Source: Bacillus nitratireducens
Lineage (GTDB): Bacteria > Bacillota > Bacilli > Bacillales > Bacillaceae_G
NCBI RefSeq assembly: GCF_001884135.1
Contig: NZ_MAOC01000027.1
Location: 124,001-188,000 of the forward strand
Direction of reading: 5' to 3'
DNA: 64,000 bases
The position numbers were made by a program, and so were the translations under genes. Of the stretch, positions 1-64,000 are shown one piece after another (positions within the stretch are counted from its first letter, which is position 1; each line of letters starts with the position of its first letter). The notes under the pieces were generated by a model that saw only the letters and a program-made list of their open reading frames with translations, ran no database searches and had not been told where the DNA came from.

Positions 1-104
1 GTTGCCATAAGATCCAACGCAGTTTGAACATCAGATATTAGTACTTTATCATTTTTTATGACCGCAATATTTATTCCATCGATAACTAATTTCTTTATTT
101 CCAT
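1..104 (-). CDS. DUF4180 domain protein, N-terminal part only
   Basis: The gene starts at 104 with ATG and runs off the left edge of the window, so about 34 residues are visible, beginning MEIKKLVIDG and containing VQTALDLMA. This opening resembles DUF4180 proteins, small proteins of unknown function common in Bacillus and clostridia. A purine-rich ribosome binding site (AAAGGGGTGAGA) precedes the ATG. No function can be assigned. The family call rests on a short stretch and is moderate. Confidence 0.6.
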   Translation of the reverse strand, partial: MEIKKLVIDGINIAVIKNDKVLISDVQTALDLMA

Positions 105-275
105 AGTCTCACCCCTTTATTACTTACACAGTATGAGTAAATTTGTATTGCAGCTCTTCATATTAATCATAGTTCAAATTAGATACAGCAAACAAAGTAG
201 CCTCTTGTTATTTCAAATATAAATTATTTATATTACTAATACGGTCAATGAAATTATTAAATATCGAGATTGGTT

Positions 276-968
276 TTACTTGTTATAAAAATATTGTGGT
301 TTAACATAACTTAACAAACTATCCAAAGTATTAATCTCGGCATACGGTTGTATTTCGGCAGTGTTCTTGATTATCTGAGGGTTAAACCATACACCCTTTA
401 TATTTGCATTTTGACAACCAGCAATATCCTTTTCTAAGTCATCCCCAACAAATAAAGTATTTTCCGGCTGTACATTTAGCTTATTTAATGCTAATTCGAA
501 TATACGTTTATCAGGTTTACTAAGTCCCACTTCTTCAGAGATAATGATAGTATCAAAGTAATTGTTTAAATTTGTGTTAATTATTTTAGCTTTTTGTCTA
601 TGCGTTGAGCCATTTGTTATAATTCCAATTTTAAAGTGCCTCTTTATATGATTTAAGAAATGAATAGTATTTTGGTCTATTGAAAAACATTTAGGGAAAT
701 TTTCATTCCAGAAATCTTGGATATAATTGTGTGGCAATCTATATTTCGGCGCGAATTCATTAAATAATGATTCTAAAACTATCGTTTTATCACTAATGCC
801 GTATTCCCTTTTATCGTATTCTTTGAATTTCTGTAACATATTGTTTTTGACTGTATCACTAACATCCTCATAACACTTTTCTAAAACAAATAAAAACAAT
901 TTATCTACTGCCTTATCCCTATCAAGTAACGTATCATCTAAATCAAACAGCATCGCTTTATAACTCAT
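276..968 (-). CDS. HAD-superfamily hydrolase, YjjG-like nucleotidase/phosphatase
   Basis: A cytoplasmic phosphatase of the haloacid dehalogenase superfamily, 230 residues. All four HAD motifs are visible: DLDDTLLD near the N-terminus (nucleophile and acid/base Asp), ITNGS in motif II, the Lys of SKPDKRIF in motif III, and FVGDDLEKD in motif IV. A helical cap lies between motifs I and II, as in YjjG-type pyrimidine nucleotidases and related noncanonical nucleotide phosphatases. The natural substrate cannot be read from the sequence. I prefer the ATG at 968 to the TTG one codon upstream. The gene stands alone, without an operon partner. Confidence 0.85.
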   Translation of the reverse strand: MSYKAMLFDLDDTLLDRDKAVDKLFLFVLEKCYEDVSDTVKNNMLQKFKEYDKREYGISDKTIVLESLFNEFAPKYRLPHNYIQDFWNENFPKCFSIDQNTIHFLNHIKRHFKIGIITNGSTHRQKAKIINTNLNNYFDTIIISEEVGLSKPDKRIFELALNKLNVQPENTLFVGDDLEKDIAGCQNANIKGVWFNPQIIKNTAEIQPYAEINTLDSLLSYVKPQYFYNK

Positions 969-1037
969 CAAATAATTTCACAACCTTTCTCACATGATTT
1001 AAATAATCCCTAGTTCGCACCTTAGGCCTTTACTAAA

Positions 1038-1109
1038 TTAGCAAAAAAACTCCAAAGTTTGTGGCGTACGCTCTAGAATTTCGCTGGCTTCTTTTATATT
1101 TAAATTCAT
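1038..1109 (-). pseudogene. Remnant of a DinB-family gene (first 23 codons)
   Basis: A good ribosome binding site (GGAGAAAGGGAG) precedes an ATG at 1109. The frame reads MNLNIKEASEILERTPQTLE and then stops after 23 codons. The EILERTPQTLEFF phrase resembles the first helix of B. cereus-group DinB-like proteins, which usually run to about 160 residues. What remains looks like the 5' end of a gene whose body was deleted. The identification rests on about 20 residues. Confidence 0.4.
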
Positions 1110-1260
1110 CTCCCTTTCTCCCTTCTAGTAAAGTATCGAAAGTATATTTTCAAACAGTTTAAAAAACTACATGCAATTTACATTATTATACATTAGTTTT
1201 TCGTAAATATTAATCGTTCAGCTTTTTATATGATAAGTTTTTTCAAGCACACAAATATTT

Positions 1261-1303
1261 CTCCATAAAAAAGGAATATGGGTAATAATACTTTTTTATG
1301 GAG
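1261..1303. repeat. AT-rich inverted repeat, 13-bp perfect stem
   Basis: CTCCATAAAAAAG at 1261-1273 is the exact reverse complement of 1291-1303, with a 17-base loop. It lies about 100 bases before the response regulator start. It could be a terminator remnant or an operator; its sequence does not match a known site I recognise. Confidence 0.5.
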
Positions 1304-1404
1304 AATACACAATCTTGAAAATGGAGCTAATACGTTAATCGTCCCACTGTTTCTCCACATAAACTACAGATAGTACGGCTATAATGACTACCAGAGGTGA
1401 TATT

Positions 1405-2070
1405 ATGAAAAACTATCATATTCTCGTGGTAGAAGACGATCAAGAAATTCAGGAATTAATTAAACAATTTTTAATGACACAACAGTATACAGTGGTAGTC
1501 GCATCAGATGGATTAGAGGGTATGACACAATTTAATAAGCAATCCTTTGATTTAATTCTTCTAGATGTAATGATGCCCAATCTTAATGGATTTGAAGTAT
1601 CCAAGATGATTCGAAGTCAGTCAAACGTACCAATTATTATGCTAACTGCGTTAGAAGAGGAAGAAGATCAAATGAAAGGGTTTGATCTTGGAATCGATGA
1701 TTATATAACAAAACCCTTTTCGTTTCATGTTTTGATTAGACGAGTCGAAGCTGTACTTAGAAGAAGTTATGATAAAAATGTAAATAATCATTTGGTATTT
1801 CAAGAAGTGCGTATCGATGTTGATGCATATAGAGTATATGTAAATGACATTGAAATTTTATTAACGACAAAAGAATTTGAAATTCTACAACTACTATTTC
1901 AAAATGAGAGAAAAGTACTCACAAGAGAAAATATCGTAGAAAAAGTTTGGGGGTACGATTATTTTGGAGAAACACGAATAATTGATACACACATTAAAAA
2001 CCTACGTAAAAAATTAGCTATTCCTTACATTAAAACAATAAAGGGTATTGGTTATAAAATTGATGAGTAG
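1405..2070 (+). CDS. OmpR/PhoB-family response regulator
   Basis: A 221-residue response regulator. The receiver domain (about residues 1-115) has the acidic pair D11/D12, the phospho-acceptor D54 in LLLDVMMP, T81 and K103 in the ITKPF motif. The C-terminal winged helix (about 125-221) has the OmpR-type TKEFEILQLLF and RIIDTHIKNLRKK segments. I choose the ATG at 1405 because AGAGGTGAT precedes it at good spacing; an ATG seven codons upstream lacks this. The stop overlaps the start of the histidine kinase gene, so the two are co-translated. Target genes are not evident. The nearby carrier and beta-lactamase are candidates only by position. Confidence 0.93.
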   Translation: MKNYHILVVEDDQEIQELIKQFLMTQQYTVVVASDGLEGMTQFNKQSFDLILLDVMMPNLNGFEVSKMIRSQSNVPIIMLTALEEEEDQMKGFDLGIDDYITKPFSFHVLIRRVEAVLRRSYDKNVNNHLVFQEVRIDVDAYRVYVNDIEILLTTKEFEILQLLFQNERKVLTRENIVEKVWGYDYFGETRIIDTHIKNLRKKLAIPYIKTIKGIGYKIDE

Positions 2071-3565
2071 CATTATAAAAATTATGAAGATGAAGCAAAT
2101 TACTTATAAACTCTTTATGACTACCTCTCTCATTTTGTTATCCTTTGCAGTATTGATTTATTTAATTTTATACTTCTTTCTCCCTACGTTTTATGAGCAA
2201 TACAAAACAGATCAACTTCAAACAGGGATAAAAGAAATCATTGATAAGTCTAAAGATCTTACGTTTCAAGATGCGATACCACTTTTTGATGAATATGCAA
2301 AAAAAAATAATGCGATGCTTTATCTTCAAAATAATGAGGGAATAATTAAATACTCTCCTTCATTTTCTTTTACTCAAAATGGTTCGCAAACAACAGTAGT
2401 TACTAGAGCGACACGGTTTGAAAATGCAGGTACCCTTAGCAATTCATATAACGTTACGAAACCAATTCAATTCCAAGATGGTAGTTTAACGCTTATAGTC
2501 TTTGCTACATTTCAACCAATTGATGAAGCTTCACAGGTTTTAGTACGCTTTCTCCCCTATATTAGTATCATTGTACTCATAATTGGTATAGGGAGTGCTT
2601 ATTTCTATTCCAGGTTTATTACAAAACCACTTATTTATATTAATGAGGGTGCACAAAAGATGGCAAATTTAGATTTCTCCGAAAAAATTGAGGTTCGCTC
2701 TACAGATGAGTTAGGAGAATTATCTAATAGTTTGAATGACATGTCTATTAACTTACAACAAGCTATGTTTGATTTAAAAAAAGCAAATCAGCAATTAAAA
2801 AATGATATTGAAAAAGAACGAGAAATAGAAACAAAACGCAGAGAGTTTTTTGCGATTGTAGCACATGAATTAAAGACCCCTCTTACTGTAATGAAAGGAT
2901 CCTTAGAAGGGATGATATACAATATTGGCCCTTATCAAAATCGTGATCAATATTTAAAGAAAAATCATCAAATTATTGAAAGTATGGAACAATTAGTTCG
3001 TGAAATTTTAAGCATGTCGAAATTAGAACAACACACCTTTAAACTAAAAATAGAAGAAGTTAATCTTTCAAAGTTAATAGGTACAATCACAAAAGATCTC
3101 GAATTTTTTGCTTCTCAAAAAAGCATCCAAATAATAAAAGAAATTGATTCTGATCTTTCTGTTTATACAGATCGTGTTCTTTTTGAAAAAGCATGTAAAA
3201 ATATTATCCATAATGCGGTCATGTATTCACCACATAATGAAAAAGTCTATATAAAGTTAAGTGAGGATTCTAAACAAGGTCAAATCAAAATGCAAATTAT
3301 GAATACAGGTGTCAATATTAAAGAAGAGGATATACAACAAATTTTCAAACCATTTTATCGAATTGAAAAATCAAGGAATCGAAATACTGGAGGAAGTGGT
3401 TTGGGGCTATATATTGTTAAACAAATTCTTGAAACGCTAGATATAAAGTATTCTATAAAGAATATGGAACGTAGTGTACAATTTAGCATGAACATTCCAT
3501 TATCTAAACAAAAAACAAACAAACAAACTCCCCTCTTAGTAGGACGAGTTTGTTTGTTTTTGTAG
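2063..3565 (+). CDS. Membrane sensor histidine kinase
   Basis: About 500 residues. Two membrane segments, one near the N-terminus (LILLSFAVLIYLILYFF) and one near residue 170 (IIVLIIGIGSAYF), flank an extracytoplasmic sensor of about 125 residues. A HAMP linker follows, then the H-box (AHELKTPLT, phospho-acceptor His), the N-box (KNIIHNAVMYS) and the G-box (GSGLGLYIVKQ). The ATG at 2063 overlaps the regulator's stop codon (ATGAGTAG), which suggests translational coupling. In-frame starts at 2048, 2084 and 2090 are also possible. The last codons run through a transcription terminator, so the final 15 or so residues look like hairpin-encoded tail. The signal sensed is unknown. Confidence 0.92.
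   Translation: MSSIIKIMKMKQITYKLFMTTSLILLSFAVLIYLILYFFLPTFYEQYKTDQLQTGIKEIIDKSKDLTFQDAIPLFDEYAKKNNAMLYLQNNEGIIKYSPSFSFTQNGSQTTVVTRATRFENAGTLSNSYNVTKPIQFQDGSLTLIVFATFQPIDEASQVLVRFLPYISIIVLIIGIGSAYFYSRFITKPLIYINEGAQKMANLDFSEKIEVRSTDELGELSNSLNDMSINLQQAMFDLKKANQQLKNDIEKEREIETKRREFFAIVAHELKTPLTVMKGSLEGMIYNIGPYQNRDQYLKKNHQIIESMEQLVREILSMSKLEQHTFKLKIEEVNLSKLIGTITKDLEFFASQKSIQIIKEIDSDLSVYTDRVLFEKACKNIIHNAVMYSPHNEKVYIKLSEDSKQGQIKMQIMNTGVNIKEEDIQQIFKPFYRIEKSRNRNTGGSGLGLYIVKQILETLDIKYSIKNMERSVQFSMNIPLSKQKTNKQTPLLVGRVCLFL
3516..3560. terminator. Bidirectional terminator inside the kinase 3' end
   Basis: GAGTTTGTTTGTTT forms a perfect 14-bp stem (arms 3516-3530 and 3546-3560) around a 15-base loop and ends in a T run. 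It lies between the convergent kinase and carrier genes and overlaps the last codons of the kinase. Confidence 0.85.
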
Positions 3566-3595
3566 TTTTAGTATTGTTATTTTTCGAGTTACTTT

Positions 3596-4984
3596 TTAAG
3601 CATTATTGGGATTAGCCTTTTTACCAATCCACATACCTAAGCCCACCATGCCAAGCCAACAGCAAATTGCTAACATAAACATCAATCGTTGTACGGATAA
3701 CCCTTCAATCTGCATTTGACTCTTCCCAACAATTGTTTGGAAAAGTTGCGACCATTCGACATTGTAAAATACCCCTACTCCCACAATCACAATCAATATA
3801 AAAAATTGTAAAAATATATTCCCCACATTTCTCCATGTTGTGTAAATGAGTAAAGAAAGCTCTCTATGTATAGTATCCACCATATATACTTTCAAATTAT
3901 TTTGAGAAGAAATACTATTAATGGCATAGCTCCCAAATGTAACGCTAAGGACTATAAATATTGGAGAATAAAACCCGAATATCATGATTAAAGTACTTAC
4001 TAAAAACAAATGGATTGGATTAACTTTCTTAGCAGCTTTGATATCTAAAAATATGGACATCAAAATCCCTAATAGGTATGGTCCAACTACAATGAAAATA
4101 CAGATTAACATGTTATAGAAAGTAAAACTATAAAAAATACCTATCAAAAATAAATATCCACTTCCTAATCCAAGTAAAAATGATTCTGCCTTTAAGCGAA
4201 TTGGTAAAGAAGATGAAAGTTTATGAAAGAACTTTCCTTTCAACAAACCCAAAAACATGAAACAAATAAGCGCTATAGAGAGTAGAAAGAAACAGAAAAT
4301 ATATTGGTCATTATTTATGTTACGACTTGTTCGTATCAAAAGAATAAGCATTGAGACAAAAAGAAACTTTCCTACTACCGATACGATAGAGATAGGTAAA
4401 AGCCCTTTGGCTAACTCTGTTCTCGGCATTTTTTTTATAGCAAAAAGGATACTGATTAAACAAATCCCATATGTGCATGTTATCAGCGGCGGCGATAGAA
4501 AACTAATCGCTAACAATACGATTATTAGTAAAAGAAAAACGATGCCAATAATAATCGCTTGTTGATTTTTATTATAAATCTTTCCCCCGCCTTCCACATG
4601 TAGAAACAATAAAGTACTCGTCATGGTAGAAATTGTACTACCTGCAAAACCAGAAACTAACGCACTTATTTCGAGCCATCTTGAACTCCATCCAAAGAAA
4701 GTAACACTAAGTAATGATACTATCAGAATAGAAACAGTCCAATATAAGGAGCGGTGAATCCCAGCCTTATTCACAATAGGTATCCAGATAAACACACCCG
4801 TCATATAAGTTGTATAAAACAAGATTGATGGCCAGTATCCCTCAAAGCCTTTCGAAATCTGTAATCCATAAACAATATAAATAAGCATGGGTGTAAAGAT
4901 AGTCGTTATTAGTAGACTAAATGTAGTTATACTTTGCACCACAAGTCTTTTTTGCTTTGGCGTATGTATCGTATAACACCTCAC
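3596..4984 (-). CDS. MFS-like polytopic membrane carrier, 12 TM
   Basis: About 460 residues, almost entirely hydrophobic segments (about 12 membrane helices) with a basic loop (AIKKMPRTELAKG) near the middle, as in two 6-helix halves. This is the layout of a major facilitator exporter, but I cannot place it in a subfamily. The frame opens with a GTG at 4984 that lies inside the ribosome binding site (AAGTGAGGTG). The best-spaced codon after that site is an ATA at 4969-4967, so the natural start may be an ATG mutated to ATA. The gene converges on the two-component operon and shares its terminator. Confidence 0.6.
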   Translation of the reverse strand: MRCYTIHTPKQKRLVVQSITTFSLLITTIFTPMLIYIVYGLQISKGFEGYWPSILFYTTYMTGVFIWIPIVNKAGIHRSLYWTVSILIVSLLSVTFFGWSSRWLEISALVSGFAGSTISTMTSTLLFLHVEGGGKIYNKNQQAIIIGIVFLLLIIVLLAISFLSPPLITCTYGICLISILFAIKKMPRTELAKGLLPISIVSVVGKFLFVSMLILLIRTSRNINNDQYIFCFFLLSIALICFMFLGLLKGKFFHKLSSSLPIRLKAESFLLGLGSGYLFLIGIFYSFTFYNMLICIFIVVGPYLLGILMSIFLDIKAAKKVNPIHLFLVSTLIMIFGFYSPIFIVLSVTFGSYAINSISSQNNLKVYMVDTIHRELSLLIYTTWRNVGNIFLQFFILIVIVGVGVFYNVEWSQLFQTIVGKSQMQIEGLSVQRLMFMLAICCWLGMVGLGMWIGKKANPNNA

Positions 4985-5041
4985 TTAAAATGAAATCAGT
5001 AGTTGTTATTACTTATTTTATCCGAAACGAGGTTGTTATAT

Positions 5042-5104
5042 ATGCGCTATCCAATTGAAATTCCCGTTACAAGGAAAATTCAATCTAAATCCATATTAAA
5101 TTAA
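5042..5104 (+). CDS. Possible 20-residue peptide or 5' gene remnant
   Basis: ATG at 5042 has a reasonable ribosome binding site (CGAGG, 8 bases upstream). It encodes MRYPIEIPVTRKIQSKSILN and then stops. It may be the left-over start of a deleted gene. No family recognised; low confidence that it is expressed. Confidence 0.2.
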   Translation: MRYPIEIPVTRKIQSKSILN

Positions 5105-5230
5105 GTGAAGTTCAAAAAAATGGATTTTGCGATGCTTAAAAACAAAGTTAATGGATATATTAAAAACTTTAATCATAAATGGAACAAATGTGTTACTTAG
5201 ATTGTCTATTACGTATAAAAAGGTGCTTTT

Positions 5231-5278
5231 GGTAGTACTCTCATTTTGTAATGCAAGAAACACATGAGGAGTGCTATC
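5231..5278 (+). promoter_or_regulatory. Long stem-loop upstream of the beta-lactamase
   Basis: GGTAGTACTCTCAT (5231-5244) pairs with ATGAGGAGTGCTATC (5264-5278). As RNA this gives 14 pairs, two of them G-U, with one bulged G and a 19-base loop. It ends about 80 bases before the lactamase ATG and could lie in its 5' leader. There is no T run directly after it, so it is not an ordinary terminator. Function unknown. Confidence 0.45.
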
Positions 5279-5355
5279 TGGTAGATTTATTAATTGTATC
5301 GGTATGTAAAATACCTAAACAAAATCCATATATTCTTGAAAGAGGTTGAAAATGT

Positions 5356-6288
5356 ATGATAGTTTCAAAGAAGTTTTTTCACATTGCACATTATAAAAAG
5401 ATGCTCCCTGTAGTATTACTTTCATGTGTAACGCTTATAGGCTGTTCCAATAGTAATATTCAATCCGAATCCCCTAAACAAACCAAACAAGAGCATATAA
5501 GTAATCAATCTTTTGTTAAGCTTGAAAAAGATTATGATGCTAAGCTTGGTATTTATGCATTGGACACAGGTACGAATCAAACCGTTACTTATCGTTCAGA
5601 TGAACGGTTTGCATACGCATCTACCCACAAAGCCCTTGCTATAGGAGCACTGTTACAAAAGACATCAATAGAAGATTTAGATCAAATAATTAAGTATACT
5701 AGCAAAGATCTTGTGAATTACAATCCAATTACTGAAAAATATGTAGATACAGGTATGGCTCTGAAAGAGCTTGCGGATGCTTCCATTCGATATAGCGATA
5801 ATACTGCACAAAATCTTATTCTTAAACAATTAGGTGGGCCAAGTGAATTCAAAAAATCACTGAGAGAAATAGGAGATACTGTCACAAATCCTGAACGTTT
5901 TGAACCAGAATTAAACGAAGTGCAGCCAGGAGACACTCGTGATACTAGTACCCCAAAGGCATTAGCTACTAGTCTTCAAGCATACGCGCTAGGCGATATA
6001 CTTTCCATTGAGAAACGGAACTTTTTAATAGATTTGATGAAAAGAAATACTACGGGGGACAACTTAATTCGTGCTGGAGTTCCAGGAGAATGGGAAGTAG
6101 CCGATAAGACTGGCTCTGGGTCTTATGGAACAAGGAATGATATTGCAATCATTTGGCCACCAAATAAAAAGCCAATTATTCTTGCGATACTTTCTAATCA
6201 TGCGAAAGAAGATGCAAAATACGATGATAAACTTATTGCAAATGCAACTAAAATAGTGTTAGACGCTTTAAAAGTAACGAATAAATAA
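5356..6288 (+). CDS. Class A beta-lactamase, lipoprotein (B. cereus beta-lactamase III type)
   Basis: A 310-residue serine beta-lactamase that hydrolyses penicillins and some cephalosporins outside the membrane. A hydrophobic signal peptide ends in a lipobox (TLIGC, Cys30), so the mature enzyme is lipid-anchored. Active-site motifs are complete: STHK (Ser70 and Lys73 in standard numbering), SDN (130), EPELNE carrying Glu166, and KTGSG (234-236). The N-terminus and lipobox closely match B. cereus beta-lactamase III as I remember it, and differ from the secreted type I enzyme. The gene is monocistronic with a terminator after it. No BlaI/BlaR pair is adjacent. Regulation is unknown, apart from the stem-loop upstream. 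Confidence 0.95.
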   Translation: MIVSKKFFHIAHYKKMLPVVLLSCVTLIGCSNSNIQSESPKQTKQEHISNQSFVKLEKDYDAKLGIYALDTGTNQTVTYRSDERFAYASTHKALAIGALLQKTSIEDLDQIIKYTSKDLVNYNPITEKYVDTGMALKELADASIRYSDNTAQNLILKQLGGPSEFKKSLREIGDTVTNPERFEPELNEVQPGDTRDTSTPKALATSLQAYALGDILSIEKRNFLIDLMKRNTTGDNLIRAGVPGEWEVADKTGSGSYGTRNDIAIIWPPNKKPIILAILSNHAKEDAKYDDKLIANATKIVLDALKVTNK

Positions 6289-6358
6289 TTACTCCAAAGA
6301 ATGACTTAGTTAAAATTCATATTTCATTTGAAGACCGTTGATATTGAAAGAGTACAAA

Positions 6359-6393
6359 AAAGAACCTGTAGAATATACTACAAGTTCTTTTTC
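6359..6393 (+). terminator. Rho-independent terminator after the beta-lactamase
   Basis: AAAGAACCTGTAG pairs with CTACAAGTTCTTTTT around a short AT loop, followed by Ts. One internal mismatch. Confidence 0.75.
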
Positions 6394-6544
6394 AAAAATT
6401 GTTAAAAAGGGAATAACAAACTATATTAACATTCAATACAGGGAGACCATTTTGATTATGGCTTGGTTATATTGTATATCAAATATAAACATTTGAAGAA
6501 ACTGATTTCGAAAATTATGTGAATTAAAAACTAGGGTATTTATA

Positions 6545-7222
6545 TTAAATTTCGTTTACTACCAACTTCTTCTTACTTAAATAAACTGCACGATCTGATT
6601 TTTTAGCAACTTCCTGTGAGTGCGTTACAACAATAATACATTTATTTTCTTTATGTGCAAGTTCTTGAAACAGTTCTATTATATCCATTGCCGTTTCTTC
6701 GTCGAGGTTTCCTGTCGGCTCATCCGCAATCAGTAAATCAACATTACAAGATAACGCTCGAGCGATTGCTACACGCTGCTGTTGCCCGCCACTTAGTTGC
6801 AGAACATTTCGTTTCGCTTCTACTTCTGTAAGTCCTACTTTTTCTAATAATTCTAACGCTCTTGCCGTTTTATTTTGCACTTTAACACCTGTAATTTCCA
6901 TTGCTGTTAAGACATTTTGAAGAGCAGTCATATAGGTAATCAAATTATAAGATTGGAAAATTACCGATACATTTTGATTACGGTACCGATCCAAACCAAT
7001 TTTTCGAATATCCTTTCCATTAAACAGTACATAACCATTTTTAGGTATATCTAGCCCACAACCTAAGCTAAGAGTAGTGGTTTTACCAGATCCGGATGGT
7101 CCTAGAATCGTGTAGAAATGTCCTTTTTGAAAAGAAAAGTTAACATTTTCTAGTATCGCTACTTTTTTTCCGTTACTTTCATAATAATAATCTAAGTTTT
7201 TAAACTGTAAAATCGTCTCCAT
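6545..7222 (-). CDS. ABC transporter ATP-binding protein, MacB/LolD type
   Basis: A 225-residue ATPase subunit. Walker A GPSGSGKT (41-48), Q-loop FQSYNL, signature LSGGQQQR (143-150), Walker B LLIADEPTG and switch His201 (VVTHS) are all present and intact. The length and sequence style match the LolD/MacB group, which pairs with FtsX-type permeases. AAGGAGG precedes the ATG. It follows the permease gene by 11 bases, so the two form an operon. Such pairs export peptides or lipoproteins or resist antimicrobial peptides; the substrate here is unknown. Confidence 0.93.
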   Translation of the reverse strand: METILQFKNLDYYYESNGKKVAILENVNFSFQKGHFYTILGPSGSGKTTTLSLGCGLDIPKNGYVLFNGKDIRKIGLDRYRNQNVSVIFQSYNLITYMTALQNVLTAMEITGVKVQNKTARALELLEKVGLTEVEAKRNVLQLSGGQQQRVAIARALSCNVDLLIADEPTGNLDEETAMDIIELFQELAHKENKCIIVVTHSQEVAKKSDRAVYLSKKKLVVNEI

Positions 7223-7233
7223 ATCGAGCCTCC

Positions 7234-8664
7234 TTATTCATCTTTTAAAAGAATTTGTTTTGGATTCAGGCGTAGAATAGATAATGCTGGAAGAAGCGTT
7301 GCTAATATAGCAATAGCTAGTCCAATCCCCCCCATTTTCCCTACATCTTCTCCTGTTACACTTACATTAATTTTATCAATTGGATCCTCTTTTTGATTTT
7401 GTACAGTTCCACCAGGTCCAGCTACCATCACAGTTCCATTTTGTGAGGTGTTTGTTTCTTCTCCTGCTGTAGCAATTTCACTCGAAAGTAAATTATTCCC
7501 TATGAATTGAGAAATTTTTGCTCCTGTTGTTATGGATAATCCAAATGCTAAAATAGCGATACATACTACTTCTACTACGAACTGCGCCATCAGTTTCCAC
7601 TTTTTCTCTCCAATGGACAATAGAATCCCCATTTCTTTACGACGTGCTTTAATCGATAACATAATGATTAAACCTAATATAATCGCCCCTGCAATCGATA
7701 CAATATAAATAATCATTTGAGAAGTAGAAGAGATATTTTCGATAGGACCAATCATTTGTTTGTACAACGAATCATGTGCATCTAATTTATAATAATTAAA
7801 ATCAATATCAGATTTTTTTGCTTCTTTTTTAAATGCATCAATGTTTTGTGGATCTTTCAAGAAATACACGACTTGAATGCTACTTATACCTTGATCTACT
7901 TCTAATTTTTTCATAGTTGAATGCGGCATATATAGTTTATTAGCTGGATCCATTATAGGAGGGGCCTGTTGACCCATGGCTTGCTCATTCGTTTCGTAAA
8001 TGCCGATAATTTCAACCTCCAGGGTTTCCTTCTTATCCCCTGATTGCACTTTAACTTTGTCTCCTACTTTCAAATTGTTTAATTCCGCTAATCGTTTTTC
8101 CATTAAAGCTACATTCTGATCTTTCATCTGTTCTGTAATTGGTTTCCCATCAATGATTTTACTTTTTCCATTCTTAAAGCTTTCTTGTAATGCAGTTTTG
8201 CGAACGCCCTCAATCATAAAAGAAGAATTCATATCTATTTCTGTACCGGAGCTTGAACCGCCTCGTACAGCCGCCATTCCCGCCTTACCTTTTCCTTCTT
8301 CTTCTCCTTCTGAAGCTCCTACTAGTTTAAGTCCATCCGAAATTCCGAAAGTGTTAGTTATGTAATTATAGTCTTTTACATACTTTGACTTCGCTAATTG
8401 ATCTGCTTCTTTTGTATTAAGCTTTGGCGGATTAGGCATCTCTCCGGTTTCCCTAGCTTGTTGACCTAATTTGTCAAAATCAAGACTTAAAGTAACATCT
8501 GCACCGAGTTTTTTTCTTGCTGCATCAGCAGCTTTTTTTGATGCATTTTGGATTGTAAATCCTGCCAACACTAAATTTGTAACAATTAGGAAAACCGCCA
8601 TCAAAATTAATGATGTTCCTACTCTTTTTTTCATACTGAGAATTGCTCGTTTCATAAAGTTCAT
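7234..8664 (-). CDS. FtsX/MacB-type ABC transporter permease
   Basis: 476 residues: one N-terminal membrane helix (about 14-34), a large extracytoplasmic MacB-type core of about 280 residues, then three C-terminal helices. The FtsX-like segment GLIIMLSIKARRKEMGILLS carries the typical R-x-K-E-x-G-I-L coupling motif. The extracytoplasmic part has a low-complexity Gly/Ser/Lys stretch (EGEEEGKGKAGMA). Start ATG at 8664 has AAGGAGG. First gene of a two-gene operon with the ATPase. The domain order matches peptide or lipoprotein-handling exporters rather than importers; no binding protein is nearby. Confidence 0.9.
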   Translation of the reverse strand: MNFMKRAILSMKKRVGTSLILMAVFLIVTNLVLAGFTIQNASKKAADAARKKLGADVTLSLDFDKLGQQARETGEMPNPPKLNTKEADQLAKSKYVKDYNYITNTFGISDGLKLVGASEGEEEGKGKAGMAAVRGGSSSGTEIDMNSSFMIEGVRKTALQESFKNGKSKIIDGKPITEQMKDQNVALMEKRLAELNNLKVGDKVKVQSGDKKETLEVEIIGIYETNEQAMGQQAPPIMDPANKLYMPHSTMKKLEVDQGISSIQVVYFLKDPQNIDAFKKEAKKSDIDFNYYKLDAHDSLYKQMIGPIENISSTSQMIIYIVSIAGAIILGLIIMLSIKARRKEMGILLSIGEKKWKLMAQFVVEVVCIAILAFGLSITTGAKISQFIGNNLLSSEIATAGEETNTSQNGTVMVAGPGGTVQNQKEDPIDKINVSVTGEDVGKMGGIGLAIAILATLLPALSILRLNPKQILLKDE

Positions 8665-8798
8665 TTTTTCTTACCTCCTTGATAACTTGTATTCTATATA
8701 GGTTATCTAGAGTCTATATGGAGCTAATCAGTAGTTTATCTAGAGATATAAGGAGTTTATGTGTAGTTATTCATTGACCTGGTCAAGAAAAACCGGAA

Positions 8799-8834
8799 CA
8801 CATATTCAAAAACGTAATCGTTTTTGAATATGTG
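8799..8834. repeat. Perfect 36-base hairpin (16-bp stem, TAAT loop)
   Basis: CACATATTCAAAAACG is followed by TAAT and its exact reverse complement. An AAGGAGG follows directly on the plus strand. It lies about 135 bases upstream of the ABC permease start. There is no T run; it could be an operator, an RNA structure or a mobile-element scar. Confidence 0.6.
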
Positions 8835-8917
8835 CAAGGAGGTATATGGCTTTAGATAGCATTGAATGAGAGCATATAAACCCATGCTTATTACGTAATT
8901 TCTATACAACAAATAAA

Positions 8918-8938
8918 AACCACCCTATTTGGATGGTT
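8918..8938 (-). terminator. Terminator-like hairpin, minus strand
   Basis: On the minus strand AACCATCC pairs with GGGTGGTT (one G-U) and is followed by TTTATTT. No gene directly upstream on that strand explains it. Confidence 0.5.
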
Positions 8939-9028
8939 ATATGTGTGCTTGTTAAATATGAAAATTCATTAAAGAATATGGAGGTTTATTGAAGTTGGTC
9001 AGATTTTCTAATAATAATATTGTGTTAA

Positions 9029-9062
9029 AAAGCCTAACTTATAATTTTATAAGTTAGGCTTT
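9029..9062. terminator. Symmetric terminator
   Basis: AAAGCCTAACTTATAA is repeated in reverse complement with a two-base loop. A and T runs flank it, so it could act in both directions. No gene is adjacent on the plus strand, so it may be left from a lost gene. Confidence 0.65.
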
Positions 9063-9178
9063 AATGCTATCTATAAGAAAAAGTTATAGAGACTCATAAT
9101 ATTTTATAATTTAACCTATTGTATTTAAACAAGTAAAATAAAAGTAACAAGTGCATATATTAAGGAGGTTTTTTAATA

Positions 9179-9640
9179 GTGACAGAAACTATAACATTTA
9201 GGATTGCAACGGCCGATGATTTAGATGAAATTGTAAAAATGCTTGCTGATGATGTTTTAGGAAATAAAAGAGAGCGCTATGAAACGCCACTCCCTGATAG
9301 TTATATAAGAGCATTTCACGCTATTGATTGTGATCCAAATAACGAGTTGATTGTAGCCTGTGATGGGACGGAGATTGTTGGTATTCAACAAATTACATTT
9401 ACGCCTTACATTGCACGTCAAGGGGGCTGGAGAGCTACAATTGAAGGTGTACGGACAGCCTCATCAAAACGTGGGAAAGGTATAGGAAGTAAACTTATTA
9501 AATGGGCTATTCAACGTGCTAAATTACGGGGATGTCATTTAGTACAGTTAACAACAGATAAAGAACGACAAGAAGCTTTACAATTTTATAAGAAATTAGG
9601 TTTTAAAGATTCTCATGAAGGATTAAAACTCTTTCTCTAA
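9179..9640 (+). CDS. GNAT-family N-acetyltransferase
   Basis: 153 residues with one GNAT fold. The acetyl-CoA loop is SSKRGKGIGSKLIKWA (the Q/R-x-x-G-x-G/A motif), and the C-terminal ALQFYKKLGF segment is typical. It starts at a GTG (9179) with AAGGAGG upstream. The acceptor is unknown. The gene is alone, with a terminator after about 165 bases. Confidence 0.88.
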   Translation: MTETITFRIATADDLDEIVKMLADDVLGNKRERYETPLPDSYIRAFHAIDCDPNNELIVACDGTEIVGIQQITFTPYIARQGGWRATIEGVRTASSKRGKGIGSKLIKWAIQRAKLRGCHLVQLTTDKERQEALQFYKKLGFKDSHEGLKLFL

Positions 9641-10033
9641 TGAATATAGCTATTTATATACCAAAAAGACGTGTATTGTAAGGTTAATTAATTACATTCT
9701 TCAAAATTATGGTAAATATCACTGTATTAGGTATACAAATTGACACATTGTCTTTCATATAAATTACGTCACTTCAAAAGGTGTACCTTTTGATACGAAA
9801 ATAAGAAAGTTAAAGCTCTCTTTTATGAATGAGAATATTAACTTTCTTTTTAGATTTTAGTAAAAATTATTTATAGTTTTATTTTATTGATAGCTTTATA
9901 ATATAATATACAAATTCCTCATCTGATTTATAATTCAAGCATCTACTATTAGGAAAAGAGAATATTTTATAATTAATTTACAGCATAAATTTTGTCCATC
10001 TTTTAGACGATATGTATTTTGGAGGAGGTTAAT
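9641..10033. other. Gene-free stretch
   Basis: Holds the terminator at 9805-9852 and the promoter region of the following hydrolase; otherwise I see nothing. Confidence 0.6.
9805..9852 (+). terminator. Rho-independent terminator
   Basis: GAAAGTTAA pairs with TTAACTTTC around an inner CTC/GAG stem, followed by TTTT. It serves the acetyltransferase gene. Confidence 0.75.
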
Positions 10034-11035
10034 TTGATTTTTTCAAAACTCATTGATCGATACGCCTTGTATGATTTGCACAAAAAAAGAAGTGTAGAGT
10101 TTCAGTATACTTCTCTTTCTAACACCTCACTATATATAAAGGACATAGAATTTTTTTATAAAGTAAAACCATCTCATATTCATTTTAACATTAAGCATTT
10201 AAAACAAGAAAAGGAATACATGGTTGGGCAATTCAAATATAAAAGCTCGGTTCAATCTGGTGATTCATGCAACGACTCTGTCACTGGGGAATTATTCTTA
10301 CATAAAAATGAAGATGCACCTCATGTCATCTTTGTTCACGGTTGGAGGATGGATTCTAACGAACGTGTCAAAAAAATATTCCATGACCATATGACCAACT
10401 TGAAGTGGAATATGTATTATTTCACTTTACCATATCATTTTGACAGAAAACCGAACCAATCCCTATACAGTGGAGAGTACATGGTAAGTGCCAATATTGA
10501 ACGAACTGTAGAAGCAACTAGACAAGGAGTAGCTGATTTACGAACTTTGATCAAATGGATTAAAGCAAATAAAAATGGTCCTTTGATTTTAATAGGAATC
10601 AGTTTAGGTGGAGTTATTACTAACTTAACATCTCTTGTTGAACCAGAAATTGATGTGTTAGCATCCATTTTTTACGCGAATCGACTCTCATATTCAATTT
10701 GGAAGACAAATCCAGGTAAATTTATTAGAGCAGACTTGGAACATCATGGTGTTACGTATGATGATTTAATAGCTTATTGGAAAATCACCGAACCGAGTCA
10801 AGCATTACCAAAAGTAAAAAAAGAAAATATTTTATTAATTTCAGGCAAGCACGATCTATATGTGCATTCTGAGGATACGGACTATTTGTGGGAATCCTGG
10901 GAAAGACCTACGCGATATATTTATACATGTGGGCATGCCGGAATTGTCCTTAAACGTAAAAAAATTGCATCTGATACTATCAATTTTATTCAGAATCGAT
11001 TGGACTCCCAAAACTTCCCCAAAGACATACCTTAA
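10034..11035 (+). CDS. Alpha/beta hydrolase superfamily protein
   Basis: About 333 residues. A hydrolase core starts near residue 95 (VIFVHGW, oxyanion region), followed by the nucleophile elbow GISLGG (Ser), the acid in SGKHDLYV (Asp) and the base in CGHAGIV (His). The first 90 residues are a family-specific cap or leader. The frame opens with a TTG at 10019, but that codon lies within the ribosome binding site. The TTG at 10034, five bases after GGAGGAGG, is the likely start. No membrane segment or signal peptide. Substrate unknown; a carboxylesterase or lipase-like role is plausible. Confidence 0.82.
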   Translation: MIFSKLIDRYALYDLHKKRSVEFQYTSLSNTSLYIKDIEFFYKVKPSHIHFNIKHLKQEKEYMVGQFKYKSSVQSGDSCNDSVTGELFLHKNEDAPHVIFVHGWRMDSNERVKKIFHDHMTNLKWNMYYFTLPYHFDRKPNQSLYSGEYMVSANIERTVEATRQGVADLRTLIKWIKANKNGPLILIGISLGGVITNLTSLVEPEIDVLASIFYANRLSYSIWKTNPGKFIRADLEHHGVTYDDLIAYWKITEPSQALPKVKKENILLISGKHDLYVHSEDTDYLWESWERPTRYIYTCGHAGIVLKRKKIASDTINFIQNRLDSQNFPKDIP

Positions 11036-11290
11036 AGTGAGGGATTACTAAGTATAGAATCTTATACTTGTAATCTTTCATTTTATACCAAGTTCATTTC
11101 ATATGGAAAAGGGTTACTCATCATTTTCACCAGTGGCTTATTTTTATAAAAAGAAATTATTGTTGTTGACCTTTTATATGCAATATTACATATAAAAATC
11201 TTTAATTGTTCTGTTATAATTTTAAGAGTAAATTATTCATCCATTAATTTACACCATCCATATCTACAGTTATGGAAACCCTAATTACAT

Positions 11291-11332
11291 AAAAAAAAGA
11301 GAAGAACCTTGGTGAGTTCTTCTCTTTTTTTT
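11291..11332. terminator. Strong bidirectional terminator
   Basis: AAAAAAAAGAGAAGAAC and its exact reverse complement flank an 8-base loop and end in a run of eight Ts. Confidence 0.88.
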
Positions 11333-11478
11333 ATTTTTTTAAGATTACTATCCAAAGTAATTATTGCAATTACTTTAAGCTGGCTTTTGAATTATAAATT
11401 CTGATTTTCATACTTCTTCATGAGTCTAGATAAGAAAAAAGAATCTACTCCTTTTCTAGCCAAATAAAAGGAATTTTT

Positions 11479-11673
11479 TTAAACAGTTATTTTATACTGT
11501 TCTCCTATATTAATGCCTGCCCATGAGTATTTCCCTGAATTATATATTAAGGAATGAAAATGTATTAATTCTTTCCGAGTATGAATTCGAATAGGTATCA
11601 CTTGCAATATGTCATTAAAATAAAAAGGATTATCACTTGGTTTAATTAGAAAACTAAGTGTACATAAATACAA
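11479..11673 (-). pseudogene. Open frame of 64 codons, possible gene remnant
   Basis: It reads as protein-like in its C-terminal half (IRIHTRKELIHFHSLIYNSG) but has no ribosome binding site before its ATG and no recognisable family. It may be the tail of a decayed gene. Low confidence that it is coding. Confidence 0.25.
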
Positions 11674-11879
11674 CGATATGAAAACACTTTGCTCCTAAAT
11701 CCACTACTTGTATTATTGGTTGCGTGAAACTCCTTCTTGAGAAAGGTTTTAATTTCTGAATATTCTGTTGACTGTTATCGCATATCCAATTTACAATTTA
11801 ATTGTGATGTTCTTTCACAATTAAACTACTTAGAACACACTTCATTTATTTGAAAACAATTACAAATAGAGGTGCTAAA

Positions 11880-12836
11880 ATGAAAACAAGAGTAAATCCA
11901 GAGTTATTACAAGGGTTAGAGATGTTTCCAGATCTCGATTTACGCCCGGAAAACTTGCAAGCAATCAGAGAAGGAATAGCTCAAATGAGACCACCTACCG
12001 TTGTTGATGACTCCCTTTCGTTAACAGATGAAGTCATTGTTGGACCAGATGCTAATTCGTTACCATTAAGAATTTATCGCCCAAAATCAAATCATGAATC
12101 TTTACCTGTCTTATTATGGATACATGGTGGTGGTTATATCTTAGGGTCTATAGATGATAACGATGATACTTGTATGAGGTTTGCAAAAGAAGCTGGCTGT
12201 GTGGTCGTATCTGTAGACTACCGCTTAGCTCCTGAACATCCTTACCCAGCACCAATTGAAGATTGTTATTCAGCTTTAAAATGGATTGCTGATAATGCAG
12301 AGTCATTAAACATTGATTCGAATCGAATTGGGGTTGCAGGAGTAAGCGCTGGAGGTGGACTAACAGCAGCATTATCATTATTAGCCCGAGATCGAAAATA
12401 TCCTTCGATTTGTTTACAAATGCCACTCTATCCAATGATTGATGATCGAAATAATACACCTTCAGCCAATGAAATTAAAGAGGGATTTGTTTGGAATCAA
12501 AAGGCAAATGAAGCTGGTTGGAAAATGTATTTAGGAAAAATGTATGGAGCGGATCATATCCCTGCCTATGCAGCACCTTCTCGAGCAGAGGATTATAGTG
12601 ATTTGCCATATACTTATACATTTGTTGGTCAATTAGATCCATTCCGTAGTGAAACATTGACCTATGTAAGCAAACTAGCGCAAGCTGGTGTTGATGTCGA
12701 ATTTCATTTATATCCAAATTCCTATCACTGGTTTGAAGGATTAAATCCAAATGCTGATGTATCTATTTACGCTGTGAACGAAATGGTACAAGCAGTAAAG
12801 ACTGGTTTCAAAAGAGTATCTAAGGTTGAGGCCTAA
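11880..12836 (+). CDS. Esterase/lipase of the hormone-sensitive lipase (HSL) family
   Basis: 318 residues. The HSL signature HGGG (82-85, oxyanion hole) precedes the nucleophile elbow GVSAGGG (Ser156). Asp253 (GQLDPF) and His283 (SYHWFEG) complete the triad. YRLAPEHPYPAPIED is typical of the family. No signal peptide, so it is a cytoplasmic carboxylesterase acting on short acyl esters. I place the start at the ATG at 11880 because AGAGGTG precedes it; an ATG ten codons upstream lacks a site. It converges on the decarboxylase gene and shares the hairpin at 12871-12899. Confidence 0.92.
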   Translation: MKTRVNPELLQGLEMFPDLDLRPENLQAIREGIAQMRPPTVVDDSLSLTDEVIVGPDANSLPLRIYRPKSNHESLPVLLWIHGGGYILGSIDDNDDTCMRFAKEAGCVVVSVDYRLAPEHPYPAPIEDCYSALKWIADNAESLNIDSNRIGVAGVSAGGGLTAALSLLARDRKYPSICLQMPLYPMIDDRNNTPSANEIKEGFVWNQKANEAGWKMYLGKMYGADHIPAYAAPSRAEDYSDLPYTYTFVGQLDPFRSETLTYVSKLAQAGVDVEFHLYPNSYHWFEGLNPNADVSIYAVNEMVQAVKTGFKRVSKVEA

Positions 12837-12870
12837 TCCCTTTACTAGAAAAACACTCGTAAATAGTATA

Positions 12871-12899
12871 ATAGCCGATTCTCATTTAGAATCGGCTAT
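12871..12899. terminator. Shared hairpin between convergent genes
   Basis: ATAGCCGATTCT and its exact reverse complement around CATTT. The flanks are not T-rich, but its position between two stop codons supports a terminator role in both directions. Confidence 0.7.
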
Positions 12900-12924
12900 T
12901 AATATGTAAAATTCACCTAATATA

Positions 12925-14379
12925 TCAAGGTTGAGAAACAGATATAAGATGTTTAGGCGATGTGTTTATTTCCTCTGCCAACGCCTTAATGCTCATCATG
13001 ATTTGAAGTATTTCTTCTAATGTTGTCCTCGGGTTGATAGAGCAAAGTCGAATTACTACTTTTTCTTTTAATTTAGTCGTACTTAGCATAGCAAATCCTC
13101 TTTGATTAATTTCTTCCACCAGTTTTTTGTTTATTTCATGAATTGTTTCTGTAGACGTTCGCTTACAAGGAATATAACGAAAAGTAACAATTCCTAATTG
13201 GGCAGGTGTTACTACTTCCCAATCTTTTTCTTTCCTTAAAAACTCTTCAACTTGTTCAGCCAACATAATACCATGATCAATTGCCTCACGAAAAGCTGTG
13301 ACTCCAAATGCTTTAAAAGAAAGCCATACCTTTAATGCCCTAAATCTACGAGAAAGTTCAATTCCACGCTCCCCAAAATTCACTTTTTCTTCTATATTAG
13401 TTTCCGTATCCTTAATATACTCTGGGATCATACGGAACGTTTCACTTAAATATTGGCTATTTCGAATAAGTACACAACCAACATCATAAGGCTGAAAAAG
13501 CCATTTATGCGGGTCTAACGTCAAAGAATCAGCACGATGAATTCCTCTTAACAACTCCCTTCCTTTTTCACTGAGAATTGCTGCAGCCCCATAAGCACCA
13601 TCCGCGTGTAGCCATACATCTTCATCACCACATAGATCAGCCAATTCATCGAGGGAGTCCACCGCTCCGCAATTCGTTGTCCCTGCATTAGCAATAACAC
13701 AAAATGGTTTTTTCCCTTTTAATCGATCTTCTTTTATTTGCTTTCTTAAAGTACTAACTGAAATTCTTAAATCTTCATCTGTTTCAATTCGGCAAATTTG
13801 ATGATGTTTAAAACCTAATACTTTAAGTGCTCGATCTACAGAAAAATGAGTTTGGTTAGAAAAATACACAACGGCATTTTCTATGTCATTATTCAGCTTG
13901 ACCTGTCTCGCTACAGTAAGTGCCGTCAAATTAGCCATGGAACCACCACTGACAAATAGCCCTTCAGCTGAATCAGGGAATCCTAGCATTGATTTTAACC
14001 AGTTGATTGTCGTTAATTCAATTTGTTCAGCACCTGCACCTACTATCCAAGCTGTAGGAAATACATTAAACCCACTTGCTAAAAAATCTGCTACTACACC
14101 AACATAATTATTAGGACCTGGCACAAAAGCCATAAAATGAGGATGATCCACATGAGTAATTTGATTAAACACATTGTTATTAAGAAAATGAAGTAACTCT
14201 TTTGGATTGGATCCGTTTTCTGGAATCGTTTCAATTAGCTTGTCTCTAAAAATATTACTATCAATCGTTTCCGAAACTGGTTTACTTTTTAAATGATTCA
14301 TATGATCAACAATCAAGTCCACCGCTTGATATCCTAACTGACGCATCTCTTCGGCTGATAACTGCAAGTTTTTTGTCAT
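12925..14379 (-). CDS. PLP-dependent aromatic amino acid decarboxylase (amine supplier of the NRPS cluster)
   Basis: 484 residues, a group II pyridoxal-phosphate decarboxylase. Visible landmarks are HPHFMAF near residue 80, the His of QTHFS (178), NAGTTNCGAVD (231-241), the PLP-binding Asp of HADGAYG (260), and the Schiff-base lysine of LDPHKWL (Lys292). The length matches aromatic L-amino acid decarboxylases (tryptophan, tyrosine, phenylalanine). It lies 55 bases downstream of the NRPS in the same direction, behind a hairpin. Inference: it makes an amine such as tryptamine or phenethylamine, used as the nucleophile that releases the NRPS product. The exact amino acid cannot be read from the sequence. 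Confidence 0.9.
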   Translation of the reverse strand: MTKNLQLSAEEMRQLGYQAVDLIVDHMNHLKSKPVSETIDSNIFRDKLIETIPENGSNPKELLHFLNNNVFNQITHVDHPHFMAFVPGPNNYVGVVADFLASGFNVFPTAWIVGAGAEQIELTTINWLKSMLGFPDSAEGLFVSGGSMANLTALTVARQVKLNNDIENAVVYFSNQTHFSVDRALKVLGFKHHQICRIETDEDLRISVSTLRKQIKEDRLKGKKPFCVIANAGTTNCGAVDSLDELADLCGDEDVWLHADGAYGAAAILSEKGRELLRGIHRADSLTLDPHKWLFQPYDVGCVLIRNSQYLSETFRMIPEYIKDTETNIEEKVNFGERGIELSRRFRALKVWLSFKAFGVTAFREAIDHGIMLAEQVEEFLRKEKDWEVVTPAQLGIVTFRYIPCKRTSTETIHEINKKLVEEINQRGFAMLSTTKLKEKVVIRLCSINPRTTLEEILQIMMSIKALAEEINTSPKHLISVSQP

Positions 14380-14402
14380 TTGGTTTACTCCTATTCTATT
14401 TA

Positions 14403-14428
14403 AAAAGGCGAGTTCTTGCTCGCCTTTT
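14403..14428 (-). terminator. Hairpin between NRPS and decarboxylase genes
   Basis: AAAAGGCGAG and its exact reverse complement flank a 6-base loop. On the minus strand it is followed by a short T run. It lies directly after the NRPS stop and could lower transcription of the decarboxylase by partial termination. Confidence 0.75.
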
Positions 14429-14434
14429 CATTTT

Positions 14435-17400
14435 TTATAATTTGTAATCACCGATTGCCTGTATTGGATTTTGAAGAATCCTGTTGATTAACTGATGGAT
14501 GTGATTCAATATTTCCTGTATTTTCTCCGCTTCATATACGGATTGATCATATCCAAACTTTATTGTAAGTTTCTCTTCAGGGAAACACATAATTCCATAC
14601 TTTACATGAGGCTCATCAACAACTTCGTAATCTGTGATGGCAAAATTTCTGTTTTCATTTGAAGAAAAGATAGCTGAGTTAGTCGGATAGTTTTCAAAAA
14701 CCCAAAGATGGTCAGTCAACTCAGTTTTTAATTCACTTTGTTTTTGTATATCAACAAATGAATAGTATGCATACTCATTACATTTCAATGTTTCTAGTTG
14801 TACTTTTTGCAGGAAGTCCACAAAAGATTGCGTTTCTGTCCATGCTAGTCGGATAGGCAAAACATTTGTGAACAGACCGAACATATTTTCAATCCCTTCT
14901 ACTTCGGGAGGTCTGACTGATACTAGATTAGGTAGTACTACTTCTCTCATTCCGTTGTATTTGCCAAGCAATATTCCCCATACAGCTAGTAATGCCGAAT
15001 TCATAGTTATATTGTTTTTAGTTACAAATGTCTGTAACTGATTAGTCAAATCCTTATCTAATATTAAATCCATAAATGTGAAATTTAACCCTTCACTTTG
15101 AGTTGATACTTTCTGTTTAGGAATACTAATTTTTCGATTGTATCCTGATAAATAATCCCGCCAAAAATGACGTGCTTTCTCATGATCTCGTGCTACAGTC
15201 CAATCTATGAATGTCTCAAAAGGTTTCACCATAGGTAACTCTGCCGTAGTTCCCGCATTTATTGTTTCATAGAGCTGGAATAATTCGTCTATCAAAATGC
15301 TGACGCTCCAACCATCACATAATAGATGATGGGAACTCCAAACCACCTTATGCTCGTTATTTCCTAGTTGGAATATACAGAGACGGGTCATGAGTTCATC
15401 TTTTTTGAATCCTTGACTTAAATTTTCATTCATCCACTGGTCTAGGAATTCTTGCTGTTCTTGTTTCGTCATCTCAATCAAGTTTTTTATCTCTGAAATC
15501 ATTTGAATATCGTGTAGAACAGCTTGCCAAGGTTGTGCTTGTTCATCTTGCACAATTATCGTCCTTAAAGAATCATGACGATCAACTAATTGTTGGAAAC
15601 ACTGAATAAAGAGATTAATATCCAGCTCCCCCTCAAGTGCCCAAATTGTTTGTTCGAAATATGCATTTGTATCAGGTTCAGTCGCAGCATGTTCATAAAT
15701 AACTTCCTGGAAAGGTGCCAATGGGTAAATACGTTCTATTTTTATTTCTGGCATTTTTTCTTGTATTTTGATAAGTGTATGTTGATTAAGTTGTTTATCT
15801 TTAACATTTAGTGATGTAACTTTATTATCGTTCATTTTGTTTACATCACTTGTTTGCGAATTTGGAAGATGATCAAGCTTTTTAACGAATTGAACCATGT
15901 CTCCTAATATAGGAAATGAAAATAAATTTTTTGGCTCTAGCTCAAATCCTTGTCTATACAGTCTGACGGAAACTTGAATCGCTTTTATCGAATCTCCACC
16001 TAAGGCAAAGAAATGATCATTTACTCCAATACGATCTACTTTGAGTACTTCTTGCCAAACACTAGTTAATATTTTTTCCATTTCAGTTTTTGGAGCAATA
16101 AATACTTCATTTGTTTGTTTCTCCGGAGTAGGGAGCGCTTTTCTATCTAATTTCCCGTTTGGAGTCAAGGGCAATTGTTCCAAATAAACAAAATAAGAAG
16201 GAATCATGTAATCTGGCAAGTGATCTCGCAAATGCTTTCGTAGTTCTGTTGTGCTAATATTTTGCTCAGTTACCACATATGCGACTAAAAATTTTATACC
16301 ATACTCATCTGTCTGATCAATCACTACTGCATGTTCGACTTGTTTGTAAGTGAGAAGACAATGGGCGATTTCTTCTAACTCTACTCGATATCCTTGAATT
16401 TTAACTTGATAATCTTGGCGGCCTAAAAATTCAATATATCCCTCAGGATGCATTTTTCCACAGTCTCCTGTCTTGTAAATAAGACCAAAATCAGAATGTG
16501 ATACAAATGCTTCATTTGTTTTCTGTTCATCATTTAAATATCCTTTAGCAAGGCCCATTCCCCCGATATATAAATCTCCAATTACACCAACAGGGCACAT
16601 TTTCTTTTCATAGTTCAACACATAATACGTTTGGTTTGCCAAAGGTATCCCATATGGAATACTCTTCCAATTCGATCCCACCTGTTTGACTGGATAATAA
16701 ATTGACCAAATCGATGCTTCTGTTGCTCCTCCGAGTGAAACTACTTCCGCAATCGGAAAATGTCGTTTTATTTTTTCTGGTAAAGAAAGTGGAATCCAAT
16801 CTCCACTATGTAAAACTAAACGCAAGGAAGAATGTTCAAAATGAGAACCTACTTGATCTAATGCCAAATCCATAATTGCAGGTACTGTATTCCAAATTGT
16901 AATTCCTCTACGTTCGACAGTACGGATTAATTCTTGCATGTCTCTTGGGTCACGAATCATTACCAACATTGCACCTGTGCTTAACGTTCCGAAAATATCG
17001 TATACAGATAAGTCAAAACACATAGAAGAAATACCAATAATACGATCATCTTCATTTACCTGATATTTTTGATTAATATCTTGAATGGTATTTGTAACGG
17101 CTTGGTGAGTAATAATTACTCCTTTCGGTTTTCCTGTACTTCCTGAAGTGTAGATAATATAGGCAAGATCTTCCGGACCAGCAATAGCAGGCATATCTTT
17201 TGTTGTATATAATGACAAGTGGTTTTCTGCATAAAGACTAGATTCTAATACAAGTTTGCATGAGCTATTTTCTAAAATATATGTTTGGCGATCTGAAGGA
17301 TGGTCGGGATCAATTGGAACATAAGCGGCACCTGCTTTTAAAATACCTATCATATTAGCAATTGTGTCAACTCGTCTTTGTGCTAAAAGACCAACTTTGT

Positions 17401-20400
17401 CACCTAGACCAATTCCTTGTTCTTTTAAAAAGTGCGCAACTTGATTGGAGCGCTTATGAAGCTCCGAGTATGTTAAGTAGTCTTGTTCAAAAACTACTGC
17501 TACTTCATCCGGTGTACGTTTTACTTGGTCTGTAAATAATTGATATAAAGTAGTCGACGGTATTTTTTCTGTTGTCTCATTGTATTGCTCAATTAAAGCA
17601 TGGTCTGACTCTTTCATCTGCAAAGATGTTACGTCACTTTGTTTCACTAATTGTTCCAATAAGTCAACAAATTGGTGAAACATCGCTTCTATCACATCAA
17701 CATCAAACAATTCTTCAACATAGTTCCAGCTAATTAATAACTTTCCATTTTTTTCAATTACCACATTATCCAAATACACTTGTGGAGTCCGAGCATGAAT
17801 ATGGCGAAGTGAACCAAGCTGTTCCCAAGCAAAAGCCCCCGCACCTGCTAGCATCGAGGTGAAAACAATTGGCATAACTGCTTTTGGCGTCATTTGATGA
17901 TATCGAGTAAAATCTCGAATGAAATTAACTCCATCGTAATGGCGATGTTCGAGACCATCTAATAAAGTAGATTGCGTTTCTTTTACTCTAGTAAAGAAAG
18001 TTTGATCTGGATTCACATCAACATCCAACAAGATGAGTGAAGTGAAATCTCCCACAATTTGCTCTACTTCTTCATGAACAGGATAACGGTTAAATACAGT
18101 CAAATTAATTGCCAATCGACGTTGATTACTCCAATATGCCAATACATCACCATATATTGTACAAAGCAGAGCCGAAGGAGTTACTTCTTTCTCTTGTGCT
18201 AACTTTCGTAGCTTTTTCCATATTTCATTATCCAGGATCTTAGTAAGTGATTGGAACTTAGGAGTAGCAATCTCTGCCGGATCCTTTTTTAACAGCAAAG
18301 AAGGCGCAAACGGAAAGTCAGGAAGCTTACTTGTCCAATAATCTTTTGCTGTTTTATATTCTGTACTTTGTTCCAGTTCATCATAGATAAACATGTAATC
18401 TTGAAAATCAAAAGATAGAGGTTCTAACCTTTGCTCTGGTTTATAATAATAATGAAACAAATCCTGTCCAACGATGTTCATGCTTGCTCCGTCCATTAAT
18501 AAAGCATCGTATCGAAAACATAATAAATACGTGTCTTCTTTTAAAAGAAAGGCTTTTAATTCAAACAAAGGCCATTGCCCTAAAGGAAATACATGATTAG
18601 TCATTCGAGAACGTTCTTCTTGTAAGCGAGCATTTTGATTCCTATCATCTAAATCTATGAGGCTCACTATTTCAATCTCGTAATCAGGAACGCTTTTTAA
18701 TATTTGCTGTTCTCCCTCTGGTAAAATTACAGCTCGTAACATCGGATGACGTTGAATTACCTTTTGAAAACTTTTTGAAAGACGATTGATATTCAATTCT
18801 GTTTCATATTCAAAATAAGTTTGAGGTGAAATACCACTTAATTCAAACTGTGAATTCCGTCCTAACATGTACGCTGTCTGAACCTCTGTTAAGGGAAATG
18901 GCTTAGACAAATCTTTAACATGGGTTAGTCTATTTTCAAAGTTTTCCGTTTTATGCTCTAACTTTACACAATTACTAAGTTGAGCAATCGTGGGATGCTT
19001 AAAAAAATCTGTTGTACTTATTTTTAAGCAGTCTTTTCTTAATAAATTAATTACCTGAAGTGCTTTAATCGATTCTCCTTTTAAAGCAAAAAAATTATCA
19101 TGAATACCGATTCCCTCAATCTCCATAACTTTTTCCCATGCATGCACCAATTTTTGTTCAATTTCATTGCGCGGGGCAACGTATGGAATTGATACATAAT
19201 CTGTTTGTGTTATCTCTAATAACCTTTTCCTATCTACTTTCCCATTTGGATTCAACGGAATCTCTTCCACCTGAATCATTTTTTCAGGAATCATAAACTC
19301 AGGTAATTTATCACTTAAATATTTTCTGATTTCATCAAAAGAGACCTTATTATCCGATACATAGTACACAGCTAATAATTTCCTATTTCCATATACTTGA
19401 TCAACAACGATAGCTTGGTTTATTTCTGGATATTCCCTTAACTGGCTTTCGATTTCTCTTAATTCAATCCGATATCCCCGAATTTTCACTTGATGATCCA
19501 TTCGACCTAGATATTCAAGTTCTCCATTAGGCAACCAACGAACGAGATCACCCGTATGATACATCATTTCTCCTGCTGTAAAAGGACTCGGTACAAACTT
19601 TTCATCTGTCAGTTTAGATTTCCCAAGATATCCTCGTGCTACCGCCACGCCACCAATGCAGAGTTCACCCGGAATTCCAAATGGTTTTAATTGACCATAC
19701 TTATTCAATATATAGGAATGATAATTCGGGTTGGGACTTCCAATCGTAACTTCTTTGGCAGAGCTCAAATCCTTTACTGTTGCACAAATGGTTGTTTCTG
19801 TAGGACCATAAATATTTAAAATTGTCGCTTCACTGATGCATCGAATTTTTTCAACCAAATCAATGGAAAATGCTTCTCCTGCTAACAAAATAGATTTTAA
19901 ATCTTTTAGAAAATTTGCCCCTTCTGGATCACTCAAAATCACTTCCATTCGCGATGGCGTTGATTCCCATAAATCCACCTTATGTTCTTTGACCAAATAA
20001 GCTAATTCTTTTGTTGCGAACTGATCCTCTGTAGCAATAATTACTTTCGAACCTTGTGTTAAAGGCAGACATATTTCTAACAAGGAGATATCAAAAGATA
20101 CACTAGCAAGAAACAAGAATGACTGATTATCTTTTACTTTTTCTCTCATTACACTTAAAAAATGGACAAGAGATTTCTGTTCTACCATTACCCCTTTTGG
20201 ATTCCCTGTCGATCCCGATGTGTAAATAACATAAGCTAAATCATTAGGATAACTTTCTCGAACTAAATTACTTTCCTCACCTTGGAAGAGATATTCCTCA
20301 TCAAGATACAGCACTTCACCCGCAAATTGCGGCAATTCTACTTCTGTTCGCTTGCTCAGTAAACATTTCGCTTGACTATCTTGTAACATATATTCAATTC

Positions 20401-21472
20401 GTTCATTTGGATAGTTAGGATCGATTGGTAAATACGCTGCTCCTGCTTTTAAAATCCCCACCATGCCAATGATCATTTCCAATGAACGATCTACCATAAC
20501 CCCAATAATACTTTCTTTCGAAACACCTTTACTTTGAAGAATAGAAGCCAATTGATTTGCTTTCTTATTCAATTCTCTATATGTCAAAGATTGATCATTA
20601 CAAACAACAGCAATTTGATCTGGGGTTTTTAACACTTGCTCCTCAAACAAATCTTGAAATGATTGAGACAATTCTATGTCCGCCTGACCTTGATTCAATT
20701 CTTCTAGCAACTCTTTCTCTTCTTCTGAAATGATACAAATATCTTTCACAGCCAAATTCGAATTTGTTGACACTTGCTTTAAAACATAAAGATATGAATT
20801 TGCAAACTGTTGCAAAGAAGAGAATGAGTGAGAATTGAAAGAAATTTGAATTTCAAATTCATTATGTATTTCATTCCATTTTCTTTGTATCCAGATGGCT
20901 AAATTATTCTCTGCATATTCTTCTATCGAATTTTTATTATGTAATCCTTCCATCCCAATAACAATTTGAAAAGGAGTTAAATGGTGTTTCGCTAATAATT
21001 CAGAGAGTGGATAACTCTGATTGCCATACCCGAATAAAGTCGTTTGTTCAATCTGATTTACTACTTGTTTAAAGCTGTGATGCGGATGGATTTCACTTCC
21101 TAAAGGAATCAATTTATTAAGATTCTCGCTTTGTTCAATATTCTTTTCAATTACAGGAATACCAATAGTAATCCTTTCTTGATCTGTATAGTGTGCCAAA
21201 CAAATCCTTAACGCGGCCTGTAACCAGCTAAATAATAATAAATCTTGAGACTTAATTATTTTTTGTATACTTTTACTAAACTCTACATTCATTATGACTT
21301 GAACGTGCTCGCAAGGATTTTCTTTATTTAGTTGGTAACCGCTATTAAATAAAGAAAAATCGAGAACCTCGGAAGATAACTGCTCCTTCCAAAACGCCTC
21401 TACTCCTTTATTTTCATGAATCGAACTTCGATCTTTAATGTGCATTTTTATCTTTATCCCCCTAATATTCAT
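14435..21472 (-). CDS. Bacillamide-type NRPS: half-C / A1 / PCP1 / Cy / A2(Cys) / PCP2 / C
   Basis: 2345 residues. Order: partial condensation domain (about 25-250, acceptor half only, no HHxxxDG); A1 (270-755; YTSGSTGNPKG, NGKVDR); PCP1 (LKGES, Ser801); heterocyclisation domain (855-1300; DALLMD with Asp989 and Asp994 in place of HHxxxDG, GDFTSL, PIVFTS); A2 (1305-1780); PCP2 (GGDS, Ser1828); C-terminal condensation domain (1910-2345, HHLLCDG 2048-2054). No thioesterase or reductase. A2 specificity residues read DLYNLSLIW, the textbook cysteine code. A1 reads DILELAIIC, which I cannot assign. Predicted chemistry: load a residue, add and cyclise cysteine, release onto an amine. The ATG at 21472 is coupled to the oxidase stop; the ATG at 21445, behind AGGGGG, is an alternative start. 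Confidence 0.95.
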   Translation of the reverse strand: MNIRGIKIKMHIKDRSSIHENKGVEAFWKEQLSSEVLDFSLFNSGYQLNKENPCEHVQVIMNVEFSKSIQKIIKSQDLLLFSWLQAALRICLAHYTDQERITIGIPVIEKNIEQSENLNKLIPLGSEIHPHHSFKQVVNQIEQTTLFGYGNQSYPLSELLAKHHLTPFQIVIGMEGLHNKNSIEEYAENNLAIWIQRKWNEIHNEFEIQISFNSHSFSSLQQFANSYLYVLKQVSTNSNLAVKDICIISEEEKELLEELNQGQADIELSQSFQDLFEEQVLKTPDQIAVVCNDQSLTYRELNKKANQLASILQSKGVSKESIIGVMVDRSLEMIIGMVGILKAGAAYLPIDPNYPNERIEYMLQDSQAKCLLSKRTEVELPQFAGEVLYLDEEYLFQGEESNLVRESYPNDLAYVIYTSGSTGNPKGVMVEQKSLVHFLSVMREKVKDNQSFLFLASVSFDISLLEICLPLTQGSKVIIATEDQFATKELAYLVKEHKVDLWESTPSRMEVILSDPEGANFLKDLKSILLAGEAFSIDLVEKIRCISEATILNIYGPTETTICATVKDLSSAKEVTIGSPNPNYHSYILNKYGQLKPFGIPGELCIGGVAVARGYLGKSKLTDEKFVPSPFTAGEMMYHTGDLVRWLPNGELEYLGRMDHQVKIRGYRIELREIESQLREYPEINQAIVVDQVYGNRKLLAVYYVSDNKVSFDEIRKYLSDKLPEFMIPEKMIQVEEIPLNPNGKVDRKRLLEITQTDYVSIPYVAPRNEIEQKLVHAWEKVMEIEGIGIHDNFFALKGESIKALQVINLLRKDCLKISTTDFFKHPTIAQLSNCVKLEHKTENFENRLTHVKDLSKPFPLTEVQTAYMLGRNSQFELSGISPQTYFEYETELNINRLSKSFQKVIQRHPMLRAVILPEGEQQILKSVPDYEIEIVSLIDLDDRNQNARLQEERSRMTNHVFPLGQWPLFELKAFLLKEDTYLLCFRYDALLMDGASMNIVGQDLFHYYYKPEQRLEPLSFDFQDYMFIYDELEQSTEYKTAKDYWTSKLPDFPFAPSLLLKKDPAEIATPKFQSLTKILDNEIWKKLRKLAQEKEVTPSALLCTIYGDVLAYWSNQRRLAINLTVFNRYPVHEEVEQIVGDFTSLILLDVDVNPDQTFFTRVKETQSTLLDGLEHRHYDGVNFIRDFTRYHQMTPKAVMPIVFTSMLAGAGAFAWEQLGSLRHIHARTPQVYLDNVVIEKNGKLLISWNYVEELFDVDVIEAMFHQFVDLLEQLVKQSDVTSLQMKESDHALIEQYNETTEKIPSTTLYQLFTDQVKRTPDEVAVVFEQDYLTYSELHKRSNQVAHFLKEQGIGLGDKVGLLAQRRVDTIANMIGILKAGAAYVPIDPDHPSDRQTYILENSSCKLVLESSLYAENHLSLYTTKDMPAIAGPEDLAYIIYTSGSTGKPKGVIITHQAVTNTIQDINQKYQVNEDDRIIGISSMCFDLSVYDIFGTLSTGAMLVMIRDPRDMQELIRTVERRGITIWNTVPAIMDLALDQVGSHFEHSSLRLVLHSGDWIPLSLPEKIKRHFPIAEVVSLGGATEASIWSIYYPVKQVGSNWKSIPYGIPLANQTYYVLNYEKKMCPVGVIGDLYIGGMGLAKGYLNDEQKTNEAFVSHSDFGLIYKTGDCGKMHPEGYIEFLGRQDYQVKIQGYRVELEEIAHCLLTYKQVEHAVVIDQTDEYGIKFLVAYVVTEQNISTTELRKHLRDHLPDYMIPSYFVYLEQLPLTPNGKLDRKALPTPEKQTNEVFIAPKTEMEKILTSVWQEVLKVDRIGVNDHFFALGGDSIKAIQVSVRLYRQGFELEPKNLFSFPILGDMVQFVKKLDHLPNSQTSDVNKMNDNKVTSLNVKDKQLNQHTLIKIQEKMPEIKIERIYPLAPFQEVIYEHAATEPDTNAYFEQTIWALEGELDINLFIQCFQQLVDRHDSLRTIIVQDEQAQPWQAVLHDIQMISEIKNLIEMTKQEQQEFLDQWMNENLSQGFKKDELMTRLCIFQLGNNEHKVVWSSHHLLCDGWSVSILIDELFQLYETINAGTTAELPMVKPFETFIDWTVARDHEKARHFWRDYLSGYNRKISIPKQKVSTQSEGLNFTFMDLILDKDLTNQLQTFVTKNNITMNSALLAVWGILLGKYNGMREVVLPNLVSVRPPEVEGIENMFGLFTNVLPIRLAWTETQSFVDFLQKVQLETLKCNEYAYYSFVDIQKQSELKTELTDHLWVFENYPTNSAIFSSNENRNFAITDYEVVDEPHVKYGIMCFPEEKLTIKFGYDQSVYEAEKIQEILNHIHQLINRILQNPIQAIGDYKL

Positions 21473-21477
21473 TTCAT

Positions 21478-22455
21478 CTATTCGTTAATTTTCAAACCAA
21501 TTTCAAGCCCATGGAGAAATACTTGATGGTTATCCAAACATAAAAACTGCTGGATCTCTTCAAATTTCATATGACCAACTGAACAAACGCCTAAATTCAA
21601 TGTCTCAGCCACCATATTTAAGGTAGCAGTGATAATACCAGACTCAATACAAGCAAATAAATATCCATCTGAACCGTATTTCGGGATGGAAGCGTTCGCA
21701 TTATAAACCAAATAAACTGAAAAGGCAGACTGAGTAAATAAATCTTGGTTAATTAACTCATGATCACTTTTGATTACTTGATCAATATTATTTACAATCA
21801 CAAGACAGTTTTTTGATGGGTTATAATAATAAAACCCAGCTTTCATACCTTCTATACGTTTTGGTTTTATATAAACAAAGATATCAATAGGGTAGAGTCC
21901 GCCTGCACTTGCGTAATGATAGTATATATTTTCTTTCCTAACCTGTTTTAGAGTTGATATGAATTGGGAAAATTCTAAAAAACTAATATGTTTTTTCATA
22001 TCAAATTGGCGACAAGACCTACGTTCCTTGATTATAGTGGGTAGCTCATTTGTTGTTTCAAGTTGAATTTCGGTTGACCGCACAGCATGGTGCGTTCGAT
22101 TCAATTGTTCACTCATATACTTATCTAAATCTTCTTTAGAAAAGCGAATCTGGTTGCTATATGGATTCGGAAAAATCTTTTCTTGTGTGGCAAATACTTC
22201 TCTTGGGGGTAATATGTTACTTACTAACACACGGTTTTTTATCATAAGCTCTATTGTTTTTTGTGTCTCTTCTACATTTCCTAACGAAAAGTGCTCTACT
22301 AGTTCACTAATTTTCACACCTTTTTGAGTCAAAAAATAAAACTCAGGAAACCACTCAGACAGAACGCCTGTAAATCTTGTTTCCCCTATCAAAATTTGAT
22401 TATGCAATTTCTCCCAATGCTTAATAGGAGACCAGTAATAAATTTGCTCGCTCAT
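21478..22455 (-). CDS. SagB/McbC-type FMN-dependent thiazoline oxidase
   Basis: 325 residues. The C-terminal half is a nitroreductase-like FMN oxidoreductase of the SagB/ThcOx group: RRSCRQF (about 160, phosphate/FMN-binding arginines), YHYASAGGLYPIDIFVY, GFYYYNPSKNCL and a C-terminal ETLNLGVCSVGHM segment. The N-terminal 110 residues are the usual helical leader of stand-alone SagB-type enzymes. Start ATG at 22455 has GGAGGG at 5-base spacing; the frame is open further upstream but lacks a site. It ends 5 bases before the NRPS ATG. Known relatives oxidise azolines to azoles in bacteriocins and on NRPS carriers; here it should turn the Cy-made thiazoline into thiazole. Confidence 0.88.
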   Translation of the reverse strand: MSEQIYYWSPIKHWEKLHNQILIGETRFTGVLSEWFPEFYFLTQKGVKISELVEHFSLGNVEETQKTIELMIKNRVLVSNILPPREVFATQEKIFPNPYSNQIRFSKEDLDKYMSEQLNRTHHAVRSTEIQLETTNELPTIIKERRSCRQFDMKKHISFLEFSQFISTLKQVRKENIYYHYASAGGLYPIDIFVYIKPKRIEGMKAGFYYYNPSKNCLVIVNNIDQVIKSDHELINQDLFTQSAFSVYLVYNANASIPKYGSDGYLFACIESGIITATLNMVAETLNLGVCSVGHMKFEEIQQFLCLDNHQVFLHGLEIGLKINE

Positions 22456-22933
22456 ATAACCCTCCATAAATGTTTTACTTATTTTTAAAATACAATTTTC
22501 TAATCTACAAAAATAATCTTTAGATTCTGCCCCTTGTCTCATAGTGATTATAAATACATGTACTTCAACGAAGCTTGAGAATAATAAAATAACTTTTTCT
22601 TCATTAAATTTTTTTATTTCATCATAAAAAATGATTTTTTATTAGACATTTCACATCCTTTCCCATAGTAATCCTATAAGGTATAAACCATTTAGAACAT
22701 TGAGAATTTTCATGTATTTCCAATGTGAAATTATTGTAATGGATTGGAAAGCAGATGGATATAGTTATTAAACACAATAATATTGAGAAAGTTTTATTTG
22801 TTATAGCGATAAAAATTTCTAATGAGATTTATTACATATAGATTAAGTAATAAATTTAATATTTTTCTTTTGAAGTTAGTGTAAAAATGCAACTTACTTT
22901 TACATACAAGTGAGTTACTAACATATCGTATTT

Positions 22934-22976
22934 AAAATAGAGAAAAGACACCATTTAAGGTGTCTTTCTCTATTTT
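22934..22976. terminator. Bidirectional terminator-like hairpin
   Basis: AAAATAGAGAAAAGACACC pairs with GGTGTCTTTCTCTATTTT with one bulge and a 6-base loop; T-rich on both outer sides. No flanking gene within 300 bases. Confidence 0.7.
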
Positions 22977-23036
22977 AATTCCATATACTTTTGCATCTTT
23001 GCTATTTTTCAAACGATTTGTAGGAATTAATACAAC

Positions 23037-23064
23037 TCGAACATCTAGCCCGTTAGATGTTCGA
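23037..23064. repeat. 11-bp inverted repeat
   Basis: TCGAACATCTA, loop GCCCGT, exact reverse complement. It could be a terminator core or an operator; no T run. Confidence 0.5.
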
Positions 23065-23231
23065 ATATATAATAAAAATTATATAAATTAAGAGTGTGCT
23101 TCACATAATTTTATTAATAAATACAAAGATATCTTCTCCTCCTACTGTTACAATAGCAATAATCTCTTGTCTATTTCCGTTATTAAATTGTAATATAATT
23201 ACAGTATGTGAAATTATATTACTTTAACTTT

Positions 23232-23267
23232 AAAAGCGAAGTGAAAATAACTGTCACTTCGCTTTTT
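23232..23267. terminator. Terminator after the pullulanase gene
   Basis: AAAAGCGAAGTGA and its exact reverse complement around a 9-base loop, flanked by A and T runs. It is 60 bases past the pullulanase stop. Confidence 0.82.
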
Positions 23268-23326
23268 GCATTTACAATCCTTATTTAATTTACTCAATTC
23301 AATATATACTTCCACATTATTTGCTT

Positions 23327-25900
23327 TTATTTGATTGGTTTCTCTGTTTTTAAAACTAATGAACTTAATGCAGGAACTTTAATTTTATTATCATGGACAA
23401 CATAAAGTGTTTTATTACCTGCCTGCTTACCATCTACTAGTACTTTCCAAGGACCTTTCGATGGAAGCGTTATGTCAACGGCTTCTCTATTTGCATTGTG
23501 AGCCACCATAAAGTATTCGTTTTTATTCCCATTGCTCTTTCCATTTATTGAATAAGCCACAACATTTTTTGGAACATCGATAAAAGCTATATGCTTTTTA
23601 ATTTGCTCTGCAGATGTCATACGAAAAGCTGGGTATTTTTTGCGTAAATCTATTAAACCCTTCATATACTCTACTTCATTATTAAATGCTGCACGGCGTA
23701 ACCAGTCCATCTGGTTAATTGAATCAGGAGATTTGTAACTATTATGATCACCATATTTTGTGCGCATAAACTCTTGTCCTGCATGTAAGAATGGAATACC
23801 TTGTGATGTTAATAAAATCGAAGAAGACAATTTGTGCATTTGTTTTCGCACTTCTTCACTGTCACCTGGATTAGTCAACTCAAATTTGTCCCATAATGTA
23901 TGATTATCATGTGCTTCCACATAAGTTAGCACCTGCTCCGGATCTTGATAAGTAGACGTATTTGTATCATAGTCACTACCTGCCGTAATACCTTTTTTAA
24001 TACGGTCTTCCATGTTTTCCTTTCCATTTACAAAACCATTTTCTTTCTCCTCAAATACACTACCTTTCAATCCATCACGTATATTATCGTTAAAATGAGC
24101 AATCCCTTTCATTTTCTCTGCATTTTTTTGATTTGCTTTTAACTCAGCTACAAGTGGTGTATTTAAATCCCAGCCTTCTCCATGTAGAATAATAGAAGGA
24201 TCAATTTGATTAACGTTTTTACGTATCTCATTCATCGTTTCATAATCATGAATACCCATTAAATCAAAACGGAACCCATCTAAATTGTATTCTTTTGCCC
24301 AGTATGTGACGGAATCTACCATGAATTTTCTCATCATCTTTCGTTCTGAAGCGGTATCATTCCCTACTCCAGTTCCATTTGCTAATGTTCCGTCTTCATT
24401 GTAACGATAATAGTAACCTGGAACTAACTTATGAAAATTTGATTCAGCGGCATTATACATATGGTTATATACTACGTCCATCACAACACGAAGATTATTA
24501 TCATGCAATGTTTGAATCATTTTCTTTAATTCAGTTATTCGAACGGTTGGCTCAAAAGGATTTGTAGAATAGGAGCCCTCTGGGACATTGAAATTTTTCG
24601 GGTCATATCCCCAGTTATACTGTGGTTCATTTAAATTCTCTTCATTTACTGAAGCATAATCAAATACCGGTAAAAACTGAACATGAGTAACACCAAGATC
24701 TTTCATATGATCAAGTCCTGTTTTTACACCTTCAGGCCCTTTTGTTCCTTTTTCTGTTACACCTAAATATTTTCCTTTTTGCTTAATACCACTTTCAGGT
24801 TGAATGGAAAGATCACGTACATGCAATTCATAAATAATTGCATCTTCCGGATCTTTAAATTTCGGTTTTTTGTTTGCTTTCCAGTTTTTCGGATTTGTTT
24901 CTTTTAAATCAACGACTGCCCCTTTATCGCCATTTACAGAAGCAGCACGCACATAAGGGTCAACTGCTTCAGTCCACTTATCACCAATTTTTACCTTATA
25001 CGTATAAAAGAGACCTTTTTGGTTCCCTTTAAGTTCTGCTTTCCAAGTTCCCTTTTCACCTTGTTGCATGTTTATTTCAGTACCTACTTTATCGTTCCAT
25101 TTTTTATATGTAACTAACTTCGCTTCATTCGCAGTAGGAGCCCATACACGGAACTTTGTATATTGCGGGGTATATGTATTCCCTAAATCATTACCACCGT
25201 AATAAAATAAATTATCAAATTCCTCGCTACGAATGACTTTGCCAATTTCAGTATTCGTATTAGCTAAGTTTTCTATTTTAACTTTGTATGTCTGTTTTAA
25301 ATCAATTTTCTGTTCCGTAATTATTTTAACCTTATTAGTAATATCTCCACTGTTTATATCATCCGGACTAATATTCTTAATTTTAATGCCCTCAATTTCA
25401 ATTTTCTGTTCCTTAATATTAAACGGAACATTAGTCGTTACAGTAATTTCATTAAAACTATCAATAGTAGCTTTTTGAATTGAGAGATCCGAAGAAGGCT
25501 TAGAGTCATATACTTTTTCATCACCCGAAAGAATCCATACTTCAGCACGACCGTCCTTTATATTTTCAATCCAACGATCTCCACCATCTTTTTCCCACTC
25601 ATTCGTACGAATGATAAAGCCTACACGATTATGGTCACCTTCTATTTTAATTTTTGCGTACTTTCCAAATTCATCTTCACCAGTAAATTCATATGAATTA
25701 CCATTTGCATTTTCTCCCCACATCCAAAGATTCCAGTCTTTTGTATTTCCAGATTTCTCTTTGTAATGAATGATAACTTCAGTTGTTTTCGAATTTGAAA
25801 CTGCACTCACATTCTGAAAAGAAAAAACAGATGATAACATAACGATTATGGCAAGTAATAAAAATGATTTGTTAATTAATCTTTTTGTCATTTGCACCAC
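23327..25900 (-). CDS. pulA: Secreted type I pullulanase (GH13)
   Basis: About 857 residues. A Sec signal peptide (hydrophobic LLLAIIVMLSSVFSF, cleavage near VSA) is followed by a CBM41 starch-binding domain (about 40-135; WNLWMWGENANG), a linker domain, a CBM48 (about 245-320; FRVWAPTANEAKL) and the GH13 barrel. Catalytic regions: YNWGYDP (pullulanase signature, about 430), DVVYNH, GFRFD (nucleophile Asp, about 548), HGEGWD (acid/base Glu, about 577) and VEAHDNH (Asp, about 667). It cleaves alpha-1,6 branches of pullulan and starch outside the cell. No cell-wall anchor is seen. The start is uncertain: GTG at 25900 fits AAAGGG best, and ATG at 25891 is possible. Two cre-like sites lie upstream. 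Confidence 0.95.
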   Translation of the reverse strand: MVQMTKRLINKSFLLLAIIVMLSSVFSFQNVSAVSNSKTTEVIIHYKEKSGNTKDWNLWMWGENANGNSYEFTGEDEFGKYAKIKIEGDHNRVGFIIRTNEWEKDGGDRWIENIKDGRAEVWILSGDEKVYDSKPSSDLSIQKATIDSFNEITVTTNVPFNIKEQKIEIEGIKIKNISPDDINSGDITNKVKIITEQKIDLKQTYKVKIENLANTNTEIGKVIRSEEFDNLFYYGGNDLGNTYTPQYTKFRVWAPTANEAKLVTYKKWNDKVGTEINMQQGEKGTWKAELKGNQKGLFYTYKVKIGDKWTEAVDPYVRAASVNGDKGAVVDLKETNPKNWKANKKPKFKDPEDAIIYELHVRDLSIQPESGIKQKGKYLGVTEKGTKGPEGVKTGLDHMKDLGVTHVQFLPVFDYASVNEENLNEPQYNWGYDPKNFNVPEGSYSTNPFEPTVRITELKKMIQTLHDNNLRVVMDVVYNHMYNAAESNFHKLVPGYYYRYNEDGTLANGTGVGNDTASERKMMRKFMVDSVTYWAKEYNLDGFRFDLMGIHDYETMNEIRKNVNQIDPSIILHGEGWDLNTPLVAELKANQKNAEKMKGIAHFNDNIRDGLKGSVFEEKENGFVNGKENMEDRIKKGITAGSDYDTNTSTYQDPEQVLTYVEAHDNHTLWDKFELTNPGDSEEVRKQMHKLSSSILLTSQGIPFLHAGQEFMRTKYGDHNSYKSPDSINQMDWLRRAAFNNEVEYMKGLIDLRKKYPAFRMTSAEQIKKHIAFIDVPKNVVAYSINGKSNGNKNEYFMVAHNANREAVDITLPSKGPWKVLVDGKQAGNKTLYVVHDNKIKVPALSSLVLKTEKPIK

Positions 25901-26037
25901 ATACACCCTTTCTTTAAATAGTACGAGCTATCTATTATGCTCGTACTAAATTAAACTGCTTAAATTAATGTAAAAATCTCTTTTACTTCACCCCCATATT
26001 GACTACTTTCACGTATGTATTTCAATGATCTTTTAAT

Positions 26038-26053
26038 ACGAAAACGTTTGCAT
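26038..26053 (-). promoter_or_regulatory. cre-like / LacI-family operator
   Basis: On the minus strand ATGCAAACGTTTTCGT matches the CcpA consensus WTGNAANCGNWNNCWW at all but one position. It lies about 140 bases upstream of the pullulanase start. The core also resembles operators of LacI-type maltose regulators. Confidence 0.6.
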
Positions 26054-26137
26054 TACTGCTTAAAAAAATAGATTTGTTTTTGCCTTCATATATTTGTAAA
26101 TACTAAAAGATCAAGGAAATCATTTTAAAGCAATCGT

Positions 26138-26153
26138 TTGTTATCGCTTTCAT
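26138..26153 (-). promoter_or_regulatory. cre site, full consensus match
   Basis: On the minus strand ATGAAAGCGATAACAA fits every position of WTGNAANCGNWNNCWW. It lies about 240 bases upstream of the pullulanase gene, consistent with carbon catabolite control by CcpA. Confidence 0.65.
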
Positions 26154-26302
26154 TTTATAGCACTTACTATTAAGAGGTCAATATATTATTAATTTTCTGT
26201 TTTTACATTCTTTAAATCTTATATATTTGTCGTAGCTTATTGAAGATAGACAGCCTGATTATTGCTTAGTAATTTTATTTTCACTAATACATTGCTACGT
26301 AA

Positions 26303-26342
26303 AAAATCAGCTAATATCCTTAAAATTACATTAGCTGATTTT
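26303..26342 (-). terminator. Terminator after the M4 protease gene
   Basis: AAAATCAGCTAAT and its exact reverse complement around a 14-base loop, 40 bases past the stop codon, with T runs on both sides. Confidence 0.85.
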
Positions 26343-26382
26343 CATAATGTATTAATGTATGAATGAAAACTATATTTCTAAC

Positions 26383-28086
26383 TTACTTAATTTGTGCTGC
26401 ATCAAATGCTTTTTGCACTGCTTGAACTTCAGCAGTATTCGCCCCATATTTATTAGTTGCCACTCGAATACATGCGGATTTCAATTCTTTGAAATTAGAA
26501 GTCATGTTTAACTCATCTGTATTTGCATAATAGAAAATATCAAACATTTTATCTTCACCAATTCCTTTAACAGTTACTCCGTTATGAGTTCCGCCTTTTG
26601 CAATGAGATACGCAACTTTATTAATAATACTTGAATTAAAATGAACGCCACCTTGATCCCATCCATTAAAATCGTTAAATTCACTGTAATCATCTGGATA
26701 CGGTACTCCAAGTGAAGATGGAACAGAAGCTGGGTTTTCCATATCACGGAAAACAGATCCAGTTTGTTCTCCCATTGTCCAGTTAAAGGTTCCATTATTT
26801 ACGTATTTCTCAATAGATGTTCCCATAATATCAGATAGCGCCTCATTAATCGCACCAGATTCACCGTAATATTCAAGATTAGATTCGCTAGAAGTAACCG
26901 CATGTGTAAATTCATGTCCAGCTACGTCATATGCCTTGACAATAGGATCGCCATATACTAGCATACTTCCATTATTAGCACTTAATGCATTCTGCCAATT
27001 TTTCGGATCGTTCGTATCTTCAGAATCCCAAGCGTGTACAACTGAAACTACCTTTTGTCCCTTGTTATCAAAACTATTACGCTTGTATTTATCCTTATAA
27101 AAATCAAATACCTTTGTTGCTAAGTAATGAGCACTTACTGCTTTTGAATCGTTAAATGTTGTTGAAGTGCTGGTTGCTAGTGTACCAGGATAATAGCTTT
27201 CTTCTTTAGTAATATCTCTGTAATTCACATCATATGTTTCAATTCCTTGCCCTCTTGTATAATCAGCAAGTGCATATTTGCCATTACTTTGTTTAGAAAT
27301 ACCAAATGAACGAGATATACCTAAATCATCTTTTCCTGTTCCATTTAATGATGTAAGACTACTTTTTTTACTTTCCTTTAAAGCTCCAACTAGTTTTTCA
27401 CTTGCTTTTAAGTTAGATTCTTGTACCATATTTTTTAACATATCACCATTTTGTGCATTTACTAAATAAGTTCCAGAAACATAGTTTGGTGTTGCCGCTT
27501 CAAATGTAACTTGATATGCATTTGAAGCTTGTCCATTATTTTCATCAACAAAAATAACTTCCTTAACTTCTGGCTCAGAAATAAACTTGATATCGTTCCC
27601 GTATTTCGTATAAATATATTGTTTCGCTTCATCTTTTGATAGATTAATAGGCTTTTTCAATTCTTCTTGTTTTAAATTTTGCGCGCTATCGCCTGAAACA
27701 CTTTTAATAACACCCTTATTATCTACGTGTGCAGTTAATTGATGGCCATATACTTCTTTTCCTTCGTATGTTTGCTGCATACGCACAAGTGTTGTTCCAT
27801 CATACGAACCACGTTTTTGAAGAACTTTATAATCTACTCCTGTTTCTCCATTGACTTGATTTGGAGAAAGAGCTTGTTCAGCTCTCTCCTTAAGAGCATC
27901 TTTTACTACATTCTCTGGTGTTTTTTGTGACGGTTGTGTAAGTTCACCTGAACGGAATGAGTCCTCCTGAATTTGAACTTGTAGTTGATCTGTTTCCTCT
28001 GCATGACCTATTCCGTATGGTGCCACAGCTGTTAAAGCTAATCCTGTTGTTAATGCTACCTTAGTTAATGTCTTTGTTTTTTTCAT
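26383..28086 (-). CDS. Secreted neutral metalloprotease, M4 (thermolysin/bacillolysin) family
   Basis: A 567-residue preproprotease. Signal peptide MKKTKTLTKVALTTG... with cleavage near GHAEE, then a fungalysin/thermolysin propeptide and PepSY region (about 60-230), then the M4 catalytic domain. The zinc site is complete: HEFTH (near residue 390) plus the downstream Glu of GAINEALSDI, and the His of GGVHFNSSI stabilises the transition state. It degrades extracellular proteins and needs propeptide processing. I start at the ATG at 28086, because GAGGTGAAAA precedes it; the frame is open 14 codons further. It belongs to the NprB-like neutral proteases of the B. cereus group, distinct from the NprA type as I remember them. 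Confidence 0.94.
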   Translation of the reverse strand: MKKTKTLTKVALTTGLALTAVAPYGIGHAEETDQLQVQIQEDSFRSGELTQPSQKTPENVVKDALKERAEQALSPNQVNGETGVDYKVLQKRGSYDGTTLVRMQQTYEGKEVYGHQLTAHVDNKGVIKSVSGDSAQNLKQEELKKPINLSKDEAKQYIYTKYGNDIKFISEPEVKEVIFVDENNGQASNAYQVTFEAATPNYVSGTYLVNAQNGDMLKNMVQESNLKASEKLVGALKESKKSSLTSLNGTGKDDLGISRSFGISKQSNGKYALADYTRGQGIETYDVNYRDITKEESYYPGTLATSTSTTFNDSKAVSAHYLATKVFDFYKDKYKRNSFDNKGQKVVSVVHAWDSEDTNDPKNWQNALSANNGSMLVYGDPIVKAYDVAGHEFTHAVTSSESNLEYYGESGAINEALSDIMGTSIEKYVNNGTFNWTMGEQTGSVFRDMENPASVPSSLGVPYPDDYSEFNDFNGWDQGGVHFNSSIINKVAYLIAKGGTHNGVTVKGIGEDKMFDIFYYANTDELNMTSNFKELKSACIRVATNKYGANTAEVQAVQKAFDAAQIK

Positions 28087-28221
28087 TTTTTCACCTCGTA
28101 TAATTTTTGAAATAGAAAGCTTGTACAAAGTATACTGTCTAATCTTGTCGGAAAAAAGGGAAAATACAAAATTTATGTAATATTATGCAAAATTACATAA
28201 ATGTGGTCGATAAAATAAAAA

Positions 28222-28243
28222 ATGAGCCCTTTTAGGTGCTCAT
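28222..28243 (-). terminator. Terminator-like hairpin, minus strand
   Basis: ATGAGCACCT pairs with AGGGCTCAT with one mismatch and is followed on the minus strand by TTTTTTATTTTA. Confidence 0.65.
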
Positions 28244-28630
28244 CCAATTGGTTAGTTATTAATTATCTATATTCATTCTAATCAAAGTACACTTATATCT
28301 TATTAACAACATAAAAAACCACTCTTTACTATTTTAAGAATAGTAGATAAATACTTTAGTGGGGCAACGCATATACAAGTTAGATTTTTCAATATAATTT
28401 TGTTATTTATGTCTATAACTGCATGGATTGGAACGTTTTGAGACTGCTGAAGTCTTATATGAGTTTCAGGCTTTTTTATCTTGTCAAAAATATTTTTTAA
28501 AGATAAATTTTTCTCCCCATTTAAATATAGAAAAGGACATATCTATTGCATGTTATTAACTTAAGGTATGTTCTTTTAAAACATATTATAAATATACATA
28601 GTGAGAAATGAAACAATAATTATTCAAATG

Positions 28631-28671
28631 AAAAACCCCCTGAATTTTTAAAGCGATCCAGGGGATTTTTT
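28631..28671. terminator. Terminator after the 5'-nucleotidase gene
   Basis: AAAAACCCCCTG pairs with CAGGGGATTTTT around a 15-base loop. T runs lie on both outer sides; it is about 100 bases past the stop codon. Confidence 0.75.
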
Positions 28672-28771
28672 ACCGATGATTCTCTATATTTCCATACCGA
28701 ACACAAACTTTTTTAGGATAATGGTATGTCCAAGTTGAATAGTTTTTTGCACGAGAGCCATCTTTTTATAT

Positions 28772-30718
28772 TTATTTAATTATCCTACTAAGTTTTTTGT
28801 AAAATTCACCTTTTCTTTTTATATGATTAAACTGATTTGGATTAATATTAGCTTTTTGTGAGAGTGCTACAATCTCTTCTTTTGTAATTGAATCTTTAGT
28901 ATTTATAGATGCTATATTTGTATATTTTCCATCTTCTGTTTTTGGGATTTCTAAAATCCCTTTATTTACAAGATCAACTACAGCCTTATGCTCTGAAGAA
29001 TGTGTATCTACACCAGTAATTTTCCAATTATGCATAACTTTTGGCGTGTATACACCGTTCTTTACCTCTTTTAAATATGTAATAGCAAGGTTACGAATGG
29101 TTCCACCTGTTTCTCCGAATGCATTCTCTTGTTTAGATGACCAAGTTTGTTCAAATTTACGTCCCTCTAAAGCTCCTCCTTTTGCCTGAAGAGCCTCCAT
29201 TCTATATGCATTCATTCCTAGCGTCATAACATCGCTCATTTTGATTGGTTTATTTGTACGAATAGAGCGTAAATTTTTAATTCTACTACCATATGGTTTT
29301 GTTAAGTCAATTTCGTATTTTACGCCTCCAAAGAAATCGTTCGTACTGTATTTAGACGCACGACGGTTTTTATCAAAGCTAACTGTTACATCTCCGGCAC
29401 GAGATGAGTTAAAATATCCTGCTACCCATTCCATATAGTCTTTTAAATCTTTTCCAGTTATCTTATATACTGTAATTTCTCCCAAAGCATATTGATAATT
29501 ATAAGCAATATCTTTCTTCTTTATAGGACCTATATCCAAACGGGCATAATCATTATCAATTTGATGGGCTACTACATCCGCCTTGCTGTAATGGAGCATG
29601 ACTTCATGAAAGAAATCTGATAAAGGTGTCTCTTGAATCTGCACACTTGGAATACCCTTTATTTCATTTTCAGGAACAAGGTTTCTACCCTTTAATTGAG
29701 CGACTACAACATTTGCATCTCCCCTCGCATACTCGTGAAAAGGTGTTAGTGTTTCTTCAAGTGTAGGATCAGATACTACTGTTGTTCCATCAGTATTTTT
29801 TACAGGTATAGCGGTAGCAGTTTTATCTTTTAAAACCAGCTTTCCATCTTGCTTTGTAAAAGTAAGGTCAATACGTGAAATATGCGTTCCATATTTATCT
29901 GGTTCTGTAATAATTACACCATTTACAACTTCTTTTTTTACAAGTTTATGCATATGAGCCGCAAAAATAGCGCTTAGTTCCGGACAAGCATTCGCAATAT
30001 CTTGAACACCAGTACCTGGGATTCCATTCTCATTTTCTAGTCCCATATGCATAACCCCTACCATTACATCTACTTTATCTTCTAATTCTTTAATAGCCTT
30101 TTTTGTCTCTTCTACTGGATTTTTCACTACTAAACCATCCAAATGATCTGTCCCTTTTTCAAAATCACTAATCATTGGTGTATTCATACCAATAATCCCG
30201 ACTTTAATTCCACCTTTTTCAACAATCGTATATGCAGGAAGAAAACGCTCTCCATTTTCCTTATAAATATTTCCTGCTAACGTCTTTCCCTTGTATTGCT
30301 CACTAACTTTTTTCAATGTATCTAAACCAAAGTTGAATTCATGATTTCCAAATGCCCAGGCGTCATATCCCATTGTATTCATTGCTACCATCATTGGCGA
30401 TTGTGGCTTATCGTTGAATAATTCTACTGAGTTTCCTTGAATTGTATCCCCGGCATCTACTAATATGGTATTTGGATTTTCTTGACGTACCTTCTTTATA
30501 ACCGTATAAAGCTGCGTCAAACTTCCACTCATATTTGCTCCATCAAGCGCATAATCCCAAGGCATAAATCTACCATGAATATCTGCAGTACCTAACAATG
30601 TAATATTAACATTAGATTCCTCAGCCTTAGAAATAGCTGGTTTGACTGTTACTGCTGTTACAAGAAGCATAAGAATAATAAAATTGCATACATAGTTCTT
30701 CCATTTCATTTTTTGCAT
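28772..30718 (-). CDS. Secreted bifunctional 2',3'-cyclic-nucleotide phosphodiesterase / 5'-nucleotidase
   Basis: 648 residues. A signal peptide (IILMLLVTAVTV, cleavage near SKAEE) precedes a calcineurin-like metallophosphatase domain: TADIHGRF, VDAGDTIQGN, GNHEFNFG and AAHMHK supply the metal ligands. A 5'-nucleotidase C-terminal domain follows (about 350-560; Asn/Asp-rich VAHQIDNDYARLDIG). The last 80 residues are an extra helical tail. No LPXTG or SLH anchor is visible. The enzyme should dephosphorylate extracellular nucleotides for salvage. The ATG at 30718 is 13 bases from its GGGGAG site, a long spacing; no better in-frame start is close. Confidence 0.92.
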   Translation of the reverse strand: MQKMKWKNYVCNFIILMLLVTAVTVKPAISKAEESNVNITLLGTADIHGRFMPWDYALDGANMSGSLTQLYTVIKKVRQENPNTILVDAGDTIQGNSVELFNDKPQSPMMVAMNTMGYDAWAFGNHEFNFGLDTLKKVSEQYKGKTLAGNIYKENGERFLPAYTIVEKGGIKVGIIGMNTPMISDFEKGTDHLDGLVVKNPVEETKKAIKELEDKVDVMVGVMHMGLENENGIPGTGVQDIANACPELSAIFAAHMHKLVKKEVVNGVIITEPDKYGTHISRIDLTFTKQDGKLVLKDKTATAIPVKNTDGTTVVSDPTLEETLTPFHEYARGDANVVVAQLKGRNLVPENEIKGIPSVQIQETPLSDFFHEVMLHYSKADVVAHQIDNDYARLDIGPIKKKDIAYNYQYALGEITVYKITGKDLKDYMEWVAGYFNSSRAGDVTVSFDKNRRASKYSTNDFFGGVKYEIDLTKPYGSRIKNLRSIRTNKPIKMSDVMTLGMNAYRMEALQAKGGALEGRKFEQTWSSKQENAFGETGGTIRNLAITYLKEVKNGVYTPKVMHNWKITGVDTHSSEHKAVVDLVNKGILEIPKTEDGKYTNIASINTKDSITKEEIVALSQKANINPNQFNHIKRKGEFYKKLSRIIK

Positions 30719-31052
30719 AATAACAATATTTCTCCCCTTTTTGTACTGTCATAAAGTTGCTTGAACTTTAAAAATATAACTTGTTATTCAGAAAACTTCA
30801 ACTGCAAAAATAAAGAGAATAAAATGCATATATCCCTTAATAGAATTGTATTTTATCGTTTTCTGACAAAATACTTATTCCTCAAACGCGTGAAAGGTGC
30901 TTACCCAATGGTAGGTGTAAGAGTACTTTCAAAAATTTGGACATATAGCTCATTTCCGAAAATCATTATAACTTAAAGATATAGTGTGTAATGCTGATTA
31001 CATTTTCGGATTTCATTGCCAATTTATTTCCTTCTAAATGAAAATGCTGAGA
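30719..31052. other. Gene-free stretch
   Basis: About 330 bases with the nucleotidase promoter region on its right. Nothing else recognised. Confidence 0.5.
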
Positions 31053-31295
31053 TCACTTCCAAAAATAATAACCCCGCTCTTCATTTAAGACGGGGTTACA
31101 CTTATACAGCAAATCGGATTCAGATTTTTTTCGAATGTTCGTTTCCTCTTCAGGGGTAAGATCTGCTAGTTTCGTAATTTCTTCAGCTTTTTGGTTGCTT
31201 TCAACTAAATTCATCATAATTTTAATCAGGATTTCTATTTTATCACTCGAACCCTTGATGCTATCCCAAATCGCTCTATAAATAGATAATGATTT
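31053..31295 (-). pseudogene. 80-codon open tail in frame with the DinB stop codon
   Basis: Directly after the DinB stop (TAA at 31298-31296) the same frame stays open for 80 codons and reads protein-like: KGSSDKIEILIKIMMNLVES and LADLTPEEETNIRKKSES. There is no ribosome binding site; the first ATG is at 31217. It could be the rest of a lost gene joined here by deletion. The 3' end runs through a hairpin. No family recognised. Confidence 0.35.
31069..31098 (-). terminator. Terminator downstream of the DinB gene
   Basis: TAACCCCG pairs with CGGGGTTA and is followed on the minus strand by TTATTTTT. Confidence 0.75.
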
Positions 31296-31811
31296 TTACT
31301 TTTCAACTCCACAAAGCAATTTTATCTCTTTAATTTGTTCTATATGACGCTGTTCATGCAAATAGATCAGTTCTATCCACTGATCAAGAAGTAATTCTCC
31401 AAGAGCTGGATGCGTCACTGATTTTTTCGCTAATATAGATTCATCTTCTATTGTACTCAGGAAACGCATCAATTCTTTTCTAGAGTCGTTTAACAAATCA
31501 ACCATTTGCTGCACTTCAAATGGTTCTATACTTGGTTCAATCATTTCTGGGGCTATAAATTTTATCGATCTATCTAATAAAATAGTGTGAATTTCTTTAC
31601 GCTCATTTAAGATACTATCCATCTTTTTTAATCCCGATGAAATAACTGTTATAACTCTCTCATCTAATAAAACTAAGTGATGACAAACTTGTGCTATACT
31701 CCATTTATCCTTATCTGGTTTCCTATTAAATTGAGCATCACTTAACAAAGTAATTTCCTCAAATAATTGATTTCTAGTTTCATAAAACTTGTCATTTACA
31801 AATGTATTCAT
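31296..31811 (-). CDS. DinB-family (four-helix, YfiT/DinB-like) protein
   Basis: 171 residues, a four-helix DinB-like protein. The metal-site histidines appear as QVCHHLVLLDE near residue 45 and HEQRHIEQI near the C-terminus. Relatives include thiol-dependent transferases and DNA-damage-inducible proteins of unknown role. AAAGGAG precedes the ATG at 31811. The length is normal, so the stop codon at 31296 is probably genuine even though the frame stays open after it. Cytoplasmic; partner thiol (bacillithiol in this group) is inference. Confidence 0.82.
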   Translation of the reverse strand: MNTFVNDKFYETRNQLFEEITLLSDAQFNRKPDKDKWSIAQVCHHLVLLDERVITVISSGLKKMDSILNERKEIHTILLDRSIKFIAPEMIEPSIEPFEVQQMVDLLNDSRKELMRFLSTIEDESILAKKSVTHPALGELLLDQWIELIYLHEQRHIEQIKEIKLLCGVEK

Positions 31812-32347
31812 ATGAATTCTCCTTTCGCTAGAACATACATACTTAAATTCCTACGCTAGAAATATTCTCTATGGAAAAAAGATTTTCCTTCACTATTATT
31901 CCAATCCAATCTTTTCTTTCTTTAGTAGGTTCTCTAATTCATGCTGAAATGTATGAGTTCTCTCAACATCCTTGAAGATTTCCTTGAGGTTATTATGCGC
32001 GACAGCTACATCATAATACTTTCAACGGAATCCTTTCAATATAACTACATAAAACGTTCCTAATTATCAATCTAGCATTAAATATATGTAAAAAATCAAC
32101 CTATTCATTCATTTTTAATGCTTATGTATGTACATTTGTTAATTTATTAGTTATATTATGGGTATTGAATGATTACGAAAAGTTAATAAATCGCTTGTAT
32201 AACACCTTATATTTTTATATCCGTGAAAACTACAAAATGTATAAAATTCCATTTGTCAAATGAATTTAATGCGGAAGGAGGTTTGTGGTTACTTCATCGG
32301 GATATAATAATCAGTTTTGAACTGATAAAAATATAGGAGGCGACATA
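31812..32347. other. Gene-free stretch upstream of secY2
   Basis: About 535 bases. A protein-like minus-strand fragment without a start (HNNLKEIFKDVERTHTFQ, ending near 31900) may be the tail of a decayed gene. The right end is the leader of the SecY gene and contains two AGGAGG sequences (32275 and 32336), only the second next to a start codon. Confidence 0.5.
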
Positions 32348-33652
32348 ATGTTTCGTACGATTTCAAATTTCATGAGAGTAGCTGAGATAAGAAACAAAAT
32401 TCTTTTTACACTAGCGATGCTAATTGTTTTTCGAATTGGCACGTTTATTCCAGTTCCTCATACTAACGCAGAGGTATTAAAAGTACAAGATCAAGCCAAC
32501 GTTTTAGGCATGCTGAACGTATTTGGCGGAGGAGCACTGCAACACTTCTCAATCTTTGCTGTAGGTATCACACCATATATTACAGCTTCTATCATTGTAC
32601 AATTACTACAAATGGACGTTGTACCTAAATTTACAGAGTGGGCAAAGCAAGGAGAAATGGGCCGTAAAAAATCAGCTCAATTTACTCGATACTTTACAAT
32701 CATTCTCGCATTCATACAATCCATTGGGATGTCTTATGGTTTTAATAATATAGCAGGTGGACAATTAATTACAGATCAAAGCTGGACTACATACTTATTT
32801 ATTGCGACAGTTTTAACTGCGGGTACTGCATTTTTACTTTGGTTAGGTGAACAAATTACCGCTAATGGCGTTGGTAATGGAATCTCAATGATTATCTTCG
32901 CAGGACTTGTTGCGGCGATTCCGAATGTCGCTAATCAAATTTATTTGCAACAATTCCAAAACGCAGGCGATCAGTTATTCATGCACATAATAAAAATGGT
33001 TTTAATTGGACTCGTAATTTTAGCGATAGTAGTTGGTGTTATTTACATTCAACAAGCTGTTCGTAAAATACCGATTCAATATGCAAAAGCTGTTTCAGGA
33101 AACAATCAATATCAAGGAGCAAAAAATACTCATTTACCCCTTAAAGTAAATAGTGCAGGTGTAATTCCTGTTATCTTTGCCTCAGCCTTTTTAATGACGC
33201 CGCGTACAATTGCGCAGCTCTTCCCTGATTCAAGCGTATCTAAATGGATAATTGCGAATCTTGATTTTGCACATCCATTTGGAATGACACTATATGTGGG
33301 TCTTATCGTTGCCTTCACATATTTCTACGCATTCGTTCAAGTAAATCCTGAACAAATGGCCGATAACTTAAAGAAACAAAACGGATACGTTCCTGGTATT
33401 CGCCCAGGTAAATCTACAGAACAGTATGTAACAAAAATTTTATACCGTTTAACATTTATCGGTGCGATTTTCTTAGGAGCAATTTCAATATTGCCACTTG
33501 TATTTACAAAAATCGCTACATTACCACCATCTGCTCAAATCGGTGGTACAAGTTTACTAATCATCGTAGGTGTTGCATTAGAAACGATGAAGACGTTAGA
33601 AAGTCAACTTGTGAAGCGTCATTATAAAGGATTTATAAAAAAAGTGAATTAA
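32348..33652 (+). CDS. Accessory preprotein translocase subunit SecY (SecY2-like)
   Basis: 434 residues with the ten membrane helices of SecY. Clear signatures are FRIGTFIPVPHTN, GITPYITASIIVQLLQ (plug/helix 2 region), EQITANGVGNGISMIIFAG and NPEQMADNLKKQNGYVPGIRPG (C4/C5 cytoplasmic loops). SecY forms the SecYEG channel for export of unfolded proteins. This copy is not in the ribosomal protein operon: it stands alone with its own AGGAGG and terminator. That supports a second SecY of the kind found in the B. cereus group. No SecA2, Asp proteins or serine-rich adhesin is adjacent, so it is not a dedicated glycoprotein export locus here. Confidence 0.93.
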   Translation: MFRTISNFMRVAEIRNKILFTLAMLIVFRIGTFIPVPHTNAEVLKVQDQANVLGMLNVFGGGALQHFSIFAVGITPYITASIIVQLLQMDVVPKFTEWAKQGEMGRKKSAQFTRYFTIILAFIQSIGMSYGFNNIAGGQLITDQSWTTYLFIATVLTAGTAFLLWLGEQITANGVGNGISMIIFAGLVAAIPNVANQIYLQQFQNAGDQLFMHIIKMVLIGLVILAIVVGVIYIQQAVRKIPIQYAKAVSGNNQYQGAKNTHLPLKVNSAGVIPVIFASAFLMTPRTIAQLFPDSSVSKWIIANLDFAHPFGMTLYVGLIVAFTYFYAFVQVNPEQMADNLKKQNGYVPGIRPGKSTEQYVTKILYRLTFIGAIFLGAISILPLVFTKIATLPPSAQIGGTSLLIIVGVALETMKTLESQLVKRHYKGFIKKVN

Positions 33653-33657
33653 TTACA

Positions 33658-33699
33658 AAAACACACTAGAAGTCACAATAGCGACCTAGTGTGTTTTTA
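33658..33699 (+). terminator. Rho-independent terminator after secY2
   Basis: AAAAACACACTAG and its exact reverse complement around a 16-base loop, ending in TTTTT. Confidence 0.88.
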
Positions 33700-33733
33700 T
33701 TATAAAAACTTATAATAACGGAGGTTTTGTCAT

Positions 33734-34177
33734 ATGAGTCAAAGAATGTCTTATTATGATATTTCGCCTGATGGTATGAAAATTATGATGGATATGGAGA
33801 AATACACGAAGAAATCTTCAATTAATCGAGCTGTTAGAGAGCTTATAAAAATTAGAGTCTCTCAAATTAATGGTTGTGCTTATTGTATCGATATGCATAC
33901 TTCTGACGCCCGAAAATTGGGTGAAACCGAGCAAAGAATTTATTGCTTAAATGCTTGGGATGATTGTGATTTTTATACTCCTGAAGAAAAAGTGGCTCTG
34001 GAACTATCAGAGCATATTACTCTCATTCCTACTAAAAGAGTTCCTGAAAATCTATACAACCGAGTACGTGAATACTTTGACGAAAAACAATATGTTGATC
34101 TTGTGTTAATCATTAATCAAATAAATAGTTGGAATCGAATTTCTATTGCGATGGGTAATACCGTAATAAAAAAATAA
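33734..34177 (+). CDS. Carboxymuconolactone decarboxylase / AhpD-like protein
   Basis: 147 residues, all-helical AhpD-like fold. The redox signature NGCAYCIDMHTSDARKLGE holds the CxxC pair and the following His, as in alkylhydroperoxidase AhpD-type proteins. This indicates a small cytoplasmic thiol peroxidase or reductase rather than a true decarboxylase. CGGAGG precedes the ATG. It is a single gene between two terminators. Confidence 0.9.
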   Translation: MSQRMSYYDISPDGMKIMMDMEKYTKKSSINRAVRELIKIRVSQINGCAYCIDMHTSDARKLGETEQRIYCLNAWDDCDFYTPEEKVALELSEHITLIPTKRVPENLYNRVREYFDEKQYVDLVLIINQINSWNRISIAMGNTVIKK

Positions 34178-34241
34178 TACTTATCCACCAAACAATATGC
34201 GATCGATTTAGTTAAGTGTAAAATTAAATACACCCTATATT

Positions 34242-34276
34242 AAAACACAGTTGGTTATTTCTCCAACTGTGTTTTT
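34242..34276 (+). terminator. Rho-independent terminator after the AhpD-like gene
   Basis: AAAACACAGTTGG pairs with CCAACTGTGTTTTT around an 8-base loop; symmetric flanks allow both directions. Confidence 0.85.
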
Positions 34277-34392
34277 GATTTTACTATCTCTAATCTGTAT
34301 TCTAACGTGTTAATCATTTTCTTCAAATTAACTATTTTTCCTTCTAAATTTTGAATACGTTTTCCGCTGTTTTCCACATCATTAAACTTTAA
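34255..34392 (-). pseudogene. 45-codon coiled-coil-like tail in frame after the EamA exporter stop
   Basis: After the exporter's TAG the frame continues for 45 codons with a heptad-like pattern (RIQNLEGKIVNLKKMINTLE) and ends in the terminator. No ribosome binding site of its own. It may be the tail of a lost gene, or chance in AT-rich DNA. Confidence 0.25.
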
Positions 34393-35310
34393 CTACATCT
34401 CTTTTTTTAACAACCTTCCTTGCTTAAAATAAACTCCAAGTGTAGAACGATTTGCTAAAAATACACCAATCAAGATTAAACAAGCACCAATTCCCATTGT
34501 AGGATTTAATGGTTCTCCTAATACAAAATAACCTACAATAACAGCGATTAACGGAGATACATATAACCACGTTGATGGAAATACAGGATTTGTTTTTGAT
34601 AAAAGCCAGTAATATAAACCGTGTCCACCGATAGAACCTACAAATATGAGATATAAAATTGGCCATTGTACATTCCAAGATGTTAAGATTGTTAGATTAG
34701 GCTGTTCCATTACGATAGATACAATTAACAACAAAACTCCTCCATAAAACATTTGAATGCCGTTAATGAGAAATGGTGATATGTTAGGTAAATCTGAAAG
34801 TATTTCTTTTGAACGAATAGAACCTACTCCATAAAACAACTCCCCTACTAATATAACAAGGCAAGCGATACTCCATATGAATGTAAGTTCTTGATGCATT
34901 CCAGGTAAAGAAATGCAAAAAACACCTATAAGTGCTATAACTAAAGCAACAAGTTGTTCTTTTTGCAATTTTGTTTTATTTCTCTTTGATTGCAATAGCA
35001 AGATCATCATTGGACCCGTAGCAGATAGAATTGCAGCTAATCCAGAAGAAATATATTGTTCAGCCCAGTAAAGGGTCGCGAATGTCATAAATGTTAAACA
35101 AAAACCAGCATATATAATACGTTTCGATAATAAGTAAGGCATAATATCCTTTCGCTTTAATTTAAAAATAATAATGAGAATAAGACCTGCCAAAAAGAAA
35201 CGAATTCCAGCTGAAAATAATGGTGGTGCCCCCGCTTCTATTCCAATTTTTATCGTTAAAAATGTCGTTCCAAAAATAATACATACTAAAATATAATTTA
35301 AAATGACCAT
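34393..35310 (-). CDS. EamA/DMT-family metabolite exporter
   Basis: 305 residues with ten membrane helices in two EamA repeats (about 5-130 and 145-285). The opening YILVCIIFGTTFLTIKIGIE and the second-half PVFPSTWLYVSPLIAVIVGY are typical drug/metabolite transporter segments. AAAGGAGGAAGC precedes the ATG at 35310. It is transcribed divergently from a MocR-type regulator that starts about 150 bases away, a common pairing in which the regulator controls the exporter. The substrate is unknown; amino acids or vitamin B6-related compounds are possible. Confidence 0.9.
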   Translation of the reverse strand: MVILNYILVCIIFGTTFLTIKIGIEAGAPPLFSAGIRFFLAGLILIIIFKLKRKDIMPYLLSKRIIYAGFCLTFMTFATLYWAEQYISSGLAAILSATGPMMILLLQSKRNKTKLQKEQLVALVIALIGVFCISLPGMHQELTFIWSIACLVILVGELFYGVGSIRSKEILSDLPNISPFLINGIQMFYGGVLLLIVSIVMEQPNLTILTSWNVQWPILYLIFVGSIGGHGLYYWLLSKTNPVFPSTWLYVSPLIAVIVGYFVLGEPLNPTMGIGACLILIGVFLANRSTLGVYFKQGRLLKKEM

Positions 35311-35458
35311 TTTGCTTCCTCCTTTTTACTCTTGAAACGAGTATAGAGGATATGGTGTATAACAGTGTATCAACGCATATAACAGTTGAATGAAAATATA
35401 GTTGATTGTCAGACTGTTTTTCGCTTTAATTAAATTAAAAAGAAAAACAGGTGATTCT

Positions 35459-36898
35459 ATGAAGATAGTAGTACGTAAAGAATCCAACATACCATATTAC
35501 CAACAAATATATATGCAAATTGTTGAGAGAATTCAAAGCGGGATGCTTTCACATGGCGATTACCTCCCTTCTTTACGTTCTATGGCCGATGATTTACAAA
35601 TTAGTTTATTAACTGTTCGTAAAGCGTATAAGCAGTTAGAAACGAAAGAATATATACGCATTGAGCAAGGAAAAGGTGCCTATATACATAAACGTGTGAA
35701 TAAAGATTTCAAACCAATTCCGTATCAATGGCAAAAAACGAAATCCATTAATGTTATGCGTTCTCAATATGTAATGAACCAACACCGTAAATATTTCGAT
35801 TTTTCACAGGCGGTCCTTTATCCACGTTTATTACCAAATCCGTTTCTTTCAGATGAAATGCACAAATTACTTAATAAGGATCAAATGATACTTGCAACAT
35901 ACGGACCGGTTCAAGGTGATAAAGAACTTAGAGTGGAAATAACAAACTACTTAAAAGAACACCAACAAGTAGTTACAGATCCATCTCAATTATTAATTAC
36001 AAGCGGTGCCCAGCAAGGAATCGATTTAATCGCCCAAACATTATTAAAGCCTGGAGACATAGTGTTAGTAGAAAGTCCGTGTTATGGAGCGGCGCTTGAT
36101 GTATTTGTTAATAAAGGCGTTCAAATTATCCCTGTTAGTCTTGATAACAACGGCATTCGCTCAGATTTAATCGATGATATTTGTCAAAGAAAGAATCCTG
36201 TTTTGTTATATGTGAATCCTACTTTTCAGAATCCAACGGGCACAGTAATGAGTAAAGAAAGAAGAATGGAACTTGTAGAACTAGCAGAGCTTTATCAATT
36301 TTTCATTTTAGAGGATGATTCTTTCGGAGAGATTTATTTTGAGGATTTTAAAATTCCCCCTCCATTAAAAAGCTTTGATACAAATGGTCATGTTATATAT
36401 TTAAAAGGATTTAGTAAAACGTTAGCACCAGGTCTTCGTATTGCAGCGCTAGCAGCTGAAGGTCCTATCTTTGAATGGTTATACGCCGTGAAGGCTTCGA
36501 TGGATATTGGTAGTCCCTTATTGACACAAAAAGCACTACTTCCTTTTTTACGAGCGGAACGAATGAAAAATCATTTAGAAAAATTACGGACTGCTTTACA
36601 AATTAGACGCGATTTAACAATTGATATATTATCTCCATTAAAAGAATTAGAATTTGAAATACCTAATGGAGGATTTAACTTATGGGTTACACTCCCTCAG
36701 TCAATCGATCCTTTTACATTATTACAAAAAGCGAATGAAGTTGATGTTTCTTTTTTACCCGGCACAGCTTGTCTGTTAAGCCATGAAACTCAATATAATC
36801 ATTTACGAATTAGTTATTCAATGTTAAATGAAAAAGATATGCTGATTGGATTAGAAAGATTATATGATACAATTGCCAAGTTTAAATCATTCATTTAA
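35459..36898 (+). CDS. MocR/PdxR-type transcriptional regulator (GntR HTH + aminotransferase fold)
   Basis: 479 residues. An N-terminal GntR winged helix (about 10-80: GDYLPSLRSMADDLQISLLTVRKAYKQLE) is joined to a fold type I aminotransferase domain (about 120-475). The PLP-site motifs are visible: TSGAQQGIDLI, NPTFQNPTG, DDSFGE and the Schiff-base lysine in KGFSKTLAPGLR. MocR proteins bind PLP or an amino acid-PLP adduct and activate neighbouring genes while repressing themselves. I start at the ATG at 35459 (AGGTGAT upstream); the frame is open from a TTG 19 codons earlier. The divergent EamA exporter is the likely target. Confidence 0.92.
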   Translation: MKIVVRKESNIPYYQQIYMQIVERIQSGMLSHGDYLPSLRSMADDLQISLLTVRKAYKQLETKEYIRIEQGKGAYIHKRVNKDFKPIPYQWQKTKSINVMRSQYVMNQHRKYFDFSQAVLYPRLLPNPFLSDEMHKLLNKDQMILATYGPVQGDKELRVEITNYLKEHQQVVTDPSQLLITSGAQQGIDLIAQTLLKPGDIVLVESPCYGAALDVFVNKGVQIIPVSLDNNGIRSDLIDDICQRKNPVLLYVNPTFQNPTGTVMSKERRMELVELAELYQFFILEDDSFGEIYFEDFKIPPPLKSFDTNGHVIYLKGFSKTLAPGLRIAALAAEGPIFEWLYAVKASMDIGSPLLTQKALLPFLRAERMKNHLEKLRTALQIRRDLTIDILSPLKELEFEIPNGGFNLWVTLPQSIDPFTLLQKANEVDVSFLPGTACLLSHETQYNHLRISYSMLNEKDMLIGLERLYDTIAKFKSFI

Positions 36899-37231
36899 AC
36901 TCCAAAACAACAAATAACCTCTTATTCACACAATAAAAAAACAACACTTTAAAATTTTATTAAAAGTCAAGATATAAGCTGAACCTATTATTAATAGTGA
37001 ATTCTTATCTAATGTCATACATTATATAAAAATTAAAAGGATAGAAGAGCTTGAATACATTCGCCCTATCTATCCTTTTTTTAACCACAAATGACTAATC
37101 ATAGCGGACTTCGCTATCAACAGAACCTGTATTGCTCTATTATGCTCAAACTTCTTTTTATTACTACTTGTTCAATAAGAGGTGTTTTCTTCCTGCATAA
37201 AATTTATTTTATAGGGAATTTATTATACTTA
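36899..37231. other. Gene-free stretch with terminator
   Basis: 330 bases between convergent genes; apart from the terminator at 37035-37082 I see nothing. Confidence 0.55.
37035..37082 (+). terminator. Rho-independent terminator
   Basis: AAAAGGATAGA pairs with TCTATCCTTTTT around a long loop, ending in seven Ts. It serves the MocR gene. Confidence 0.78.
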
Positions 37232-37657
37232 TTAAAACAACAACAACATGATATAGACAAAGCCAAAGAATAAACATAATGGACTATAGAACCAAGTGTC
37301 GTATCTAGCAAACTGGGAATGTTTAATTTTTTTGAAAAATCCAACAAACTTAAAATCACCAATTGCCCTAATAATGAAAACTAAAGCACAGACAATACTT
37401 CCGATTTTAGATAAACTATTTGCTTGGAACCTCTGCAAATAACCTACTTGAACAACAATAATGACACTAGCTAATAGAATAAGAATGGCTACGAATAATG
37501 TTCCCCATATTCTCGGAGTAAAAGCAGGCTTATGTTCTCCCTCTTTTACTGGGATAACAGCAGCAGAACCCCATCGACCTCCAAAAGCCCAATAAATATG
37601 CAAAAAACTGATAAAACACAGAAGCACTACAGCTACTAATGTTAATAGTAATTTCAT
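37232..37657 (-). CDS. DUF3995 membrane protein
   Basis: 141 residues with four membrane helices. The first carries FISFLHIYWAFGGRWG, the signature phrase of DUF3995 proteins, and the charged loop HKPAFTPRIWG follows. Function unknown. It lies downstream of a TetR gene in the same direction, and its promoter region holds a near copy of the operator found before that TetR gene. This indicates control by that repressor and perhaps a role in a stress or drug response. Confidence 0.85.
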   Translation of the reverse strand: MKLLLTLVAVVLLCFISFLHIYWAFGGRWGSAAVIPVKEGEHKPAFTPRIWGTLFVAILILLASVIIVVQVGYLQRFQANSLSKIGSIVCALVFIIRAIGDFKFVGFFKKIKHSQFARYDTWFYSPLCLFFGFVYIMLLLF

Positions 37658-37689
37658 TTATTCGCCCCCAATGTCGTAACTTTAAAAAT

Positions 37690-37709
37690 AACATACACCA
37701 CCGTATGTT
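37690..37709. promoter_or_regulatory. TetR-type operator upstream of the DUF3995 gene
   Basis: AACATAC, six bases, GTATGTT: a perfect 7-bp inverted repeat. It matches the element before the TetR gene at 38362-38381 in 17 of 20 positions when that one is read on the minus strand. Confidence 0.7.
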
Positions 37710-37812
37710 ACAGTGAAAATTTTGTCCCTTCAGGTTTTATAACCATATTAGGGACATTTATCGAATAATCAATTATGCCTCAGCATAATTGCGTCCGGAG
37801 GCTTTACTTTTT

Positions 37813-38346
37813 TCAGTGGATGTTTGGACACCCGCTGAAAGAAGTTAAAAGCTCAACCATTTTATCAATATCAAAATTAGGATTTGCTTCAAACCTTGTC
37901 ATCCATCCTACATACGTTAAATAGGCAAGTCTCGCTTGATCAATTGATTCAGTCTCGTCTACGCCCATTTTTTGATACAATTTTGCAACACAAGAAATTC
38001 TTTGCTCTTCTATATCTACTAAACGTGTTGCCACAACAGGATCATATTTAGCCCAAGCATAAATACCATTCTCAATTTTTTTATCTCGATTAAAACTAAT
38101 CTGTAATAGCTGTTCTAAAGATGCATCCGGTTGCTCCATACTTTGAACAATCAGCTTTGTTGCATGTACTTCCCAAAAGTCAAGCATAGAATCTAAAAGC
38201 TCTTGATGGTCACGAAAATAGTGATAGAAGCTTCCTTTGCTTATTTTTAGCAATCGAGCAAGTGCTTCAATGCGAACTTTATGTATTCCTTCATTAGCTA
38301 ATTGTTGTAATCCTACTTTTATCCAGTCTTCCCTCGTTGATTGCAT
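37813..38346 (-). CDS. TetR/AcrR-family transcriptional repressor
   Basis: 177 residues. The N-terminal TetR helix-turn-helix (about 5-50) reads RIEALARLLKISKGSFYHYFRDHQELL, a near-ideal family signature. The rest is the helical ligand-binding and dimer domain. GGAGAG precedes the ATG. An operator-like palindrome overlaps its own promoter region, and a second copy lies upstream of the next gene (DUF3995), so it probably represses itself and that gene. Inducer unknown. Confidence 0.93.
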   Translation of the reverse strand: MQSTREDWIKVGLQQLANEGIHKVRIEALARLLKISKGSFYHYFRDHQELLDSMLDFWEVHATKLIVQSMEQPDASLEQLLQISFNRDKKIENGIYAWAKYDPVVATRLVDIEEQRISCVAKLYQKMGVDETESIDQARLAYLTYVGWMTRFEANPNFDIDKMVELLTSFSGCPNIH

Positions 38347-38753
38347 ATTATCTCTCCAATAAAATACGGTAGCGTATGTTTTACGTTAGATTACTACTAT
38401 TCTCATTTTTTGTCAATTATTTGTTTATTTTTATGAACTTTAATGTCGTTGTTAATCGTAATATTGATCGTCATCACCCTTGATAAAATACAAGCACATA
38501 CTAAATCAAATAGAGTTTCTGTTATGTCCAGTAATATATCTTCCTCTGTAAATTTCAAGAAAATTCGGATGGTCCACAGCCTAAAACCCCTGAAGAAGCA
38601 GTTAGACCACTAAATTTTTCTGTATATTATTTTAAGTCATATTAGCTTCACGTGTATAAGGAATATATCAATGATTTTGTTGGTCAATTATACAAACAAT
38701 ATAACATTCACGTAATAGAATATACTATATTACACGAAAGGAGATAGCGATAT
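38347..38753. other. Regulatory stretch between TetR and CotA-like genes
   Basis: About 405 bases. It holds the TetR operator and the promoter region of the laccase gene. AATATACTA at about 38723 is one mismatch from the sporulation sigma-K/E type -10 (CATANNNTA), but no convincing -35 partner is seen. No gene. Confidence 0.45.
38362..38381. promoter_or_regulatory. TetR-type operator upstream of the TetR gene
   Basis: On the minus strand AACATACGCTACCGTATTTT, an imperfect inverted repeat close to the element at 37690-37709. It lies just upstream of the repressor's ribosome binding site. Confidence 0.68.
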
Positions 38754-40247
38754 TTGGAATTAAAAAAATTTATTGATCCCCTTCCGATTCCCTCTACAAT
38801 AAAACCTAAAGGAACATATAAAGGTAAGCCGTTTTATGATGTACGTATGATTGAAACGCTACACAAGTTTCATAGTGATTTACCAAAGACGAAAGTATGG
38901 GGTTATAATGGCATGGTACCTGGTCCAACGTTTGAGGTGAAAAAGGATCATCCTGTATATGTGAGATGGTCTAACGATTTACCTAAAAAACACTTCTTAC
39001 CTGTTGATACAACCGTTCACGGGGCGCATGATAACCCAGAAGTACGAACTGTTGTACATTTACATGGAAGCCCAAGTGAACCAGATAGCGATGGTCATCC
39101 TGAAGCATGGTTTACGAAAAACTTTCAACAAACAGGACCTAGTTTCGTAAAAGAGATTTATCATTATTCGAATCGAGAACGAGCAACTGCCCTTTGGTAT
39201 CATGATCATGCACTTGGGATTACTCGTTTAAATGTATATGCGGGTCTCGCAGGACTTTACTTGATCCGTGATAAAGAAGAAAAATCACTACCCCTACCTA
39301 AAGGGAAATACGAGATACCACTTATCGTTCAAGATAAATCTTTTAATCCGGACGGTTCCCTATTTTATCCTGCTCAACCTGAAGATCCATCACCAGGTTT
39401 ACCATACCCTTCTATTGTTTCTCTATTTTTAGGAAATACAATTGCAGTCAACGGGAAAGTATGGCCATTTTTAAAAGTGGAGCCCCGCAAATATAGATTT
39501 CGTTTATTAAACGCTTCTAATACTCGCACATACAAGTTCCAATTAAGTGACCTTAGCTCATTCTTTTTAATAGGGACTGATGGAGGCCTTCTTAAACGGC
39601 CGATTAAAGTACAAAGTTTAGATGTTTCACCAGCAGAGCGTATTGACATTATTATTGATTTTTCAAGGTTTGAAGGGAAAAAAGTAGTTTTACAAAATGG
39701 AATTGATTTAGATAATCCAACTGGTGAGATTATGGAGTTCCAAGTAACGAAACGATTATCCTGCCCAGATAAAAGTAAAATCCCATGCAAATTAAGTAAC
39801 ATTGACTTTATCCCCGTAGAAAAAGTAAAGAAAGTAAGACGATTAACATTAAATGACTCAGAGGATGAATTTGGACGACTCATGCTTTTATTAGATAATA
39901 AAGAATGGGACGATCCAGTGACAGAAACACCTTTATTAAATTCTGTTGAATTATGGGAGTTAGTAAATTTGACCGTTGGGATTCATCCTATTCATATACA
40001 TCTAGTTAATTTTCAAGTTCTTGATCGTCATGATTTGAATGGAAACTTATTAGATCCTCTCCCAACTGATTTCGGTTTAAAAGATACCGTGCTTGTAGCA
40101 GGTGAACAAACCGTTCGAATCATTATGAAGTTTGAGCCTTATTCTGGAGATTATGTATGGCATTGTCATCGTTTAGAGCATGAAGACCATGATATGATGA
40201 GACCTTTAAAAATCATACCTTCCAGTCTTAAGAAACACAAAAGATAA
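38754..40247 (+). CDS. cotA: CotA-like multicopper oxidase (laccase / bilirubin oxidase type)
   Basis: 497 residues, three cupredoxin domains. All copper sites are visible: HLHG near residue 102, WYHDHALG (about 151), HPIHIHL (about 404), and HCHRLEHEDHDMMRP (about 476) with the type 1 Cys/His and axial Met. The N-terminus (FIDPLPIPSTIKP), the VWGYNGMVPGPT phrase and the overall length match B. subtilis CotA, the spore-coat laccase that makes brown pigment. No signal peptide, as expected for a coat protein. The start is a TTG at 38754 behind AAAGGAG. Likely expressed during sporulation, but I cannot prove the promoter class. Confidence 0.92.
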   Translation: MELKKFIDPLPIPSTIKPKGTYKGKPFYDVRMIETLHKFHSDLPKTKVWGYNGMVPGPTFEVKKDHPVYVRWSNDLPKKHFLPVDTTVHGAHDNPEVRTVVHLHGSPSEPDSDGHPEAWFTKNFQQTGPSFVKEIYHYSNRERATALWYHDHALGITRLNVYAGLAGLYLIRDKEEKSLPLPKGKYEIPLIVQDKSFNPDGSLFYPAQPEDPSPGLPYPSIVSLFLGNTIAVNGKVWPFLKVEPRKYRFRLLNASNTRTYKFQLSDLSSFFLIGTDGGLLKRPIKVQSLDVSPAERIDIIIDFSRFEGKKVVLQNGIDLDNPTGEIMEFQVTKRLSCPDKSKIPCKLSNIDFIPVEKVKKVRRLTLNDSEDEFGRLMLLLDNKEWDDPVTETPLLNSVELWELVNLTVGIHPIHIHLVNFQVLDRHDLNGNLLDPLPTDFGLKDTVLVAGEQTVRIIMKFEPYSGDYVWHCHRLEHEDHDMMRPLKIIPSSLKKHKR

Positions 40248-40251
40248 CACG

Positions 40252-40283
40252 AAAGTCCCTCCAGAATTACTGAAGGGACTTTT
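40252..40283. terminator. Shared terminator between convergent genes
   Basis: AAAGTCCCT pairs with AGGGACTTTT around a 13-base loop. It follows the laccase stop directly. Confidence 0.8.
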
Positions 40284-40332
40284 ACATATTTGCAAAAAGT
40301 ACCTTTATGTATAAGCATTTTTCAATCTACAA

Positions 40333-40836
40333 CTATTTTTTAAGATTGTATTGCTCTAATAGCTTTTCTAACATTTCTAAAGTAACTGGCTGTGCCGTGT
40401 TAGTTAGTTGATACCCAATACGCCCGTTCGTTTCTACAGTTGCTTGTTGTAAATTCTTGATTTCATGTATACCTTTTTCTCTCAGATGCATAAATAATTG
40501 TTGTTCTGACATTTTTGCACGTAATAAATTCTTTTTTAGAATCTCTCCGTTTTCTATAACAATAATACTAGTTCCATTTAGAAACTTTTCTATTTTTCGT
40601 GATTTCAATTCAAAAAAATGAATGATAAGTAAAACACTCGCAAAAATAAACGCAGCAAAAATAGATGAGACTACTTTCCTACTTAATACAGGTTCTACAA
40701 TAATACGACCTATAGAAACAACAATAATAATTTCAGCACGAGTCATTTGGCTAACAGATTTACTACCTGTCAATTTCAAAAAAATAATTCCAGTGAGGAT
40801 TAAAATTATGCTTTCAAAAAGTATATTCATTACCAT
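40333..40836 (-). CDS. DUF421/YetF-family membrane protein (short form)
   Basis: 167 residues. Three membrane helices (about 3-75) are followed by a soluble domain with the DUF421 phrase EKFLNGTSIIVIENGEILKKNL and MSEQQLFMHLREKGI. Typical YetF/YcaP proteins are about 220-290 residues, so this is a short member lacking much of the C-terminal domain. Function unknown. ATG at 40836 with AAAGGATTGG upstream. Confidence 0.85.
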   Translation of the reverse strand: MVMNILFESIILILTGIIFLKLTGSKSVSQMTRAEIIIVVSIGRIIVEPVLSRKVVSSIFAAFIFASVLLIIHFFELKSRKIEKFLNGTSIIVIENGEILKKNLLRAKMSEQQLFMHLREKGIHEIKNLQQATVETNGRIGYQLTNTAQPVTLEMLEKLLEQYNLKK

Positions 40837-40893
40837 CCAATCCTTTAATTGTGAATGTTACTAGTATTCCCATTAAAGGATTTTTATGATATT

Positions 40894-41751
40894 TTAAACG
40901 CTCATAAAAGTTTTAAACCCTTCAGACCATGAAGGATGTAAAGGTATCCATCCATACTCTTTACGTGCTTTATTATTTGAAGCACCCCTCTCCCAGCTAT
41001 TCTTCCCCGTTTGAATCTTAGGGTTAGGTGCCCCTATTGCAGTTGCATATACCGGTAACCATTCTTTACTAGTAGCTGGGTAATCATCAACTATATTTAC
41101 TATACCTGAGGGCCAATTAAGAGCAAACCCAGCTGCCCTAGCTGCATCTTCGACATGTATAAACGAGCTTACCCCATCCGTCGCAACAATTTCGTTATTT
41201 AGAACTTGATTCGCAATCAATCCGTTTTCCGTATACCACGTTCCTGGGCCATATAACGTACCGTATCGAAGTATAACTGCTTCGGATAATTCAAAGGCTG
41301 TTTCTTCTAATTTAGCAATACCATTTATCGTAGCTTGACGAGGTATAGAAGCTGAAAAATCTAGCGGATCTGTTTCTGATGCAAGCGTATCTCCTGGTTC
41401 ATATGCCCACGAAATACTTTGAGCAATTATTTTCTTTACACCTACATTTTTAGCTGCGTCAACGAGATTACGAGTACCTTCAATTCTAATTTTTGCATTA
41501 TCTTCAAAATCCCATGAAGACAATGATGTTAATTGATGAATAACTACATCGGGATTTGTCTCTTCTAATACAGAAAATACAGCATAACGATTAAATACAT
41601 CGGCTTTTACTGGTATAGCCCCAACTTTTTTTATTGCTTCTACTTGCGATTCATTACGAGTCATTGCAAATACCGTATGCCCCTCTTTTATTAACATTGG
41701 CAATAAAGAACGTCCTATTACACCCGTTGCACCTGCTACAAAAATTTTCAT
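40894..41751 (-). CDS. NAD(P)-dependent epimerase/dehydratase-like protein (extended SDR)
   Basis: 285 residues, Rossmann fold. GATGVIG (7-13) binds the dinucleotide; NPDVVIHQLTSL is the fourth-strand motif. The usual YxxxK catalytic pair is not obvious: the region reads SISWAYEPG and later RQATINGIAKLEE. The protein may therefore be an atypical or non-catalytic SDR. AGGAGGAAC precedes the ATG. Next gene upstream is a second oxidoreductase in the same direction, 82 bases away. Substrate unknown. Confidence 0.82.
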   Translation of the reverse strand: MKIFVAGATGVIGRSLLPMLIKEGHTVFAMTRNESQVEAIKKVGAIPVKADVFNRYAVFSVLEETNPDVVIHQLTSLSSWDFEDNAKIRIEGTRNLVDAAKNVGVKKIIAQSISWAYEPGDTLASETDPLDFSASIPRQATINGIAKLEETAFELSEAVILRYGTLYGPGTWYTENGLIANQVLNNEIVATDGVSSFIHVEDAARAAGFALNWPSGIVNIVDDYPATSKEWLPVYATAIGAPNPKIQTGKNSWERGASNNKARKEYGWIPLHPSWSEGFKTFMSV

Positions 41752-41833
41752 ATGTGTTCCTCCTCATTTTGAATGTCATAATTAAGACGAAACATATGTA
41801 AAGTATGTGACAAATATTTGGTTAGTTTTTTCA

Positions 41834-42760
41834 TTATTCATATGAAACGTATACTTTTAAAGGATTAATTATCCCTTGACTCAATTCCTCAAAACATTGT
41901 ACGAGTGCAGTATAATGTATGTCATGTTGAAAAATTTCTTCTATAAATGGTGTTAGTTCTATTTTTCTAAAAAACCAATCTGCATGTTTTTGATAATCAT
42001 ATCCGTCACTTGACCCAATGATTTGCAATTCTTTCCGATAAAAGTCGGCGGTTAATGTTAGTTCTTCTTTATTACCATCTGAAAGTATACATATTACACC
42101 ATTACTATTAAGAGCTTTTTGCAATGTACGAAATCCGCTATTTGTAGCTGAAGATTCGAAACCGTAACTATATGTTTCTATTATTTGCTCTTCTGAATCA
42201 TATATGTTTTTTGCACCAAATTTCTGTGCCAATTCTCTTCTATTTTTATTAGGTTCAACAACATCCACATGATCCACACCTGCATAGTATTTTAAGAAAT
42301 AACATGTGAGTAAACCCATAACTCCCATGCCAGTAATAAGTACCTTTCTATCCTGTTGTGGGTTTAGTTTTAATACTCCTTTAGCGGCATCACATGAAAG
42401 AATGGATAATAAGGCAACTTTAGGATTTATATAACTAGGTACTCGAGTTACTTTATATCCCTTAACTATTCCTATCGTTTGATGCCCATAAAAAGAAACT
42501 ACTTTATCGCCTACGTTTAAATTTGTTACTTTATTACCAACTTGAATAACTTCACCATAACTTTCATATCCAGTTTCTCTTGGATAAAAAGGATTTGTAT
42601 CTGTAACATCCGATTCTTTATACTGTGGTAACTCTGCTCCAATACTAATTGCACCTGCGATTGTTTTAATGATAATTTCATCATCCTGTATAGACTTAAT
42701 TTCACAAGTTTGCCAATTTAATTGTTTACGTCCTTCTAAAACTAACTTATATTGTTCCAT
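41834..42760 (-). CDS. MDR-superfamily (alcohol dehydrogenase-like) oxidoreductase
   Basis: 308 residues. A GroES-like N-terminal domain (GYESYGEVIQVGNKVTNLNVGDKV) is followed by a Rossmann domain (VLITGMGVMGLLTCYFLK). The structural four-cysteine zinc lobe is missing and the catalytic zinc ligands are not apparent. It thus resembles zinc-independent or BchC-like members rather than a classical alcohol dehydrogenase. GAGAGG precedes the ATG. Substrate unknown. Confidence 0.8.
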   Translation of the reverse strand: MEQYKLVLEGRKQLNWQTCEIKSIQDDEIIIKTIAGAISIGAELPQYKESDVTDTNPFYPRETGYESYGEVIQVGNKVTNLNVGDKVVSFYGHQTIGIVKGYKVTRVPSYINPKVALLSILSCDAAKGVLKLNPQQDRKVLITGMGVMGLLTCYFLKYYAGVDHVDVVEPNKNRRELAQKFGAKNIYDSEEQIIETYSYGFESSATNSGFRTLQKALNSNGVICILSDGNKEELTLTADFYRKELQIIGSSDGYDYQKHADWFFRKIELTPFIEEIFQHDIHYTALVQCFEELSQGIINPLKVYVSYE

Positions 42761-42870
42761 TACTATCCTCTCACTTTACAAAAATATATTCTCACCAAAA
42801 TTCAAACAATATATAATAGATTCATCCAAAATTAAAGCTATAACGTTGGCTAGCACTCAACAGTGATCAC

Positions 42871-43113
42871 ATGATAATTGAATTTGATGGATATGAAATT
42901 AATGAGTATGCTATTGGTCCTAACTGTTCTATTAACCAGTTAATAGTAATGTATTTAAACGTGAAAAATGAAGAGTTATCTAATGAGAATCTTGTAAGTT
43001 TATTTTGTGCACGATATCATTTTGAAAACATTCCAAAGTCATTACAAGAAAACATTACGAGCGATGTCGTCATTGATTTAGACACGGACTATATTTATAT
43101 CCCTAATAGATAA
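42871..43113 (+). CDS. Small hypothetical protein
   Basis: 80 residues, acidic, no membrane segment, no recognised family. It reads like a real protein (MIIEFDGYEINEYAIGPNCS, ending DTDYIYIPNR). The ribosome binding site is weak (GTGATCAC next to the ATG). It lies alone between divergent neighbours. Function not assignable. Confidence 0.5.
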   Translation: MIIEFDGYEINEYAIGPNCSINQLIVMYLNVKNEELSNENLVSLFCARYHFENIPKSLQENITSDVVIDLDTDYIYIPNR

Positions 43114-43148
43114 CAATAATCTAATAAACTAAAATGGTTGAATGTAAC

Positions 43149-43361
43149 TTACGATTCAGACAAGAATTTAATAAAATAAGTAATTGCCCAAATGGAAGTC
43201 GCGAATTGAGTGACAAAATACATTGTCCATTCGAAAGAAGTCAGTTTTCTCTCTCGTTTAATCTTCTTTAAGTATCTGTAAAATATTAATGTACTCAAAA
43301 ACATAAGTAATAAAGAGAATTGTTGTAGATCATCGACTATACGTACCGCCATAGACTCCAT
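43149..43361 (-). CDS. Small membrane protein, unknown function
   Basis: About 70 residues with two membrane helices (LLLMFLSTLIFYRYL and WTMYFVTQFATSIWAITYF) and a basic loop between them (KKIKRERK). The GGAGGG before the start is strong; ATG at 43361 or 43352 may be used. No family recognised. Confidence 0.6.
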   Translation of the reverse strand: MESMAVRIVDDLQQFSLLLMFLSTLIFYRYLKKIKRERKLTSFEWTMYFVTQFATSIWAITYFIKFLSES

Positions 43362-43564
43362 CACCCTCCTATAAAAAATAAAAACTATACTTTAAGGATA
43401 TCATTTATTTGGCAATGTTTTTCCATTTATTCAATAAAATTTTAAAAATGTTTTATGCGATATATGTGTAGAGATAATAAATAAGATTCTTTTTGTTTTG
43501 TTGAATTTTATTTATCTTGATTCACCAGTTCATTTGAGGATGATTTGTTTAGAAATCTTCACAG

Positions 43565-44326
43565 TTACCTTTCTTGGTTATCATAATATGTTTTATCTGC
43601 GTATTTTTTATCCTTTCCTTTTAGATAAGCTAAGATTACTTTTGGATTTTTAAGTAAAGTCCAGTCTCCATATTTATCAAATCTTCTGCATGAAGTTATC
43701 ATTCCATTTTTAATTGTACCGAATTTCTTATTATTTTGCTTTCCCCATTCTTTTAATCGTTTAGCGAAATCTGCATCTTCGGCCATAAGCATGTTTTCAT
43801 TAAATCCGTTGATTGCCATAAAGTCTTTTCTATAGCACCAAAAAATCCCTACAGATATAGCTCCATACTTAAAAAGTAAGGGGATTATTATTAACATTGC
43901 GGAAACGAATATTCCTAAAGACATCCTTTCAAACTTCCCAGTTACCCCACCACCAATGTATTTACCTGAAGCTAAATATTTGTCTACATTAGACAACATA
44001 AACTCTGTCATTTGGGTATCAGCATCTATAGTAATGATTATTTCTCCACTAGCTATTTCGGCCCCTGCATTTCGGATTTTGGATAAGTTTTTATCGTTAT
44101 TTTTTAATGTAATACAGTTATAAGACTTTGCTATTTCTTCTGTGTTATCTGTGCAGCGATTTAAAACAACTATGACTTCAGTTTGATCTTTATATGCCTC
44201 TGATGCCTTTGCAATTGAATCCAAACATTTTTTAATGTACTTTTCTTCATTGTGTGCAGGAATTATAATAGAAAACTTCACATCTTTTTCTAGATTCCCT
44301 GCTAACGATTCTTTTGTTTCAGTCAT
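43565..44326 (-). CDS. Glycosyltransferase family 2
   Basis: 253 residues, GT-A fold. FSIIIPAHNEEKYI opens the nucleotide-binding part. IITIDADTQM carries the DxD metal site, and the acceptor region has MLMAEDADFAKRL with an ED motif. A hydrophobic stretch (FVSAMLIIIPLLF) in the middle may associate with the membrane. It should transfer a sugar to a lipid or polysaccharide acceptor; the sugar is unknown. AAGGGGG precedes the ATG. No capsule or teichoic acid gene is adjacent. Confidence 0.9.
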   Translation of the reverse strand: MTETKESLAGNLEKDVKFSIIIPAHNEEKYIKKCLDSIAKASEAYKDQTEVIVVLNRCTDNTEEIAKSYNCITLKNNDKNLSKIRNAGAEIASGEIIITIDADTQMTEFMLSNVDKYLASGKYIGGGVTGKFERMSLGIFVSAMLIIIPLLFKYGAISVGIFWCYRKDFMAINGFNENMLMAEDADFAKRLKEWGKQNNKKFGTIKNGMITSCRRFDKYGDWTLLKNPKVILAYLKGKDKKYADKTYYDNQER

Positions 44327-44469
44327 AATATCCCCCTTATTTTATAAAGTAAATATCTACTATATATATTAATAGTTATTAGGTTGTATTATAGAAACTG
44401 AAGGTAAACTGTTATTTAAAAGTTTTACTTCGGAGTATTTAAAACATTACAGTAAACGTAAAACAAGCA

Positions 44470-44500
44470 TAACCCCGTTCTGATGTTAAGAAAGGGGTTA
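44470..44500. repeat. Hairpin, possible terminator
   Basis: TAACCCC pairs with GGGGTTA around a 17-base loop. No strong T run; located upstream of the glycosyltransferase and downstream of the VOC gene. Confidence 0.4.
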
Positions 44501-44561
44501 AATAATATGAATTAAATTTGATTAGTATTGCGCCCTATGCCTCATTGTGCAACAGCGAGGT

Positions 44562-44978
44562 TCACGCTTTTTCGTTCGAAATCAGCACATCTAAATAGTG
44601 CTGATTGTACATAATGCCTAATATATTTCCGAAGGGATCAACTACAGAAGCCGTGATGAATCCCACGCCACGCTCTGTAGGTGCCTCATATTCTTTCGCT
44701 CCCATAGACAACAGCTTATTGAACGTTGCTGTTACATCATCAACATGCCAATACACGATAGCACCAGCTGGACCGGTCACTGTACCAACTGGTGCATAAA
44801 GGCTATCGATTAAACCTAGCTCATGTTGGTAGTCTCCAATGCGAAATTCGACATATCCTGGGCGTTCAAAGTATGGTTCGCTTCCTAATAGCTCAGCGTA
44901 CCACTTTTTTGCAGCTGCTAAATCATCTGTCCAAAAACTAACTGTAGTTAGTCCTCGTAATGTTTGTGTATTGCTCAT
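44562..44978 (-). CDS. VOC-family (glyoxalase/bleomycin resistance-like) protein
   Basis: 138 residues with the paired beta-alpha-beta-beta-beta units of the vicinal oxygen chelate fold. TTVSFWTDDLAAAKKWYAELLG and the C-terminal SVVDPFGNILGIMYN are typical. The start is the ATG at 44978, with GGAGGG at 8-base spacing; the frame is open 13 codons further. It may be a dioxygenase, lyase or drug-binding protein; substrate unknown. Confidence 0.88.
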   Translation of the reverse strand: MSNTQTLRGLTTVSFWTDDLAAAKKWYAELLGSEPYFERPGYVEFRIGDYQHELGLIDSLYAPVGTVTGPAGAIVYWHVDDVTATFNKLLSMGAKEYEAPTERGVGFITASVVDPFGNILGIMYNQHYLDVLISNEKA

Positions 44979-45226
44979 AATCGATTCCCTCCATAATGTT
45001 GAGTAATACTTCCTCAAACTAAATAAAATAACCCTCTCTGAATTACCTTTAATTCACATATTAATAACCCATTCTCTTATTCATATTCAAGAAAACGACC
45101 TTTTAATGGTATATCATGAATGGAACGATTTTTTTATAATTAAACGATATTATTGTGACTCAACCAGAGCAGTACATACAAACAAGGCAATTATTTTCTT
45201 TTTCATATTACGCCTCTTAATAAACC

Positions 45227-46600
45227 TTATTCTTTATTAAACTGAAAATCTACACGGTTCATTCGTTTTATTTCCTCAATTACTTTGCCAATCCCTTCTT
45301 CAATCTTTTCTTCTTTTACATTAGATACATTTAACTTTAACAATCTCTCTTTATGAAAGTTACTTAAATAATTTTTATCAATAGAATCTATCCTTATTTG
45401 ACTCTTGCTTAAATTTTTAATAAATGTGTCCGTGACTATATTTCTTTTCAACTGTAAACAAGTATGTATCCCAATTGGATCTACTGTTCTATAAGTAAAC
45501 AAATGTGGATTATCATTTTGAACACCTTCTACTACTGCCGCTAGTTTTTTTGACCTATTGTAGTAAGATGCTTTTATTTTATGTTTATGCCGATCAAACA
45601 TTCCGCTCTTTATGTAAATTTCTAAAGCAGCTTGCGAGATCATAGGACTATCGATATCTAAAATCTTTTTATACTTATAAAAGGCATCCGCAATGGATGG
45701 CGGGAGGACTGCAACACCGACTCGCAAACCAGGAAAGATGATCTTCGAATAACTTTTTAAATATATAACATGGTTACAATTATCTTGACTGTAAAAAGGA
45801 TCAACTTTTGAATCAGTTTCTAAATCTGCTAAATAGTCGTCTTCCACTATAAATACATTATATTTCTTCGCAAGTTGAATAATCTTTTCTCTCTCTTTTT
45901 TAGAATACGAAGTTCCAAGTGGATGATGAAATCTTGGAGTTGTATAAAAGAATTTAATTTTTTCTGTTCGGAATATCCGCTCTAGTTCATTTAAATCTAA
46001 CCCTTCATGTGTACGTTTTATTCCGATCACAGGGATCTTATTTGTTTCTACATATTCAATATATAAATGGTAACTTGGCTGTTCAATTAGTATCGTTTCG
46101 TTTTCATTCGGAAATGGTATTGAAGTTAGTATAGCAAGTGCTTGCTGCACACCTGACGTTATAAATATATTATCTTCCTTCGTGAAAACTTGATAGTTTG
46201 CTAACTGTTTTTGCACAACCGAAATTAAAGATGGTAACCCTTTCGGTGTTCCGTATATAAACAAATCATTCTTATAGGTATCAATCGCTTTATTAATGCA
46301 ATGCTGAAAATCTAAGTATGGAAAAACATCTGGATCTGGGGCCGAAGAAGCGAAATCAATAATCTCGTTACTTTCTACGTAACTTCCAGATTTCTTAACA
46401 ACGTAATATCCACTTTGAGGTACAGAATAAATAATATGACGCTTTTCCAATTCATGTAGCGCTCGTATTACAGTCGCCTTATTACATTCATATTGTGTAA
46501 CAAGCGACCGTATAGACGGTAATTTCTTTCCTTCTTTTATCTCACCATTTTGAATCATACTTTCTAAGTCGTTCAAAACATGTAAATACTTATACATCAT
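45227..46600 (-). CDS. MocR-type transcriptional regulator (GntR HTH + aminotransferase fold)
   Basis: 457 residues. GntR-type winged helix (about 5-70; LPSIRSLVTQYECNKATVIRALHELE) plus aminotransferase domain (about 100-450). PLP-site motifs are TSGVQQALAIL, TTPRFHHPLG, EDDYLADLE and the lysine of YLKSYSKIIFPGLR. GGAGGTG precedes the ATG pair at 46600/46597. It is divergent from an EamA exporter and M3 peptidase operon, which it probably controls. It is the second MocR/EamA pair in the window and only distantly like the first. Confidence 0.9.
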   Translation of the reverse strand: MMYKYLHVLNDLESMIQNGEIKEGKKLPSIRSLVTQYECNKATVIRALHELEKRHIIYSVPQSGYYVVKKSGSYVESNEIIDFASSAPDPDVFPYLDFQHCINKAIDTYKNDLFIYGTPKGLPSLISVVQKQLANYQVFTKEDNIFITSGVQQALAILTSIPFPNENETILIEQPSYHLYIEYVETNKIPVIGIKRTHEGLDLNELERIFRTEKIKFFYTTPRFHHPLGTSYSKKEREKIIQLAKKYNVFIVEDDYLADLETDSKVDPFYSQDNCNHVIYLKSYSKIIFPGLRVGVAVLPPSIADAFYKYKKILDIDSPMISQAALEIYIKSGMFDRHKHKIKASYYNRSKKLAAVVEGVQNDNPHLFTYRTVDPIGIHTCLQLKRNIVTDTFIKNLSKSQIRIDSIDKNYLSNFHKERLLKLNVSNVKEEKIEEGIGKVIEEIKRMNRVDFQFNKE

Positions 46601-46618
46601 TACACCTCCTATATTTTT

Positions 46619-46630
46619 TGTACCGGTACA
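46619..46630. promoter_or_regulatory. Palindrome in the MocR/EamA divergent promoter region
   Basis: TGTACCGGTACA, a perfect 12-base palindrome just upstream of the MocR ribosome binding site. Candidate operator. Confidence 0.45.
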
Positions 46631-46683
46631 GTTTGTATTTGTTCACATTGTAGCACTAGATCAGAAGGATTACTATGTACGTA

Positions 46684-46695
46684 TACTGGCCAGTA
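46684..46695. promoter_or_regulatory. Second palindrome in the same divergent region
   Basis: TACTGGCCAGTA, a perfect 12-base palindrome 53 bases from the first, upstream of the exporter gene. Candidate operator. Confidence 0.4.
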
Positions 46696-46722
46696 AGAAA
46701 TTAACTACTATGAGGTGAAATG

Positions 46723-47647
46723 ATGAAAAATACAACAAAAGCATATATATCAGCATTACTCTATTCATTTATTATTGGATTTTCATTTATGTTTGTGAAA
46801 CTAGCACTAACCATTACGAGTCCTCTTGATACTCTGGCTCACCGTTTTACAGTTGCCTTCATGGCAGCAAATATTCCGGTTATTTTCGGTTTTGTAAAGT
46901 TAAATATTTCATTCAAAAACATACTTGCACTTTTACCACTCGCAATATTTTATCCAGCACTATTCTTTGCTTTCCAAGCATTTGGATTAGTATATACAAG
47001 TTCTTCTGAAGCTGGAATTATACAAGCAGCTATTCCTATATTTACAATGATACTCGCTTCCTATTTTTTAAAAGAGTATACGAATACATGGCAAAAAACA
47101 TCTGTATTTATTTCTGTCGTCGGTGTCATATATATTTATCATGAATGGTATAGGAGCTCATGAAACGAGCTTCATCGGCGTTATTCTCATTTTATTATCT
47201 GCTTGCTATAATGTGTTAGCTCGAAAAATGACAAAGAAATTCAAGCTAATGGATTTAACATACACAATGACAGCAATTGGTTTTATTACTTTTAATTTAA
47301 TCGCTATCGTCAGCCATATAAACAAAGGTACAACAACTGTATACTTTAAGCCATTTACGAACAGCACATTTCTTATCTCCATTTTATATTTAGGATTACT
47401 ATCATCCTTACTGACAGCATTATTATTAAACTATTCATTATCTTATATTGAAGCAGCCAAAATAAGTGTTTTTAGCAACTTATCTACACTTATTACCATT
47501 ATCGCAGGCGTTGTATTCTTACACGAGCAAATTGCCTACTATCATATTGTCGGTACACTTATGATTGTTCTTGGAGTAATAGGCACAAATTTTCTAGGAA
47601 AAAAAGGAATCATAGCGAAAAAAAAGAATACCTCCTTGAGTAAATAA
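46723..47647 (+). pseudogene. EamA/DMT exporter gene disrupted by a frameshift in a TA tract
   Basis: The first 147 codons encode the N-terminal EamA half (SALLYSFIIGFSFMFVKLAL, SEAGIIQAAIPIFTMILASY). The frame then turns to HEWYRSS and stops at 47163. The second frame, open from 47123 to 47647, carries the C-terminal half (VILILLSACYNVLARKM, AAKISVFSNLSTLITIIAG). Adding one TA to the ATATATA run at 47128-47134 restores VGVIYIFIMNGIGA and a normal protein of about 308 residues. The start is the ATG at 46723, five bases after GAGGTG. The gene is followed by the M3 peptidase at 17 bases, so it heads an operon. The shift may be real decay, a phase-variable repeat or a sequencing error. Confidence 0.85.
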
Positions 47648-47664
47648 AAAGTGAGGGGTAAATA

Positions 47665-49356
47665 ATGCAGAACTCTAATACGATCGATATCCGTAATATA
47701 CATGAGCTAGAGAACGAATTGTCTACTTTATTAAGTAAACCCATTTCTTCAGGAGAAGATTTAGAAAATTGGCTGAAAATACAGTCGAAATTAATATGGG
47801 AAATCGAAGAACAATTAAGATCACACTATATTGACTTTCAATGTAATACAGATAACAAAGAAATAAAAGATATGTTTGAATATGATCAACAATATGTAAG
47901 ACCTCTTTTGAAACGTTATCAAAATTCCTTTGATAATAAATATTTAGAGTCACCATTTCGAATGCAACTTGATCCAAAAACTTATAGCTTACTAGATAAA
48001 AAAATAAAAAATGCGCAAACATTATTTTGTGAAAAGAACATTGATTTAGAAGTAAAAGAAGACAAATTAGTAACCGAGTACTTCGAAATTACAGGCAGTT
48101 TGACTGCACTATGGGATGGCGAAGAAAAAACAATTACTGAACTACAGTCTTACTTACAAAATCCGAATCGTGATATACGAAAAAAAGCAAAAACGCTCAT
48201 TTCTGAAAAATTCTTATCTGTTGAAAATAATTTACAACTTATTTTAAATGAATTAATTGCAATCCGTCACCAAAAGGCAAAAAACATTCAATTAGATAAT
48301 TATCGTGATTATATGTTTAAAAAATATGAACGTTTTGATTATACGGCTGATGATTGCTATGAACTTGCAGAATCCGTTCGTAAATACGTTGTGCCACTTA
48401 TTGATAATATATTTAATGAGAAAAAAGCTGAACTTCAAGTAGATACACTTCGTCCGTGGGATCTAAAAGCAGTCGCACTAAATCAAAAAGTATTAAAACC
48501 CATTGAAGACGAGAGTGATTTAATCGAAAAAAGTTCTCATATTTTACAAAAACTAGACCCAGAATTTTCTGCATTATTGAGCCGTATGCATAAAAATGAT
48601 TGCTTAGATTTAGAAAGTCGTAAAGGAAAAGCACCTGGAGGATTTTGCGAACACTTACCTGCTTCTCAATTATCTTTTATTTTTATGAATCTCAATCATA
48701 CACATTATGATGTTACTACTTTCCTCCATGAAATGGGCCATAGTATTCATAATGAATGTATGAAGCAGCTAAAGCTACAAAAATATTTAGAAATCCCTTC
48801 AGAATCAGCTGAGCTAGCCAGCATGACAATGGAATTGTTTTCGATGGAGTATTGGGATACATTTTATGAGAATACAGAAGAATTTATAAAAGCAAAATTA
48901 GATTTCTTTAAAGATATTGTTAAGTATTTACCACAAATGCTTATCGTTGATCAATTCCAACATTGGATGTATGAAAATCCAAATCATACTGCTAAAGAAA
49001 GAAATGAAAAATATTTAGAATTACATAACACTTACCAATCGAATGTGGTAAATATTGAAGGTTATGAAAACTGGATAGCAACTGGCTGGTTACCTGTACT
49101 ACACATATTCGAAATACCATTCTATTATATCGAATATGCAATTGCGCAGCTTGGTGCATTGCATATGTATAAACAATATAAAGAGAATCCTAAACAAGCA
49201 CTACAAAATTACAAACAAGCATTATCTATAGGTAGCTCTGAATCCTTACCAGAGGTATATGAAGCAGCTGGAATTCGTTTTGATTTTTCTAGTGAGACAA
49301 TAAAAGAATTAATGGCATTTGTAGAAAAAGAATTAAATTTACTTGAACAAATATAA
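47665..49356 (+). CDS. M3-family metallopeptidase (oligoendopeptidase-like)
   Basis: 563 residues, mostly helical. The zinc site HEMGHSIHNE (about residue 354) plus the downstream Glu in IPSESAELASM identifies the M3 family of cytoplasmic oligopeptidases (PepF type). The N-terminal helical lobe (1-150) is typical. AAGTGAGGGG precedes the ATG. It follows the frameshifted EamA gene closely, and both are divergent from a MocR regulator. A link between peptide breakdown and amino acid export is plausible inference. Confidence 0.92.
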   Translation: MQNSNTIDIRNIHELENELSTLLSKPISSGEDLENWLKIQSKLIWEIEEQLRSHYIDFQCNTDNKEIKDMFEYDQQYVRPLLKRYQNSFDNKYLESPFRMQLDPKTYSLLDKKIKNAQTLFCEKNIDLEVKEDKLVTEYFEITGSLTALWDGEEKTITELQSYLQNPNRDIRKKAKTLISEKFLSVENNLQLILNELIAIRHQKAKNIQLDNYRDYMFKKYERFDYTADDCYELAESVRKYVVPLIDNIFNEKKAELQVDTLRPWDLKAVALNQKVLKPIEDESDLIEKSSHILQKLDPEFSALLSRMHKNDCLDLESRKGKAPGGFCEHLPASQLSFIFMNLNHTHYDVTTFLHEMGHSIHNECMKQLKLQKYLEIPSESAELASMTMELFSMEYWDTFYENTEEFIKAKLDFFKDIVKYLPQMLIVDQFQHWMYENPNHTAKERNEKYLELHNTYQSNVVNIEGYENWIATGWLPVLHIFEIPFYYIEYAIAQLGALHMYKQYKENPKQALQNYKQALSIGSSESLPEVYEAAGIRFDFSSETIKELMAFVEKELNLLEQI

Positions 49357-49358
49357 GT

Positions 49359-49396
49359 AAAAAAGATGCACCTATACTTTTAGGTGCATCTTTTTT
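49359..49396. terminator. Strong bidirectional terminator
   Basis: AAAAAAGATGCACCTA and its exact reverse complement around TACTTT. Between the convergent peptidase and AraC-type genes. Confidence 0.9.
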
Positions 49397-49426
49397 ACTG
49401 TATTCTCTTCTAATTAGTTTCAATTT

Positions 49427-50503
49427 TCATCTCGTTTTATTAATAAGCTCTATATATTGTAGGTCCCCATATCCTATTGTTGGAAAAAGATTAAACAACC
49501 TTTTTAATAACTCTTGTGTTGGTAAACCTTTATTTTTGGAGATATACTTTACTACTACATTATTTTCTTTTAGCATTTCTAAATATAAATCTATCGCCTG
49601 ATACATTACAGGTAGTATCTCATGAGATGGCTTTTTATGATTTACTAGAACTTCATTGTAAACAGAAAAATAGTTCCCTAATTCAAGTTCAATTTGAATT
49701 ACTTTAAATTCATCCTCTCTGAAGCTATTTAAGTATACTTTGCCCTTATAACCAGACTGTTCAAGGTAAGAAAGTACTGTAAGTAGATTCATTTGGCAAA
49801 ACATATCTTCACCGAACCATAAAACAATACATTTATACTCTTTCTTAAAAAGATTTTCTAAAGGATGAATAACCTTTTTCGTATAATTTTCTACAGTACC
49901 TTGGTGCCCTTCTGCCCTTGTTTTAATAAACTCATCATCAAAAATCTGTGCAGTCGTCGCATTTACACACATAGCTTCATTAAATGGAGCGTAATCAGAC
50001 TCCCCCATTAGTTTTTCACTTTTAAATTCTTCATACATAAATTGACCATTTAATATGTTTAGTACATCTTTATCAAACAGATTACTCTTCGCATTTCGTA
50101 ACTGATCAACTTCAATTTTTCTAGAAAAATTCATTCTATCCCACTCCTTGCCATCATTGATTGAGAGTTTAATAAATGATTGAACCGGTATTTTGTTAAG
50201 TTGGAATTTTCCTGGTGTTATACCAAAAACAGTTTTAAATGCTCTACTATAAGCCTCTTGCGAAGAGTACCCGTAATCAAATGCGATATCAATTATCTTT
50301 CTATCATTCGTCAGATCTTCCGTTGATAAATACAATCTTCTAAGAAGAATATATCGTCTAATACTTATCCCTGTTACTTGATGAAATTTAAACGAACAGA
50401 AGTAAGGAGAATATCCCATATAATTAGATAATTTATCTAATGAAAACTTCTTTTTTAAATTGCCCTCAATCCATTCAATCATTAGCTGTATATGTTCATT
50501 CAT
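49427..50503 (-). CDS. AraC-family regulator with a C-terminal DUF1835-like domain
   Basis: 358 residues. N-terminal AraC double helix-turn-helix (about 5-105): FSLDKLSNYMGYSPYFCSFKF, then IIDIAFDYGYSSQEAYSRAFKTVFG. The C-terminal 200 residues contain CIVLWFGEDMFCQMNLLTVLSYLEQ, which resembles DUF1835 proteins of Bacillus rather than the usual GyrI-like effector domain. This is an uncommon fusion. GAGGAGGGGG precedes the ATG. It is divergent from the leader of the phosphotransferase gene at 50855. Effector unknown. Confidence 0.8.
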   Translation of the reverse strand: MNEHIQLMIEWIEGNLKKKFSLDKLSNYMGYSPYFCSFKFHQVTGISIRRYILLRRLYLSTEDLTNDRKIIDIAFDYGYSSQEAYSRAFKTVFGITPGKFQLNKIPVQSFIKLSINDGKEWDRMNFSRKIEVDQLRNAKSNLFDKDVLNILNGQFMYEEFKSEKLMGESDYAPFNEAMCVNATTAQIFDDEFIKTRAEGHQGTVENYTKKVIHPLENLFKKEYKCIVLWFGEDMFCQMNLLTVLSYLEQSGYKGKVYLNSFREDEFKVIQIELELGNYFSVYNEVLVNHKKPSHEILPVMYQAIDLYLEMLKENNVVVKYISKNKGLPTQELLKRLFNLFPTIGYGDLQYIELINKTR

Positions 50504-50687
50504 TTATCCCCCTCCTCACTAAAAATTATAAGAAGTATCTACTTCTTTCTTTTGATATTTCTTGTGGTTTATAACATTAACCACTCTCTAGAACCTTTAA
50601 ATATCATATGTAATTACTCATTTCATATTTTTTCAGCTATCTTATTTTGTTATACATTTACTTGAATTTCCAATAAAGTGAAACTTT

Positions 50688-50720
50688 AATCAGTGGGGAG
50701 TTTGTTCCTCCCCACTGATT
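50688..50720. terminator. Perfect hairpin upstream of the phosphotransferase gene
   Basis: AATCAGTGGGGAG and its exact reverse complement around TTTGTTC. It is immediately followed by a second hairpin. Confidence 0.65.
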
Positions 50721-50721
50721 A

Positions 50722-50763
50722 TTATCCCATACTAATCGGGATTTTATGGGATAAATTTTTTTT
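50722..50763 (+). terminator. Second hairpin with T run, possible attenuator
   Basis: TTATCCCAT and its exact reverse complement (50746-50754) around a 15-base loop, followed by nine Ts. It ends about 90 bases before the phosphotransferase ATG and may be a leader terminator of that gene. Confidence 0.55.
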
Positions 50764-50854
50764 AAAGGATTCTACCAAATAAAACACGAAATTTGTAAGT
50801 TAAGGAACTAGTAGTTTTGTGAGTGAAAAATTTATGTTTGGAAAGGAAGTTAAA

Positions 50855-51802
50855 ATGAATAATATAGAAAAAGAGATACTTAAACTAATTAATAAACTAT
50901 ATCCATTGGATTTTATTGAAATGACACCAATAACAAATGAAATGTATCAATGTTTCACAGCACAGGGTACTTACTTCGTTAGAATTACAAACTATAAAAC
51001 ATATGAAGAGCAATTAGAAGAAGTTACATATACGAATTTTTTATATCAAAAGGGCTTAGGAGTCCCTCCAATAATACCTTCTTTAAAGGGGAATTTAGTA
51101 GAGAAAATAACATTAGACAAAGAAGTTTTTGCTGTATTATATAAAGCTGCTCCTGGTATACATTTACCAAGAAACGACTGGAATTCTAATGTATTTAAAA
51201 AGCTTGGTCAACAAATTGGAAAATTACATCGTATATCTAAAGACTTTGAAAGAATTCAACCGGTAGATCATATAAATGACTGGTATGAAAATGAAGAGTA
51301 TAATTTTCTTAACTATATCCCTCAAGAAGAAACTTCTATAAGAGAAATTGCATCTGACGTTTTAGCTTCTATAAAGGAACTGCCAAAGAATCCTTCAAAT
51401 TATGGCTTAATTCACGGAGATTTATGGTTAGAAAACATATTAGTCGAAAATAATTCAAATTTAACAATGATTGATTTTCAAGACTGTGAGAAACATTTTT
51501 ATATATTCGATTTAGCAGTTCCAATCTATAGTGCGATAGAGTATTCATTCGTTGGGAATGGTAACATAGTTGACTATGAGAGTTCTATTACAAAAGCAAT
51601 AGTTGAAGGATACAAAGAGGAAAATGATTTACCTAAAGAGATGCTAGACCAGCTACCATTGTTTACTAAATTAAAAGAGATATTCGAATATAGCTTAATG
51701 CATATGTATTGGGATAAAGAAGAATTAACTGAGGAAGAAGTACGGATAATGAATCTTTATAGAATGAAGATAGAAAATAAGTATACCTATATCAATATTT
51801 AA
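50855..51802 (+). CDS. Phosphotransferase-family protein (APH/ChoK-like kinase)
   Basis: 315 residues. The catalytic loop HGDLWLENILVE and the metal-binding TMIDFQDCEKH are complete, so it should be an active small-molecule kinase of the aminoglycoside phosphotransferase superfamily. Homologues phosphorylate sugars, homoserine, choline or antibiotics; the substrate cannot be told. I place the start at the ATG at 50855 (GGAAAGGAAG upstream); a GTG at 50819 is also in frame. Convergent with a second APH-type gene and sharing its terminator. Confidence 0.88.
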   Translation: MNNIEKEILKLINKLYPLDFIEMTPITNEMYQCFTAQGTYFVRITNYKTYEEQLEEVTYTNFLYQKGLGVPPIIPSLKGNLVEKITLDKEVFAVLYKAAPGIHLPRNDWNSNVFKKLGQQIGKLHRISKDFERIQPVDHINDWYENEEYNFLNYIPQEETSIREIASDVLASIKELPKNPSNYGLIHGDLWLENILVENNSNLTMIDFQDCEKHFYIFDLAVPIYSAIEYSFVGNGNIVDYESSITKAIVEGYKEENDLPKEMLDQLPLFTKLKEIFEYSLMHMYWDKEELTEEEVRIMNLYRMKIENKYTYINI

Positions 51803-51851
51803 AAATGCTGTTGTTTAACTACAAGGAAACTTTAGTTAAACAACAGCATTT
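51803..51851. terminator. Strong shared terminator
   Basis: AAATGCTGTTGTTTAACTA and its exact reverse complement around an 11-base loop, a 19-bp stem directly after the stop codon. Confidence 0.85.
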
Positions 51852-51886
51852 ATTAATTAGCTACTAGACAACCTTTGTTTTATTAC

Positions 51887-52636
51887 TTATAAATACTGAT
51901 TCAATAATCTTTTCAAATACACTTCATTTTGCGGAGATATTTCCTCAGAAAATCTAGCTGCAATAATAATAGGAGCCCATTGAAAGATCTCATCTCTTGT
52001 TAGATCAGTATTATTGCAATATTTTTGTAAATACATTTCCGCTAATTCTATATAAGACTGCGCATACAATAAATATGTACGAAACACATCTGCGCGAATA
52101 TCACCTGAACTAGCATCTACCCAATCTATAATATTCACATTCTTTTTACTCAAAATTAGATTAAATGGATGGAAATCCCCATGGCATAATCTATGTTCAA
52201 ATTTGATTGAATGTAATTTATCCAATATATTTTCCTTTTGCTTTTCATCCAATTTATGTACAGATTTAATTTGACGCTCTAACCTTTCCCTCATTGATTC
52301 CATTTCATCCGTATTCACACGTCTATCATGAATCTTTTTTTGCTCATTAACACATAGGCCAATGTAATGCTCTGCTTTATTCAAATTATTAAGTAGAAGC
52401 TCACCAACACTTTCTCCTTCCGCATATTCCATAATAATAGCTTGTCTACCTTGTATCTCTGTAACTTCAAATACTTTAGGAACGTGTAAACCACATGAAT
52501 ATGCATACTTTTGTTTTTGTGCTTCGTATAGAGATTCTGTATTAGGGAGATATTCTTTAAACAATTTTACAACTTTATTATCACAAAGATAAATTTCAGC
52601 CGTATTTCCTTTGGCTATCGGATTTCCTAGATTCAA
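51887..52636 (-). CDS. Aminoglycoside phosphotransferase-like kinase
   Basis: 249 residues. LCHGDFHPFNLIL is the catalytic loop and NIIDWVDASSGD the metal-binding motif; the N-terminal IAKGNTAEIYLCDNKVVKLFK is a kinase-like nucleotide loop with its lysine. The DWVDAS phrase is common among Bacillus kinases of this group annotated only as phosphotransferases. AAGGAGAG precedes the ATG. Substrate unknown; resistance to an antibiotic is possible but not shown. Confidence 0.88.
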   Translation of the reverse strand: MNLGNPIAKGNTAEIYLCDNKVVKLFKEYLPNTESLYEAQKQKYAYSCGLHVPKVFEVTEIQGRQAIIMEYAEGESVGELLLNNLNKAEHYIGLCVNEQKKIHDRRVNTDEMESMRERLERQIKSVHKLDEKQKENILDKLHSIKFEHRLCHGDFHPFNLILSKKNVNIIDWVDASSGDIRADVFRTYLLYAQSYIELAEMYLQKYCNNTDLTRDEIFQWAPIIIAARFSEEISPQNEVYLKRLLNQYL

Positions 52637-52750
52637 TTCATTTCTCTCCTTACAGTAAATTAGAATAACACTTTATACTCCTAAATTCAGTGTAATTATC
52701 TGAAATCCTTTTCTTCATAAAAAATGCAAAAAACTTATCCCTACCTATAA

Positions 52751-53545
52751 TTATATAGAAAGTGGTAAGTTTAATTTGCTAGGAATATCGGAACGAAACT
52801 CCGGTGTATGCCAAACAGAAAATGAATACCTTTGCTGAATAAACAATACTTCAGTATGTTTATTTTCAAATGGAACACCATTTTTCTTAAAGTTATTTTG
52901 GATATGTTGTAAAAACGCATGATCCGGTGTTCCGAATGAAACATGTACTTTCGGTGGTAAAGCTTTCATCGCGATTGGAATCCACGGTCGCTGCCACCAG
53001 GTTGCAACGATATATGCAGTGCCACCTATAACAAAGTTAAAAATATCCCCATCTTCCTTCGTTTTCATGTCTAGATTTGATTTCAACCATTCCGTAAATA
53101 CAGGTACACTTTTAACCGGAAGACCAATTTCCCTTACGTATAAAATGCTTAACGGTGAATGCGGGACTAATACCTCTTCTTTAACATAACTATGTGCGAT
53201 AATTTCGAGAAGATTTCCATCACCATCTTTAAAGTATAAATTGAATAGACCGTTCTCCTCACCAATTGTATTTCCATCTTTCCATTTCACAATGAGTAAT
53301 CCAGAACCTTCAAGCCATCTTACTGTTTCATGAAATTTTGAATATGGAATCTCAAAGGCGAAATGCGCAGGTGCAATTGGTTCATATACTTCTTGAAAAC
53401 TAATTGTTGTATACGGTGTTACTTCAAATTGAATAAATGATGCGGTTTCTTTTTTTATTGGAAAAGATAATATGTCTTTATAAACTTGTTTTACCCCTTC
53501 TATAGAAACCGTTTGTAGTTTTATATCTGATATATGTGTAATCAC
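52751..53545 (-). CDS. Two-domain VOC-family protein
   Basis: 264 residues made of two VOC-like halves. The first (1-120) has ISFQEVYEP and FKDGDGNLLEIIAHS; the second (125-264) is degenerate. The start is a GTG at 53545 behind AGGGGGAAT. Such proteins include ring-cleaving dioxygenase-like and resistance proteins. The metal ligands are not all clear, so catalytic activity is uncertain. Confidence 0.78.
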   Translation of the reverse strand: MITHISDIKLQTVSIEGVKQVYKDILSFPIKKETASFIQFEVTPYTTISFQEVYEPIAPAHFAFEIPYSKFHETVRWLEGSGLLIVKWKDGNTIGEENGLFNLYFKDGDGNLLEIIAHSYVKEEVLVPHSPLSILYVREIGLPVKSVPVFTEWLKSNLDMKTKEDGDIFNFVIGGTAYIVATWWQRPWIPIAMKALPPKVHVSFGTPDHAFLQHIQNNFKKNGVPFENKHTEVLFIQQRYSFSVWHTPEFRSDIPSKLNLPLSI

Positions 53546-53662
53546 GTTACATTCCCCCTTGTTTCTTATTATCTATTCTTATTGTATTACACTTATAAAT
53601 AGATAAAATCAAACCGAAGGATGGATTTTTTATATAAAAACTACAACTTTAGTATGAATATG

Positions 53663-53782
53663 TTAGCTCCAATTACTTTTTATTTCCTCTATAACAACTT
53701 CTGGTTTATCCCAATGCAGCAAATGTGTAGTGTCAGGAATTACTTTTACTATACTGTCAGTTTTCTCTGCATTCTTTTCCAC
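53663..53782 (-). pseudogene. C-terminal remnant of an alpha/beta hydrolase gene
   Basis: The 39 codons read VIPDTTHLLHWDKPEVVIEE, the His-containing C-terminal strand and helix of alpha/beta hydrolases (the catalytic His region). There is no start or core. The fragment begins directly after the terminator of the methyltransferase gene, so most of the gene was deleted. Confidence 0.6.
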
Positions 53783-53785
53783 AAA

Positions 53786-53818
53786 AAAAGCTGATTTTTT
53801 TTAAGAAGATCAGCTTTT
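53786..53818 (-). terminator. Terminator after the methyltransferase gene
   Basis: AAAAGCTGAT pairs with ATCAGCTTTT; a T run follows on the minus strand. Confidence 0.78.
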
Positions 53819-53831
53819 ACGTTAAAATACA

Positions 53832-54584
53832 CTATGATTTAACAGCAATAATCATAAACCTTTTTGAATTCGTACGAATACCTTTTTCAGAACTATTAGT
53901 GTCAATGAACTTTTGTAAAATATTAAAATCCTCTTCTTTTTCTCCAAATCTAGGAATAATAGGCGTATGTTTTAATAAGAAAATGAGATCCTCAGGAGTA
54001 CTGTAATAATCAGTAACATCATATTCACGTACTTGTACGAGTTCAAATCCTGCACTAATAAGTTCACCCATATACTTATCTTTTAACGTACCATCTCTTT
54101 CACCTAAACATTGCCCTCTACCAAATGCTTCTTTAAGATTTAATTTATCATGTTCGCTAACTTGTTGTGTTAAGAAAAAAGCACCTTTTTTTATTACTTT
54201 TGCCAATTCAGATGCTACAAACGGCGCATGACAACTTGAAGCAATATCAAAATGAGCATGCGGAAACGTTAAAGCTTCAGAATCCATTTGAAGAAATTCA
54301 ACGTTTTGTACACCTGCTTTATTCAAATTAGAATATGCTGTTTTGATCATTCCATTAGAATTATCTATCCCAATCAGTGATGCAGCTGAAGATGCTATGT
54401 TAAGTATATTTTCTCCTCCACCTGTACCAACATCAAGTAAAATATGTGATGGTTTACATCTTTCTTGCACTTCGCCATAAAAGTCCCAAGTGTCACCTAC
54501 AGTCTCACATTTTAGCTTACTAAAATCCCAACCGTTTTCACTTCCCACTTTATCATAAAAGTTTTTGTACTCTAATTCATTCAT
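53832..54584 (-). CDS. Class I SAM-dependent methyltransferase
   Basis: 250 residues. Motif I is LLDVGTGGGENIL (about 49), followed by IGIDNSNGMI (motif II acidic residue) and a Methyltransf_11-type core; FDIASSCHAPF takes the motif IV place. AAAGGGG precedes the ATG. Small-molecule methyltransferase; substrate unknown. Single gene with its own terminator. Confidence 0.88.
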   Translation of the reverse strand: MNELEYKNFYDKVGSENGWDFSKLKCETVGDTWDFYGEVQERCKPSHILLDVGTGGGENILNIASSAASLIGIDNSNGMIKTAYSNLNKAGVQNVEFLQMDSEALTFPHAHFDIASSCHAPFVASELAKVIKKGAFFLTQQVSEHDKLNLKEAFGRGQCLGERDGTLKDKYMGELISAGFELVQVREYDVTDYYSTPEDLIFLLKHTPIIPRFGEKEEDFNILQKFIDTNSSEKGIRTNSKRFMIIAVKS

Positions 54585-54862
54585 TTTATTATTTCCCCTT
54601 TACAAAAATGTATTAAATGTTTATGATGATCCTCGAAATAGACTCAAAGTTGATATTTTCGTAAATCTCCTTTTTTATCTGGTACGCATTTTTTCAGCCC
54701 CGAACAACTAGTTACTTCGAAAGATACACCATTTCATCTATATCACCTCATCTAGAAGACTGCATATACAATAACCTATAACACTATTTAATTATATATT
54801 ATAAAATACAAATTATTAAAACGATATGTTTCGACACATCACATTTAATTTACATAATAATA

Positions 54863-55201
54863 TTATAGTTTATTTTTATCGATATATTCTAAATGTCCTC
54901 TTCCCCAACCACACATACTATCTAAAACAGTACTAACTGTTTTTCCATGCTCAGTTAAGCTATATTCCACTTTAGGTGGTATTTCTTGATAAATTTCGCG
55001 TTTTATTAGTTGATCTTGTTCTAATTCACGAAGCTGCTTCGCTAATGTTCCTTGAGAAATGTCTGGTATTAATCGCTTTAATTCACCAAACCGTTTCGTT
55101 CCATCTGTTAATAATATAAATAAAATGAGTTGTTTCCATTTACCTCCGATTATTTGTAATGTTGCTATTACCCCTTTTAATTTCGGTTCCTCTAAATTCA
55201 T
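54863..55201 (-). CDS. HxlR-family (YodB-like) winged-helix regulator
   Basis: 112 residues, one winged helix. [41 protein letters not shown] is the full HxlR signature in place. The N-terminal cysteine of the redox sensor YodB is missing; the only cysteine seen is in SMCGWGRG near the end. ATG at 55201 or GTG at 55210/55213 may be the start. It is divergent from an SDR gene, its likely target. Confidence 0.9.
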
Positions 55202-55277
55202 TTTCCTCACCACTCCTCCCAGTAATTTTTTATATTATGTATCCATACAACAAGCGATTAGTACGAAATTCGCGGCT

Positions 55278-55300
55278 AAGTACATTTAAAGTGCGTACTT
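55278..55300. promoter_or_regulatory. Candidate HxlR operator
   Basis: AAGTAC, eleven bases, GTACTT: an inverted repeat in the divergent HxlR/SDR promoter region. A third GTAC lies at about 55260. Spacing suits an HxlR dimer. Confidence 0.45.
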
Positions 55301-55377
55301 TTCAGTAGTCATTTTTTAACGAATAATAAAATTAACACAACTTATTTTAAATCTTATATTAAGGGAGATGTTTAATC

Positions 55378-56094
55378 ATGTCTATTACTGCATTAAAAGA
55401 TAAACATATCGTTATCATTGGTGGAAGTTCTGGTATTGGATTAGCAACAGCAAAACAAGCAATCGAACAAGGCGCACATGTTATTATTGCAGGACGCTCG
55501 GAAGAAAAATTAAAAGTTGCTCGAGAAGTAATAAATAACAACCATCTTCAAACATATGTATTGGATAACCAAGATAAAAACCAATTACAAGATTTTTTCA
55601 AGAGAGTTGGGAATTTTAATCATTTATTCACACCAGGAGCCTCTTACACACTTGGACCAATAACTGCTACGGATGATATCGCCGAAAGCAGCTTTATCGG
55701 AAAGTTTTGGCCACAATATTATGCCGTAAAATATGCAATTCCTTTTCTCTCAAACTCTGGATCTATCGTATTAATGTCCGGTGCATTTAGTCAACGGCCA
55801 CTTAAAGGAGCGCCTGCTTACGGAGCTTGTAATGGCGCTATTGAAAGTTTAGGAAAAGCTTTAGCTGTTGAATTAGCTCCAATTAGAGTTAATGTTGTTT
55901 CTCCTGGAACGATACGAAGGGAAAATGAACAAAACGAAAATAGACTAGCTGCTTATGAAGCTTATAAATCCCTTTCTCTTGTACAGAGACCTGGGCATAA
56001 TGATGAAATTGCGCATACTGTACTATATTTAATGCAAAATAGTTTTTCTACAGGTAATGTATTATTTCCTGATGGAGGATACACTTACCATTAA
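55378..56094 (+). CDS. SDR-family oxidoreductase with altered catalytic motif
   Basis: 238 residues, classical short-chain dehydrogenase fold. GGSSGIG (16-22) binds NAD(P), and the final VLFPDGGYTYH is the typical C-terminus. The catalytic Ser is present (VLMSGAFS). The YxxxK motif, however, reads YGACN, with Asn in place of the catalytic Lys. This suggests either altered chemistry or a non-catalytic protein. AAGGGAG precedes the ATG. It is transcribed divergently from the HxlR regulator. Confidence 0.88.
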   Translation: MSITALKDKHIVIIGGSSGIGLATAKQAIEQGAHVIIAGRSEEKLKVAREVINNNHLQTYVLDNQDKNQLQDFFKRVGNFNHLFTPGASYTLGPITATDDIAESSFIGKFWPQYYAVKYAIPFLSNSGSIVLMSGAFSQRPLKGAPAYGACNGAIESLGKALAVELAPIRVNVVSPGTIRRENEQNENRLAAYEAYKSLSLVQRPGHNDEIAHTVLYLMQNSFSTGNVLFPDGGYTYH

Positions 56095-56105
56095 ATTATT
56101 TAAAA

Positions 56106-56134
56106 CAAAAGCCACTTATTAAGGTGGCTTTTTG
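56106..56134 (+). terminator. Terminator after the SDR gene
   Basis: CAAAAGCCAC pairs with GTGGCTTTTTG around an 8-base loop, with a T run. Confidence 0.82.
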
Positions 56135-56279
56135 TTGCTAATCTAGAAACTGCTGAAGTAATACAGGATCCTTTTTTAAAAGTTCTGCTAAAAACAAAAG
56201 TTGAGAGATACATGCAATTGTGAAATTGAAACAAGAAAGAGTGGTAATCTGTCTTGATATTTACGGGCAAATTTATGAT

Positions 56280-56316
56280 AAAGAAAAAAAGGCATAATTT
56301 ATATGCCTTTTTCTTT
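56280..56316. terminator. Bidirectional terminator
   Basis: AAAGAAAAAAAGGCATA pairs with TATGCCTTTTTCTTT around a 5-base loop. Confidence 0.75.
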
Positions 56317-56533
56317 ATCATTATTTAATTGGATATGACATCTCTGTAACACAATTATTTTTCTCTATAAATTATCTACCTCAAAGCTCAACTTTAGCTT
56401 AACATTTATTATATGAGAGTTAACCATTTTTAATGATTAAAATAACAATTAAATATGTTATTTTTACATAATTAAAACCATGCATTTTCATCCTTATAAC
56501 TAATTAATTTAATCGTTATACTAGTTATTCCGT

Positions 56534-59500
56534 TTAATTATTTGTCTCCAGACATTCATAAACTGCCATCATTTCTCGCTTATTCAACTCACGAATTCGA
56601 TTAAATATTAGAATGTCTGCAACATCCTCAGTTCGTAAACTTTCATCCACAACATCACTAACTTTTCCAGTTAACCATGTTTGTACATCTATGCCATCAA
56701 CAATTTCTTTAAGCCCTTCATCATTAATACCACTTGCATTACAAGTTATACATGGAATTGTTAATTTAAACACGCCATCATGTAGATTATCTTCGGTTAT
56801 AACTTTTTTTCCGTTACAGAATGGGCAGGGGTTGCTTTTTTTTATTTTATTAATTTGGGTAACTAATTTTTTATAACCAAATGCTTCATACACATATGTT
56901 AATTTTTTATATTTTCCATTTGTGAAATACTTATCTATGATAGTTTCTCTTGTTTCATTGATATTTTGGAAATCACAAATAGTCACCTTATTATTATTGC
57001 TGATTGATTCGATATTACCTTTAATTTCGCCCCAGAATGGTAAAACATTTTGTAACACCATTTCATAGTTTGAAAAGCTTGCTTGTTCTAATTCAAACAT
57101 TTTCAGTGCGACTTGTGTTTTCCTAGGCAGTAAAGAGACATCTTCTGTCATAATCATATTGTCACCTACGATAGATTTCAATTTGATGAGTACAGGTAAA
57201 TCTCCTACAATTTTTATTATTTCATTAAGCGGCTGATTGATAATTTCACGAATATCTGTATCTCCAAATTTAAGCGGTTTATGATGATTTAAAACCGTCC
57301 CCTTACAAATTGGACATGTCATCATTTCTTTAGAAGACTTAATTTCTTCTTTAATTGCTGCTTTAGAAATAACAATATATCCACCGATGATTGTATTAAA
57401 TCCTACCCATGTTCTACGTGTCTTGCCTTTCTTATCATAAAATGACTTATCAAAATAGCCGTACCAAAATGTATGTTTTTCTTCCTCAGACATACCATTA
57501 TAGCTCTTTGACAAATCATGACCAAGCTCATTTTTAATTTTTTCAAATAGAAATTCCATTTTTTCATATTGATAAAATTTTAATACTTTCATGATTTCAG
57601 GACCGAATAGACCATCCCAAAATGGAACATTTTTATCTTGAATTGTAATTTCTTTATCAAAAACTTCAATTTGAAGACGTCCCGAACATGATGGGCAATG
57701 ATTATCCTGAGAATAGAAATCGAAGCTTCTCGTATCTTTATTAGTCGGATGAGCAGCTACAATATGATTGATCAATCCACCAATTTCATATAAGAAACTA
57801 TATTGACTATACAAATGTCTTTCGAGATCAATAGCAACAACAGGTGCAATTGTATCAGATTCGTATTCACCGTAAATTAAACGAGCCATTGATGATAAGC
57901 TTTTTAATATGCCACCCTTATAGATGTTTTCTGAATTTTTAAAATAATCAATATGATTTTCTTCTAAATAATTAATTCCATTTTGTTGATTCAGTGTTGA
58001 AGAAATATGTATTTGCTCAGCATTATTCAGACTGCTTTTTTGACGATAATAATCCTCATGACTTACTACATCAAGATGCTCTATAGATTCAAGCTGTCTT
58101 TTTCCAAAATCGACAATATAATCAGAGCTTTCTAACATGTAACTATTATGTTCAATCATAATGATAGAGACTGATTCATCTTGCAATATCCCTCTAACAC
58201 TATCTATAAATTGATTTAAAATATTTTGCGATAAACCTTTTGATGGCTCATCAAAAATAAACAATGTATATGGATTTCTTGTTTTTGCAAATAACTCAGA
58301 AACTAAATGAACACATTGAAACTCACCCGTTGATAATGTTTGTGTTTTTCGTTCTAATGTTAAATAGCCCAGTCCTAATTTGATTAGTAGGCTCAAGCGT
58401 TTATACGCAATATCTTCATTTGGAATTTCATCAATAATATCCTCAATTGAGCGCTCAAAAATATCATCAATTTCTTCACTATACTTTGTCAGTTTCTTTT
58501 TAATATCTAGGAAAGTTGCTACAGTTGATCGACTTGTAATCGATTGGTTTCGATCTTGCCCTACCATAACTAGTTTATCTTTTGGATATCGATTCAAGAA
58601 ATCTGTAGCTAAACACTCATTGACAAGTGTAGATTTCCCGCATCCAGACTCTCCTGTAACAGTTACAAGTCTATTTTTAGGAATCTGAAACTCAGTCATT
58701 TGGATATTTCGGCAATTTAATTCATGGAATGTATAATATTCTGTTGGCATTTCGTAATTTCGTTCCGATAGTATTGGCTTTGGCCTTGGTGATTCTTTTA
58801 CGATTTTTCCACCATATTTTCCACTACCAGGTCCGAAGAACATTTGCTTATCCGTTGTATCCAGTACTGTATCTGAATGATCAATGAGCCAAATTTGATT
58901 TTTACACCCTAATTTTTTGATCTCTTCTAATATTTGTAATAATGTTTCGTGATCAAGCCCCACGGAAATCTCATCAATAATAATTACAGCATTTTCACTT
59001 ACTGCCATGAATTCAGCTAAGTAAAGTCGTGTTAATTCTCCACCTGACAACGTACCCATAATTCGATTTAATGTTAAATAACCAATGTTCATATTAACTA
59101 TATTTTGCAGTATATGTTGTTTTGCTTCGCTAATATTTAATTCTTCTGCTAATGAAAGAATAGATTCAACACTTAAATCGTTAATATCTGAAATTGTATG
59201 TGGTTTAGCGAACAAATCAAATACATGTTGTTCAATTTCCTCACTATAACGTTTCCCCTTACATTTTTTACACTCAATATTTTTAGTAGTACCACGCCCT
59301 TTACAGCCAGCACACCAACCTAATTGATTATTAAATGAAAAGACTTCAGGAGAAAGATTAAATTCTTCCGCTAGTTTTTCACGAATCTCTTTAAAAACAC
59401 CTGTATGAGTACCAATCGTCGAACGCGGATTGGAAGAAATTGATGATTTCCCTAAAAATAGTACTAAAGGCATTTCTTCCATTTTAATTGCACTAAAATT

Positions 59501-59704
59501 AGTTTCCATAATATTAGGAAATAAATATTGATATTCAGCCTTTGGCAATAAGGAAACTAGACGCTTCTTTGATTCTTCACCAATTGTTTGACAAAGAGTT
59601 GTTTTTCCAGATCCAGATAAACCAGCAATACCAAGTGATTTATTAAATGGAATGACAGTATCAAGTTTATTTATGTTATTAGCAATTAATTGATTTACTT
59701 TCAT
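56534..59704 (-). CDS. UvrA-like ABC ATPase with a long zinc-knuckle C-terminal extension
   Basis: 1056 residues. First ATPase half (1-310): Walker A GLSGSGKTT (28-36), zinc module CAGC (131-134) with CKKC (145-148), signature TLSGGELTR (218-226) and Walker B IIIDEISVGLD. Second half (about 320-540): GESGCGKST (351-359), an altered signature TLSTGEFQ (457-463) and LFIFDEPSKGLS. UvrA has this order, but the usual large second-half zinc module is reduced. After about residue 550, some 500 residues follow that UvrA lacks, with CPSC (670), CPIC (797), and CPFC (960) plus CITC (985). The last two are followed by UvrA-like phrases such as NEIIKIVGDL. No UvrB or UvrC is near. GAGGTTAAT precedes the ATG. 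DNA or nucleic acid binding is likely; the exact role is unknown. Confidence 0.85.
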   Translation of the reverse strand: MKVNQLIANNINKLDTVIPFNKSLGIAGLSGSGKTTLCQTIGEESKKRLVSLLPKAEYQYLFPNIMETNFSAIKMEEMPLVLFLGKSSISSNPRSTIGTHTGVFKEIREKLAEEFNLSPEVFSFNNQLGWCAGCKGRGTTKNIECKKCKGKRYSEEIEQHVFDLFAKPHTISDINDLSVESILSLAEELNISEAKQHILQNIVNMNIGYLTLNRIMGTLSGGELTRLYLAEFMAVSENAVIIIDEISVGLDHETLLQILEEIKKLGCKNQIWLIDHSDTVLDTTDKQMFFGPGSGKYGGKIVKESPRPKPILSERNYEMPTEYYTFHELNCRNIQMTEFQIPKNRLVTVTGESGCGKSTLVNECLATDFLNRYPKDKLVMVGQDRNQSITSRSTVATFLDIKKKLTKYSEEIDDIFERSIEDIIDEIPNEDIAYKRLSLLIKLGLGYLTLERKTQTLSTGEFQCVHLVSELFAKTRNPYTLFIFDEPSKGLSQNILNQFIDSVRGILQDESVSIIMIEHNSYMLESSDYIVDFGKRQLESIEHLDVVSHEDYYRQKSSLNNAEQIHISSTLNQQNGINYLEENHIDYFKNSENIYKGGILKSLSSMARLIYGEYESDTIAPVVAIDLERHLYSQYSFLYEIGGLINHIVAAHPTNKDTRSFDFYSQDNHCPSCSGRLQIEVFDKEITIQDKNVPFWDGLFGPEIMKVLKFYQYEKMEFLFEKIKNELGHDLSKSYNGMSEEEKHTFWYGYFDKSFYDKKGKTRRTWVGFNTIIGGYIVISKAAIKEEIKSSKEMMTCPICKGTVLNHHKPLKFGDTDIREIINQPLNEIIKIVGDLPVLIKLKSIVGDNMIMTEDVSLLPRKTQVALKMFELEQASFSNYEMVLQNVLPFWGEIKGNIESISNNNKVTICDFQNINETRETIIDKYFTNGKYKKLTYVYEAFGYKKLVTQINKIKKSNPCPFCNGKKVITEDNLHDGVFKLTIPCITCNASGINDEGLKEIVDGIDVQTWLTGKVSDVVDESLRTEDVADILIFNRIRELNKREMMAVYECLETNN

Positions 59705-59783
59705 ATTAACCTCTATTCTTATTTTTCCACAAAATCATTTTTATAATATAATAATTATATAATGAATATTATTTATTATACAA

Positions 59784-60263
59784 TTACCCTCTCACTCCAT
59801 GAATCTTATCCTTGTATCTTTCAAACCATTGTTGCCATTCACTTTTAGAAAATTCTTTCTCTTCCCCTTCTAAAACGGAAGAAAAAAGATCTAAACAAAT
59901 ATGCCAACCAGCTATATCTTTCGGTGTATGATCAGTTAATTCATGAATGTATTCTTTAAGAAGTAAAAGAGAACCATTTTCCTCTTTATGTATTTCAAAT
60001 CGGACACGATCTTTATCCCATGTGAATTCAAGTACTGAATTTAGTTGGCACTCTAATATATCAATATTTAAAAATGAACCATCCATCATGTCAAATTTTA
60101 TAATTCCACCTGTTTTAAGGTTTTCAATTTGTAAATTGGACATCCACTTTTTTAACTTATTATTATCTGTTAATACAGACCAAACTTCTTCTATCGAATA
60201 TGAAAAATAACGGTCAAATTGTACTACGTATTCATTACCCCGTTTACCTATTACAGCTAACAT
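59784..60263 (-). CDS. SRPBCC/AHSA1-family protein
   Basis: 159 residues with the START-like (AHSA1) fold: FSYSIEEVWSVLTDNNKLKKWM at the start, a central LEFTWDKDRVRFEI strand pair and the C-terminal GWHICLDLFSSVLEG helix. These proteins bind small hydrophobic ligands or act as Hsp90-activator-like modules; function is not specific. AGGAGGTT precedes the ATG. It lies 80 bases upstream of the UvrA-like gene in the same direction and may be co-transcribed with it. Confidence 0.87.
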   Translation of the reverse strand: MLAVIGKRGNEYVVQFDRYFSYSIEEVWSVLTDNNKLKKWMSNLQIENLKTGGIIKFDMMDGSFLNIDILECQLNSVLEFTWDKDRVRFEIHKEENGSLLLLKEYIHELTDHTPKDIAGWHICLDLFSSVLEGEEKEFSKSEWQQWFERYKDKIHGVRG

Positions 60264-60361
60264 TATTAATTAACCTCCTCTTCACCAAAACGAATATACG
60301 TTCTATTTTTATTTTACATGATTTCATTTAAAAAAGATATCTCTATTACCCCCATACTAGT

Positions 60362-61099
60362 TTAAGACTTTTTTGTTACCTCCAAAATTGATTGACTTAT
60401 TATATATGAGAGCTCTAATCTGGTTGACCATGCTTTTATTGGATCCATAATATTATCTTGGTTAAGCTTGTTCACATATTTTAAACCGTCCACTGCCATG
60501 TAACCAATATTAAAATCTGTAAAAGTATTTATAATCATTGGCCATTCTCCATCAGTCATTCTACATTTAGAATATTTTATTATGTGATTTATTGCTCGTT
60601 TTGATAGCGCACATGAACCAGCTGTAATATCTACTTCTTTCCCTAATTGTAATGACATAATTTTATTTGATACTGTTTCTGTAACTTGCCATTCTTCAGG
60701 ATGCGTTTGAAAAGCTGTTTCCGTTCTCCCAATGATTAAATAATCTACATCCACTATATTCTGAATGAAAGAATTAAGCTCAGCTGGATATTCTTTGATC
60801 CAAGTTAGTAAACGATCAAAGTCACAATAATGATAGTAATCATGATCATAGTTACTAACAAAATGCAGAGAATCCCTACGTGCACTTCCTACCCCTGATT
60901 TTTCTACTATGTTTATATGAAAGTTACATTCCTCCAGTTCTTTTACAATCTCTCTTGGAGTTACATTACTAATTGTTATACATTTTTCGTCATAATTTAA
61001 ATTTAACAGTTCCTCTTTTAATTCTTTTATTGCAGCTAATAATCCCCCTGTTGGATCATGAGTAATGCATGTTAATGCTACTTGTTTTACAAGTTTCAT
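60362..61099 (-). CDS. Unknown protein, possibly glycosyltransferase-like (GT-A fold)
   Basis: 245 residues. The sequence alternates strands and helices. A YHYCDFDRLLTWI segment near residue 90 resembles the DxD region of GT-A enzymes, and ITAGSCALSKRAINHI resembles an acceptor loop. I do not recognise a named family. I start at the ATG at 61099, because GGGAGG lies upstream; the frame is open from a TTG eight codons earlier. Same direction as the UvrA-like and SRPBCC genes, and about 100 bases before the latter. Confidence 0.6.
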   Translation of the reverse strand: MKLVKQVALTCITHDPTGGLLAAIKELKEELLNLNYDEKCITISNVTPREIVKELEECNFHINIVEKSGVGSARRDSLHFVSNYDHDYYHYCDFDRLLTWIKEYPAELNSFIQNIVDVDYLIIGRTETAFQTHPEEWQVTETVSNKIMSLQLGKEVDITAGSCALSKRAINHIIKYSKCRMTDGEWPMIINTFTDFNIGYMAVDGLKYVNKLNQDNIMDPIKAWSTRLELSYIISQSILEVTKKS

Positions 61100-61131
61100 A
61101 CTATATTTTCCTCCCTCTGACAAATTAAAAA

Positions 61132-61151
61132 GCAGAAAGAATACTTTCTGC
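61132..61151 (-). terminator. Terminator after the methyltransferase-like gene
   Basis: GCAGAAAG and its exact reverse complement around a 4-base loop, with TTTTTAATTT following on the minus strand. Confidence 0.75.
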
Positions 61152-61298
61152 GCATTTTATAATAAATAATATATTTTGTATGTTCAATTTAACTCGTATT
61201 ATATAATTTTAAGAATCTCTGTTATGTTGTTCCCTCATAAAAAAACGCCGCTGCGACTCATGAAATTATAGTACTAGCACCTGCTTTAGTTGAATGAC

Positions 61299-61859
61299 TT
61301 AACGTTTAATTGCATCAACAATTAGCGATGGAAAACCAAGTTTATCGCCTCTATTTCTAGAATCATACTTTTTCGAACGGAAAATAACACCATCGTTTGC
61401 ATCCCATTCATTGTAATAAAATTGACCATTTTCATCACAATATTCAAGTAAAACTACCTCAAATCCAGCAATTTCAAACATTTTCGTTAATGTTTTATAA
61501 TTATGAACAATTTTATGACTTGCTGCTGGGTGATCTTTCGGACCAGGCCCGCCTATTTGAACTATATTTTGATATGCTTCATCTCGGAAAAACGCATCAG
61601 GAACACCGCACCGAATATGCCCTGCTGGCTTTAAAAATTTATAACAAATTTCAGCTGCTTTTACACCTTCTTCAAACGTAAGGTGTTCCCATACATGCTC
61701 TGCTAAAATAGCTGAAATGGAATTGTATTCAAATCTTTCTGCCCAAGTGGTATTGTCTAGTAAATTAAGTTCATCTTCTTGAGTTTGAATCCAACCTGGA
61801 TTATTATTAAATACTCCAGCTCCGACTACTACTTTAATTTCGTTTTGCTTAATTGCCAT
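61299..61859 (-). CDS. Predicted SAM-dependent methyltransferase (COG4627-like)
   Basis: 186 residues. AEHVWEHLTFEEGVKAAEICYKFLKPAGHIRCGVPDAFF matches the second half of a small methyltransferase (post-motif IV). The glycine-rich SAM loop is only weakly present (VVVGAGVFNNNPGW). This layout is known in short predicted methyltransferases found with sugar or glycan genes. I start at the ATG at 61859 with GAGGTG upstream. Substrate unknown. Confidence 0.7.
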   Translation of the reverse strand: MAIKQNEIKVVVGAGVFNNNPGWIQTQEDELNLLDNTTWAERFEYNSISAILAEHVWEHLTFEEGVKAAEICYKFLKPAGHIRCGVPDAFFRDEAYQNIVQIGGPGPKDHPAASHKIVHNYKTLTKMFEIAGFEVVLLEYCDENGQFYYNEWDANDGVIFRSKKYDSRNRGDKLGFPSLIVDAIKR

Positions 61860-62023
61860 CACTTTCACCTCATAAATCTTTTAATGTATTAACATATTCT
61901 ATGTTTACTATATATTTTCCTTTTTCAACTAAAGTGCCAGTTAGCTCAATAAGATATGTGACAAGACTTCTGTTATTTTTACTTATCCTCCCACATACAG
62001 CAAAAACGTCTATAGTGCAAAAT

Positions 62024-62056
62024 AAAAAGCGAAAGGAATAATTCCTTCCGCTTTTT
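62024..62056 (-). terminator. Terminator starting at the GNAT stop codon
   Basis: AAAAAGCG pairs with CGCTTTTT, with an inner AAGGAA/TTCCTT stem. On the minus strand a T-rich tail follows. Confidence 0.82.
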
Positions 62057-62903
62057 ATAGCAATAAATACATTTCATATTGTGCTAAAGAATTCTTTTCA
62101 AATCCAGATTTCTTTAAAAACCCTTCCAGTAAATTGTTGTTTGGAAACCCAATTGATAAACTTGATAACTTTAATTCTTCACTTGCTATCTGTAATAATT
62201 TCGTCCCAACACCAATATTTCTATAGTCTTTGTCTATGAAAATAAAACTAATTTTTCCTTGTTCATTTACACATACAGAACCTTTTATATCACTATCAAC
62301 ATATGCACCGTAAAATGTATGATTTGTTTTTTCGATATAATCAATATCATTTTGCCAATTTATATGGAAGTTTAACCATTTCTGAATTTCAACTTTAAAT
62401 GTTGGAAATTCTAATTGTTTTACTTCAATATTTTTATTACTTTTATTCATTATTTCAGTTAAATCATTTAGATTATAATAAGAAAGATCATATACTTTTT
62501 CATAACCTAATTTTTTATAAAATTGAATCGCACGATCGTTTCCTACAATAACTTCAAGAAAAAGCTGCTTACATTTATTTTGTGTTGCTTCTTCTTTATG
62601 TAACTCAAATAACTTTTGACTTACACCAATGCCGCGAAACTCTGGATGAACCGCTAATGTTCCGCAGCGCATTGTTTTTATACTTTCATATACCTTAATA
62701 CCACCAAGTATTACGCCAACACATTTGTCACCGTCTAAAGCAAGAAAGGAGTGTTCCAGTGAATTCCCTTCTGGTCCAAAAAACCTTTTTATAAAGTCTT
62801 CTTTTGAAACATCCATTTTAATAATATAATCTGAAAATCCATCCTTAAAAGCTTCATATACCAAATCTATACTGACTTCACTACATCTTTTGTATTGAAT
62901 CAT
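62055..62903 (-). CDS. Tandem GNAT-domain N-acetyltransferase
   Basis: 282 residues with two GNAT folds. The N-terminal one has CGTLAVHPEFRGIGVSQKLFE (acetyl-CoA loop) and AIQFYKKLGYEK. The C-terminal one (about 155-282) has FIFIDKDYRNIGVGTKLLQIA and LEGFLKKSGFEK. Both loops look functional. GCGGAGG precedes the ATG. The acceptor is unknown. The stop codon is embedded in the first base pairs of its terminator. Confidence 0.88.
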   Translation of the reverse strand: MIQYKRCSEVSIDLVYEAFKDGFSDYIIKMDVSKEDFIKRFFGPEGNSLEHSFLALDGDKCVGVILGGIKVYESIKTMRCGTLAVHPEFRGIGVSQKLFELHKEEATQNKCKQLFLEVIVGNDRAIQFYKKLGYEKVYDLSYYNLNDLTEIMNKSNKNIEVKQLEFPTFKVEIQKWLNFHINWQNDIDYIEKTNHTFYGAYVDSDIKGSVCVNEQGKISFIFIDKDYRNIGVGTKLLQIASEELKLSSLSIGFPNNNLLEGFLKKSGFEKNSLAQYEMYLLL

Positions 62904-62930
62904 ATAAATATAATCCTCCGCTATGATTTG

Positions 62931-63670
62931 TTATAAACTACATTCAAACACATGAAACGCATTCCCTTCACCATATCCATCCTTTATTTCATGAACAAAA
63001 ATTTGACTAAATCCATTAGCAATAAGTATATTTTCAAACTCTTTTAAATCATATAGTCTTATAGGAAAATCCATAATCTCAGTTTCTTCAATTTTCTCAT
63101 CATGAACGACTTCATATTTCAGTATAATATTTAAAAGTTTTTGCGCCTTATCATATGACACTTTTCTATACTCAACAATTAATTCATTATTAATTTCTTT
63201 TCTATTTGTCTCTATCCAATCTAGAATTTGTTCTGTATCACTTCCACCTTGTACAATTGTTAGAAGCAATTTTCCATTTTCCTTTAAGTTTTTTTCATAT
63301 TTTGAAGACTAATTTCTACTAAATTATCAGGTAACAGTGAAAATGAACCTATAGGAATCATAATAAGATCATATTTTTTATCACTATGGTATTCTTCTAT
63401 TCTCCCTAGTGACACAACCGGTTTTAAGTTTAATTTTTCCGCTTTCTGCTTACACACTTTAAGCATGTCTTCTGAAAGGTCGAATCCTTCTATATTCACA
63501 CCATTTTGTATAAAAGGAATTAGCATTCTACCATTTCCGCACATTGGTTCTAACACTTTCATGTTTTTGTCTTTTGCAAAAGAAAGATAAAAATCCAATT
63601 CTTTTCCACTCGCAATTGATTTATCACTTTCATATATCTTTGTACAAAATTCTCCATAATACGTATGCAA
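62931..63670 (-). pseudogene. Class I SAM methyltransferase gene with a poly-A frameshift
   Basis: The 5' part (63670-63284, TTG start behind GAGGTGAA) encodes 128 residues with motif I LEPMCGNGRMLIPF and VNIEGFDLSEDML, then shifts to QNMKKT and stops. The 3' part (to 62931) carries LLLTIVQGGSDTEQILDWIE and the C-terminal half. One extra A in the seven-base A run (T run 63289-63295) restores MKKNLKENGKLLLTI and one protein of about 246 residues. The frameshift may be real inactivation or a homopolymer sequencing error. Substrate unknown. Confidence 0.82.
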
Positions 63671-63718
63671 TAATAATTCACCTCTTAATTTGAAATGAGT
63701 GGGATATTTCCCCTCTTG

Positions 63719-64000
63719 TTATCTATTGTTAACTACAGTAATCTCATAAACACGTAAAAAAGCAATTAAATGCTCACACGCTCTTTCGCATGCTAACATT
63801 TTAAAGATTTTTTGTTCTTCTTTCGTTTTATCATTCGCTTGATCCGAAGCAGCTTTTAAACATAAAAATGGTTTTTTATTTATATGACATACGTAAGCGA
63901 AAGCAGCTACTTCTTGATCAACCGCCAATGCTCCGTATACAGTATGAAGTAAATATCTCATTTCTGAACTACGTATACGTTGATCCCCAGATAAGAATGT
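63719..64000 (-). CDS. Nucleoside phosphorylase-like / MTA-SAH nucleosidase-type protein, C-terminal part
   Basis: The frame is open to the window edge, so only the last 93 residues are seen (from TFLSGDQRIRSS). AVDQEVAAFAYVCHINKKPFLCLKAASD corresponds to the ME-x-A-A...VRAISD region of the PNP/MTAN superfamily, where the Glu contacts the ribose and the Asp the base. The Met before the Glu is replaced by Gln. It would cleave or phosphorolyse purine nucleosides. The upstream part lies outside the window. Confidence 0.75.
   Translation of the reverse strand, partial: TFLSGDQRIRSSEMRYLLHTVYGALAVDQEVAAFAYVCHINKKPFLCLKAASDQANDKTKEEQKIFKMLACERACEHLIAFLRVYEITVVNNR

What the first reader, a model, noticed from the sequence alone, without database searches (positions are those of the whole stretch)
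12925..22455. Compact bacillamide-type thiazole alkaloid cluster: oxidase, NRPS, amino acid decarboxylase
Three co-directional genes fit one pathway. The NRPS has a heterocyclisation domain followed by an A domain with the exact cysteine code DLYNLSLIW. A SagB-type oxidase can aromatise the thiazoline. There is no thioesterase, but a C-terminal condensation domain is followed by a gene for an amine-making decarboxylase. Bacillamides (aminoacyl-thiazole-tryptamide compounds) are made this way in other Bacillales. The cluster in this genomic context may give a known or a new member.
Basis: partly seen in the sequence, partly recalled or inferred. Interest (0 to 1): 0.85.

Follow-up and report, generated by a model that had tools for sequence, protein, structure and literature searches.

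The report
Bacillamide biosynthesis gene cluster (bmd type)
These three genes look like an intact copy of the well-known bacillamide pathway, which joins alanine, a cysteine-derived thiazole ring and tryptamine into a small algicidal and cytotoxic alkaloid, so the find is real but ordinary.

Summary
Window 12925-22455 (minus strand) carries, in transcription order, an FMN oxidase, a 2345-aa NRPS and a PLP decarboxylase, each an open frame. They match the published bacillamide system: NRPS module and oxidase hit the solved Thermoactinomyces vulgaris BmdB and BmdC, and a locus whose oxidase is 323 of 325 identical to crystallised BmdC (L030) is 66-70% identical to the window gene for gene. 15 of 15 tested catalytic, carrier and docking residues are conserved. 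Published work shows that this gene set makes bacillamide D, that a B. cereus cluster has the same order and also a 55-bp NRPS-decarboxylase spacer, and that over 400 such clusters exist. The likeliest product is bacillamide D. Product, expression and source species could not be shown here. Two small points were not found in the passages I read: the NRPS begins with the C-terminal half of a condensation domain, and the 55-bp spacer holds a hairpin kept in four of four clusters compared, with a free T-run hardly present in any. That makes the published 'terminator' reading doubtful. New member of a known kind; low interest.

The parts
21478..22455 (-). bmdC-type FMN oxidase (RRE-like domain plus SagB-type nitroreductase domain), 325 aa; aromatises thiazoline to thiazole on the carrier protein
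   Evidence: TIGR03605 152 bits; 7ly7_B BmdC 502 bits; 66% to L030; nine of nine tested residues conserved
14435..21472 (-). bmdB-type NRPS, 2345 aa ORF (probable start codon at 21445, residue 10, behind AGGGGG); half-C, A1, PCP1, Cy, A2, PCP2, C; no thioesterase
   Evidence: (7ly7_A BmdB 1818 bits over residues 853-1867)
20705..21409 (-). C-terminal half of a condensation domain (residues about 22-256) with no N-terminal lobe or HHxxxDG motif
   Evidence: PF00668 positions 192-455 of 456, 57 bits; present in four of four clusters, 75/75/41% identity to the window
19214..20647 (-). A1 domain, predicted alanine (pocket columns identical to L030)
18953..19165 (-). PCP1, carrier serine 801 (= BmdB S792)
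17585..18916 (-). Cy heterocyclisation domain; DxxxxD present, T1205 and D1235 (= T1196, D1226, numbers recalled)
   Evidence: (5t3e, 805 bits)
16118..17575 (-). A2 domain, cysteine code DLYNLSLIW(K); R1521/R1522 (= BmdB R1512/R1513) that dock the oxidase
15869..16075 (-). PCP2, carrier serine 1828 (= BmdB S1820)
14438..15736 (-). Terminal C3 condensation domain with intact HHLLCDG; releases the product by amide formation with the amine
   Evidence: 310 bits
14403..14428 (-). Intercistronic hairpin inside the 55-bp NRPS-decarboxylase spacer (14380-14434)
   Evidence: (z -5.5 here); core GGCGAG/CTCGCC in four of four clusters. The terminator scan lists this hairpin on the plus strand only, not on the operon's strand
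12925..14379 (-). bmdA-type PLP decarboxylase, 484 aa, PLP lysine K292; predicted tryptophan decarboxylase making tryptamine
   Evidence: 70% to L030, 87% to L001 and L002
12869..12901 (-). Terminator-like hairpin behind the decarboxylase gene
   Evidence: consensus match only

Best explanation
A complete bacillamide cluster, bmdC-bmdB-bmdA in transcription order. A1 loads alanine on PCP1 and A2 loads cysteine on PCP2. The Cy domain joins them and cyclises to the thiazoline. The oxidase, docked on A2, oxidises it to the thiazole while still bound to PCP2. The decarboxylase turns tryptophan into tryptamine, and the terminal C domain uses tryptamine to cut the chain off as an amide, giving bacillamide D. 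Shown here: genes, domains and conserved residues. Shown by others on relatives: the chemistry. Inferred: that this copy is expressed and makes this product.
For: BmdB and BmdC structures are the top sequence hits. L030 carries an oxidase 323 of 325 identical to crystallised BmdC, so it stands in for the reconstituted T. vulgaris pathway; window against L030 is 66% (oxidase), 67% (NRPS), 70% (decarboxylase). 15 of 15 tested residues are the same: nine in BmdC (FMN contacts, active-site Tyr, two docking Asp) and six in BmdB (two carrier Ser, two docking Arg, Cy Thr and Asp). A1 pocket columns are identical to L030 and L001, with one change (I to L) in L002. PMC8795117 (parts 1-3 of 9 and passages) reports in vitro reconstitution to bacillamide D; PMC11133360 (parts 1-2 of 7 and passages) reports bacillamide D from a B. 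cereus cluster of the same gene order with a 55-bp spacer.
Against: No product or transcript was measured. The substrates of this decarboxylase and of A1 rest on homology. The A1 code (DILELAIICK, read by eye with recalled positions) is not an alanine code that I recall; alanine rests on likeness to the T. vulgaris enzyme. In the survey of PMC5686519 only 58% of 19 strains predicted to make bacillamide gave a matching mass (passage), so a cluster may be silent.
Confidence: 0.93

Rival explanations
1. A bacillamide-type cluster whose product differs in one building block (another first amino acid, or phenethylamine or tyramine in place of tryptamine).
For: Only sequence was tested, and the solved relatives of the decarboxylase include tryptophan, tyrosine and DOPA enzymes.
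Against: The decarboxylase is 87% identical to that of B. atrophaeus NRS 213 (L002) and 70% to that of L030; PMC8795117 says that B. atrophaeus BmdA is a tryptophan decarboxylase (that work was on another strain, C89; title in the reference list seen). A1 pocket columns are unchanged from L030.
Confidence: 0.06
2. A tailored bacillamide (A, B or C: ketone, hydroxyl or N-acetyl in place of the free amine) is the real end product, through a gene elsewhere in the genome.
For: Other Bacillus strains yield such compounds (PMC11133360). A flavin-dependent oxidoreductase gene lies next to the cluster in L001 and L030.
Against: No homologue of that oxidoreductase lies in the window (tblastn), and PMC11133360 obtained bacillamide D and tryptamine, no other bacillamide, from the three genes in E. 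coli. The genome of the window is not held, so genes elsewhere could not be searched.
Confidence: 0.15
3. A different thiazole NRPS system (such as an epothilone-like or siderophore module) that merely shares the Cy-A-PCP unit.
For: Such modules are among the weaker hits: PchE (7emy_A) 493 bits, EpoB Cy domain (5t7z_A) 258 bits.
Against: BmdB scores 1818 bits, and gene order and docking residues match bmd.
Confidence: 0.01

Closest known systems
BmdA-BmdB-BmdC of Thermoactinomyces vulgaris (bacillamide D; PDB 7ly4, 7ly5, 7ly6, 7ly7, 5t3e)
   Same: Three genes, NRPS domain order A-PCP-Cy-A-PCP-C, separate FMN oxidase with RRE-like domain, docking salt-bridge residues, pocket columns.
   Different: 66-70% protein identity (L030 as stand-in). 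The two genes beside the cluster in L030 have relatives in L001, and those have no match in the window; other neighbours of L030 were not compared with the window.
bac cluster of Bacillus cereus DSM 28590 (bacillamide D; PMC11133360)
   Same: Order oxidase, 7-kb NRPS, decarboxylase; about 9.5 kb; 55-bp spacer with a predicted terminator before the decarboxylase gene.
Clusters of Priestia endophytica DSM 13796 (L001) and Bacillus atrophaeus NRRL NRS 213 (L002)
   Same: 80-81% (oxidase), 84% (NRPS), 87% (decarboxylase) identity; same order.
   Different: Among flanking ORFs of 100 aa or more, the only matches to window ORFs are to one window ORF (6545-7222) at 26-31% identity, ABC-transporter ATPases by their look.

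Membership tests
Bacillamide synthetase system (BmdABC) | Decarboxylase, NRPS and nitro-FMN-reductase-type oxidase genes together | tested here: met
Bacillamide synthetase system (BmdABC) | NRPS domain order A1-PCP1-Cy2-A2-PCP2-C3, no thioesterase | tested here: met
   an N-terminal half-C domain precedes A1, in L030 too
Bacillamide synthetase system (BmdABC) | A2 cysteine pocket and Cy DxxxxD motif with the Thr/Asp dyad | tested here: met
   (code positions and dyad numbers recalled)
Bacillamide synthetase system (BmdABC) | A1 activates alanine | tested here: inconclusive
   Pocket columns identical to L030; activity not measured
Bacillamide synthetase system (BmdABC) | Oxidase FMN-binding and active-site residues (R145, R146, S147, R149, N236, Y260, G294) | tested here: met
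   Seven of seven conserved
Bacillamide synthetase system (BmdABC) | Oxidase docks on A2 through D225-R1513 and D231-R1512 | tested here: met
   Four of four residues conserved; binding itself not tested
Bacillamide synthetase system (BmdABC) | Decarboxylase makes tryptamine from tryptophan | not testable with these tools
   PLP lysine present (K292); specificity needs an assay
Bacillamide synthetase system (BmdABC) | Product is an aminoacyl-thiazole-tryptamide | not testable with these tools
   Needs mass spectrometry

The most novel reading that the evidence does not exclude
The conserved hairpin between the NRPS and decarboxylase genes is not a terminator, as predicted in print for B. cereus, but an RNA element under selection (processing, 3'-end stability or control of the decarboxylase dose) that travels with the bacillamide cassette: its stem core is kept in four of four clusters compared, while the run of T is taken up by the stem in two and absent in the other two.
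Probability: 0.35. Interest if true: 0.3.

Novelty: new member of a known kind. Interest (0 to 1): 0.13.

Why it matters
It adds one more apparently intact copy of a widespread, characterised pathway whose product is algicidal and cytotoxic in vitro. Its value is mainly as a comparator: docking residues, a half-condensation domain and an intercistronic hairpin are kept across four clusters in different hosts.

Tried and rejected
Structure prediction of the N-terminal half-C domain gave mean pLDDT 37 and was not used; no fold search was run. Rfam found nothing in the window at gathering thresholds. The plasmid collection holds no close cluster (no DNA match; the best place of each of 584 matching records is under 60% identity). 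Attempts to name the source species failed: no whole genome held; the excinuclease-A-like gene at 56534-59704 (name inferred from its ABC and CXXCXGXG matches) reaches 81% DNA identity at best among 397 Bacillales genomes; window 23000-47900 hits four plasmid records, three Priestia and one Cytobacillus. Two literature searches for a truncated or partial condensation domain in starter modules found no paper holding enough of the terms (open-licence papers only). A 'find' in PMC8795117 for N-terminal, truncated and 'residues 1' gave 11 places, none on a half-condensation domain in BmdB. The idea that the neighbouring flavin oxidoreductase of L001 and L030 is part of the pathway found no support in the window.

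Full report
Observation. On the minus strand, in transcription order, lie an oxidase (22455-21478, 325 aa from the MSEQ start with a GGAGGG site), an NRPS (21472-14435, 2345 aa, probable start codon at 21445) and a PLP decarboxylase (14379-12925, 484 aa). Each is one open frame. Pfam and NCBIfam agree with the reading: Pyridoxal_deC (245 bits), AMP-binding twice, PP-binding twice, Condensation three times, Nitroreductase, and SagB family TIGR03605 above its cut-off.

Identity. The NRPS residues 853-1867 match solved BmdB (7ly7_A, 1818 bits), the Cy domain matches 5t3e (805 bits), and the oxidase matches BmdC (7ly7_B, 502 bits). One genome known only by handle (G523) gave a locus, L030, whose oxidase is 323 of 325 identical to crystallised T. 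vulgaris BmdC. I use L030 as the stand-in for the reconstituted pathway. Window against L030: oxidase 215/325 = 66%, NRPS 1576/2337 = 67%, decarboxylase 336/479 = 70%. Window against L001 (Priestia endophytica DSM 13796) and L002 (Bacillus atrophaeus NRRL NRS 213): 80 and 81%, 84 and 84%, 87 and 87%.

Residues. Of nine BmdC residues named in PMC8795117 (R145, R146, S147, R149, N236, Y260, G294, D225, D231), nine are the same in the window. Of six BmdB residues (S792, S1820, R1512, R1513 from the paper; T1196 and D1226 recalled), six are the same, at window residues 801, 1828, 1521, 1522, 1205 and 1235 (a first attempt used a wrong offset and was corrected). The terminal C domain keeps HHLLCDG and the Cy domain keeps DALLMD. 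By eye, with recalled pocket positions, A2 reads DLYNLSLIWK (cysteine) and A1 reads DILELAIICK, the same in L030 and L001 and with one change (I to L) in L002.

Mechanism. PMC8795117 (parts 1-3 of 9 and passages) reports that T. vulgaris BmdA, BmdB and BmdC make bacillamide D in vitro, that the oxidase acts on the carrier-bound thiazoline, and that it docks on A2. PMC11133360 (parts 1-2 of 7 and passages) reports bacillamide D from a B. cereus cluster of the same order expressed in E. coli, with IC50 values of 9.7-22.3 uM on two human cell lines. The window copy is expected to work in the same way; its activity is inferred. PMC8795117 counts more than 400 clusters; PMC11133360 reports presence in about 2/3 of B. 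cereus group genomes; PMC5686519 (passages) reports 45.7% of its public Bacillus strains. The paper on the B. atrophaeus decarboxylase (PMC3639450) is not held and is known to me only through PMC8795117 and a reference list.

Spread. In the genomes that could be searched, oxidase relatives at E <= 1e-60 were found in 2 of 397 Bacillales genomes, 1 of 2 and 2 of 44 in the genera of G001 and G002, 7 of 398 in the class and 1 of 23 in the family of G523. These sets overlap. Identity was 66% or more only in G001, G002 and G523; the other matches were at 36-42%. This is sparser than the published counts, which count strains, whereas this collection holds one genome per species; the B. cereus group may also have escaped the draw. 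Among flanking ORFs of L001 and L002, the only matches to window ORFs are weak ones (26-31%) to the ORF at 6545-7222, so the three genes behave as a cassette.

Half-condensation domain. NRPS residues about 22-256 match only positions 192-455 of the 456-position Condensation profile (57 bits): the C-terminal half, without the half that carries HHxxxDG. It is present in four of four clusters and is the least conserved domain of the window-L030 comparison (41%, against 62-78% for the six other domains). It is unlikely to be a working condensation domain and is probably a scaffold or a relic. Structure prediction was of no use.

Hairpin. The 55-bp spacer before the decarboxylase gene (52 bp in L030) folds into a hairpin in four of four clusters (window, L001, L002, L030: z -5.5, -3.9, -2.8, -2.3; for L030, 6 of 200 shuffles fold as well, for the others none). 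The stem core GGCGAG/CTCGCC is the same in all four. Spacer identity to the window is 87% (L001), 85% (L002) and 66% (L030), against 65%, 66% and 29% at fourfold-degenerate NRPS sites and 60%, 60% and 27% at those of the decarboxylase gene. The other spacer, between oxidase and NRPS, is also fairly conserved (81, 84 and 55%), so part of the effect is general. On the operon's strand the run of T is mostly taken up by the stem in the window and L001 and is absent in L002 and L030. The terminator scan lists the hairpin on the plus strand only, where a tail with six T follows; a role for the opposite strand is therefore not excluded. The B. cereus study removed its spacer as a predicted terminator; the comparison makes that reading doubtful but does not settle it. 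Because the core does not vary, there is no covariation to test, and four clusters are few.

Verdict. New member of a known kind; interest 0.13.

Noticed in passing
L001 18750-21611 and L030 1346-4419: A flavin-dependent oxidoreductase gene and a Na/H-exchanger gene lie next to the cluster in both loci, 81-82% identical between them; those of L001 have no match in the window or L002. They could have travelled with the cluster.
   Followed up: partly
L018 8764-13839: In genome G285 a BmdC-like oxidase (39-40%) lies inside a 1691-aa NRPS frame, inserted in the A domain near the point that PMC8795117 describes for natural embedded oxidases.
   Followed up: partly
L031 and L032 (reverse-complement coordinates 4035-8866 and 3974-8427): In two genomes a stand-alone BmdC-like oxidase (41-42%) is followed by a 1102-aa NRPS frame: a different kind of cluster with the same oxidase family.
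   Followed up: no
window 37230-38505: A stretch is 93% identical to a Cytobacillus solani plasmid, where a TetR/AcrR-type regulator and a DUF3995 gene are annotated, so probably recently exchanged.
   Followed up: no
window 14403-14428, plus strand: Read on the plus strand, the intercistronic hairpin is followed by a tail with six T and fits a terminator, although no plus-strand ORF of 100 aa or more ends close by.
   Followed up: no
window 5356-6288: A class A beta-lactamase-like gene, not far from a response regulator and histidine kinase pair at 1384-3565.
   Followed up: no
window 3596-4984, 41834-42760 and 52751-53545: Three of the 20 ORFs scanned have no Pfam match at E <= 1e-8.
   Followed up: no
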